From the IMG/VR virus record IMGVR_UViG_3300030104_001845, positions 18,328-54,481 of that record: DNA of 36,154 nt. One strand, written 5' to 3'. This document shows positions 1 to 36,154 of this stretch, in pieces. The translations under genes were made by a program, and so were the position numbers. The DNA comes from a virus. How positions within the stretch are numbered: position 1 is the stretch's first letter; every line of letters begins with the position of its first letter. The notes beneath the pieces are model-generated. The model was not told the origin of the DNA. It did no database searches and saw only the letters and a list, made by a program, of their open reading frames with translations.

Positions 1-872
1 TTAGGTAAATTACCTACATCTATATAGAAAATTCTACGTTCTGGTGCTCTTGATAATCTGTATATAACAAGTGAATCTTCAATCATTCTAAGTTGGTTGA
101 TTGACTTGATTGCTTTATGCAAATATGAAAGAGTTGATCCTTTATTTCTATCGACTAATCCAGAGGTACAATATGTAATTGCATCTCTTGCAATTTTCAT
201 ACCTTGACTTGCACCAGTTGCATTTATATTTCCTGTTGGATATTTGCCACTAGCATTGTATATAAAATATTCTTCTATCTCTGGAAATCTATAATCCATA
301 GGATCAGCATTACCAGTATTGATTTTTATCCTATCTCCTCCTATACCATCTTTATTTTTATTTTTCTGAGAACGAACATAACGCATTTTTAATGCATCAA
401 TATAACGTAACTCTTGAATACCCTCTTCTGGTTTCTTTAAGTCTATTATTTTATGATAGTATATTCTTCCGTCTATATACCAGTTTCTGTATATCTCATG
501 TGCCTTCTTATCAAAATCTAAAAGATCACAGATATGTTTAAATTCTTTTCTAACCTTATCTTTAATACCATCACTGGCATTTAGATTATCAAGATTAATT
601 TCTATTGGTGAGTCATTTGTATCAGATACAATCGCTTCATTAACAATATCTTCAATTGCTTGATCAGCCTCTGGTTGAATTGATAATTCACGATATCTTT
701 TTATCAAGTCGTATTCGGTTTTGTAGATACCTTCGATATCAACATAAGAACCAAAAAAACCACTACTCATATAGTGATCAGACCCATCCTCGTTATTAGG
801 AGGTACAGGTGAGACCGCAGTAGGAGATAGTGGTTCGGAATCCTCTATTGAGAATCCAAATAATTTAGCCAT
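1..872 (-). CDS. gp20: Portal vertex protein gp20, N-terminal part (runs off left edge)
   Basis: I translated this gene from the ATG at 872-870; 290 codons are visible and the C-terminal part lies outside the window. In the T4 family gp20 forms the dodecameric ring at the special capsid vertex. It nucleates head assembly, is the channel for DNA entry and exit, and docks the terminase and later the neck. Visible T4-like blocks are FGSY near residue 40, YRELSIQPEADQAIEDIVNE near 60-80, the block around RNWYIDGRIYYHKIIDLKKP, and the diagnostic SINQLRMIEDSLVIYRLSRA followed by PERRIFYIDVGNLP at the edge. T4 has closely similar strings ([20 protein letters not shown]). No Shine-Dalgarno is evident. 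A CTAAATA late-promoter motif lies 35 bases upstream. The gene follows gp19, as in T4. The assignment is secure; only the 3' end is missing. Confidence 0.96.
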   Translation of the reverse strand, partial: MAKLFGFSIEDSEPLSPTAVSPVPPNNEDGSDHYMSSGFFGSYVDIEGIYKTEYDLIKRYRELSIQPEADQAIEDIVNEAIVSDTNDSPIEINLDNLNASDGIKDKVRKEFKHICDLLDFDKKAHEIYRNWYIDGRIYYHKIIDLKKPEEGIQELRYIDALKMRYVRSQKNKNKDGIGGDRIKINTGNADPMDYRFPEIEEYFIYNASGKYPTGNINATGASQGMKIARDAITYCTSGLVDRNKGSTLSYLHKAIKSINQLRMIEDSLVIYRLSRAPERRIFYIDVGNLP

Positions 873-907
873 AATTATGGTTTACTTGAATTATAGTTTA
901 TATCTAC

Positions 908-914
908 TATTTAG
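908..914 (-). promoter_or_regulatory. T4-type late promoter motif (CTAAATA) for gp20
   Basis: The minus strand reads CTAAATA in the gp19-gp20 gap, a one-base variant of the T4 late -10 element TATAAATA without its first T. It ends 35 bases before the gp20 ATG. T4 late promoters consist of only this element and are read by the phage sigma-like factor with the sliding clamp. The same heptamer recurs before gp19, gp8 and the 125-aa gene, which supports function. Confidence 0.65.
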
Positions 915-924
915 TCAACCTATT

Positions 925-1518
925 TTAACCTGCTACTCCAGCACCCTTAACATTGTAAGACTGAACTGCAAATTCAACAGTATATTCTTCTATAGTATCA
1001 GTATTTTCATATGATACATCAATCTGCCCAACATTAATTGGGAATATATCGATGAACTCATATTCTTTAAGAACTACATTTGAATCACCAGCGTTTGTTG
1101 TGCTGTTTAACTCAGATCCTCTACCTAACTGATAGACTTTAGCGTTAACCATATATGATGATGGATTTGTAGAACCCATGTTATCATCTAATGCTGCAAT
1201 CTGTTGTGTCCATTCTTCAAATGCGTTTCTGTATAAGAAGTCCTCATCATTAATTACTGTGATAGTCCAGTTATCAATTGTTCTGTCACCAGCAACTTTG
1301 AAAATACGACCTCTAAATGGAACGTCTATGTTAGCGATGTTCATACCAGGTAACTGTGCTGCTTTGCACAGAAATCCAAATCTGTCTGCTTGCCATGGAA
1401 GTGTTACACTTGCTGGCATTGCGGTGAGTTCAACTTCAAATAAATTCGGTCTTGCACCGCCACCCAGTAATCTGGATTTAAACTCTGAGATTGTTCTGTT
1501 CTCTCTTGATGTGGCCAT
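925..1518 (-). CDS. gp19: Tail tube protein gp19
   Basis: This 197-residue protein (T4 gp19 is 163) matches the T4 tube subunit throughout. ARPNLFEVEL aligns with T4 ARPNLFQVEI, FLCKAAQLPG with FQCKATALPA, VAGDRTIDNWTITVINDED with VAGDRTFDDWTVTVMNDEA, and IFPINVGQIDVSYENTDTIE with the T4 segment LWPTNVGELQLDWDSNNEIQ. Hexamers of gp19 stack into the inner tail tube through which DNA passes. The extra length lies mainly in an N-terminal extension and a loop near residues 22-48 (MPASVTLPWQADRFG). A strong GGAGGA Shine-Dalgarno sits about 10 bases before the ATG, and a CTAAATA motif lies just upstream, so this abundant protein appears to have its own late promoter. Its position between sheath and portal matches T4. 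Confidence 0.97.
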   Translation of the reverse strand: MATSRENRTISEFKSRLLGGGARPNLFEVELTAMPASVTLPWQADRFGFLCKAAQLPGMNIANIDVPFRGRIFKVAGDRTIDNWTITVINDEDFLYRNAFEEWTQQIAALDDNMGSTNPSSYMVNAKVYQLGRGSELNSTTNAGDSNVVLKEYEFIDIFPINVGQIDVSYENTDTIEEYTVEFAVQSYNVKGAGVAG

Positions 1519-1541
1519 TTGTTAATATCCTCCGATAGTTA

Positions 1542-1548
1542 TATTTAG
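1542..1548 (-). promoter_or_regulatory. T4-type late promoter motif (CTAAATA) for gp19
   Basis: The minus strand reads CTAAATATAAC in the 34-base gap between the gp18 stop and the gp19 ATG, followed by a GGAGGA ribosome-binding site. The heptamer ends 23 bases before the ATG. Confidence 0.7.
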
Positions 1549-1552
1549 TAAG

Positions 1553-3802
1553 TTAAACGCGGCCAGCGACTTCTTCAAAACTGATTCCTGTTCTGGTTGC
1601 AACAAACGATAGAGTAACGTAGTTGATTGACTTCGCAGGTTTCAAGAATATATCAGCTCTGAATTCATTATTATCAATAACATCAGGGGTGTTATTTGTT
1701 GTGTCGCAAACAACTAGGAATCCAAAGAGTCCTCTTTTTGCTTCGACATCTCTCAAGAATGGTTCAACGATGTTTCTAAAGTTTGCCCTTGTCAACTCAT
1801 CGTTCAACTCAAAGAGTTGTGCTTCAGCAGCACTCTCAAGAGCTTGTTCAATTGTAAGGAACAAACGACGAACGTTGATTCTGTCAAATGCTGATGCAAA
1901 TGCCAGTGCAGTTTTATCACCAAAGAGTAATGTTCCTACGGCAGGTTTCGTGATAATAGAGTTAATTCTCTGAGGATACAATTGATCTCTTTGATCTTTA
2001 GTTGGATTGTATGCTAATTTAATAGCATTGTTTATGATACCTCTTTGTTGTCCTGCAGGTGAGAACCATGGGAATGAGGTTAAAGCGGTGCGAACCATTA
2101 ATCCTGCTACATCACCGTTTGTTGGAACAAATCTAAACTCGTTATTAAACCTATCGAATGTGTATTTGTATCCACTATCAAAAACTGCATAAGAAGAACT
2201 TGTTAATGGACTAAAGAATTCAATTAGATTATTTGTTTGAGTTGTGGTGTTTGTTATGTTCACCAAGTCTGCTCTGTGTGGCCCAATAGTTGCCATGCAA
2301 TCCTTACGAGCAGTAGCGATTGCAATTAATTTATTTGCTTTTGTTTGTGATTGATCTTTTGATCCTAAGCCAGGGCCCATGATGAGGAAGTCAACTTCTA
2401 TCTCATCTTTATTTGCAAAGAGATCGTAAGATGTCATTAGATCACCTAACTCTGCTCTATGTCCACCATTAGCACCTAGTAATGGAACTCCTGCTTGATA
2501 GTCTTCACCACCACCAAGTTGATATGTTACATTACCGATAGCAGAGAATGTAGTGCCTTGTGCTTGTTGACTCCACAATCCTTGTGCAGTTGTAAATGGT
2601 GTAAACGCTGTTCCAAATCCTGTTGCAACTGGAACTGTTCTATGGAATGTATCCTCTGCATTTGATGGGTTGAATCCAGCATATACATTGTCGGAGAAAT
2701 CTGCGACGTAATTCTTGTAGTATATCTTCTGAGGTGAGTTTACAGATGAAACTGCATCGTGTGCTTTTGAGAGACCTATATGTTTCTCAAGAACATTACC
2801 TTTGATTCCAGTAACAACTCCAAAGTCATCAACAACTGCAACGTGAATACCATCACCTTCTCCACCTCTATCTGTTACATAAGTGTTAGATGTTGGTTTT
2901 GGTGCTAGTGATTTCCAGAATATAGATGCATTGTCTATGTCTAGAGTCTGTGAATTATACCAGTCAGTGACTGATGCAGCACTTATTGACTGTGCAGCTA
3001 TCTGTGTTCCCTGTGTACTGGTGTTAATACCAGTTGCGTTCACGAAGAACAATGTATCAGATGCTTTGATTGATCCGAATCTTGTTCCTTCAGAATAATT
3101 AATATTAGTTTCTGAGTAATTTCCAGATGTTCCAGCAGCACCTGTTACACGAGAAACGATCTTAACATCGAATGTCGATGCACTATTGACTGAATCTGTT
3201 GATACTCCAGTGACTATTCCTTTCAAATATCCGTTGAATGTCGAAGTTGTTCCTGCACCAGGTATAACTACATCATTCAATGCAACCGTGACACCTTGAC
3301 CTACTATTGCTCCTGCCTTACGCAAGTTGTCAGTTGTAATACCGATTATCTGGTCTGCCTGATCGTCAATAACACAAACTTTTAATCCGTTACCCCATGA
3401 GCCAGGTGTTTTTGCTGCCCAAGAGAAATTAGATGCTGAAGTATATACTGCTTGATAATCATCGTAATTCTTTATCTTCAATGAACTGGTAGACGCAATA
3501 CCAACACCAGCGTTTGCTTGGTTTAAGTTTGTGCTATCTGTTCTTACTACTTTTAAAACACCACCATATGATAAGAATGATGATGCACTTTGCCAATATT
3601 CGTACTGTGCGTCAGTTGAAAGTGGTTTACCAAAGACTTGTATTAAGTCTTCTTCTGTAGATACTTGTATAGGTTCATCGATAGGGCCCAGCCTAAATGG
3701 GCCTGCTATTGCACCAATGTTGTCTAATACATTCTCTGCTCTTCCTACTGTAAGATCAACCTCCCTGACTAATACACCAGGAGATAATTGAGGAGTCGCC
3801 AT
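1553..3802 (-). CDS. gp18: Contractile tail sheath protein gp18
   Basis: This 749-residue protein (T4 gp18 is 659) is the sheath subunit, which polymerises around the gp19 tube and contracts to drive the tube through the host envelope. The N-terminus (LSPGVLVREVDL, residues 6-17) and the block GPIDEPIQVSTEEDLIQVFG (about 39-58) match the T4 N-terminal domain. The last 123 residues (627-749) are almost colinear with T4: FGDKTAL, FDRINVRRLF, the pair VVCDTTNNTPDVID/NNEF, and KPAKSINYVTLSFVATRTG. This C-terminal domain carries the interlocking strands and the tube-facing surface. The additional length lies in the central, surface-facing part. The start is supported by GGAG about 9 bases upstream. 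The gene has its own ATAAATA motif and sits between gp17 and gp19 as in T4. Confidence 0.97.
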   Translation of the reverse strand: MATPQLSPGVLVREVDLTVGRAENVLDNIGAIAGPFRLGPIDEPIQVSTEEDLIQVFGKPLSTDAQYEYWQSASSFLSYGGVLKVVRTDSTNLNQANAGVGIASTSSLKIKNYDDYQAVYTSASNFSWAAKTPGSWGNGLKVCVIDDQADQIIGITTDNLRKAGAIVGQGVTVALNDVVIPGAGTTSTFNGYLKGIVTGVSTDSVNSASTFDVKIVSRVTGAAGTSGNYSETNINYSEGTRFGSIKASDTLFFVNATGINTSTQGTQIAAQSISAASVTDWYNSQTLDIDNASIFWKSLAPKPTSNTYVTDRGGEGDGIHVAVVDDFGVVTGIKGNVLEKHIGLSKAHDAVSSVNSPQKIYYKNYVADFSDNVYAGFNPSNAEDTFHRTVPVATGFGTAFTPFTTAQGLWSQQAQGTTFSAIGNVTYQLGGGEDYQAGVPLLGANGGHRAELGDLMTSYDLFANKDEIEVDFLIMGPGLGSKDQSQTKANKLIAIATARKDCMATIGPHRADLVNITNTTTQTNNLIEFFSPLTSSSYAVFDSGYKYTFDRFNNEFRFVPTNGDVAGLMVRTALTSFPWFSPAGQQRGIINNAIKLAYNPTKDQRDQLYPQRINSIITKPAVGTLLFGDKTALAFASAFDRINVRRLFLTIEQALESAAEAQLFELNDELTRANFRNIVEPFLRDVEAKRGLFGFLVVCDTTNNTPDVIDNNEFRADIFLKPAKSINYVTLSFVATRTGISFEEVAGRV

Positions 3803-3839
3803 GCTTTTGTCTCCGTTCCGTTCAGATTTAACTAGAAAT

Positions 3840-3846
3840 TATTTAT
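3840..3846 (-). promoter_or_regulatory. T4-type late promoter motif (ATAAATA) for gp18
   Basis: The minus strand reads ATAAATA between the gp17 stop and the gp18 ATG, 37 bases before the start codon. It is seven of the eight bases of the T4 late consensus. The leader then carries GGAACGGAG as ribosome-binding site. Confidence 0.65.
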
Positions 3847-3858
3847 TGTTTACGACTT

Positions 3859-5514
3859 TTACATATACTCCCACATAAATGATCGATCTCCATACTCATC
3901 TGCTTTATTCCATCGATCCCCCTCTGCGTCTACAAAAGTGTCGTCATCCAACCCATCTATCATAAAACCAAATGGAGCCATGTCTTGCTCAATTTGATTT
4001 TTTTGTTCTTCGTATAACCTCTTTCTCACATCTTGATCAGTAAGTTCTTTAAAGTAATCGTTCTGAACCAACCATGCATATATGACTAAACACATAGCAA
4101 GGTCATCATTAGATCCCTCTTCTGCCTCGAATGAATTATTTTTTTGTATGAATGTCGTTAGTTCTGATATGATTTCATAATCCTTAAAGATAATCTTGTC
4201 AGATTCAATCAGTGTTTTTAAATTTAAAGATCCTACCTTTTTGACAGTCTTAGACATCTTGACTCCCATTTGAGTTTTCTTACCAGAGAATCCTTGACCA
4301 ATAACTTGCCCTGCCCTTCCTCTCATTGATGCCATGAGAAGATTATCGTATTCAAGATCATAGTGAATAATTGATGCCACCTGATCACCAATATCATTTA
4401 CCTCACATAATATAAATGCTTTGTTATATTTTGTTGCTACCTCATATATGATACTAGGAAACAACATCGGTTTGATTTGATTATCCCTATACTTAGCAAC
4501 AATCTTATGTGGGAATGTTGTAATATCAAAGACTATGAAGGCTGAGTAATCCTTCTCTACACCACGAGCAACGTCAACTGTGATTAGATAATCGTGTTTA
4601 TATTGTGCATTTTCATAGACATCAAATCCAGCATTTCTAATCTGTGGTTCTTCATATACAAGATTTCTTAACTTACTTGGTGCTATCAATGTATCAACAG
4701 ATCCTAAGAACTCACACTCAAACTCAACCTTAAACTGTTGTTCTGATGTGTTTGCAATTGTTTGTTCTCTCCAGACTTCATCTCTACCTGGCACTTCAGA
4801 CCAGTGAACATCAGTTGGTTTATATTCATTCTTTCCTCTCTCCGCATCATGCCACAATCGGTAGAAGTGATTCATACCTCGTGGTGTAGATACGATGATT
4901 ACCTTAGTATTTTGACCAGAACTAATAGTAGGATAAACAGAGGCAAAAAATTGATCAGCAATGTGATTTGGAATGAATGCAAACTCATCCAAAAAGATAA
5001 CATTGTATGACCCGCCTCGTACAGCACTTGCAGAAGTTGAAGCAGCCAAGATTTTAGAACCATTTTCTAACTCCAGTGATCCTTTGTTCCATGCAAGAAT
5101 ACCCTGTTGCATCCATTTAGGTAAATTCTCATATGCTAATTGTAATCTACCAAGTAGATCTCTTGCAGTAGATGCTTTATTTGCAAGAACAGCAATATTA
5201 ACATTATCATTAAAAAGTGCATAATGCAATAAGTAAGATACGCAGGTGGTTGATTTACCAGTCTGTCTTGGCATCTTACATATATTGAATCTTTCTTCGT
5301 GAAAGTTTCTAATTAGTTTCTCTTGGAAAGGGTATAAGTCAAACGGAACTAAGCCCTCATCAAGAGAGACGATCTTAATATATTTCTTAGCAAAGTAAAC
5401 AGGATCATCTTTACATTTAACAAACTCTAAGATTTGTTCTTGTGTAAATTCAATTTCGGTATTCGCTTTCTTTAGATTCGGATTACCGAGATAAATGTCG
5501 TCAACGTAAGGCAT
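3859..5514 (-). CDS. gp17: Large terminase subunit gp17 (packaging ATPase and nuclease)
   Basis: This 551-residue protein (T4 gp17 is 610) is the DNA packaging motor. The N-terminal ATPase shows Walker A PRQTGKST (residues 82-89), Walker B VIFLDE (172-177; D176 and the catalytic E177) and the coupling motif STPRG (209-213). The C-terminal RNase H-fold nuclease shows its three acidic positions: D314 in ITVDVARG, E371 in ILCEVND, and D470/D471 in EGSNDDLAMCLVI, matching T4 D401, E458 and D542. All key residues are intact. The enzyme docks on gp20, translocates DNA with ATP and makes headful cuts, with gp16 as regulator. No Shine-Dalgarno is visible. The upstream 42-aa ORF stops 3 bases before this ATG, so translational coupling is likely. 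No late-promoter motif lies directly upstream. Confidence 0.97.
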   Translation of the reverse strand: MPYVDDIYLGNPNLKKANTEIEFTQEQILEFVKCKDDPVYFAKKYIKIVSLDEGLVPFDLYPFQEKLIRNFHEERFNICKMPRQTGKSTTCVSYLLHYALFNDNVNIAVLANKASTARDLLGRLQLAYENLPKWMQQGILAWNKGSLELENGSKILAASTSASAVRGGSYNVIFLDEFAFIPNHIADQFFASVYPTISSGQNTKVIIVSTPRGMNHFYRLWHDAERGKNEYKPTDVHWSEVPGRDEVWREQTIANTSEQQFKVEFECEFLGSVDTLIAPSKLRNLVYEEPQIRNAGFDVYENAQYKHDYLITVDVARGVEKDYSAFIVFDITTFPHKIVAKYRDNQIKPMLFPSIIYEVATKYNKAFILCEVNDIGDQVASIIHYDLEYDNLLMASMRGRAGQVIGQGFSGKKTQMGVKMSKTVKKVGSLNLKTLIESDKIIFKDYEIISELTTFIQKNNSFEAEEGSNDDLAMCLVIYAWLVQNDYFKELTDQDVRKRLYEEQKNQIEQDMAPFGFMIDGLDDDTFVDAEGDRWNKADEYGDRSFMWEYM

Positions 5515-5517
5515 AAT

Positions 5518-5646
5518 TTAAATCATGAATTTTTTGTCGTGTTCGATTGTTCTTTGCTGTAGTTCTATTGTTTTTTCTAGTCTTTGTATTTTCTTTTTTA
5601 AATCTTTGCTATCCTCTCGTCTGGAGGATCGGTTCTCCTGAGTCAT
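5518..5646 (-). CDS. Small 42-aa charged coiled-coil protein upstream of gp17
   Basis: I found this ORF by reading the apparent 94-base gap between the 125-aa gene and gp17. It starts at the ATG at 5646-5644, inside the 3' end of the 125-aa gene (38-base overlap, different frame), and ends with TAA three bases before gp17. The product begins MTQENRSSRRED and continues as a highly charged helix containing DLKKKIQRLEKTIELQQRTI. Leu16, Ile20, Leu23, Ile27 and Ile34 fit a heptad pattern, suggesting a short dimeric or oligomeric coiled coil. There is no strong Shine-Dalgarno (only CGGA nearby), so coupling to the 125-aa gene is likely. The open frame fills the gap exactly. Function is unknown; position suggests a packaging or head role. 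A non-coding spacer remains possible. Confidence 0.6.
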   Translation of the reverse strand: MTQENRSSRREDSKDLKKKIQRLEKTIELQQRTIEHDKKFMI

Positions 5647-5986
5647 AATCCGAAACTTTGTAATTCACGATTTTAGAGCCAGGATACACTTTGCTCACTT
5701 GATCCTGTACTTCTTTTCGTGATGGTAATACCACAGTGGGAAAGAACATTTTTATCATGTATGTTCCTCCTCGCCATCGTAAAATAACTTTTAGTATGTT
5801 TCCTACTTTGTTATAATCTGGTAAACGTGTTGCTTCGTATTGAATATTTGATTTTGGTGATTTGATTGGTTCGGGTTTAATAATATCAACTGCCTCAACT
5901 TCCCTCCATTTAATGTCTCCAGTGGCATCTTCGACCTTAATGCCACAATTTTCTAATGCACCTATTTGTGCTGGAGACCAACCCAT
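5609..5986 (-). CDS. Uncharacterised 125-aa protein between the terminase genes
   Basis: I do not recognise a characterised family, although similar small proteins occur in marine T4-like phages. The sequence is soluble and mixed alpha/beta with no signal peptide or membrane span. It opens MGWSPAQIGALENCGIKVED, has a basic patch ILRWRGGTYMIKMFFP (about 68-83), and continues PSRKEVQDQVSKVYPGSKIV (about 88-107), a helix followed by a Tyr-Pro-Gly turn. A CTAAATA motif that shares bases with the upstream gene's stop lies 22 bases before the ATG, so this gene probably heads a late unit with the 42-aa ORF and gp17. There is no strong Shine-Dalgarno. Co-transcription with the large terminase suggests a packaging, head or neck role, but this is inference. 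Confidence 0.85.
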   Translation of the reverse strand: MGWSPAQIGALENCGIKVEDATGDIKWREVEAVDIIKPEPIKSPKSNIQYEATRLPDYNKVGNILKVILRWRGGTYMIKMFFPTVVLPSRKEVQDQVSKVYPGSKIVNYKVSDYDSGEPILQTRG

Positions 5987-6006
5987 TTTCGAGTATCAAT
6001 ACTGTA

Positions 6007-6651
6007 TTATTTAGTATGTGGAATATCTACATCATCACACTCAGCATATGAAGTGGATAATTCTGCACCGATATCACCACCTTTATCTGCACCAAACATA
6101 GTTACAAATCCAGCAGCAACCCAACCTACAAATGGTATATTTGACAGTGCAGGAGCAGCTTGAGCACCAACAGCACTACCAACCATTCTACCAGTTCCTC
6201 TTCCAGATCCAGCAGCCTCAATACATGCTATGGTCTTAGCACTTAGTTGATTAGAGTTCCATTTACTTGTCTTTGTAATCGCTGATGGATCTATCCATGC
6301 AGATGTGCTACTAACAGGCCCTCCATGATGAACTGCTCCATCCATGGTGTACATTTCTGTTGTCTTTATATTCTCCTTCTTCGATCCTAGGAATCCACCT
6401 CTCTTTTCTATATCCTTTACGTTTGACATGACTAATGGATCGTTTGCCCTGTATGTCATATCATATGAACCGTCTGCATTGCTTACGACTCTATATGAAG
6501 TATATGGCCCTACTGGCAATGAAGGAAATTTACTTTCCTTATTGTTCAATCTAATGATAGACCCAACCAACCCTATCTGGGTTCCACCTATTACTACACC
6601 CAATCCAACTGCAAGCCATTTAACTGACGGTTTTATATTCATTTGTGTCAT
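6007..6651 (-). CDS. Uncharacterised 214-aa membrane-associated protein
   Basis: This gene has no family I can name. The N-terminus has a short polar leader followed by a glycine-rich hydrophobic segment (residues 10-31, KWLAVGLGVVIGGTQIGLVG), which reads as a signal anchor or transmembrane helix. The middle is polar (about 35-140). The C-terminal part has small-residue helices (about 147-168, with GRGTGRMVGSAVGAQAAP) and a second hydrophobic segment (about 171-188), then an acidic tail. Such Gly/Ala-rich amphipathic helices are typical of proteins that insert into or span membranes, including some ejected virion proteins. That role is only an inference here. No clear Shine-Dalgarno precedes the ATG; a second Met at residue 4 could be the true start. 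It lies 20 bases after the Gly-rich gene and may be co-transcribed with it. Confidence 0.85.
   Translation of the reverse strand: MTQMNIKPSVKWLAVGLGVVIGGTQIGLVGSIIRLNNKESKFPSLPVGPYTSYRVVSNADGSYDMTYRANDPLVMSNVKDIEKRGGFLGSKKENIKTTEMYTMDGAVHHGGPVSSTSAWIDPSAITKTSKWNSNQLSAKTIACIEAAGSGRGTGRMVGSAVGAQAAPALSNIPFVGWVAAGFVTMFGADKGGDIGAELSTSYAECDDVDIPHTK
6008..6014 (-). promoter_or_regulatory. T4-type late promoter motif (CTAAATA) for the 125-aa gene and gp17 unit
   Basis: The minus strand reads CTAAATAA. The last two promoter bases plus the next A form the TAA stop of the 214-aa gene. The motif ends 22 bases before the ATG of the 125-aa gene. It is the only late-type element I see upstream of gp17. Confidence 0.65.
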
Positions 6652-6671
6652 GTAATGCTGATTTATATATA

Positions 6672-6959
6672 TTAACCTCCGTTTCCACCTCCTCCATTAC
6701 CGCCACCGCCATTACCACCGCCACCGTTTCCACCACCGTTTCCACCGTTGCCGTTACCACCATTTCCATTTCCATTTCCATTACCGTTCCCGTTGCCAGA
6801 GTCTGATCTGTTGTCTGGTGCTAGTCTGCCACCATATCCTATACGATATCCGTTAGGTATTTTTTTGCATTTCTTTTCGTCGAAACAGTAATACTGGCCT
6901 GGTGGGCATCTCTTAGTTGCTGCTTCTTCTATGAATTTGTTGAAGTCTTTCATGTTCAT
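6672..6959 (-). CDS. Small Cys/Gly-rich protein with a prohead-targeting-like N-terminus
   Basis: This 95-aa protein has three parts. The N-terminus (MNMKDFNKFIEEA) resembles the T4 capsid-targeting peptide MKTYQEFIAEA of internal proteins, including an I-x-E site like those cut by the gp21 prohead protease. Next is a compact Cys segment (about 18-40) with Cys18, Cys25 and Cys31 in CPPGQYYCFDEKKC, then PNGYRIGYGG. From residue 55 to the end it is almost only Gly and Asn. I recall similar Cys-then-Gly/Asn proteins from marine T4-like phages, without known function. The first ATG overlaps the 627-aa gene's stop (ATGA). The second ATG (6953) gives MKDFNKFIEEA and has AAGAG at better spacing, so I favour it. 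Internal head protein is a hypothesis; a structural adhesive tail is an alternative. Confidence 0.85.
   Translation of the reverse strand: MNMKDFNKFIEEAATKRCPPGQYYCFDEKKCKKIPNGYRIGYGGRLAPDNRSDSGNGNGNGNGNGNGGNGNGGNGGGNGGGGNGGGGNGGGGNGG
6675..6797 (-). repeat. Low-complexity Gly/Asn codon repeat
   Basis: This stretch encodes residues 55-95 of the 95-aa protein: first alternating GN dipeptides, then NGG and NGGGG units, the last repeated about four times. On the plus strand it appears as runs of ACC, GCC, TCC and ATT triplets. Such tracts change length easily by slippage, so length variation between relatives is expected. The local base composition is richer in G+C than its surroundings because of glycine codons. 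Confidence 0.9.
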
Positions 6960-8839
6960 ACTCTTGTTAAAACTTTGGATAATTTGAAAACTGTGGATAA
7001 AGAAGTGGTCGGAGTTCCTCTCACTCTTACATTACCAGAACTTATATCAGCGTCAAACGTGGCAAGGGCTATGCCAGTTCGCACAGTTCCGAATTCCATT
7101 AGATGAACTGTTGATCCATCGTGTAATACATTTAATGTGGTAACGTGATAAGTTGATCCTTGTGTGATTTGTATTTGATATTGGGCAGATCGGTATGTTG
7201 TTGCTGAAAATGTATCTATAGTAGATGCACTTGTTGTAGTAGTAGTTTCAGTAGCTGCTTCAAACGAGATAACTGGAGTTATACTTCCAGCACCAAGTTC
7301 GATTCCACTTCTTGCAGTCACAACTCCGATAGAGTCTACAAATGTGACATCATCGTAAGTAACTGTTCCTGCACAGGATATATTTCCTGTAACATCTAAA
7401 TTACCTGTAACTACATTTATAAGAGCTGTGCTTGCAATACCTACAAATTTAGTTCCGTTTCCATCTGCATTGTAAACTAATATCTTATTATCACCTGTTG
7501 CAATATCAAAATCAACGTCTGCAAGATCTGGAACGAATCCAGCACCACCACCACCTATGACAGCAAGTTGCTGTTGTGTTCTATTGATGAACAACCTATA
7601 GTGATCTGCTAATGATTTTAAATTAGGAAACTGTTTATCTAATGGAGCCAGAGGATCGTCACCAGTTCCAACTGATTGTGTATTTTCTGGTGGTTCATTT
7701 AAAAGACCTTCTTGTATATCTTCTACTTCAGTTTTTACTAGTTTCTGTTTTTGTCTTATATCTTCAACAAGAACTTTAAGAGAATCTAAACCTTTTGTAA
7801 ACTCTTCTCTTATTTTCTTAATATCTTCTTCATAATATTTGACTTTAGGTAGATTACTTATCTCTTCTGTAAGCGATTCAAAGTATCCAGCATATAAATC
7901 TTTTGTATCTTCATTAGTTTGATTAAACTTCTTAACCTGTTCTTCAACATTGAGTTTCAACAGATTATATTTGCTCATAATCTGTTTCTTTAATAAGTTA
8001 TCATCATTCTTGAATGCATGTTTAATATCAAGAATGCCTACAGCAGCAGTTCTTAGTTCCTCATATATTTTTTTCTTTGTCTCTGTAAAGTTTTCTGTTA
8101 GTTCTTTTATCTCTGTTTTAGATTCAAATCTCTTTACCTCAAGATCCTCAGATAGTTGTCTAACTTCCTCATTTATTTTATTTCTAACTGAATCTACATT
8201 GTCTTTAGCCTTGATGAAATCATCGTCAATGACACTGAACTGTTTTCCTATCCATGAAAAATCAGGAACCTCATTTACCTCGTTTACCCACTTAGGGAAT
8301 ACTGGAATAGATTCTTTTAATAGAACAATTTCATCTCTTATAGATGCTAGATCACCTTCATAGTGACGAATTTCTGGAAGACTCTTGAGACTACTTTCAA
8401 GACGTTCAATTTGAACATCATAATACCGTATCTCTGGTATCTCTGCAGCGTTTGTACGTACTTCTTCCTTTAGTTCATCAATCAAACCACATATGGCAGA
8501 TATCTCATCATCATATGTTACCTGTTCAGGAACTTCAGGAATGCTTTCTTTAACTTCCTCTACATAAGCAGTTAGTTCTTCTAACTCCTTTTCATAGTAT
8601 TTTATTTGTGGTATCTCAGGTATATCTTCTCTAACGTCGTTTATTAATCTTATTACTTCTGTTAAATCTGGCTCGTATGAAGATGGTGCAAGATCAGGTT
8701 TTTCCTCCTCTTCTTCTTCTTTTTCTTTTTCTTCCTCGATGAACTCATCCACGGAGGGTAATTTTTCTTCTGTTATAAGGTCATCTACAGACGGTAATTC
8801 TGGATAGAATTCATCTATAGACGGTAGTTTTTCCGCCAT
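6956..8839 (-). CDS. 627-aa coiled-coil fibre-like structural protein (whisker/fibritin-like candidate)
   Basis: This elongated multi-repeat protein is not in T4 at this position but is familiar from marine T4-like phages. Residues 5-33 hold three copies of LPS(I/V)D(E/D)(F/L), followed by an acidic linker (34-47). Residues 73-160 hold four repeats of the form (I/L)PE(I/V)xxxxYY or a variant, with a fifth (LPKVKYY) at 330-336. Residues 200-380 are heptad-rich coiled coil. A Gly hinge (429-434) leads to a C-terminal beta fibre domain (about 440-627) containing LDVTGNISCAGTVTYDDVTF, SIGVVTARSGIELG and a tip domain starting at FSATTYRSAQYQIQI that I recognise from marine phage fibres. The design resembles a trimeric fibre. 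The neighbourhood (gp13-gp16 upstream) and the absence of a wac homologue in the window make a neck whisker plausible, but this is inference. No close Shine-Dalgarno. Confidence 0.85.
   Translation of the reverse strand: MAEKLPSIDEFYPELPSVDDLITEEKLPSVDEFIEEEKEKEEEEEEKPDLAPSSYEPDLTEVIRLINDVREDIPEIPQIKYYEKELEELTAYVEEVKESIPEVPEQVTYDDEISAICGLIDELKEEVRTNAAEIPEIRYYDVQIERLESSLKSLPEIRHYEGDLASIRDEIVLLKESIPVFPKWVNEVNEVPDFSWIGKQFSVIDDDFIKAKDNVDSVRNKINEEVRQLSEDLEVKRFESKTEIKELTENFTETKKKIYEELRTAAVGILDIKHAFKNDDNLLKKQIMSKYNLLKLNVEEQVKKFNQTNEDTKDLYAGYFESLTEEISNLPKVKYYEEDIKKIREEFTKGLDSLKVLVEDIRQKQKLVKTEVEDIQEGLLNEPPENTQSVGTGDDPLAPLDKQFPNLKSLADHYRLFINRTQQQLAVIGGGGAGFVPDLADVDFDIATGDNKILVYNADGNGTKFVGIASTALINVVTGNLDVTGNISCAGTVTYDDVTFVDSIGVVTARSGIELGAGSITPVISFEAATETTTTTSASTIDTFSATTYRSAQYQIQITQGSTYHVTTLNVLHDGSTVHLMEFGTVRTGIALATFDADISSGNVRVRGTPTTSLSTVFKLSKVLTRV
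8360..8623 (-). repeat. (I/L)PExxxYY repeats in the 627-aa protein
   Basis: Four related motifs occur at residues 73-82 (IPEIPQIKYY), 100-109 (IPEVPEQVTY), 134-140 (IPEIRYY) and 154-160 (LPEIRHY), each followed by an acidic helix. A fifth, LPKVKYYEED, lies at about 330-339. Spacing is about 20-35 residues. They look like proline breaks that segment a coiled-coil stalk. Confidence 0.75.
8741..8827 (-). repeat. Triple LPS(I/V)D(E/D)(F/L) N-terminal motif
   Basis: Residues 5-33 of the 627-aa protein contain LPSIDEF, LPSVDDL and LPSVDEF, spaced 10 and 12 residues apart and separated by acidic residues. Repeated short linear motifs at the extreme N-terminus of a fibre are a natural docking site for the virion. 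Confidence 0.8.
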
Positions 8840-8879
8840 GGTATGAGTAAAATATTACTTTGGGATTCCTCTCCCTGAT

Positions 8880-9293
8880 TTATTTATCTTCTTTTTTAGT
8901 CTGAGCTTTTAGTAGTTTAGATAATTCAGATGTTGACCCTACAAACAATGCATTATTGACTGTTGATGGGCCTTTTTGTTTCTCTTCTTCATTTACATCT
9001 TTTAGTTTCTTTTGAAGATCCATCAATTTATCAGTCGCATCAGCAACGTTTTTAATTAATTGGCCTGCAACTTCATATGCTCTTGGCATCTCACTTTCTT
9101 GAGCAAGTTCAAGAATACCGTTGATAGCTTCTTGACCTTTTTCTATTATACTATAAAGATTGCCACGAGTGTATTCGTAATCCTTACTGATATGATCAGG
9201 ATTTTGTTTTTCTTTTTTCTGAACCCTCTCAACTTCTGCAGGAACAATACTTGTTTCTACATTGAAAGCATCATCTAATCCGTCGGTTTTCAT
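8880..9293 (-). CDS. gp16: Small terminase subunit gp16
   Basis: This 137-residue protein (T4 gp16 is 164) is the DNA-recognition and regulatory partner of gp17. In T4 it forms an oligomeric ring that stimulates the gp17 ATPase and controls cutting at packaging initiation. The central region (about 40-100) is predicted helical, with YEYTRGNLYSIIEKGQEAI matching the T4 helix after YGVVRRNM, and SEMPRAYEVAGQLIKNVADA matching SPRHMEVFATLMGQM. The C-terminal NNALFVGSTSELSKLL corresponds to T4 NATVFMGSPTELMDEI. The ATG overlaps the gp15 stop (ATGA), so the two are translationally coupled; GGAT lies upstream at a suitable distance. Unlike in T4, gp17 is not adjacent: five small to mid-size genes intervene. 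Confidence 0.93.
   Translation of the reverse strand: MKTDGLDDAFNVETSIVPAEVERVQKKEKQNPDHISKDYEYTRGNLYSIIEKGQEAINGILELAQESEMPRAYEVAGQLIKNVADATDKLMDLQKKLKDVNEEEKQKGPSTVNNALFVGSTSELSKLLKAQTKKEDK
8881..8887 (-). promoter_or_regulatory. T4-type late promoter motif (ATAAATA) for the 627-aa gene unit
   Basis: The minus strand reads ATAAATAA at the end of gp16. The last two bases plus one A are the gp16 stop codon. It ends 41 bases before the ATG of the 627-aa gene and probably serves that gene plus the 95-aa and 214-aa genes. Confidence 0.55.
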
Positions 9294-10279
9294 GTGTAAG
9301 ATCCGTCAAATCCGAAATCATCTCCTAGTTCAACTAGGTTACTATCTTCTCTAGGTGAGTAATCTATACCCTTAATCTCTGTTCCTCTAACATGTTCTTT
9401 AGCAATTGTGGTATCTTGACCTCTCTCAACTGTAATTTTATTACCTGTAATCTTAGTAACTTTCATCTCCTCACCATCAACCTCAATAAATTTCTTGACT
9501 GTGATTGCGGATCCAGAAACAACGTTAATTGTTGTTTGAGATGCATCTATATCTTCACTTAGATTTGTTACAGCATCAGCAGTGTAATCTTTGAGTGCTC
9601 TTGGTTTAACAGCGAATGTAACATCTCTTTGTGTGCTTTGTGATCCACCAGCAAGGTAACGAACAGTAGCAGTTTTGATGATGTCTTTGGATGCAGATGT
9701 GACAGGGCCAAATAGATATGTCTTTGCAGTAAATCTTAGTGTATAAAGTAAAACTCTCCTTGATGTAAAATCTCCCTCATAATCATCTTGCATTGTAATA
9801 TTTTCTAATACAACTGGAACATCTTTCTTTTCGTTTATTAAATCTACAAGATTGATTGTTAGATTGTATGATGGTTGGAAAAATGGTAATATCTGTTCTA
9901 CTAATTGCAATGCATCATCATTTAGTTTACACATAATAGCAAGTTCAAATTGCATATTATATGGAACTGGCATGAATACCTTTTTAATATCTGTTCCGTC
10001 GTCTGGATTCTTAACTGCTATTGTCTGAGTTGTTGTTACCTTTCTAGATGAATCATATGTAAGACCTGTAAACTCAAATGACATTCTAGGCAAACTGATT
10101 GCAGTTGCTTGACTTAAGTTTGGTGCTTGTTCTAATCTTGCTAAAAACTTTTGTGTTGGGCCATATGCCAATGGAACTTTTACAGTCGATCCATCTTGTT
10201 TAATGGTAAGACCATTAAACAGTGTTCCAAAACCAATAATTGTTTTTCTTAGGATTTCGTTGTAAAAATACTCAAACAT
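9290..10279 (-). CDS. gp15: Tail terminator / sheath stabiliser gp15 with a C-terminal module
   Basis: This 329-residue protein (T4 gp15 is 272) caps the finished tail tube and sheath and joins the tail to the neck. The N-terminus MFEYFYNEILRKTIIGFGTL parallels T4 MFGYFYNSSFRRYATLMGDL. VPLAYGPTQKFLARL matches VPITYASKEHFMMKL, and VEQILPFFQPSYN matches VEQILPYFQPHFN (about 127-139). The core ends near residue 215. Residues 238-304 are an added beta module (TTINVVSG, FIEVDGEEMKVTKITG, ITVERGQDTT, HVRGTEI), a pattern that also occurs in the gp7-like and DUF4815-type giants. An ATAAATA promoter motif overlaps the gp14 stop and an AGG ribosome-binding site precedes the ATG. Head-tail junction function is secure; the role of the added module is unknown. 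Confidence 0.95.
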   Translation of the reverse strand: MFEYFYNEILRKTIIGFGTLFNGLTIKQDGSTVKVPLAYGPTQKFLARLEQAPNLSQATAISLPRMSFEFTGLTYDSSRKVTTTQTIAVKNPDDGTDIKKVFMPVPYNMQFELAIMCKLNDDALQLVEQILPFFQPSYNLTINLVDLINEKKDVPVVLENITMQDDYEGDFTSRRVLLYTLRFTAKTYLFGPVTSASKDIIKTATVRYLAGGSQSTQRDVTFAVKPRALKDYTADAVTNLSEDIDASQTTINVVSGSAITVKKFIEVDGEEMKVTKITGNKITVERGQDTTIAKEHVRGTEIKGIDYSPREDSNLVELGDDFGFDGSYT

Positions 10280-10298
10280 TGTTATAACCTGTTACCTA

Positions 10299-10305
10299 TA
10301 TTTAT
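10299..10305 (-). promoter_or_regulatory. T4-type late promoter motif (ATAAATA) for gp15-gp16
   Basis: The minus strand reads ATAAATATAGG; the TAA inside the motif (10304-10302) is the gp14 stop codon. The element ends 19 bases before the gp15 ATG. Confidence 0.65.
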
Positions 10306-11720
10306 GGTGTTCCAAACGGATTGTTCTCTGAGAAGTCTAAAATAGCATCCGCTTGTAGTTCAAACTCATCATTTTCACCAAATCCATCATCGAAGTTTGT
10401 TAGATCAATTACTCTAATTAAGTGTGATGCACTTGAGGATGAACCAGTGATTGTCTCTCCAGATCTGAATGTACCTGTGATATTATATATCTCTAATTCA
10501 TTTGTGACAGCGTTCCAAGTTCTAACTCTTGCTGTTGCACCACTTGTTCCACCAGTAATTGTTTCATTAAATGAGTAGTTACCTGAACCAGAGCTGCCTG
10601 GTGATGCGATAGAAATGGTGGGTGTTACCGTGTACCCGACACCAGCATTCCTGATATGTATAGCAGAGATTGTTCCAGCAGCACTAACAATCGCAGTTGC
10701 AGCAGCAGATACTGTTGATAATCCTGTGAATGTTATTGTTGGAGATGTTGTATATCCTGAACCACCTGAAGTAATAGTTACAATACCAACCACTCCATTC
10801 TCTATCTTAGATGTTGCAGCAACACCTGTTCCATTACCAATCACTTGAACTTGTGGATTAGCAGTATAACCAAAGCCTGGATTTACTAAATCAACAAACT
10901 GAACAACAGACTTTTTACTATCACTAATATTACCTTCAATAGCAACACCACTTAGTAACTTAGATGTGGCAATACCAGATAATCCTCCTGCAGGTGCAGA
11001 TGATATTGCAACTCTTGGTGCAAACGTAAATCCTTTACCTCTATTTGAAAGGAATATTTGTTGAATACCACCATTAACAATACCTATAGATGCAGTTGCT
11101 TGAGATGCAGTTCCTACAAGAGTTAGTTTCTGTGTGCCACCAGCACCAATAAGAAACTCCTCTCCATCTGCTCCTTCTACTGCCTCTAGAGTATCATCTA
11201 TTTCATCTACACCAGTATCAATAACCTCATCCTCATAACGGAATAGTTCACATGTTAGTTTAAAAACGTAGGTATCTCTTAACTGATAAAATGGTTTTTC
11301 ATGTTCTACATATTTGATTTCAAATATACGATCACCTAATGGGAAATAAATCAAGTCTCCTTCTTTTGGCCTTGTGGAGAGTTTAACATTAGATTCATTT
11401 TTCATTAGGGGAGATATGTAACTTTCAAATCTCTCTCTTGATATAATTAACGTTACTTCATTAGTTGCTTGTATACCAAACTTTGATAATGTGGATGGCA
11501 TATCATCATAACCATCAAAGTTGTCAATATAAGCTTCTATTGGATATGCATCATCAAACTTTGATTGAACTACTTCTTTTAATATTGATTTCTCACTAAC
11601 AAATTTTCTTGGCATATAATGAACTTCTACACCATACATCTTCAACTGCTCGTTAATCAAAGATTGAACGAGACTCTGTTCACCAGAGGAGCCTTGCTGA
11701 AAGAATGGATTTAGTGCCAT
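10302..11720 (-). CDS. gp14: Neck protein gp14 with an inserted repeat domain
   Basis: This 472-residue protein is nearly twice T4 gp14 (256). With gp13 it forms the neck connecting head and tail. The T4-like core is clear at residues 20-170: LKMYGVEVHYMPRKFVS, FDGYDDM, STLSKFGIQATNEVTLIIS, and RPKEGDLIYFPLGDRIFEI followed by PFYQL. A T4-like tail end (FSENNPFGTP) closes the protein. Between them, about residues 198-437, lies an insertion absent from T4. It has four beta repeats with GKGF (228-231), GFGY (282-285), GSGY (320-323) and GVGY (360-363), then a GGTSGATARV/FRSGETITG segment. The same repeats occur in the giant baseplate proteins. The gp13 stop is 4 bases upstream with GGAT as ribosome-binding site, so gp13 and gp14 are co-translated. 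Confidence 0.94.
   Translation of the reverse strand: MALNPFFQQGSSGEQSLVQSLINEQLKMYGVEVHYMPRKFVSEKSILKEVVQSKFDDAYPIEAYIDNFDGYDDMPSTLSKFGIQATNEVTLIISRERFESYISPLMKNESNVKLSTRPKEGDLIYFPLGDRIFEIKYVEHEKPFYQLRDTYVFKLTCELFRYEDEVIDTGVDEIDDTLEAVEGADGEEFLIGAGGTQKLTLVGTASQATASIGIVNGGIQQIFLSNRGKGFTFAPRVAISSAPAGGLSGIATSKLLSGVAIEGNISDSKKSVVQFVDLVNPGFGYTANPQVQVIGNGTGVAATSKIENGVVGIVTITSGGSGYTTSPTITFTGLSTVSAAATAIVSAAGTISAIHIRNAGVGYTVTPTISIASPGSSGSGNYSFNETITGGTSGATARVRTWNAVTNELEIYNITGTFRSGETITGSSSSASHLIRVIDLTNFDDGFGENDEFELQADAILDFSENNPFGTP
10581..11078 (-). repeat. GxGY-type repeat array inserted in gp14
   Basis: Residues 215-380 of gp14 hold four copies of a unit of about 38-54 residues. Each has a beta strand (such as VVGIVTITSGG), a GxG(Y/F) turn, a threonine/serine-proline step and a second strand, ending in a Gly-rich GTGVAAT-like segment. 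Examples are GFGYTANPQVQVIG, GSGYTTSPTITFTG and GVGYTVTPTISIAS. The DNA does not show exact repeats, so the copies are old. Confidence 0.85.
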
Positions 11721-11724
11721 TATA

Positions 11725-12573
11725 TTATCCTATAAAGTCAAGTGGTGGTAGTTCGTAAGTGTTAGACATTTGCTCTCTAATAAGTGCTATATCATTCATT
11801 GCATCATCATAGATTTGTCTACCATTTAACTCGACTCCACCAGGTAATTTAACTCCTTGGAATTTCATTAAGTTTTGACCCCACTGCCTTTTAAGATGTG
11901 CGGTGAAATATCTTTTTAAAAATGAATCGTTAAAAACTCTAGCATAATCATTAGGATCTAGTGTTCTAAAACACTCAATTACAAGAAACTCATCGGCACT
12001 GATACTTGACCAATCAATATCTAAATATAATCTATCTTGTCTTTTATTAAATCTAATTTGTTTTTGTGTAGTTAATAAAAAATTAATATCCTCAAGATAT
12101 GTCTTTGTCATTGCATATGTCATCAACTCAGTTGAACCATAAAAATATACGTCATTTAAAAACAACTGATACTTCAAACTAAACATACCACTTGCCATTC
12201 TATTTGATCCGTCAAAATGAAAGACCTTTGTAATACCAAGAATATCTGGTGGAACTTGTAAATAATTTGATGTTTCATTAAAACTAAATGAAACCGACTG
12301 GCCATCGATTGTTGATGTTGCTGTTTGTGTAGTGATACCTACGTTATCTGTATTTCCATCTCTAGATCTTCCTCTTTTTATATCATCTTCTGTGATCTTA
12401 TACTTTAAAAATGTTGGGTATACACCATCAAAATGACGTTCTTGAAAGTATTGAATTGCATCATCCAATATATCCTCAACTTGCTCATCTGCAACGTTGA
12501 TTTCCAATACTGGTGCACCTAATTGTCTCTTAGCATAGGTGATTAATTCTGATCTAGTGGATGGTTGAGCCAT
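11725..12573 (-). CDS. gp13: Neck protein gp13
   Basis: This 282-residue protein (T4 gp13 is 309) is the head-completion neck protein that sits under the portal after packaging and, with gp14, forms the platform for tail attachment. The N-terminal ITYAKRQLGAPVLEINVADE with the following QVEDILDDAIQYF and HFDGVYPTF match T4 ([30 protein letters not shown]). The C-terminal VKLPGGVELNGRQIYDDA and ELPPLDFIG match T4 LPGGVTIDGQRLIEEA and LDPPFGILVG. Unlike gp14, it carries no inserted repeat domain. A perfect TATAAATA late promoter overlaps the upstream gene's stop, and AGAGG precedes the ATG, so gp13 leads a two-gene unit with gp14. Confidence 0.95.
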   Translation of the reverse strand: MAQPSTRSELITYAKRQLGAPVLEINVADEQVEDILDDAIQYFQERHFDGVYPTFLKYKITEDDIKRGRSRDGNTDNVGITTQTATSTIDGQSVSFSFNETSNYLQVPPDILGITKVFHFDGSNRMASGMFSLKYQLFLNDVYFYGSTELMTYAMTKTYLEDINFLLTTQKQIRFNKRQDRLYLDIDWSSISADEFLVIECFRTLDPNDYARVFNDSFLKRYFTAHLKRQWGQNLMKFQGVKLPGGVELNGRQIYDDAMNDIALIREQMSNTYELPPLDFIG

Positions 12574-12593
12574 TTATACTATACCTCTATCCA

Positions 12594-12601
12594 TATTTAT
12601 A
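12594..12601 (-). promoter_or_regulatory. Perfect T4 late promoter (TATAAATA) for gp13-gp14
   Basis: The minus strand reads TATAAATA, identical to the T4 late consensus, followed after 20 bases by the gp13 ATG. The TAA in the motif is the stop of the 130-aa gene. This is the strongest promoter match in the window. Confidence 0.8.
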
Positions 12602-12989
12602 GTGCGGAGATTGATGATATGCCAGGTCGAACAAGAATGTTACCGTCAGCTAATCTGTAAAAGGTATTACCAGAACTAACGACTACATCATATACGTATC
12701 GACCCTCCTCTAATGTTTTAGTTTGAGTTCCACCTAATGATATACGAACTTTACCATCAGCAGCACTTGTAAATCCAACAGCAAAAGTCGCTGCAGGAAA
12801 AGCAGTTGATCCTATGGAAACACTCTTGGTCATTTGAGATGAACCAGAGTATCCCTCAAGATTAAACGCTGTATTAGAAGTTCCTACAACTTCAAAGTTA
12901 CCTTCAAAATTTGCACCACCAAGCATCGTAAAGTTTGCTGCATGTGCAGCACCAGCCTCTGGATCGAAAGTAATTTTTTTAGTTGCCAT
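12597..12989 (-). CDS. Small beta-rich virion protein (130 aa)
   Basis: A 130-aa beta-rich protein with no signal or membrane segment. NFEGNFEVVGTSNTAFNLEG (about 28-46), SQMTKSV, DGKVRISLGGTQTKTLEEGR (79-97), YVYDVVV and YRLADGNILVRPGIS (111-125) form a pattern I know from small phage structural domains (BppU-like N-terminal or Ig-like folds). There, a Tyr-Asp strand is followed by a strand ending in a VxP step. The assignment is by pattern only. The start overlaps the upstream 75-aa gene by 11 bases and has GGGAG at good spacing. It sits between the DUF4815-type giant and gp13, where T4 has gp9-gp12 and wac. A decoration, fibre-attachment or whisker-collar part is possible. Confidence 0.85.
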   Translation of the reverse strand: MATKKITFDPEAGAAHAANFTMLGGANFEGNFEVVGTSNTAFNLEGYSGSSQMTKSVSIGSTAFPAATFAVGFTSAADGKVRISLGGTQTKTLEEGRYVYDVVVSSGNTFYRLADGNILVRPGISSISAL

Positions 12990-13206
12990 TTACTAACTCC
13001 CTTAGTAAAGATTTTATTTCATTCATTTCACTTTTTAAATTAGCAAGATCTTCTTCAATATTTAAAGATTTCTCTTTTTCAAGTTTACGTTTTTTGCGTT
13101 GTGAAATGTATTGTTCATACGCACTAGTATTTGTGTTAATAATTGAATCAGTTTTTGGATCTCTGACTAAATCATTATTACCTTCAACTGGAATGTAATT
13201 TGACAT
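12979..13206 (-). CDS. Small 75-aa coiled-coil protein
   Basis: This 75-aa protein has two parts. The N-terminal part contains NNDLVRDPKTDSIINTNTSA, an LVRDP-type motif that I recall from small proteins of marine T4-like phages. The C-terminal helix (about 35-73) is basic, then amphipathic, with the end LKSEMNEIKSLLRELV showing a clear heptad pattern suited to oligomerisation. The ATG shares its A with the stop of the preceding DUF4815-type gene (TAATG), and its own stop overlaps the 130-aa gene by 11 bases, so the three are translationally coupled. It may be an assembly factor or a small linker in the virion, but nothing in the sequence proves either. Confidence 0.85.
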   Translation of the reverse strand: MSNYIPVEGNNDLVRDPKTDSIINTNTSAYEQYISQRKKRKLEKEKSLNIEEDLANLKSEMNEIKSLLRELVNGN

Positions 13207-16200
13207 TATGCTAAAGTAATCACTCGTAAATTAGATACCCTAGGAACATATGTTTGATTTGTTCCTGTTAAGACAAATTTAACTCTATAGAATTTGAATG
13301 GTGGTAAGTTTTCCATATTAAATTCATACTCTCGGAAAGTCACCTCATTACTCTTAAATCCTCCAACATCTGCTTTTGGTATGAACCTGTCAGGTCTACC
13401 ATCATTTTTCTCTGCACTAATTATCTGACCATTATTATCTAAGTTAGCAAAGCCAGGGAATGGTTCAAATATAGGTTCAAAGTTAGGAGTAGGACTAATT
13501 GCATAATATGCTCTTATATCAGAGAACTCATTAATATGCCCTTCAAGTATTATCTTGATTGATGATGCAGAGTTTGCTAAACTATTTTCTCTAGAAACAT
13601 ATTGACATGCTGTAGGATCATCAAAGAGTGTGTTTACTCTAGGATCTTCTAGATAATTTGTAATAGGAGCATCAACTCTATTAGAAACAAGAACAGCACT
13701 CATTCTCTGTAAGTCAACAAGAGGAGATAAATCAGTATTGCTTGTTTCAAGTGTGAGTGTCATGTTCAATGATCTATCACCAGAATTATTTTGAGTAACA
13801 ATATTATTTGTTTCATTAACTCTAGATGCCACCATTCTAGTAGAATTTAAATAATTTGATTTATTTAAAGTTACACTTTCACTTCCTTTATCTAAGAATG
13901 GAACATCAGTTCCTTGACCTAATCCGTTACCTAAACTAGCAGCAGATATTGTTTTCATTGTTGCTGATATTGTTGTGCCAGGTACAGTCACGTTCGCAAT
14001 GTTCGGTGATATTATCTGGAATGGAATATTCTGTGTGGCATGAGCATCAAAACCACCAGTGGATTTAGTATCATTAAAGAATAATAATGGATTACTTGCT
14101 GCACTTCCAGAACTTTGCCTATTTGGTAGTGTGAATGGTAATCCAGTTTGTGCAGCAGTCATGGCACTTACATCAAGTCTAAGTGTGTAACTATCAAATG
14201 TGATTGGACTTGGATCTTTATCAGTAACCTCACTCATTATATGAGTTCTATTAATTCTTCCAAGAGAAACACCACCTAATTCATATTTACGAACAGCAGT
14301 TCCTTTTATGTAACCTTTAGCATTATTACCTCTTGTAATACCTGTTATAGATCCACCAGAAGCACCAGTATATCTCAATACCTCATCTCCAATTTGCAGT
14401 AGGCCTGGATTAGTTGCTCCAACAGCAACATTCTCATAAGTTGTAAAGTTATCAGTGCTTTCAACAGATATTGTTGATGTAGAACTAGATCCATATGGTA
14501 ATGAAAGTTTTGTTGGCACTACATCAGATTCGACACCAGAGATTGTTACTCTATTTTGTTCATGATGCATACCATGATTTCTATGATCAACAGTAAAGTG
14601 TAAACCATCACTTACAGTTGTAATTTTTTCAACTCTACAACTCGCAGCAGATCCAGTTTTAACAGTGTTTAATGATGTCGTTATACCAGTAATTGGATGT
14701 GTATATGTTAATAATCCATTTAGAGCAAAATCTCCTTGAACATTATCCAGTATTAATTCATCAGTTCTACCGATTGAAACAATAGACATTCTTGCATTTC
14801 TGCCAACTGCGTTATTTCCTATTGTTCCTATACCCAATAAATCACCTTGTTTAAATCCACTACCAGATGATATGATTCTAGCAGATGATATTCCACCATC
14901 AGTAACTACAACATCCGCAGTCATAAAGTCTCCACCAGCAGTTATATTAGTAAGAGCAACACCGACAAATAAAGCACTTCCAGATGCGGGAGTAAAACCT
15001 AAACCAGCATTTACAATACCCATACTGCCTGTTCCTATACCAGCACTATCAACAAAATCACCAAAGGCATTTGACGCAGCAGAGAAACTAGTTCCACCAT
15101 CATTTACAGCTAACTGATTAATTGTATTACCTAGAGTAAGAACAGTATCAGTTAATGGTGTTCCTATTCCTAATCTAACTCGTTTAGAATTTATATTAAT
15201 AGAATTTGGTTGTAATCTTGCAACTTGATTATTACCTTCAGAAAGAATAGGATTATATATTTCCATTGTTCCACTCTCTTCAAATACAGCTTTATTAATT
15301 ACAAACTTTAAGTCTTCCCACTGTGACGCATCCCAAGTAGAAGCGTTTTGTGATTTAAATAGTGACCCCAAATATGGTTGCTGTGAAATAAACTCATCAG
15401 TTAATAAATCAGATTCACCGATTCTAGATATGAATACCTTATATTTTGTTGACCATGATGCTAAACAAATAGCATATTCTGTATTATCCCCTGCAAGATA
15501 TACTGGTGCTTCAAAAGTAAATTTGGTTGGAACAGTTCCGTTTGCTGAAACCTGAATTTCATCAGGTGCTTTTATTATTTCAGAGAACGGTAAAATCTTT
15601 TGTGTTGGAACTCCACCTTCCATTGTTCTAATTTGGAATGTCATGGGTATATCCATGTCATCTTTAGTTTGGAAGTAAACATCACAACTAGTGATGAATA
15701 TACCACCAGTTTCAGTAACTTGGAAAGATTGTGCTAGTGGATCATACCAACGATCTCTTCTTCCAGTTTCTCTTTGTTGTGTGCTAATAGCCTCTGTCTT
15801 CATGACAGTAGAACCTGTAAGTGTTCTAGTTGTTCTTGCATCCGCAGTTGGTAATGTTTGAACAATAGCATTTCTAGTTGAAATAATATTCTCTTGAACT
15901 GTTTCTAATGTTCCAGCAGCAGTATAATTATCTTCACCAAATGTATCTGTATTTTCTTGATCATTTGTTGTGTTATCAATAACAGTGAATGTTTTTGTTC
16001 CTGTTTCAAACCTAGGATGATTACCACTATTTGGATTTGGAATATAGAAACTACCGATTAGGTTTGCACCAAGATCGGAAATTAATCTTTTATTTGATAC
16101 AACTGCTGTAGCACCACTGCTTGCACCTCTAAGTTCCATTCCAGTTGCTGCATATCCAAAGAAATCTCCTTGTGGTTGATCTGCTAACGATTTAGTATCA

Positions 16201-19200
16201 ACATTTAAAATAGTTGATGTAGAGGAATATGTCGCTGGCATATTTGTAGAGCCACCACTTGCAGATGGAAGTTGAACCAAACCTGGTGTTCCTAAGAATG
16301 TTTCGAGACCAGTTGCACCAACTTGCGAAATATATGGGTTTTTAGCAAAAACTGCAGTTGGGGCATTGTATGGGCCTGATCTATGATTTGCCTGTGCAAC
16401 TCTAAATCTAATGGCAGGAATATCTGTTCCTTCAGCTGGAATACCTGAACCAGGTAATTTTCCAATGATGGTCTCACCAACTTGGAAAGTTCCAGATTGC
16501 ATTGTAATCTCTAATAATTTAGGAGTACAATATTTATTCACTGTAATACCATCAAAGAATGGATATAACTGTGTAAGTGGTTTACACTTAGTAACTCTAA
16601 ATTCTATATTTCTTGAACGCATGGTCATAATAACATCACGACTTACAACTCTATCTCCTAGAGATTCTTTATCAAATTGTTCTGTAACTATCTTTCTGGT
16701 TCCAGTTCTTGTCTGATCATCAACTCTGATAGTATCACGGATTGTATCTTCAAGAGTTGTTGTACTGGTTACAGTAACATCTTGTGAATGATTAACTCCA
16801 GATCCACCATTAATCCAACCTGCTTTAATTATCTCTTCATGAGTTGCTGAACTACTTTCTTGTCTTCTTCTTGTTCTATCTGAAAACTCTTCACCAGACC
16901 ATGTGGTTTCCCATGCATTCCATTGTATTGGAGCCATTCCAGTTTGTGGATCAACACCAAACTCTTGCATTGCTTGAGCCATGATACCAGCAAAGTTACC
17001 TTCTTGTTGAATTATTTTAGCATCAAGTCTAGCAGTGTCTGTCCATGTGTCTGTAGAAGGATTTAGTTTAACAGTTGCTTGCCAGAAACTGACTAAGAAA
17101 GGTGTAACACTTTCTGTTCTAGTTGCAAATTGTTGACTTAACCACTCTGTTTCAATGTAGTCTAAAGTAACTACATCATCTCCTTTTTTAATATTAGTTC
17201 CTTCTGCTTCAAGGAAAGCACGATCAGTTCCAGCAGGAACATCCTCTACAGGGCCTGGCATTAAATCAATGGACGTACAATAATGTTGTGGTCTTAATTC
17301 ATTGAATGCAGGATCTAAACTACATTTAACTTTAAATCCATTTGTTTCTTGTGTTTTAAGACTTGTAAAATTATCCACAAAGAAACCAGATTTAAATTTA
17401 TTCAATCCATCTGCATCAGGTATAAACAAGTTAGATGTTTCTGTTTCTAACATTGATAGAGATGTATAATATTCAAGATTCTTGATTCTGTCTTCAAGAT
17501 CTTTAATATCTTGCATTCTATATCTCTTATATTTTAAGAAATCAATACTTGCTTGTTTTGGTGAGAACAAGAACGGTGGTAAAAGAACACTTGCTAATTC
17601 TATTGCATCATCAACACCAGTTGGTCTTTCTCTTCTTTCTGATGGATCACCATATTGAACTTGAAACTTACCAGTTTTATCTAAGAAAATTCTATCTACT
17701 CTACCAACAAAATGAGAGAAAGTTAAATTAATTGATTCATCTGATGCTAATATATTTTTAGCAGAACTTCCAGCAGCAGTAAATGTTCTTCCAAAAAATT
17801 CAAATGGTGATCTAACACTTTCAAGAACAGTATATGAAGAAACTTTTGGTCTTATATCAAGAGTATCAGTAACATATTCACCATTGATCATAGGAATATC
17901 CTTACTATAATTAAAACTGTCGTAAGAGTTTTTAACTGTTATGTCACCATCATCAGTAGATTCATAAAAACCATTTTGGAAATAAATTTTTAATTGTTTT
18001 TTAGGTGCTTTAGCATTGGATCTTCTAGTGATAAATCCATAATCATAGAAGGTGCTCTTTTGTCCTGTGGTAAATGTATAATTTGCAGATATATTTTTAC
18101 TTGGATTATCTAATGTTGTGATTAAACCTTGAATATTTGATTCTTTAAATGTAACAACTTCACCTTCTTCAAAAGCTGTTTCATTTTGACTGATATATGT
18201 AATTTGTGCATCAGTAATTGATTCTGCAACTAAAGCAACAGCACCACTATTTTCTCCAACAAATTGTTCACCTACAACTAAATCTGTTGTTTTACCAGCA
18301 GGGCCATTTAAAGATGTTAAAGTCATTTTAGGTGCACTTGCCTCTGATGTATTATTAGATTCAAAAACACCTAGAATTCTAATTACATCTGCCTCATTTA
18401 ATGATATCTTTTCATCTTGAACTCTTGTTCCTATTGGGAAGTTTCCTGATGTTAGACCATCATTTAATGTTGTCGCACCAATACCTGATGCTGAATCTTT
18501 TGAATAATTAACTACAGTAGCATTAACACGGTTTAATCTTTTTATTTTTGCTGTTGGTTTACTTTTTGCTAAAGTTGCAATTAATGTGCAACCAGTTGTT
18601 GCAACACCTAAATCTTCTAGTTGTAGAACAGTATTACCAGTAGAAAAGTTAAACATGTCATCTGTTAATGAAACAGTTGATCCATCAGATCTCATGAACA
18701 CATATCTTTCTTCATCAAATGGTAAAAATGTTTCATTAACTCCAGCAGTGATCGCAGAACTTAATTGACCTAAACCTGTATTTCCATTTTGAACCACATC
18801 TACATCAAATATTTTTCTAATTGTAAGTGTGGAACTTGTAAGATCAACATCAGAAACAAATGCTTTTGGCATTAATGCATATAATCTGTTTTCTGTTGAT
18901 CTTTCTAAAGGTGATGATATTAGTTTTAAACTTGAAACAACCGTATCTGATGTTGGAATTACACCACTAGACACACCTGTAACTGTAGTTACACCAGTTA
19001 CTTTAACATCAGATGTGTTGACCTCAGTGACTCTTGCGAATGAGGGAATATTATTACCCAAACCACCAAATGATAAAATATTTCCAACTTTTATCGCACT
19101 TGGGAATAAAGAATTTTCACTAGTTACTGTGCATATTCCTGTTGCATTATCTTTTGCAGTAAACTTAGCACCTTCAAAATTGATAATTGGTTTTTGTATA

Positions 19201-20912
19201 ATGTCACCATTAAATGTTTTTGCAAAACCAACATTACCTAGATCAGGGCCACCATACACAGATTTTACATCTTGCATACCAAATGATGTTATCGCAGTGG
19301 CAACACGATTGTTTGCAATACCATTTATTTCAAATGGTTCATTAGTTATAAATTCTCCTGTTTTTTCGTAAATTTCTAAAGATGTACTATTGCTAACAGC
19401 ATTAACCAAAAATCCAGTAGCACCACTATACTTACCCTTTACTTGAGTTGGTATGGTTAGAGTAACTGGTTCATTTAAAGTTAACTTAGAAAATAGTTGT
19501 ATATCGTATAGAGATATATCCCATTCATTTACAGCTGAGTTGGATGCAGTGTAAGATCCTGATTCTAGTGCGAAATCATAACATCTAGCAACACCAATCT
19601 CACCACCAGCAGCACTTTGTTGACTTGATCCCTGCCTTTGATCTCTTAAACTAACAATATAAGTATTTCCTATTCCAATATTAGGTGCACCAGATACGTT
19701 ATTAAGTCTTAATGCATTTCCTGTTTTATATGCAATACCTTGATTTTCTAATGTTTTTGATGTTCTTGGTTTAGGACAATCTATGTAAGTAGAACTAATA
19801 GTTTCAACCTCATATCCCTTAACAAATGCTTTACCTGGTGAAACCTGATAAACTGCAAGATCGTCACTTGCAAGTGTTCCACCTTGTGTGAACTGACCCT
19901 CTTGATATATACCACCGTTTTTCACACCATCATCTAAAGAATTTTTCAATCCAATATTAAAACTTCTAGTTACATAATCTCCAGATTCAGCAAATGTTCT
20001 ACGAGCTAATTCATCTCTAATAAAACTATAATCTGTATTTTTTTTCTGAGATCTTAAAATACCATTTTCAATAACTGCTAGTTCAATAAAATTAGAATCA
20101 TTCAAATCATCTAATGGTTTAGCAAACAAACTACAAGATATTTTTAAACGATCTGCACCTGGTGCAGCATAGTTATTAAATCCTTTTGAGTTATCCGCTA
20201 AAGTTTCATCTTCATCAGCGTTAATTATATCCTCATCGATTCTTAAACCGATTCTCGCACTAGGATTATTTGTATATTGAGATAATATGATTGTTTCATC
20301 TTGAATTTGAACAAAATTACCTCTTATAAAATAAACACCATTTGATATAGAGAAGGATGCAGCAGTTGAAGTAGCATTATTTGCAATACATGATGCAAAT
20401 GTTTCACCTGAAGGTATGAAAGCATTATTATCTGGCCCTGAAGTTATATCACTATCTGCTATTAATAATTCTCCATCTGCAAATACTTTAATTGTGCTAT
20501 CTTCAACTCCAGAAGACATATATGAGATATAAAGCGTTAAATTACCATTCTCACTATTCTCAGATCTGAGAACCTGTTTAATTATCGCTGTTACTCCTGT
20601 TGATGCTCCAATTATTTTTCTATCAATTAACTGATCAATATAAAATTCTACAGGAATTCCTAAATGACTATTATTTAATTCTACAGCAAAATATTCAGTA
20701 GAATACGCAGTGTTACCTGGTATTACCTTTGCACCCTCTTTGAAAAAATGTTGACCAAATTTTTCAATTTGATTTTGTAATATAGACTGAAGACCTGATA
20801 ATTCCCTTGCTTGAACAGGGAAGCCAGGTTTGAAAAGAACCTTATGATAATTATCATTCGGATCGAAATCATCAAAATATGGTGAAACGTTAAGGTTGGT
20901 TTGCTGAGCCAT
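13206..20912 (-). CDS. Giant DUF4815-type baseplate-associated structural protein (2568 aa)
   Basis: A 2568-residue protein with the N-terminal signature LNVSPYFDDFDPNDNYHKVL, FKPGFPVQARELSGLQSILQ and HFFKEGAKVIPG, which I recognise as DUF4815-type proteins of T4-like marine phages. A central conserved block (about 1075-1240) includes YRMQDIKDLEDRIKNLEYYT, SLSMLETETSNLF and LRPQHYCTSIDLMPGP. Around 1717-1775 is YDPLAQSFQV with VYFQTKDDMDIPMTFQIRTM. The rest is beta-rich with modules shared with the gp7-like giant: SGA motifs (ASTGVTAII, GENSGAVALV, GASSGATAVV), GxGF repeats (NAGLGF, SSGSGF), an HRNHGMHHEQNRVTISGV unit, and GLLQIGDEVLRYTG. It starts 6 bases after gp8 and occupies the position of T4 gp9-gp12, so a gp10-like fibre connector or outer baseplate component is likely but unproven. 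I see no frameshift. Confidence 0.9.
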   Translation of the reverse strand: MAQQTNLNVSPYFDDFDPNDNYHKVLFKPGFPVQARELSGLQSILQNQIEKFGQHFFKEGAKVIPGNTAYSTEYFAVELNNSHLGIPVEFYIDQLIDRKIIGASTGVTAIIKQVLRSENSENGNLTLYISYMSSGVEDSTIKVFADGELLIADSDITSGPDNNAFIPSGETFASCIANNATSTAASFSISNGVYFIRGNFVQIQDETIILSQYTNNPSARIGLRIDEDIINADEDETLADNSKGFNNYAAPGADRLKISCSLFAKPLDDLNDSNFIELAVIENGILRSQKKNTDYSFIRDELARRTFAESGDYVTRSFNIGLKNSLDDGVKNGGIYQEGQFTQGGTLASDDLAVYQVSPGKAFVKGYEVETISSTYIDCPKPRTSKTLENQGIAYKTGNALRLNNVSGAPNIGIGNTYIVSLRDQRQGSSQQSAAGGEIGVARCYDFALESGSYTASNSAVNEWDISLYDIQLFSKLTLNEPVTLTIPTQVKGKYSGATGFLVNAVSNSTSLEIYEKTGEFITNEPFEINGIANNRVATAITSFGMQDVKSVYGGPDLGNVGFAKTFNGDIIQKPIINFEGAKFTAKDNATGICTVTSENSLFPSAIKVGNILSFGGLGNNIPSFARVTEVNTSDVKVTGVTTVTGVSSGVIPTSDTVVSSLKLISSPLERSTENRLYALMPKAFVSDVDLTSSTLTIRKIFDVDVVQNGNTGLGQLSSAITAGVNETFLPFDEERYVFMRSDGSTVSLTDDMFNFSTGNTVLQLEDLGVATTGCTLIATLAKSKPTAKIKRLNRVNATVVNYSKDSASGIGATTLNDGLTSGNFPIGTRVQDEKISLNEADVIRILGVFESNNTSEASAPKMTLTSLNGPAGKTTDLVVGEQFVGENSGAVALVAESITDAQITYISQNETAFEEGEVVTFKESNIQGLITTLDNPSKNISANYTFTTGQKSTFYDYGFITRRSNAKAPKKQLKIYFQNGFYESTDDGDITVKNSYDSFNYSKDIPMINGEYVTDTLDIRPKVSSYTVLESVRSPFEFFGRTFTAAGSSAKNILASDESINLTFSHFVGRVDRIFLDKTGKFQVQYGDPSERRERPTGVDDAIELASVLLPPFLFSPKQASIDFLKYKRYRMQDIKDLEDRIKNLEYYTSLSMLETETSNLFIPDADGLNKFKSGFFVDNFTSLKTQETNGFKVKCSLDPAFNELRPQHYCTSIDLMPGPVEDVPAGTDRAFLEAEGTNIKKGDDVVTLDYIETEWLSQQFATRTESVTPFLVSFWQATVKLNPSTDTWTDTARLDAKIIQQEGNFAGIMAQAMQEFGVDPQTGMAPIQWNAWETTWSGEEFSDRTRRRQESSSATHEEIIKAGWINGGSGVNHSQDVTVTSTTTLEDTIRDTIRVDDQTRTGTRKIVTEQFDKESLGDRVVSRDVIMTMRSRNIEFRVTKCKPLTQLYPFFDGITVNKYCTPKLLEITMQSGTFQVGETIIGKLPGSGIPAEGTDIPAIRFRVAQANHRSGPYNAPTAVFAKNPYISQVGATGLETFLGTPGLVQLPSASGGSTNMPATYSSTSTILNVDTKSLADQPQGDFFGYAATGMELRGASSGATAVVSNKRLISDLGANLIGSFYIPNPNSGNHPRFETGTKTFTVIDNTTNDQENTDTFGEDNYTAAGTLETVQENIISTRNAIVQTLPTADARTTRTLTGSTVMKTEAISTQQRETGRRDRWYDPLAQSFQVTETGGIFITSCDVYFQTKDDMDIPMTFQIRTMEGGVPTQKILPFSEIIKAPDEIQVSANGTVPTKFTFEAPVYLAGDNTEYAICLASWSTKYKVFISRIGESDLLTDEFISQQPYLGSLFKSQNASTWDASQWEDLKFVINKAVFEESGTMEIYNPILSEGNNQVARLQPNSININSKRVRLGIGTPLTDTVLTLGNTINQLAVNDGGTSFSAASNAFGDFVDSAGIGTGSMGIVNAGLGFTPASGSALFVGVALTNITAGGDFMTADVVVTDGGISSARIISSGSGFKQGDLLGIGTIGNNAVGRNARMSIVSIGRTDELILDNVQGDFALNGLLTYTHPITGITTSLNTVKTGSAASCRVEKITTVSDGLHFTVDHRNHGMHHEQNRVTISGVESDVVPTKLSLPYGSSSTSTISVESTDNFTTYENVAVGATNPGLLQIGDEVLRYTGASGGSITGITRGNNAKGYIKGTAVRKYELGGVSLGRINRTHIMSEVTDKDPSPITFDSYTLRLDVSAMTAAQTGLPFTLPNRQSSGSAASNPLLFFNDTKSTGGFDAHATQNIPFQIISPNIANVTVPGTTISATMKTISAASLGNGLGQGTDVPFLDKGSESVTLNKSNYLNSTRMVASRVNETNNIVTQNNSGDRSLNMTLTLETSNTDLSPLVDLQRMSAVLVSNRVDAPITNYLEDPRVNTLFDDPTACQYVSRENSLANSASSIKIILEGHINEFSDIRAYYAISPTPNFEPIFEPFPGFANLDNNGQIISAEKNDGRPDRFIPKADVGGFKSNEVTFREYEFNMENLPPFKFYRVKFVLTGTNQTYVPRVSNLRVITLA

Positions 20913-20918
20913 AGTTAA

Positions 20919-22475
20919 TTAGAACTGTAATATTATTTTGATGTCTTCTTTTTGGTTGGAAGATCTTGTAATTGATGGTCTGTGATCAACATAAATCATA
21001 TTTCCAGAGTATTTGTCAATTTCTGGATTAGAAACACCCTTGGTAAATGTTTGACCAAGATAATAGGTTCTATTATTTATTGAGGTTGAGAGACCTGAGA
21101 ATGATGTACTGATTGATAAATTAGAACTACCACCAACAATTGTTACATTACCGCCAGCACTTGGGTCTGCAGTAAATCTTGTTGTGTTGTAACCATAGAT
21201 CGCTGCAGTAGCTGTTTGTGCAGTTCCAACAGTGTTAAAACCAGCAATCGTTCTATCTTGCCAGTATTTTAAAACACCAGTTACTTGGTCGTAACTAATG
21301 ACTTTTCCAAACGCAGTTACACCAGTTCCAACAGTTTGTTGTATTAAGCTATCTGCAGTGAATGTCACAGAACTATATCCAGTTCCAGATAATCTTAATC
21401 CAAAAGAAGCACTTGCTTTATCTAATGTAAGTAATTGATCAGATCCAAATGCTTTAGGATTTTCTAAAACACCTATTCTGGCAATTTGGTTTCCCGTGAT
21501 AAAATCGGGGTTTTCTGGATCATTTTCAATTCTTGCATATAATAAAGCGTTTGTTGCACCCAATTCTCTATAGATATCAGCACCGTGTCCACCAGGCGGT
21601 GGGATAATAACGTCAAGTTGTGGTGGAGATGTAGGAGTTGGAACTGATCCAGCAGTTAAATCAACGTTACCATATGTGTATCCAAATCCTTCGTTAGATA
21701 CTGTGACACTTTCTATTTGAGCATCATTATTTACAACAACAGTGCATTCTGCATTAAATCCATCACCTTTAATAGGAACTCTAGTATATGTTTGGTTAGC
21801 AGTTCCTATACCTGTTCCTCTATTCTTAACAACTACAATTTTAATTCCACCATCGGTGGCATTGTTTTTAATAGAAGCATCTGCAGCATTATCACCCCAA
21901 TTTAAAGGAACTGGCATAAAATCAGTAGAATCAAATTTAATTAAATCTGCTGGTTTGATGCTATATAAGTATTTCCAAATATATCCGTCACCAGATGTAC
22001 CAGCACTTCTTGGTTCTAAATCCGTAAATGTTGGTTCGTCTAGAGATGGTTTTCCATCAGGTGTTTCTGGTGTTGTTCCATTCTGTAAGCATATATAAAC
22101 TCTAAAATCACTATTAACAACAAAGAAGTTTGCAGTATATAGTGATGTTCCTCCAGAGTTTGGTGGTGCATTAGATATACTGTAGTCATGTCTATAGAAA
22201 TCATAAGTGGTTCCAGAACTCCAGTTTTGTTTAGGAACTATTTGTTTTACGTCAGCTGAGGTTATTCTTTTAACAGCAATCATACTATCATAGTAATCAT
22301 TCATGTTATTGAAACTGTCAACTGGTGCAGGAGGATTTGAATCCCAATCAGATTGAATACTGGTGGGATTTGGTAAACCTACAAATGCATAATAAGAATT
22401 AGACGAAGTGGATACACCAGCAACGAAGTTTTTTGCATTTAATATTCTTATTTGATCCGTTATGATTGCCGACAT
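20919..22475 (-). CDS. gp8: Baseplate wedge protein gp8 with two insertions
   Basis: This 518-residue protein (T4 gp8 is 334) is a wedge subunit that in T4 binds gp6, gp7 and gp10. The core matches T4 in three pieces. Residues 1-190 include IAVKRITSADVKQIVPKQNW and the diagnostic GDGYIWKYLYSI (T4 GDGYVWEYLFEI). Residues 303-342 include ALLYARIEN and QIARIGVLENP (T4 RFKAYLDS, RQISIITNP). The end, 486-518, has YSGNMIYVDHRPSITRSSNQ and KEDIKIILQF (T4 HSGEMIYMENRPP, EEINILFTF). About residues 205-298 and 343-485 are insertions. The first carries IESVTVSNEGFGYTYGNVDL, a GxGY repeat as in gp14; the second carries GVTAFGKVISYDQVTGVL. A CTAAATAAATA promoter overlaps the previous gene's stop. No Shine-Dalgarno is evident. 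Confidence 0.95.
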   Translation of the reverse strand: MSAIITDQIRILNAKNFVAGVSTSSNSYYAFVGLPNPTSIQSDWDSNPPAPVDSFNNMNDYYDSMIAVKRITSADVKQIVPKQNWSSGTTYDFYRHDYSISNAPPNSGGTSLYTANFFVVNSDFRVYICLQNGTTPETPDGKPSLDEPTFTDLEPRSAGTSGDGYIWKYLYSIKPADLIKFDSTDFMPVPLNWGDNAADASIKNNATDGGIKIVVVKNRGTGIGTANQTYTRVPIKGDGFNAECTVVVNNDAQIESVTVSNEGFGYTYGNVDLTAGSVPTPTSPPQLDVIIPPPGGHGADIYRELGATNALLYARIENDPENPDFITGNQIARIGVLENPKAFGSDQLLTLDKASASFGLRLSGTGYSSVTFTADSLIQQTVGTGVTAFGKVISYDQVTGVLKYWQDRTIAGFNTVGTAQTATAAIYGYNTTRFTADPSAGGNVTIVGGSSNLSISTSFSGLSTSINNRTYYLGQTFTKGVSNPEIDKYSGNMIYVDHRPSITRSSNQKEDIKIILQF

Positions 22476-22497
22476 GAACTTTTGTTTACACTTTTTT

Positions 22498-22508
22498 TAT
22501 TTATTTAG
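22498..22508 (-). promoter_or_regulatory. T4-type late promoter (CTAAATAAATA) for gp8 and downstream genes
   Basis: The minus strand reads CTAAATAAATA, giving two overlapping late elements (CTAAATA and ATAAATA), then an A tract. The TAA in the first is the stop codon of the gp7-like giant. It lies about 22 bases before the gp8 ATG and is the only late-type motif I see for the gp8, DUF4815, 75-aa and 130-aa genes. Confidence 0.7.
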
Positions 22509-25500
22509 ACAGTGAAGTTTTCAGCTTTAAGAGCAATCTTCCTCTTAATCTGCGGCCCTGTCTTTATACCAACCACACCATTGCTAGTGTTAATGGTATA
22601 TGCCTGTGATATTTGTCTATCTGTTAGTTGTAATCGACCCCAACTAAACTCACCAACAAATGATGTGGTCAAACCTTGATTCAAGGTAGAATATCCAACT
22701 GTGTTCTGTAAACCATTCCAATCTAAGATTCTACTGAACACTCTCACTGCACCCTCTGCTTGATCAGATCCGAATCCAACAGTCGTAATTCCAACATAAT
22801 GAGATACTTCATAGATGTTATCCAATGCAGTGGTTCCTATACCAATATAAGTTCCATCTAATTCGAGAGAGGTTACACCTGATCCTACATTAGTGTTGCT
22901 AACTGTGAAGTAAAAACCTGTTTGTAAACCAGTAATTGATATTGGATCAGGGCTGAGAATATCCTCATCTCTTAATGGAGATCCTTTTGGAATATACATG
23001 TCAAACACGACTGCAGTTCCGATACCAATTGGTGTTCCATTAGCATCAGAGATGTTTGAACATATACCAACTCCAGTGACAACACCAAAGTCTCCTCCAA
23101 ATGATTCAACAGTGGTTTCTTCCCTAACATATGTAGGAGGAGCGATTAATACTTGTGGATGTGAAACCTGTGTATATCCAATACCAGGTGATGTAACTGT
23201 GATTGCCGTGACAGATCCGTTGGTGACTGTTGCAGTCGCTGTTGCTATGGTTGTGCTTCCAATACCTGCAAAAGGTGTTCCCCCAACACTTACTGGTTGT
23301 TGTATAGTAACTGTGGGAACAGAAGTATAACCATCACCACCATCAGAGATAACAATAGATGAAACTGTATTTGCGATTGAAACTGTTGCTGTTGCAGCAG
23401 CACCAGCGAGAAATTCCAATTCATGACTGGCATTTACTATTTGAAGTTCTTTCTGGAAACTTCTGTCAATTGGGTTTTCATTCTCTGGATTGAAGAATGG
23501 TCTACAATTATCAAGCCAGAACACTGTATCAGCGACACCCACAGGTTGTATTAGATATGCAGTTGGGAATAGATTGGGTTCATATAGAGGTCTATCCTTA
23601 CGAACTATTCTACCATCAATAAACTTATCTTCAATTTGCCTATACCATTTTACGGGTCTAGTTTCAGTAGCATCATTACCTATACCAACACCAAAGTATT
23701 GATTACTAACAACCGTGTCTGATGATTTAATCTCACCAACTGTTCTTGGGAACTCTACGAATGTTTCTGTATTATATGCAGGATCAAATCCAATTTGCAA
23801 ATCATCACCAACTTTAACAGTTTCTACGATATCTCTATCTTTTACGTCTTCACCACCAGTTCCTCTGTAGAAGAATAATCTCATCACATCACCTTCATTT
23901 GGTGCTTCAGTCATTGTTATTGTTCCACCACCATTGAATTCATAACCTTCACCAGGCACTTGTAGAACATCATTTATAGTAAGAATAATAGTATTTTGTA
24001 CAACGATATTTGATCCAGTTCTTCCCTGTATAGCAAATGCCTCACCACCAACAGTTAATGGGAATGATTTTCTAGTGCCATCAAATAGACTTGAGAAATC
24101 ATCAAGTGCTTGAAGTTCACCCATTGTCCACATATTAAACTCATCATGATGAACTTTCTCTAATGTTAACTTGAATGGTTTAAATAGATGTGCATCTATA
24201 GGAATAGCATATGATTCACCAGGTGCGGTTGCAAATGTGGGAACTGTTAATACTTGAGAGTTACCATATCCAAAACCTGTATTAGTAATTTCAAAATCAA
24301 TTACACGACCACCTGTGGTTGCAACGCCAACTGTGATGTTTGCTCTTGCTTGAGTTCCACCAACACCTGGTGTAGATGCATGATCATAGTGGAGAGGAAT
24401 GTCTTGATAAGGTAAAGGTGCGTCAATAATCGCCTCAAATGTAGATGAACCTACGCCAGTAAAGCCAGGAACAGGATCGGTCTGTGTAATGGCAATACTT
24501 ACAACACGACCATTTGTGACTGCTGCAGTTCCAATAAACTCTATGACAGGTGTTCCTGTGGAGGTTGTAAAGGCAACACCAACTTTAACTTCAGTTGCTA
24601 TACCGACACCGCTAATTGAACTTGTCGTTGCTCCCATGGCAGGGCCAGGATTCACTCTATAACCAGATCCACTATTACCAATACTAACTGCAGTAACGAT
24701 ACCAGAGGAAGCAAAACGAATTGTAGCACCAGCAGAAACTAATGGTTGATATCCAAATCCCTCACTAGATGCAACAGAAACTATAATACCACCAACAGGT
24801 ATGGATGCACTTTGAACATCATTTGCTATTGAAGATGCTGTTCCTGTAAAGGAAATTGATGAAATACCAGATACCTCTGTCATCTCATAATCATTTGTTT
24901 CACCTGCACCTTGTAGTATTCCATTAACTAAAACAATACCAAGGTTAGTTGCAATACCAGTTACATTTGCATTATCGCTTGTCAGTGTGAATACTTTCTT
25001 TTGACCATTGAACTCTTGAGCAATATCATCAATAGCATAGTTTCTACCATAAGCATCAAAGTTACCACCCTTAATACCAGATCTATTGAATATTCTACCA
25101 CTGAAACTTGATGTGGTTGTAATACCAACGAAGTCTCTTTCGTTAGGTGGTGAGGTTGCAACACCAACTTGTGGTCTATTTCCAATCGGTGCTGCAGCAA
25201 AGTTAAGTGTACTGTCAACAATATTATAATTACCAACCATCTTAGTGACAACATCATGATTGGAATGATCTAAAAGATCAGTTCCCACCCAATTTCTATG
25301 AACTCTAATTGCACTACTAATACCAGCATTATTAGTTGCGATTATCTTCATCATTTCATTACCAACTTTTACAATATCACCACTAAAGAATGATGTAATA
25401 CCAGAGGTAAACATTATAGTTTCACCTCTCTTAAAGTCTACACCAAGAGATGTGGTAACTGCAGTTCCCACGATTGGGCTTTGAATAACATTATCAATTG

Positions 25501-28500
25501 TTATTAATGCTCTTGTATTTTGGTTTTTGCTTATTAGACTATGCGATGTTCCGACACCAACCGCACTTATATCTAAAGGAACATTGACTGATTTTAAAGC
25601 ATTCTCTGCTGATGCTGCAAGTTTAACTACACTATCACTAACTTTGATAATAAAGACAGATGATGGAATATGAGTAAGTGTTGCTCCAATACCAGATAAT
25701 CCTTGGCCAGGGAAATGTGTAGCAGCAATTCCTATTGCATCACCAGTGCTTCCAATACCTGTTGTTGTGCACCCAACTATTGGTTGTGCCACACTATATT
25801 CAACTTCTTCACCAGTTACAAAGAAATGGTTAGGAATTGTAATTGTATTATTTGTAACATCTACGATACTTGAACTTGATCCATCAAAGTTTTGTTTAAA
25901 TATCTCATTACCTTCATTCTTTACAGCAAAACCAGTTCTAGCACCAAAGAATGTTCCCTCGTAAATATCAAACTTACTTTGAATAGATGCAGAATTAAGT
26001 TCAATTTTTGCAGTACTACTATCTTCTACAACTTTAAGTGCATGCATGAATGTCTTAACTTCAACTGGTATATTTGCATTTGGAACATATTTTAATTCAG
26101 TGAAACAATCTGTTGAATCTCTTGCTCCTTCTATAGTTCCTATACCAGATGTTGCTCCTGCTCCAGTTATAATATTTCCATACTCTGTTAAGAATACACG
26201 ATCATCATCGTCAATCATCATAACTTCAGCAAATTCATATGTATCATTCAAAGTATCTTTAATTTGAACTATTGCATATGCTGCGTCAAACTCTTCACCA
26301 TAGCTACCAATTCCCACAGAAACAGGTGCAGATCTTGCTGGTATGGTTGTTGACTTAGCAATTAATGATGCATTCTTTAATGATACTGTTCCTAAACCTG
26401 TATATGTTTCAGATGATAATCCTATGGTAACAGAGTTAATATATGCAGTTACAATACCAGCGTTTGGTGTAAATCCAATTTGAATTTGAGCAGTGGTTCC
26501 AAGACCTACAATATGCGGTCTAAATGTTCCTAATGGTTCTGAAGCAAGATTATCTCTCCTATTGTGAATAGTTAATTGACCATATTGCTCAAATGCTACA
26601 GTAGATCCTAGACCTACAGCACTTTGATTCATGACCATGCTTAACTCATTATATTCAACAGTTCCTTCACTTGTTGCTATAGAAACTATGACTTTAGCAG
26701 ATCTAGCATTATGTAATTCTTCTGCATTACCTGTTGCTAATCCTGTTGTGGATGCAGTTCCTACGGTAGCCACAATGACTTCACCGCCACCTTGAGACGA
26801 TCCACCTAATGTTGTAGCAGCACCGATATGAACAAGTGCTGATGCTGGACTTGATGCTGCTCCTATGGCAGTTGTTGTTCCTACAATTGTTGTTGTTCCA
26901 CTTCCAATAAGTTCATTAAGATTATATGAAAGTGTTACAACATTATAATTATTAAATTCACTCTTATTTGGGAAGAATTTAAGAACAGCCTCTGTTCCGT
27001 CAACGTCAGTATCCATGGAACCAAGATCTCTAACAGTATCTACTTGACCATACTGGTTAATCATTGATTGACCACTAATAGGATCGAATAAAGCATTAAC
27101 CATCATCAATTGTCTTTCACCTGTGAATAATCTATCCTTCACATATACCATGAATCTATTTTCTTTATTCCCAGTAATACTAAATCTACCTACCTCAGAG
27201 AATGCAGTGCTTCTTGGTTGATCTTGGAAATCATCACTAATATTATCAATTGTAAGAACTCTATTTCCTACAGACTCAGCATAGTCGATTAATATTCTGT
27301 TTTGGAAAGTAATTTCATCAGAGAGATTACCAGCAGCAGGAGATCTTGATTTTAAATTCTCAGTAACTAAATCAAAGTTATCAACTTCATGTAAACTCTC
27401 AAATCCTTGTAAATCAATAATACCAGTAACTGTTCCAGCAAGTCCGACTACCAGTGATGCTTTTTGAGCAACTGGTAAATTAGATTCTACTTGGAGATTA
27501 CTATATTTTCTAAATCCAGAGGTATGTGTAAGAGTATTGACCATATCTTTCCACTTCTCTTCAAACACTCTAGATTTTATCGCATATGAAAATCTTTGAT
27601 AATATTCATTTTCATGTGTAACTTGAAGAATATCATTTAATTTACCAGTATCATACTCCCATCCATTATTCACCAGTGAAAAATAGTTAACTAAGAAGTT
27701 GGTGTCAAACGTAAGAACTATTTCAGATACAGTTCCTTTTGCACCTGTTTCTGATGATTCAATTAATCTACCAACTTCAAAATCACTAGATGCTTCTACG
27801 GTCAACCACTGACTTTCTTCATCATATTCAAAAGCAAGACCAGATACAGGGCCAACACTAGTTTCTGATGTTAATGTTTCATTTGCATTGAATGTGTTAG
27901 GTTGCAATACAGGAGAGAACTGTGGGAAATCTCTTTCTCTTACTAATATTGCTGATGATAGTGTTGTATTAAAATTACCAGGTATTTCACCACTAGGAAC
28001 ATTGCCATTCATGCTATAAGTTACAACACCAACGTTACCTAAGTTTTCATGGACTTGTGTTACTTCAAATGTACGATATTGATATGCATCAGAATTATAT
28101 CCCTTTCCTGTTGATCCTACACCCACACTAGCATTTTCCACAAATACTCTATCACCAATTTCTATTGGGAAGTTTTGCGTTAAACTGTAAGCAACTTTTA
28201 ATGTCGCAGCAACTGTATCTGTAGATGCATCATAAACAAGATTTGTGACTCTAATTCCGTTTGGATTATTAACAGGAACAATAATTGGAGTTACATTAGA
28301 TAAACCAAAAGTATTTTCAATAATATCAACATAGCCAGATCTATCAGGAGTCTCCAAATTATATGCCAAATCAACATCTTCATCTTTAACTCTTGTAACA
28401 CCATCAAGAACAACTAATGTTGGTGGTTGATTATAACCTCTACCATAAGATGTAATTCCAACTTCTCTAAGACCAGATAGTGCCTCAATTTTAATAATTT

Positions 28501-31500
28501 GAGGTAATTTTGATTGTGGTCTTAACGTAAAGTCTGATGGATAATCAAAACCAATACTTTCTAATTTTGTAGTTTTAGGAGCACCAATTGAAGTGCTTGA
28601 TGCCTCTAGAATAGCACCTGTTCCTGTATCAGATGTGACAGTTGAGACACCAGGTAATCTGGTATAACCTTTTCCTTTTTCTGATAAAGAAATTGCTGCT
28701 ATAGGGCCATATGCACTCTTAGATGTAGTATCATATATTATTTCAGTTGTTGATGAATTAGTATAAGATGATTCCTCTGGGAATCTATCTAAATCATATG
28801 TAAAAGTATTATCAGAATTTGCTAGAATATTGAATTGACCAGCATAGAGACTATCTCTAAATGTTATTGAGTTATTACCAATAATTTCTTTGTCTAATAC
28901 TAATTCATTATTTACATCTGGATTATCTGAATCAGTGTTTGCAACTAAGTTGTAATAAAGTATTTTTGGAGTATTTTGATTATATGTAAGAATCAATTTA
29001 CCATCAACACCAACAGTTCCTGTTCTACTTACATTAAATGTTGTTGACTTTTCATTTGAAGTGTATTCATGTATAAAATTATAATCTGTATAAAGTTCTA
29101 AATCAAATGCTGGCAAAGTATCTGCAACTTTAGTAAATGCTAAAGAAGAGTCTGATAAATCAAATGTTATAGTTCCGTTTTTATAAAATTCAAGTGGTGG
29201 ATTAACAAGATTTAAAACTCCATTGTTTCCAGTATTAGAAGTGAGAATACCAACAAATTTTGGTCTTCTTTGTCTTGTTTGGAATCGACTTCCGCATAAC
29301 TTAATCTTATCTTTGTTAATTACATATACGAAATATTCTTCATCGTTAACCAAACCACCCATGGGGCTGGATGATGTGTGAATAACTCTTTGACCAGTCA
29401 CCATTTCATGATTTACGATTTCAATCGCATCGGGTATTCCAGTTCTTGATGTTGATGTAGTGATACCAGAAGCTGTGAAGTCTAATGTTCTAGCAATAAG
29501 TTTTCTATTTGCTTTATTATATTTGATTGGAACTGTTGTAGTAATTCCAGCATTTACAGTTAAGAATATTCTATCATTATTAGTTAATCCATGAGTGCTC
29601 GCAGTTGAAACAGTGACTTTATTTTTTTCAGCAGAACCTGTAACAGTTTTATCATAACTTACTTTTAAACTATGATATGTTCCAGTTCCAATGCCTATGA
29701 AATATACAAGACCTTGTTTTTTAGTTGTTGCTGCAGCACCTACAAATACATCTTCAGGATCAACACCATCACCTGGTGTTCCTAAACCTATTCTAACTGT
29801 AGATAAACCAATTAAATCATCGTTTAATTTTGCTACAAATAAATCAACTCCTTCTGGAAGATTTGCAGATGCACCGAATAAATTAGCGTTAGCACGATTT
29901 GTAGATATACCTATCGAGTCACCAGTATTTCGATTATATCTTACTTTATCTCCAGTTTTAAATTTATGATTTGGTAAACGTATAGATCTAGATGGAATGA
30001 ATATTTGAGATAAACTACCACCAGGATTTGAAATGGTTACTGTTGTTCCTATTCCAGGCCCAGCAGTTGTTCCAACACCAACTGATTCGACTGGGTTGAA
30101 ATAATATTCAGTATTAACTTGATTATCAAATTCAGTTGTAAATCCAACATCTATTTTAAATTTTCTAGGATCTTCTTCTATTGATGTTCTAATAGTGTGA
30201 GTTGCTCCTACCACACCATCTTCTAAACTATTTTGATTTCTTAAAACTCTTATCCTAGAGTTTGCAGCATCAACATTTAATATTTTTACTTGTTCTTGTC
30301 TTGTTCCAATACCCACTTTTAATACATCATTCTCTCTTAAATTGAGACTGTTGAGATTATCATTAGGTGATGGTAGTTTACCTTGAACATTAAAAAATGT
30401 TACTAATCCAGTAGCAGCTACTGATCCTATTCCTTGAGAAACTACTAATTGTGCAGATGAAATACCAATATTATAAGTTTTTCCTCCAAGATCAGAACTG
30501 GTGGTTGACATTCCTGAGACAAAAATCTTATCTAAATTTTGTATTTGTATTGGAGTAGTATGAACGCCAATAAATCTACCTTTTTCTTGTGCTGGATAAA
30601 ATTCAATATTTTCTAATTTAGTATTAGTAACAGCGATAGTACCAATTCCAGGCCCTCTAACCTTGGAAACTTTTGCCACAGTTTCAAAATTATCAGCAAC
30701 TGCCTCTTCAAAAACAACTTTATCACCAACTTGGTATAAAGTTCCACCAGTGACTATTCCGACTTTTTCTACAGCACCCTCTGATGCATAAACTATAGAT
30801 CCCTCTTGTGTTACAAACTTATATGATTGACTCACATAATCATAAGCACTATCATCTTGAAGCAATTCATAAGGTTCTGTATTTCTTACCCAAGCAGTTT
30901 CATTTAAATCTATTTCGTCTTGATTACTCTTAGATAAGAAATTAAATTCATTTGGTTGTGCTCCAAAGTTTTCACCTAGTAAATATGGAAATTTTGGTTT
31001 TTTAAAGTTATCGAATGGATCACTAGAATCGTCAGTTAAAGTGGATTCAAGAGTTGAAAAGTATGCATACACTCCATTTGGATATTCTGGAGTTACACCA
31101 TATCTTCCGTTATTTTCATCAAGGAAACTTTCATCAGTGCTACTATTCCAAGTGAAATCTTCAATGAAAAATTCTTGAGGGAAGATACTAGTTGGAGGTC
31201 TATTTGTTTTTAAATCTATCGAATATCCAGATTTAAGTTGAGTTACAGATCCACCAGTACTATTTTCATATCCATAAGGGCCATATATTGGAAGACCATC
31301 ATACGCCCAACCAATAATTGGTGAGTGTTGTGTTTTATTTTCCTCTGTGTCACCATTTAATAATGTTAAATCTCTACTTCCAAATAATGGATCACCATCA
31401 GCATTATTTTGATATACGATCTTTCTTAGACCTCTTGGTGCGTATGCATGTGAAACTTGCAATTCACGACTAATTTGTGTTGGTTTTTCTATGAAAGTAT

Positions 31501-34500
31501 CAGAAGAGTCTATATTGGTAAAATTCTTTCTAACTTCGTTAACTTGCCATGTTTTAAGATTTGATTGGAATATGGCAAATTCACCAGCAGATTCTACATT
31601 AAGAGATGTTGTAGATGCACCATATCCAATACCACCTTTTATTATTTTAACTGATCTGATTTGACCACCAATTATTTCTGGAACTAACTCCGCACCAGTT
31701 CCGATACCTGTAACTGAAATGCTAGGAGGAGTATTGTATGATTGTCCTCTATTGTTTATTGCAACGTCAATAATTTGACCATTAGCAACAACAGGTAATA
31801 ATTCTCCACTTACACCAGTATAGAGGTCAATACCTGGCTGCCTATTAAAATTAAGTATCTCTGAAGCACCATAACCAACACCACCATTTGTTAGATGCAC
31901 TGATGTTACCTCTCCTCTAAAGAGTGGCTGAGGCACACATTGGAAATTCTTTCCTTCAATTGAACTTATGCCAACAATACCCTCTACTTTTACAACAATC
32001 GGATCATAGTTGAAACTATGAGTTGCAACTCCAATAGATCTTAAATTTTCATATTGTTTAGTTCTAAAATAAAAGTCTTTTGCAGTTGTTCCAACCCCAA
32101 CTGTTGATAATTTAAATGTATTTTCATCTATAACAAAAACATAATATTTCTTATCACTTGCAAGACCCTCTACAGCAGTTCCGTCTGAATCAGCACTATA
32201 AGTTACAATCTCACCTGTCTTATAATCATGATTATTAATTGTAATTCTATCGAGTGCAGTATTAATGCCAGTTGGTTCACATGTTTTAAGTTTATTTTCG
32301 TATCCCTCACCTGGTTCCAATACATTTATAGTACCGACTTGCGACTTTCCGTTTAATGATCTAAATTGATGGTTTCCCTCTCCAAATGCAGTGAATGCTA
32401 TGGTATTAACACCAGCAACCGCTTCATCTAGGTTTCTATGAAGCCTAATCGTTTTCTCTGGGAACCAAGTTGTTCCATCATATCCTACAAAACTTGATAT
32501 TGTCGTTATACCAGTTGGAGTATCTGTATTAACATAATATATTGCACCTGTGCTTAATCCTGCTAATGCTTTTTCTCCAAAAGTATCATATACAATTCTT
32601 TCATGATTTCTAAATTTATGATATGTTAAAAACCCTACGTTGTAATCATTATGAGTGGTAATTGCAACTGTTTGAGATCCTGCACCAGAATTAAATATTA
32701 CTTGATGAGGAACAGTAACCATTTTACATTCTGCTACAGCACCAGTTCCATTCCCTCCACTTATTGATACTTTAGGAACATCCACATAATCAAAGCCTGG
32801 ATCTAAAACTCTAATTTCTTGCAAATTACCTCTAGTTGCTACAAAACCAGTAGCACCAACACCAGTGGCATCATTGATTGCTAATAATGGTGGATTTATG
32901 ACATCGTAGTTTCTTCCACCACCAGCAACATCAACAGATTTAATATCACCATAGTAACAGAGATCTTGAGACTTATAACTTAGTACCTCAACACCATTAA
33001 TTAAAATCCCATTATATCCAATTCTAGTTGGATATTTTTTGCCATCATAAACAGGCATATCAATTTCTCTAAACAGTTTTTGTGGTAAAATCTGTTTTTT
33101 ATGAAATTCATATTTTTCAAAAGTATTATTTGTAATTGTAGTGGTAACAGTTGATTCTGATACTTTTTGATAATTACCATCATATAAATTTGATCTAGAT
33201 TTTGCTAATTTTATATCATTTAAATTTACTCTTTCTACAAAGTATAATCCCTCACCAAACAGAAAACTTGATACAGTTCCATTGGCAGCCTTTTGTGGAG
33301 TATAGTAAATTGCATCACCACTAAAGAAGTTATGATCATTAGCACCAGTTGTTATTCCAATAATGGTTTGACCACCAAGGAAAGTTCCAGATAATTGAAT
33401 TTTTTGAGTGCTTGGATTTAATTTATGATCAGATCCATATGTTGGTATTGAGTTAGAGGCAACTAGATTTTTAAGTTTAGAAAGAGTATGAGCATATCCA
33501 ACTTCCTCCATATAAATGTTTTGAACATTTGCAGTATAGTCATTTAAATGTTGTTGATTATTATCAACACTACTGCCATCCGAATTTGGTTTTGAAAGAG
33601 TTTTTGTTATTGCAACTACTGCAGAAAGGCTGCTTATCGCAGCACCTCTAATTCTAACTTTTGTGGCACTTAAAACATCAGTAACAGCATAACCACCATC
33701 TAAAGTTGCATTGTTTGTTTGAACTGTTACAGTGTCATTTAACCTTATTCTATGAAAATCTTTTGTTGTAACTTCGTATGTATTATTAGAGGCATCCTGT
33801 AAAGTTATGCTATCAATATTATACTTTGGTTGAACATTAAATACCCAGTTATTTGATTTAAAATCAGTTACTTTAGCGATCTTACCTAGAGATTTTAATT
33901 TTATCTTTGCACCCTTTCTTTGATAGAAAGTATTAGGTAATTCAATACCACTTAATACACCTGTTATACGACACCGTATGCCGTCTGTAGTGACCCCTGC
34001 GGTGCGGTCTGCTTGTCCTAGGGCATATACATAGGTATTTTGTTTAATAGGTGTAGCATCCTTAATAGTGGTCGTTATGCCAGTTGTGCTTATACCTAAA
34101 AACTGTGTTACATTAGTGCTTGAATATGTGCAAACTCCAGTTGTTCCATTTTGATATTTGAATGTTAATGACCCTTTATCAGGAAATCCTATCGTAGAAT
34201 CAACATCTATAAACGTTTGTGCAGCACCAACAGATCCTACGTTTCTTGAGTTAGCATGAATACCAAATTCACCATATAATAATTCATCAGAACTACCTGT
34301 TCCAAAAGAGGCATCAATACTAACTTTATAGTATGTGTCTGTTAATAGTCCAACTCTAACCCTCTCAACCATTGATACAGGGCCGTACGCTCTAGATAAG
34401 TTTTCAAAGGGATCTTGGAAAAGAGTTTTATTCTCAAGATCCATTGGATCACCTTGTATTGCTTCAACTATAATGTCACGAGTCTTTCTGTAGTTTGCAT

Positions 34501-35200
34501 CTGATGGTGCAATGACATAATCAGCAGGTCTTACAATATCTACTTCTTCATTAAATAATGATTTGAATAGTATTTTAAACGATTCATCAGTTCCTCTTGA
34601 ATTGTAAAAATCTTTTGAGTGACGAATAAACTGTGGTTGATTTAACCCAGTGTTTAAATCCTTTTGAAAACCAGGTAAAAATTGTTTCTTTGATTTCTTT
34701 AAAAATTCCTCTAAGAATAAAACACTTAAATTATTGACTTGACCACCACTTGTTCCAACACCAACAGCATGACTAGATGCATTAGATGATGAAAAAACAA
34801 ACTCTTCTGGTTCATCAGGATTACTAAAAGACGTAATACCACTAAAACCACGAATACATCCAGTAAATGAATTAGTTGTTAATCCAGTATATGAAATTAT
34901 CTCATTATCTATTTTTAATAAACCATAACTGTCTGGGAATCCAGTTGTATCCTTTACAGATATGGTTTCATCGAATTGACCAACAGCACTTGAAAGAGTT
35001 GTAAACCCAACTAAAGTTCCAGATTTGTTTAATTGTACATAAGAATCTAAATTGCTGATTATATCAATTGGGCCACCTTGATATTCTTGACCTTGATAGT
35101 AAGCACTTAAAAATTCACCCACTAAAGGACTATCATCCTTCACATAACTGGGAAGTTGTTCTTTTACAACCTTATTAATTTGAACTCTTTTTTCTGTCAT
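22505..35200 (-). CDS. gp7: Giant gp7-related baseplate wedge protein (4231 aa)
   Basis: A single open frame of 4231 codons; T4 gp7 has 1032. T4 gp7 motifs appear in order: EQLPSYVKDDSPLVGEFLSA (14-33), FYNSRGTDESFKILFKSLFN with EEVDIV (198-223; T4 FYSTKGIEASYKFLFKVLYN), then, about 2,330 residues later, YYQRFSYAIKSRVFEEKW (2533-2550; T4 YYVMKIKSNLPSSRW). Gp7 is the wedge initiator that binds gp10 and gp8. The intervening and following sequence is a mosaic of beta modules: about a dozen GxGY repeats, at least eight H-x-x-x-x-G-(D/E) units, three (L/I)xNxxLQ-type units and a YHYH-like domain (GWAYDGLPIYGPYGY at 1297-1311). The gp6 stop lies 4 bases upstream and no promoter intervenes, so gp6 and this gene are co-transcribed. 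Its position between gp6 and gp8 is that of T4 gene 7. There is no internal stop or frameshift. Confidence 0.88.
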   Translation of the reverse strand: MTEKRVQINKVVKEQLPSYVKDDSPLVGEFLSAYYQGQEYQGGPIDIISNLDSYVQLNKSGTLVGFTTLSSAVGQFDETISVKDTTGFPDSYGLLKIDNEIISYTGLTTNSFTGCIRGFSGITSFSNPDEPEEFVFSSSNASSHAVGVGTSGGQVNNLSVLFLEEFLKKSKKQFLPGFQKDLNTGLNQPQFIRHSKDFYNSRGTDESFKILFKSLFNEEVDIVRPADYVIAPSDANYRKTRDIIVEAIQGDPMDLENKTLFQDPFENLSRAYGPVSMVERVRVGLLTDTYYKVSIDASFGTGSSDELLYGEFGIHANSRNVGSVGAAQTFIDVDSTIGFPDKGSLTFKYQNGTTGVCTYSSTNVTQFLGISTTGITTTIKDATPIKQNTYVYALGQADRTAGVTTDGIRCRITGVLSGIELPNTFYQRKGAKIKLKSLGKIAKVTDFKSNNWVFNVQPKYNIDSITLQDASNNTYEVTTKDFHRIRLNDTVTVQTNNATLDGGYAVTDVLSATKVRIRGAAISSLSAVVAITKTLSKPNSDGSSVDNNQQHLNDYTANVQNIYMEEVGYAHTLSKLKNLVASNSIPTYGSDHKLNPSTQKIQLSGTFLGGQTIIGITTGANDHNFFSGDAIYYTPQKAANGTVSSFLFGEGLYFVERVNLNDIKLAKSRSNLYDGNYQKVSESTVTTTITNNTFEKYEFHKKQILPQKLFREIDMPVYDGKKYPTRIGYNGILINGVEVLSYKSQDLCYYGDIKSVDVAGGGRNYDVINPPLLAINDATGVGATGFVATRGNLQEIRVLDPGFDYVDVPKVSISGGNGTGAVAECKMVTVPHQVIFNSGAGSQTVAITTHNDYNVGFLTYHKFRNHERIVYDTFGEKALAGLSTGAIYYVNTDTPTGITTISSFVGYDGTTWFPEKTIRLHRNLDEAVAGVNTIAFTAFGEGNHQFRSLNGKSQVGTINVLEPGEGYENKLKTCEPTGINTALDRITINNHDYKTGEIVTYSADSDGTAVEGLASDKKYYVFVIDENTFKLSTVGVGTTAKDFYFRTKQYENLRSIGVATHSFNYDPIVVKVEGIVGISSIEGKNFQCVPQPLFRGEVTSVHLTNGGVGYGASEILNFNRQPGIDLYTGVSGELLPVVANGQIIDVAINNRGQSYNTPPSISVTGIGTGAELVPEIIGGQIRSVKIIKGGIGYGASTTSLNVESAGEFAIFQSNLKTWQVNEVRKNFTNIDSSDTFIEKPTQISRELQVSHAYAPRGLRKIVYQNNADGDPLFGSRDLTLLNGDTEENKTQHSPIIGWAYDGLPIYGPYGYENSTGGSVTQLKSGYSIDLKTNRPPTSIFPQEFFIEDFTWNSSTDESFLDENNGRYGVTPEYPNGVYAYFSTLESTLTDDSSDPFDNFKKPKFPYLLGENFGAQPNEFNFLSKSNQDEIDLNETAWVRNTEPYELLQDDSAYDYVSQSYKFVTQEGSIVYASEGAVEKVGIVTGGTLYQVGDKVVFEEAVADNFETVAKVSKVRGPGIGTIAVTNTKLENIEFYPAQEKGRFIGVHTTPIQIQNLDKIFVSGMSTTSSDLGGKTYNIGISSAQLVVSQGIGSVAATGLVTFFNVQGKLPSPNDNLNSLNLRENDVLKVGIGTRQEQVKILNVDAANSRIRVLRNQNSLEDGVVGATHTIRTSIEEDPRKFKIDVGFTTEFDNQVNTEYYFNPVESVGVGTTAGPGIGTTVTISNPGGSLSQIFIPSRSIRLPNHKFKTGDKVRYNRNTGDSIGISTNRANANLFGASANLPEGVDLFVAKLNDDLIGLSTVRIGLGTPGDGVDPEDVFVGAAATTKKQGLVYFIGIGTGTYHSLKVSYDKTVTGSAEKNKVTVSTASTHGLTNNDRIFLTVNAGITTTVPIKYNKANRKLIARTLDFTASGITTSTSRTGIPDAIEIVNHEMVTGQRVIHTSSSPMGGLVNDEEYFVYVINKDKIKLCGSRFQTRQRRPKFVGILTSNTGNNGVLNLVNPPLEFYKNGTITFDLSDSSLAFTKVADTLPAFDLELYTDYNFIHEYTSNEKSTTFNVSRTGTVGVDGKLILTYNQNTPKILYYNLVANTDSDNPDVNNELVLDKEIIGNNSITFRDSLYAGQFNILANSDNTFTYDLDRFPEESSYTNSSTTEIIYDTTSKSAYGPIAAISLSEKGKGYTRLPGVSTVTSDTGTGAILEASSTSIGAPKTTKLESIGFDYPSDFTLRPQSKLPQIIKIEALSGLREVGITSYGRGYNQPPTLVVLDGVTRVKDEDVDLAYNLETPDRSGYVDIIENTFGLSNVTPIIVPVNNPNGIRVTNLVYDASTDTVAATLKVAYSLTQNFPIEIGDRVFVENASVGVGSTGKGYNSDAYQYRTFEVTQVHENLGNVGVVTYSMNGNVPSGEIPGNFNTTLSSAILVRERDFPQFSPVLQPNTFNANETLTSETSVGPVSGLAFEYDEESQWLTVEASSDFEVGRLIESSETGAKGTVSEIVLTFDTNFLVNYFSLVNNGWEYDTGKLNDILQVTHENEYYQRFSYAIKSRVFEEKWKDMVNTLTHTSGFRKYSNLQVESNLPVAQKASLVVGLAGTVTGIIDLQGFESLHEVDNFDLVTENLKSRSPAAGNLSDEITFQNRILIDYAESVGNRVLTIDNISDDFQDQPRSTAFSEVGRFSITGNKENRFMVYVKDRLFTGERQLMMVNALFDPISGQSMINQYGQVDTVRDLGSMDTDVDGTEAVLKFFPNKSEFNNYNVVTLSYNLNELIGSGTTTIVGTTTAIGAASSPASALVHIGAATTLGGSSQGGGEVIVATVGTASTTGLATGNAEELHNARSAKVIVSIATSEGTVEYNELSMVMNQSAVGLGSTVAFEQYGQLTIHNRRDNLASEPLGTFRPHIVGLGTTAQIQIGFTPNAGIVTAYINSVTIGLSSETYTGLGTVSLKNASLIAKSTTIPARSAPVSVGIGSYGEEFDAAYAIVQIKDTLNDTYEFAEVMMIDDDDRVFLTEYGNIITGAGATSGIGTIEGARDSTDCFTELKYVPNANIPVEVKTFMHALKVVEDSSTAKIELNSASIQSKFDIYEGTFFGARTGFAVKNEGNEIFKQNFDGSSSSIVDVTNNTITIPNHFFVTGEEVEYSVAQPIVGCTTTGIGSTGDAIGIAATHFPGQGLSGIGATLTHIPSSVFIIKVSDSVVKLAASAENALKSVNVPLDISAVGVGTSHSLISKNQNTRALITIDNVIQSPIVGTAVTTSLGVDFKRGETIMFTSGITSFFSGDIVKVGNEMMKIIATNNAGISSAIRVHRNWVGTDLLDHSNHDVVTKMVGNYNIVDSTLNFAAAPIGNRPQVGVATSPPNERDFVGITTTSSFSGRIFNRSGIKGGNFDAYGRNYAIDDIAQEFNGQKKVFTLTSDNANVTGIATNLGIVLVNGILQGAGETNDYEMTEVSGISSISFTGTASSIANDVQSASIPVGGIIVSVASSEGFGYQPLVSAGATIRFASSGIVTAVSIGNSGSGYRVNPGPAMGATTSSISGVGIATEVKVGVAFTTSTGTPVIEFIGTAAVTNGRVVSIAITQTDPVPGFTGVGSSTFEAIIDAPLPYQDIPLHYDHASTPGVGGTQARANITVGVATTGGRVIDFEITNTGFGYGNSQVLTVPTFATAPGESYAIPIDAHLFKPFKLTLEKVHHDEFNMWTMGELQALDDFSSLFDGTRKSFPLTVGGEAFAIQGRTGSNIVVQNTIILTINDVLQVPGEGYEFNGGGTITMTEAPNEGDVMRLFFYRGTGGEDVKDRDIVETVKVGDDLQIGFDPAYNTETFVEFPRTVGEIKSSDTVVSNQYFGVGIGNDATETRPVKWYRQIEDKFIDGRIVRKDRPLYEPNLFPTAYLIQPVGVADTVFWLDNCRPFFNPENENPIDRSFQKELQIVNASHELEFLAGAAATATVSIANTVSSIVISDGGDGYTSVPTVTIQQPVSVGGTPFAGIGSTTIATATATVTNGSVTAITVTSPGIGYTQVSHPQVLIAPPTYVREETTVESFGGDFGVVTGVGICSNISDANGTPIGIGTAVVFDMYIPKGSPLRDEDILSPDPISITGLQTGFYFTVSNTNVGSGVTSLELDGTYIGIGTTALDNIYEVSHYVGITTVGFGSDQAEGAVRVFSRILDWNGLQNTVGYSTLNQGLTTSFVGEFSWGRLQLTDRQISQAYTINTSNGVVGIKTGPQIKRKIALKAENFTV
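23140..23360 (-). repeat. Two GxGY-type repeats near the C-terminus of the gp7-related giant
   Basis: Two units read VSSIVISDGGDGYTSVPTVT and VTAITVTSPGIGYTQVSHPQ, separated by a Gly/Ala/Thr-rich linker (about residues 3947-4020). They are closest in style to the gp14 insert, with the threonine-x-proline step conserved in the first. Confidence 0.8.
31059..31312 (-). other. YHYH-like domain in the gp7-related giant
   Basis: Residues about 1297-1381 carry GWAYDGLPIYGPYGY, then a variable part, then NNGRYGVTPEYPNGVYAYF. This follows the layout of YHYH-family domains (G-Y-A-Y-D-G-x-P-I-Y-G, then C/N-N-G, TPEYP-G-x-Y-H-Y-H), but the family-defining YHYH reads YAYF at 1378-1381, so both histidines are gone. 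Confidence 0.75.
31600..31915 (-). repeat. Three GxGY-type repeats in the gp7-related giant
   Basis: Three adjacent units read VTSVHLTNGGVGYGASEILN, IIDVAINNRGQSYNTPPSIS and IRSVKIIKGGIGYGASTTSL, at residues about 1095-1200 with a spacing of about 40. Each repeats the strand, G-x-G/S-Y turn and strand pattern found in gp14. Confidence 0.8.
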
Positions 35201-35204
35201 GTGG

Positions 35205-36154
35205 TTATCTTACAAGCTTCTTTTCTTTATAACTTGGAGTAACAGTGTATGTTGAACCAGATGGATCTGCACCTGAAGCAATTTCATCAATAATCATCTC
35301 TACGTTACTAGTATCTAGTTGCAAATACAGATCCTGTAATCCAATTACATCATTTGAAAATGGACAAGTAGAAATTTCTAAGATTTGTTGAGCATCTTTT
35401 GTCTTCCCTGATGTTATATTAATAGGATTAAGTGTAATTCTACCAGTTTCATAGTTTACAGTGCCCACATTTTGTCTCTCAATCAATGGTGTAGTCGATC
35501 CTGGTGCGTCTAAGGAGAATAAACCGAGTGTTCCTGTAGATGCACCAGCGTTTGGTAGGTCATATAAGTAGACCTCATTGCTAATATCTAATACTCTAAA
35601 GGCAGATGAACGAATATTAAACCCATCCATGTATCTAACATCAAATCTGTTGCCAAAATCAATAGCATATTCAGCAAATTGATTGGTTGCTAGTCGTAAA
35701 TCTCTTCTCATTTCCACAGTTGTGATGTTAGAAGTGACAGATTCATGACTTTGATCAATAACTTTTAAGAATTTACTGTATTTGAATCTCGCACCATACT
35801 TATTTAGCTCTGCAGATGCAGCTAGTTTATTAATGTTATTCAAAATTTGCGAAGAAACTGTCAAAGCATTAGGTGCAAGACTCGTATTATAGTAAACTTT
35901 ACTCTCAGTCTCAATAAAGAGATACTTGAGATCGAGAATTTCGGGCACAATTCCTGCTACAGAGTATTTTCGGAGGTCTCTTTTGATATTTTCCTTGATT
36001 GCATTTGGAACAAAGTCTCCAGTTCGTGGTTTTATGCTAATAAACACCTTTCCATACTGTGGAGGAACCAATTCTTCGCCTCCATAGACTGAAATTGACT
36101 CAGTTTCTGGGTAAATTTTGTTAGGAATTAGGATTTCGTAGTCATTTGAGGTCA
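35205..36154 (-). CDS. gp6: Baseplate wedge protein gp6, C-terminal part (runs off right edge)
   Basis: The frame is open to the right edge of the window; 316 codons including the stop are visible, against 660 residues in T4. The ATG at 36071 is internal: in-frame codons upstream read YPETESISVYGGEELVPPQY, continuous with GKVFISIKPRTGDF, a gp6 signature. In T4, gp6 forms the inner ring of the baseplate wedge with gp7 and gp53. Other visible segments are SVAGIVPEILDLKYLFIETE (a strand-rich block typical of gp6), MRRDLRLATNQFAEYAIDFG, and a C-terminal domain with NYETGRITLNPINI and LEISTCPFSNDVIGLQDLYL. The stop is 4 bases before the giant gene's ATG. The assignment is good; the N-terminal half is outside the window. 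Confidence 0.9.
   Translation of the reverse strand, partial: TSNDYEILIPNKIYPETESISVYGGEELVPPQYGKVFISIKPRTGDFVPNAIKENIKRDLRKYSVAGIVPEILDLKYLFIETESKVYYNTSLAPNALTVSSQILNNINKLAASAELNKYGARFKYSKFLKVIDQSHESVTSNITTVEMRRDLRLATNQFAEYAIDFGNRFDVRYMDGFNIRSSAFRVLDISNEVYLYDLPNAGASTGTLGLFSLDAPGSTTPLIERQNVGTVNYETGRITLNPINITSGKTKDAQQILEISTCPFSNDVIGLQDLYLQLDTSNVEMIIDEIASGADPSGSTYTVTPSYKEKKLVR

Follow-up and report, generated by a model that had tools for sequence, protein, structure and literature searches.

We consider it probable, with fair assurance, that the first 10 residues of a small Cys/Gly-rich protein of a T4-like cyanophage form a capsid-targeting sequence (CTS) of the kind carried by the internal proteins (IPs) of T4, that this tag is removed by the gp21 protease, and that the 83-residue cargo remains in the head and is probably ejected with the DNA. 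The gene lies in a 36,154-nt stretch of DNA, hereafter the window, which is part of the 54,481-base record IMGVR_UViG_3300030104_001845 (IMG/VR); the analysis also covered the other 18 kb of that record. Judged by its genes, the window is a fragment of a marine T4-like cyanophage; unlike T4, the phage resembles those of marine picocyanobacteria, as its gp17 illustrates (Table 1). By analogy with T4, the protein would be expressed late, and its peptide, a predicted short helix with aromatic residues at positions 4 and 7, would bind the gp22 prohead core and thereby bring the protein into the prohead. The phage gp21 protease would cut after E10 (I-E-E|A), leaving the basic Cys module and Gly/Asn tail in the DNA-filled head, and, as with the T4 internal proteins, the mature protein would probably accompany the genome into the host. 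We infer core binding, cutting, head location and ejection from T4, and likewise infer any function in the host, where the basic Cys module could possibly bind DNA or act just after entry. A targeting role of this type had been proposed in the preliminary description of the sequence, and comparison supports it well, through reuse of the tag on a SAM lyase of the same phage and through position-specific conservation.

The gene, its start codon and its peptide

The Cys/Gly gene is placed on the minus strand in the gp16-gp17 interval, and the nearby terminase small subunit gene bears out its earlier assignment to a late head/tail operon. The open reading frame encodes MNMKDFNKFIEEAATKRCPPGQYYCFDEKKCKKIPNGYRIGYGGRLAPDNRSDSG followed by the Gly/Asn tail; the predicted mature form has 83 residues and a pI of 9.4 (charge computation). 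In a low-confidence structure model (mean pLDDT 56, too weak for a fold search), residues 3-12 form a helix, short strands lie around the Cys residues and the tail is disordered.

Two in-frame ATG codons could open the gene. The Shine-Dalgarno-like AAGAG stands 7 nt ahead of the second and only 1 nt ahead of the first, as had been pointed out in favour of the second, which is likely the start because the upstream in-frame ATG is absent in 43 of 56 distinct homologue starts; the first ATG was ruled out as the start on the ground that most homologues lack it. The AAGAG spacing and the homologue starts together make MKDFNKFIEEA the most likely beginning of the protein; this peptide is indeed encoded from the second ATG.

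Table 1. Positions of the features discussed; those without a sequence name refer to the window.
Feature	Position	Strand	Basis or remark
gp17, terminase large subunit	3859..5514	minus	80-83% identity to gp17 of Synechococcus and Prochlorococcus phages
Neighbour gene, free-standing copy of another S-SCSM1_29-family module	5609..5986	minus	46% identity, 72 aa, to S-SCSM1_29
Cys/Gly protein ORF	6672-6959	minus	Start MNMKDFNKFIEEAATKRCPPGQYYC; ORF listing
Gene of the small cargo protein (93 aa), comprising tag, basic module with 3 Cys and Gly/Asn tail	6672..6953	minus	ORF, homologues
I-E-E|A, predicted site of prohead protease cutting (after E10)	6921..6932	minus	Match to T4 gp21 rule L/I-x-E
Capsid-targeting-like peptide MKDFNKFIEE|A (second ATG, first 11 codons)	6921..6953	minus	Sequence, column conservation
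AAGAG, Shine-Dalgarno-like, 7 nt before second ATG	6961..6965	minus	Sequence
gp16, terminase small subunit	8880..9293	minus	PHROG 445, E 1.7e-56
SAM lyase gene	L005:842-1339 = record C1:842-1339 (outside window)	minus	PF23780, E 5.5e-19
Multi-module proteins with motif excess near joints	L086:3995-5548; L003:5274-8258; L004:7632-9629; L401:8050-9522		Mostly between gp16 and gp17

The likeness of this peptide to the T4 tag MKTYQEFIAEA, noted previously, amounts to 6 identical residues of 11 (M1, K2, F7, I8, E10 and A11), with F for Y at position 4 (IPII and IPIII starts taken from AF158101). The first 10 residues of T4 IPIII suffice for targeting, experiments assign residues 4 and 7 to targeting and residues 8 and 10 to processing, and gp21 cuts after L/I-x-E (review of Black's work, PMC9026906). 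At these key positions the Cys/Gly protein has F4, F7, I8 and E10, followed by Ala; it shares with IPII, IPIII (MKTYQEFIAE|A) and IPI the peptide length, the aromatics at 4 and 7, the hydrophobic residue at 8, E at 10 and the small residue past the cut, and its tag falls in the 10-19 residue range of T4-type propeptides. The resemblance extends to a small basic cargo, the gp21/gp22/gp23 system and the use of one tag on unrelated cargoes; the cargo sequences, in contrast, are unrelated, the T4 IP genes lie beside lysozyme and tRNA genes rather than in the gp16-gp17 interval, and packaging is here predicted from sequence. The record encodes gp21 (PF03420, E 3e-36), gp22 (PF25623, E 7e-81) and gp23 (PF07068), the last carrying L-M-E|A at the expected place. 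A tryptophan-halogenase-like gene (PF04820, E 2.7e-30; L005:12027-13151, minus) directly follows gp23 in the same record. In T4 itself, gene 61.1 (AF158101 18966-19130, minus), which encodes a hypothetical 54-aa protein, also has a capsid-targeting-like start, MKTFKEFIKED.

Searches with the Cys/Gly protein returned no Pfam family for its body, no PDB sequence relative and no T4 match in the phage search; the only PHROG was 30733, where function is unassigned. Membership of the T4 IP family by the mature part was rejected, as homology to IPI, IPII or IPIII was not found in the phage, Pfam and PDB searches. By sequence, the protein would work like an IP with a cargo that is not an IP by descent.

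Conservation of the peptide and its absence from large proteins

Homologues of the Cys/Gly protein were collected in three IMG/VR scans. Among 52 non-redundant free-standing homologues, F7 and I/M8 are kept in every sequence, F4 in 48 (L in the rest), E10 in 50 and A11 in 49, and the codons of F4, F7, I8 and E10 change synonymously; seven residues are found at position 3, with drift at 5 and 6 as well. The positions that matter in T4 are therefore the ones that are held, which answers the call for a conservation check made in the preliminary description. The two homologues without E10 (MKNFKDFMESTD and MKSFKDFMESTD) keep FME|S one residue earlier.

A peptide-blind scan (A6), with a query built on the Cys module alone, found the tag on 25/25 distinct small stand-alone Cys proteins and on 0/17 distinct proteins led by the Cys module (Fisher p 4e-12); the 17 mostly start M-A-K-K-C and are longer multi-module chains or are ended by contig ends. 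The peptide is thus a detachable element tied to standing alone, and the idea that the Cys module needs it was ruled out by this search. The earlier concern that homologues might lack the I-x-E site receives a divided answer: in free-standing proteins the site stands (E10 in 50/52, FME|S in the other two), but the whole peptide is missing where the module leads a large protein.

When the Cys module lies behind other modules, it usually follows an internal copy of the peptide or another E-[ASG] joint, and in fused homologues similar internal stretches stand just before the module (DMKDFTSFMEASKTC, TFREFVELSEAKKC). On this account the peptide might do no targeting and simply be a linker or the helix with which the Cys domain begins. 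We regard this as very unlikely, however, given the 17 distinct leading modules entirely without the peptide, the variable spacer between the peptide and the first Cys (FIDEGKKC, FITEAKKC, FIEEAATKRC, FMESTDPVGKKC) and the occurrence of the same peptide before unrelated domains. In P-TIM68 (L002:19164-20285), the Cys module forms the C-terminal end of a fusion protein starting MMKSFIDFSEN, and an in-frame internal ATG in this ORF opens MKNFTSFMEASKTC; two tag-like peptides thus occur in one ORF.

The invariable tag of the stand-alone form, with its E|[AST/G] site (25/25), also bears on the proposal that the Cys/Gly protein belongs to the tail, the neck or the outside of the virion and travels with the adjacent fibre-like gene. 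This proposal draws on the 4-nt overlap of the ORF with the upstream fibre-like gene (6956-8839) and on the occurrence of the Cys module in large multi-module virion proteins; against it, besides the tag, we know of no T4 tail protein that is a gp21 substrate, and we rate it as marginally less probable still than the helix or linker. The multi-module proteins encoded between gp16 and gp17 (S-SCSM1_29 and S-SSM7_236; PHROG 727/3477/30733, DUF6321) contain the same Cys module, but, unlike the Cys/Gly protein, they lack an N-terminal tag and carry many modules per chain, with x-E|[ASGD] motifs near several module joints. In eight multi-module proteins, the motif [ILVM]xE[ASGD] was observed 35 times against 14.9 expected (Poisson p 2e-4 after the genome-wide 1.2x excess). 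The Syn9_114 multi-module protein contains no such motif, and because of this the reading of these proteins as polyproteins that gp21 may cut stays a lead. The product of the neighbour gene at 5609-5986 (minus) has a weakly similar stand-alone relative, S-SCSM1_30, which itself starts MKTFKQFMSES.

The same tag on unrelated proteins

A search of the same phage for further genes with the peptide, as the preliminary description had suggested, was successful: the 54-kb record encodes a SAM lyase, starting MKTFQEFMQESSLSR, with the tag MKTFQEFMQE|S and a body without similarity to the Cys/Gly body. The same phage would accordingly use one tag for at least one further, unrelated cargo. Profile and fold searches both place this enzyme in the phage SAM lyase family (T3, Svi3-3; PF23780), the T3 and Svi3-3 enzymes being the best, although weak, matches of its model in the PDB fold search (E 2.9e-3 and 6e-3), and it keeps an invariant Glu (E81). 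In 55 non-redundant homologues of this lyase, F7 is found in all, F/Y4 in 53 and E/D10 in 54. Subgroups with inserts (MKTYKQFIEDIQE|S, MKTFKEFCSQLDE|S) keep I/L-x-E|S further on (FIEDIQE|S, LDE|S), and T4 IPI resembles them in having its cut site further on (MKTFKEFTSTTTPVSTITE|A; ITE|A); by this comparison of sequences, the targeting and cutting elements move apart and both stay. T3 SAM lyase is made early, inside the cell. Unlike the T3 enzyme, the SAM lyase of the record bears a tag that suggests carriage into the host with the DNA; packaging would make the lyase a counter-restriction enzyme that arrives together with the DNA.

A third tagged family is the NMNAT/cytidylyltransferase (T4-GC 190), which starts MKSFLQFLKE|A or similarly and in which F7, L8 and E10 are invariant (37/37 sequences); the bodies of the Cys/Gly protein, the SAM lyase and the NMNAT are mutually unrelated. 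We counted matches to a strict N-terminal pattern, [any][K/R]x[F/Y]xxF[ILMVF]xE, and took the expected counts from internal positions of the same proteins. The 54-kb record has 2 N-terminal matches against 0.003 expected, and eight complete Kyanoviridae genomes have 9 against 0.035; the p-values overstate independence because 6 of these 9 matches are one orthologous family (NMNAT). Counted by protein family, about half a dozen unrelated families are tagged in the eight genomes and the record. T4 has two N-terminal matches, IPII and IPIII, and no N-terminal match to the strict motif was found in pelagiphage HTVC008M or podovirus P-SSP7. A chance match was ruled out by the N-terminal enrichment together with the codon-level conservation.

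Virion proteomes and delivery with the DNA

Virion mass spectrometry (MS) supports the tag through relatives in other families, namely SAM lyases and nucleotidyltransferases, and whole-virion MS does not tell head from tail; no virion proteome came to light for this phage or for one that encodes the stand-alone Cys protein. In purified S-CREM2 virions, the SAM lyase gp6 was detected with 19 unique peptides, together with gp154, gp14, gp13, gp136 and gp12 (PMC10665884, Table 3). The gp6 N-terminus (MKDFDSFLEE...SLEE|S) is very like the Cys/Gly tag; the cytidylyltransferase gp154 starts MKNFSSFLTEA, the kinase gp14 VKRFDAFLTEE, gp13 MKDLHSFLTEQ and gp136 MQTFSMFFSED, and gp12, annotated as Cas9 (L400:7704-10313, minus), has a tag-like LRFASFMAEA from near residue 17. 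When scored by a matrix for which three families from other genomes (Cys, SAM lyase and T4) served as training set, virion proteins take ranks 1-3 and 6 of the top 9 places in two S-CREM2 stretches (143 genes; p 0.005 and 0.0012); gp6 is homologous to one of the training families, unlike the other high-ranked virion proteins.

The virion proteome of S-SCSM1 has also been determined by MS (PMC9602691). We took the GenBank 'virion protein' labels of this phage as the MS result (48 labels against 45 reported proteins, with the terminases unlabelled); the NMNAT S-SCSM1_91 (MKSFLQFLKEA) is labelled, and S-SCSM1_30 is not. S-SCSM1_29, the sole MS-supported relative of the Cys module, is labelled as well; it lacks the tag, so it is no proof of head location for the module. 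In S-SM1, the T4-GC 190 protein was detected in virions (PMC3037559), and it starts MKKFSAFLNEA. The cyanophage virion NMNATs (T4-GC 190; S-SCSM1_91 and S-CREM2_gp154) thus resemble the Cys/Gly protein in their start, MKxFxxFLxEA, but they are large enzymes with dissimilar bodies; their presence in virions has been reported with no loading mechanism given (PMC9602691, PMC10665884, PMC3037559).

The remaining tagged cargoes are clearly enzymes, and they stay in the virion; this weighs against the view that the tag targets the Cys/Gly protein to the core and is cut, with the protein acting in head assembly, like gp67/gp68 or in the partial scaffold role of IPIII, and then largely disappearing before or in the course of maturation instead of being injected. 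The Cys module likewise has no conserved further L/I-x-E site past the single predicted cut. In favour of this view, the gene lies beside packaging genes, and in T4, IPIII contributes to head morphogenesis and the core proteins undergo degradation (PMC9026906); we think an assembly role unlikely, if somewhat less so than the linker and tail proposals.

Carriage of the Cys/Gly cargo in the head would not be an isolated case, as the comparisons suggest that infected cells receive a set of tagged cargo proteins from cyanophages. We lean towards a broader reading, held less firmly than that of the Cys/Gly protein itself, in which marine T4-like cyanophages have in common with T4 a general N-terminal loading code by which varied proteins enter the head, to be delivered along with the DNA. 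The cargo would include an NAD/nucleotidyl-transferase, a SAM lyase (likely for counter-restriction), a kinase, a Cas9-annotated protein and small Cys/Gly proteins; the list of tagged cargo could be read from genomes, and the code would explain enzymes recurring in virion proteomics. A readable tag would permit sequence-based prediction of the proteins that enter the host with the first DNA, among them a SAM lyase whose action would precede all phage gene expression. The T4 CTS is a known kind of system, and its use by cyanophage cargo appears to be new as far as the open-access literature searched shows, in which we found no paper linking capsid-targeting sequences to cyanophage cargo, the one hit being a T4 review; the newly linked cargo includes enzymes that recur in virions with their route unexplained.

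The virion proteins of S-CREM2 offer one further observation: the gp12 segment past the tag-like stretch (MKAERLGLVSDGHGSYMDPNTNKIVARTVNGEL) resembles the segment past the tag in NMNAT (KKLNLKSDGHGGWYDSRGEFVAKTEGGKL).

Follow-up and report, generated by a model that had tools for sequence, protein, structure and literature searches.

A gene 7 homologue with a split conserved core, and a putative outer baseplate arm, in a virus related to cyanophage S-SM2

The stretch of viral DNA analysed here (hereafter the window; 36,154 nucleotides of a virus record that is itself a 54,481-base fragment) encodes a single protein of 4231 residues. Is this protein a homologue of the T4 baseplate wedge protein gp7 and, if so, where has its additional mass been accommodated and what might it do?

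Locus and gene order

The open reading frame starts with ATG, contains no internal stop and extends exactly over 22505..35200 on the minus strand, as the initial annotation had it. Its product belongs to PHROG 2885, labelled 'baseplate wedge subunit', which it matches in two stretches (the better one covering residues 1–3570). The gene order in the window is 6-7-8-VrlC:

35205..36152, minus strand: C-terminal part of gene 6, cut by the end of the record (phrog_219, E 1e-70)
22505..35200, minus strand: gene 7 homologue, baseplate wedge protein, 4231 residues (ORF call; phrog_2885, 3181.7 bits in total)
20919..22475, minus strand: gene 8, encoding gp8 (PF09215, E 5.8e-13)
13206..20912, minus strand: VrlC-type protein of 2568 residues (phrog_358 and PF16075)

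The gene 6 part carries two Pfam gp6 domains, both slightly below their cut-offs, and the VrlC-type gene has the position of the 'VrlC protein' in S-SM2. An assembly artefact or a chance fusion of separate genes might be considered for a record that is a fragment. However, further contigs with as much as 98% identity share the layout, as do the cultured phages S-SM2 and SynMITS9220M01; these records refute the artefact, which we regard as practically negligible. The gp7 proteins of Synechococcus phage S-SM2 (GU071095, 'baseplate wedge initiator', 4156 residues) and SynMITS9220M01 (4067 residues) share the length class of the window protein, align with it end to end (40% and 45% identity, respectively) and have the same gene order and the same spacing of the core pieces H, A and B described below. 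So far as examined, they differ from it in sequence only.

Pieces of the gp7 core

The 4231-residue protein can be divided as follows:

35021..35200, minus strand: core piece H, residues 1–60, a predicted helix-turn-helix (T4 about 645–690; hhalign)
34727..35020, minus strand: small module between H and A, residues 61–158 (looped out in the profile alignment)
34481..34726, minus strand: core piece A, residues 159–240 (T4 719–759; hhalign and HMM positions)
34163..34480, minus strand: residues about 241–346, probably equivalent to domain V of T4 gp7 (profile alignment)
27671..34162, minus strand: large insertion that follows the domain V equivalent and precedes B, residues about 347–2510 (A–B gap of 2271 residues)
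27467..27670, minus strand: core piece B, residues 2511–2578 (T4 865–899; HMM E 9.7e-21, the window protein being among the model's rows)
22505..27466, minus strand: C-terminal extension, residues 2579–4231 (1653 residues after B)

The motifs that had been noted at residues 14–33, 72–150, 198–223 and 2533–2550 all lie where they were placed. Piece H is assigned to T4 gp7 by way of a family of small gp7 proteins: residues 1–400 of the window protein align colinearly with this family (hhalign P 3.2e-29; all quoted hhalign P-values refer to single pairs) with residues 61–160 looped out, and the family aligns with T4 645–842 (P 9.8e-14). This agrees with the earlier proposal of a first gp7-like piece set apart by a small module. 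A direct H model detects only eight of 25 T4-type gp7s. The module at 61–158 weakly resembles residues 323–408 of the same protein (iE 0.006).

Piece A is matched directly, residues 191–222 aligning with T4 727–758 at 53% identity (hhalign P 5.2e-9). In the reverse direction, T4 730–758 matches PHROG 2885 (E 1.3e-4), and the A model detects all 25 T4-type gp7s. The Pfam model Baseplate_wedge (PF23786) falls at residues 185–236 below threshold (E 0.17).

Residues 241–346 align, with gaps, to a region of the small-gp7 family that itself aligns to T4 up to residue 842, which suggests that the protein probably keeps an equivalent of T4 domain V after A. The domain V stretch of T4 scored −4.0 bits in a PDB profile search, and the Pfam domain V model has no match in the window protein. 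Replacement of domain V by the insertion was considered too, but abandoned in view of the hhalign comparisons of the window protein with the small-gp7 family and of that family with T4.

A B profile from the window family alone matches T4 weakly (hhalign P 0.0057), and B alone is without significance in the PDB profile search (E 1.2 and 2.6). A superfamily profile (93 B segments, T4-types excluded) detects all 25 T4-type gp7s, at 853–951 in their own numbering and at 865–899 in T4 (domain E 4.8e-5 to 1.1e-3; hhalign P 1.2e-6), with the best reversed decoy at domain E 2.1 and whole-sequence E 0.29. The T4-type proteins are mutually related, so these recoveries do not amount to 25 independent tests. 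The B set comprised 33 of 35 matches, filtered by length and strand.

These profiles show a conserved gp7 core in pieces and in T4 order, made up of H, A with its probable domain V equivalent, and B, and profile comparison yields a T4 gp7 match for each of the two segments, A and B, on which the initial annotation had relied. It had put the T4 motifs about 100 residues apart, and the spacing is indeed 104–107 in all 25 T4-type gp7s versus 2,271 in the window protein. Its statement that the core is split by about 2,300 residues holds for this gap, but in T4 the motifs are already separated by domain V. Since an equivalent of that domain is probably retained, the extra insertion comprises about 2,160 residues located after it, alongside ∼100 residues from H to A and ∼1,650 after B. 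Both the very large insertion and the C-terminal addition of about 1,650 residues therefore stand.

T4 gp7 (5hx2 and 5iv5) likewise has the order H, A, B, and its domain V, for which the window protein has a probable equivalent, falls within the 106 residues that separate A from B; it differs in having about 640 residues before H and a domain VI unrecognised in the window protein. No counterpart of its first 640 residues was found in the window protein (one BLAST match, E 8.1, was taken as chance), and the Pfam model of C-terminal domain VI (T4 920–1012) has no match there.

It could also be envisaged that the protein merely resembles gp7 in some motifs and is a structural component unrelated to it, VrlC standing in for gp7. 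PMC7029224 describes T4 gp7 as absent and apparently substituted by VrlC, and the whole 4231-residue protein has no significant gp7 match by phmmer against PDB sequences (weak unrelated matches only) or by Pfam scan. However, its core pieces have profile matches in order, and VrlC occurs after gp8 in addition to the gp7 homologue. These two points largely refute the substitution, which we consider very improbable. The position between genes 6 and 8, the three core pieces in order and the PHROG 2885 assignment all favour a true gene 7, as originally proposed, and hence the presence of gp7 in this lineage, against the published statement. PF10962, also tried as the gp7 family, was a wrong guess, with zero matches in the virus record.

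The core boundaries are now given for proteins of ∼4,000 to 6,400 residues, most of whose mass is without assignment. The same boundaries allow small foldable relatives to be used as stand-ins for the giants, and make the role of the latter testable by asking which part lies in the wedge and which part points outward.

Giant and small relatives

At least 515 relatives exist, of which the best 80 were examined. In all 33 of these whose frames are long enough, A and B share one frame, with an A–B gap of 2,197–2,305 residues; the other 47 frames end before B and are uninformative on it. Small relatives, mostly of 460–1,000 residues, are split between A and B in the same way, by some hundreds of residues (163–906, median 346, across the 81 small gp7 loci that carry H, A and B, out of 84 in a set that contains near-duplicates). 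Stenotrophomonas phage Yut3 gp7 (503 residues) and viral contigs L096–L179 have H, A and B in common with the window protein, along with beta modules and the probable equivalent of domain V.

Versions of 4,067 to 6,395 residues occur in the cultured phages SynMITS9220M01, S-SM2, P-SSM2, S-ShM2 and S-RIM8. The P-SSM2 gp7 (5195 residues), S-RIM8 gp7 (6395 residues) and S-ShM2 virion structural protein (6198 residues) have the core order of the window protein and continue for 2,662–2,885 residues beyond B. In S-RIM8 and S-ShM2, H and A lie about 605 residues apart and A and B about 2,700, and gene 8, unlike that of the window, does not come directly after gene 7. A relative of 6619 residues (S-SZBM1_208, from an S-ZBM-type phage) is reported from virions with 71 peptides (PMC9146016). 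The split-core arrangement is real, yet common to many related viruses, with giant gp7s already annotated in S-SM2 and P-SSM2, and the earlier view that it is unusual in kind finds no support. A literature search by title or abstract start, covering few subscription journals, found no paper on a split gp7 core in cyanophages. The near-constant insertion length in close relatives, together with gaps from ∼106 (T4) to ∼2,700 residues (S-RIM8 and S-ShM2), suggests that the insertion grew by addition of modules at a tolerated site.

The two structure alignments comprised 43 of the 84 small gp7 loci (A5) and 47 of 50 matches plus the window protein (A6). The predicted model of one small relative, L098, matches three PDB chains at Foldseek E ≤0.001, i.e. 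5hx2_A (gp7) and one chain from each of two further gp7-containing entries (1004 and 1031 residues). In a VIA alignment, L098 residues between 54 and 439 fit a 179-residue baseplate chain of a Streptomyces injection system (109 aligned, rmsd 4.6, Z 5.8, a score inside the range of unrelated rows); such ranges give the first and last aligned residue only and leave the share of B in the match unspecified. Superposition of L098 on T4 and KP1 gives TM-scores of 0.14–0.21 by query and rmsd of 14–25 Å, values that do not establish T4-like packing; the H region of the model has pLDDT blocks of 49–78. From this modelling, A and B may be halves of one domain.

A chain made whole and then cut, leaving A and B on separate fragments with no continuous arm, would agree with the published peptide coverage of just 13.5% for the S-SZBM1 giant (PMC9146016). 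We consider this improbable: in each of the 33 relatives whose frames extend far enough, out of the 80 examined, A and B share an open frame, and by the weak structural fit they may be halves of one domain.

Added modules and a putative outer arm

Our preferred reading, to which we assign a probability of about 0.75, takes the 4231-residue protein to be gp7 of an S-SM2-related cyanomyovirus, a virus of marine cyanobacteria, with the protein combining the split conserved core with a jointed outer arm that leaves it at sites like those holding the spikes of Vibrio phage XM1. The T4 gp7 homologue of XM1, gp17 (242 residues), has a split first domain, and its loop 80–106 and C-terminus 201–242 hold tail spikes, as described in PMC10457771. 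That loop has 27 residues with separate spikes attached; gp17 is likened to the window protein by description, the correspondence of the two places being drawn from order. Because the XM1 homologue holds its spikes at apparently the same two places, it is plausible by analogy that the extra mass forms a peripheral arm. In such an arrangement, (i) in the core bundle, H would join a pair of gp6 chains; (ii) A and B would close into one domain below it; (iii) the inserted and C-terminal material would exit the core at the two spike-holding places; and (iv) this material would make up a jointed outer arm built from small beta modules, with a single chain for each wedge; the arm would carry, or help carry, receptor-contacting parts and relay contact to the wedge.

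Three kinds of module are recognised in the insertion:

31994..32299, minus strand: small beta module, residues 968–1069 (HMM; second copy at 1911–1970)
31586..31918, minus strand: GGxGY beta module, residues about 1095–1205 (HMM)
31037..31339, minus strand: YHYH domain, residues 1288–1388 (PF14240, E 1.7e-21)

The small beta module has weaker copies elsewhere (HMM), and its predicted fold is like modules of phage endosialidase and ubiquitin E1. The GGxGY module has further copies near 750–818, 1466–1519 and 3949–4011 (HMM). When the protein was compared with itself by BLAST, internal repeats were absent at E 0.01; sensitive piecewise searches did detect some. The AlphaFold model of residues 960–1560 is poor outside two modules (pLDDT 50.8), with blocks of 72–92 in the small beta module at 968–1069. 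It has no Foldseek match at E 0.001, and in a profile search with this region no protein of solved structure scored below E 0.6.

The added mass might instead be purely structural, e.g. an outer baseplate ring or cushion, with separate fibres touching the receptor; we give this somewhat less than even odds. A separate gene with tail-fibre PHROG matches (6956–8839) and the large VrlC protein are both encoded in the window, and the former leaves the earlier suggestion that the arm replaces separate fibre proteins unsupported. The GGxGY module is found too in gp14, gp8 and the T4 tail sheath protein gp18 (HMM; in a small gp7 model it fits gp18 99–188), none of which is known as a receptor-binding protein. 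Moreover, S-SZBM1 virions also contain a separate YadA-domain protein (PMC9146016), and a two-layered baseplate is predicted for these phages (PMC7029224). Against a purely structural role, XM1 places tail spikes at apparently matching sites (PMC10457771), and one module is like a phage endosialidase domain (Foldseek probability 0.98, but E 0.07).

More tentatively still, the gp7 core could be a general mounting frame, with the domain V–B gap and the C-terminus as growth points where T4-like phages of marine bacteria would have built receptor-contacting arms straight into the scaffold of the wedge. If so, six single chains would do the work of T4's separate baseplate fibres and pass contact straight to the wedge.

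The YHYH domain scores 77.5 bits against a PF14240 cut-off of 25. Across 54 aligned rows, YAYF or YAYY stands at the apparent place of what we take to be the histidine-containing motif that names the domain. A 573-residue 'gp7' of S-ShM2 was rejected as a real gp7, since searches found none of H, A and B in it; where it resembles the giants significantly, the resemblance lies in the YHYH stretch.

Gene 7 locus and its conserved core pieces

The window covers bases 18328–54481 of a 54,481-base virus record and contains a homologue of T4 gene 7 (window gp7) with the following neighbours:

22505–35200, minus strand: window gp7, single open frame of 4231 aa
Directly before window gp7: C-terminal part of gene 6, truncated at the end of the record
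Next after window gp7: gene 8, then a VrlC-type protein (2568 aa)

We take the source virus to be a cyanomyovirus in the Kyanoviridae, to which Synechococcus phage S-SM2 belongs, because its terminase large subunit (3859–5514) has 83% identity with the S-SM2 counterpart. A 627 aa protein (window 6956–8839) with tail-fibre PHROG matches lies among small genes between terminase genes 16 and 17, and the tail sheath protein (1553–3802) has 749 aa compared to 659 aa for the gp18 chain listed for T4.

The initial annotation claimed that two motifs close together in T4 gp7 lie far apart in window gp7, and gp7 profile matches were found for both segments. We refer to the pieces of the T4 gp7 core in window gp7 as H (residues 1–60), A (159–240) and B (2511–2578). 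For A, window gp7 191–222 aligns with T4 gp7 727–758 (hhalign P 5.2e-9), and in the reverse direction T4 gp7 matches PHROG 2885, window gp7's own family, at the same stretch (E 1.3e-4); tblastn matches of T4-type proteins to residues 191–222 are weak (E 0.1–0.2). For B, the window family's profile by itself is weak (P 0.0057). A profile of 93 B segments that excludes the T4-types gives P 1.2e-6 by hhalign and matches 25/25 T4-type proteins (T4 at 865–899), with a best reversed decoy at a whole-sequence E of 0.29. When a profile of short relatives (small gp7s; 43 of 84 loci) was searched against PDB sequences, the top two matches were gp7 proteins (E 3.5e-10 and 4.7e-8), with B placed at 866–915 in both; in this search B on its own does not reach significance (E 1.2 and 2.6), and the T4 domain V stretch scores -4.0 bits.

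Core spacing, domain V and a small relative

The A–B gap is 104–107 residues in all 25 T4-types, 163–906 (median 346) in small gp7s, where H, A and B are all present in order at 81 of 84 loci, 2,271 in window gp7, 2,207–2,214 in S-SM2, SynMITS9220M01 and P-SSM2, and 2,702–2,726 in S-RIM8 and S-ShM2. A scan of viral contigs with the N-terminal 250 residues gave at least 515 relatives; among the best 80, A is present in every one and B in 33/33 with a long enough frame, 2,197–2,305 residues beyond A, while the other 47 frames stop too soon to judge B. An assembly artefact is ruled out because A and B share one frame at this spacing in all 33. The N-terminal 333 residues have matches in 448 records of the phage collection at E 1e-5, 126 of which span 80% or more of the query.

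The small-gp7 family (84 rows) matches T4 645–842 (P 9.8e-14) and the first 400 residues of window gp7 (84 rows; P 3.2e-29, span 1–346, with 61–160 looped out). Because it bridges the two, the stretch of window gp7 after A, to about residue 346, is probably the T4 domain V counterpart.

One small gp7 (L098; 478 aa) was modelled with AlphaFold from 43 rows, giving a mean pLDDT of 79.1 and a pTM of 0.50; the model is weak in parts of H and the C-terminus. Foldseek against the PDB finds three chains at E 0.001 or below (fourth-best 0.18): 5hx2_A, which is T4 gp7, and 5iv5_BJ (1004 residues) and 9f4a_A0 (1031), from entries that include the gp7 proteins of T4 and Klebsiella phage KP1. VIA-align places model residues 58–441 on 9f4a_A0 695–897 (Z 9.0, 183 residues) and 60–440 on 5iv5_BJ 702–896 (Z 8.6, 177 residues), both with rmsd near 16 Å; domain orientations therefore differ or are wrong. 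Residues between 54 and 439 (end points alone) fit one Streptomyces contractile injection system chain (rmsd 4.6, 109 residues) at Z 5.8, which is not above unrelated rows. This match would fit A and B closing as a single domain; of the outcomes that the initial annotation named as refuting, segments that fail to pack together was thus probed weakly.

Giant gp7s in published records and their possible working

Public records and PHROG 2885 already annotate the giant gp7s as gp7; a core map and split of a giant gp7 were not found in print in the literature searched on this question. For S-SZBM1, a study describes a 6619 aa 'baseplate wedge initiator' in virions (71 peptides, 13.5% coverage), lists a second of 615 aa and reports no long tail fibres (PMC9146016). 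The S-CREM2 wedge protein encoded at 77594–83407, for which 91 unique peptides were detected (PMC10665884), is likely gp7, judged by position. T4 gp7 is said to be absent from cyanomyophages and pelagimyophages, apparently substituted by VrlC (PMC7029224). Against this view, the window holds both VrlC (13206–20912) and gp7 (22505–35200) in one gene cluster.

The 573 aa 'baseplate wedge initiator' gp7 of S-ShM2 (NC_015281; L014:18940–20661) has a YHYH stretch in common with the giants; its label looks misplaced because the protein is without any gp7 core piece and the core sits in its 6198 aa neighbour. In the unannotated record of Nitratidesulfovibrio phage SRB7757, an open frame of 587 aa (L011:9998–11758) encodes a small gp7, adjoining frames that, by eye, resemble gp6 and VrlC.

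The 242 aa gp7 homologue of Vibrio phage XM1 is described as having its first domain split by residues 80–106, and this loop and residues 201–242 as carrying two tail-spike sets (PMC10457771). Matched by order rather than alignment, these sites appear to correspond to the A–B gap and the C-terminus. By analogy, the giants may bear an arm at the same two sites, which might contact the receptor; the window encodes a tail-fibre-like protein (6956–8839) as well. In Anabaena phage A-1(L), the long tail fibre is reported to touch the C-terminal loop of wedge protein gp32 (PMC10966104).

Modules in the insertion

Several module types repeat within the insertion. The module at 968–1069 is similar to domains of ubiquitin E1 (Z as high as 8.3) and of phage endosialidases (Z 6.0–7.0; Foldseek probability up to 0.98, yet E 0.07); the endosialidase domain binds carbohydrate. 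The YHYH domain at 1288–1388 is certain (E 1.7e-21). Such domains are predicted metal-dependent hydrolases (PMC7824862), but YAYF or YAYY occupies the apparent name-motif place in the 54 rows compared, which argues against this activity here.

Window gp7 carries four copies of the GGxGY module (domain E < 0.001) and gp14 three; gp8 and the T4 sheath protein gp18 have it too (E 5.8e-9; best reversed decoy 0.088). Its copy in the L098 model superposes on T4 gp18 99–188 with Z 9.5, rmsd 2.5 and 26% identity; a tailspike depolymerase is a further match of the profile (E 3.1e-4). This one beta module is common to neck gp14 (10302–11720), wedge gp8 (20919–22475), gp7 (22505–35200) and the T4 sheath.
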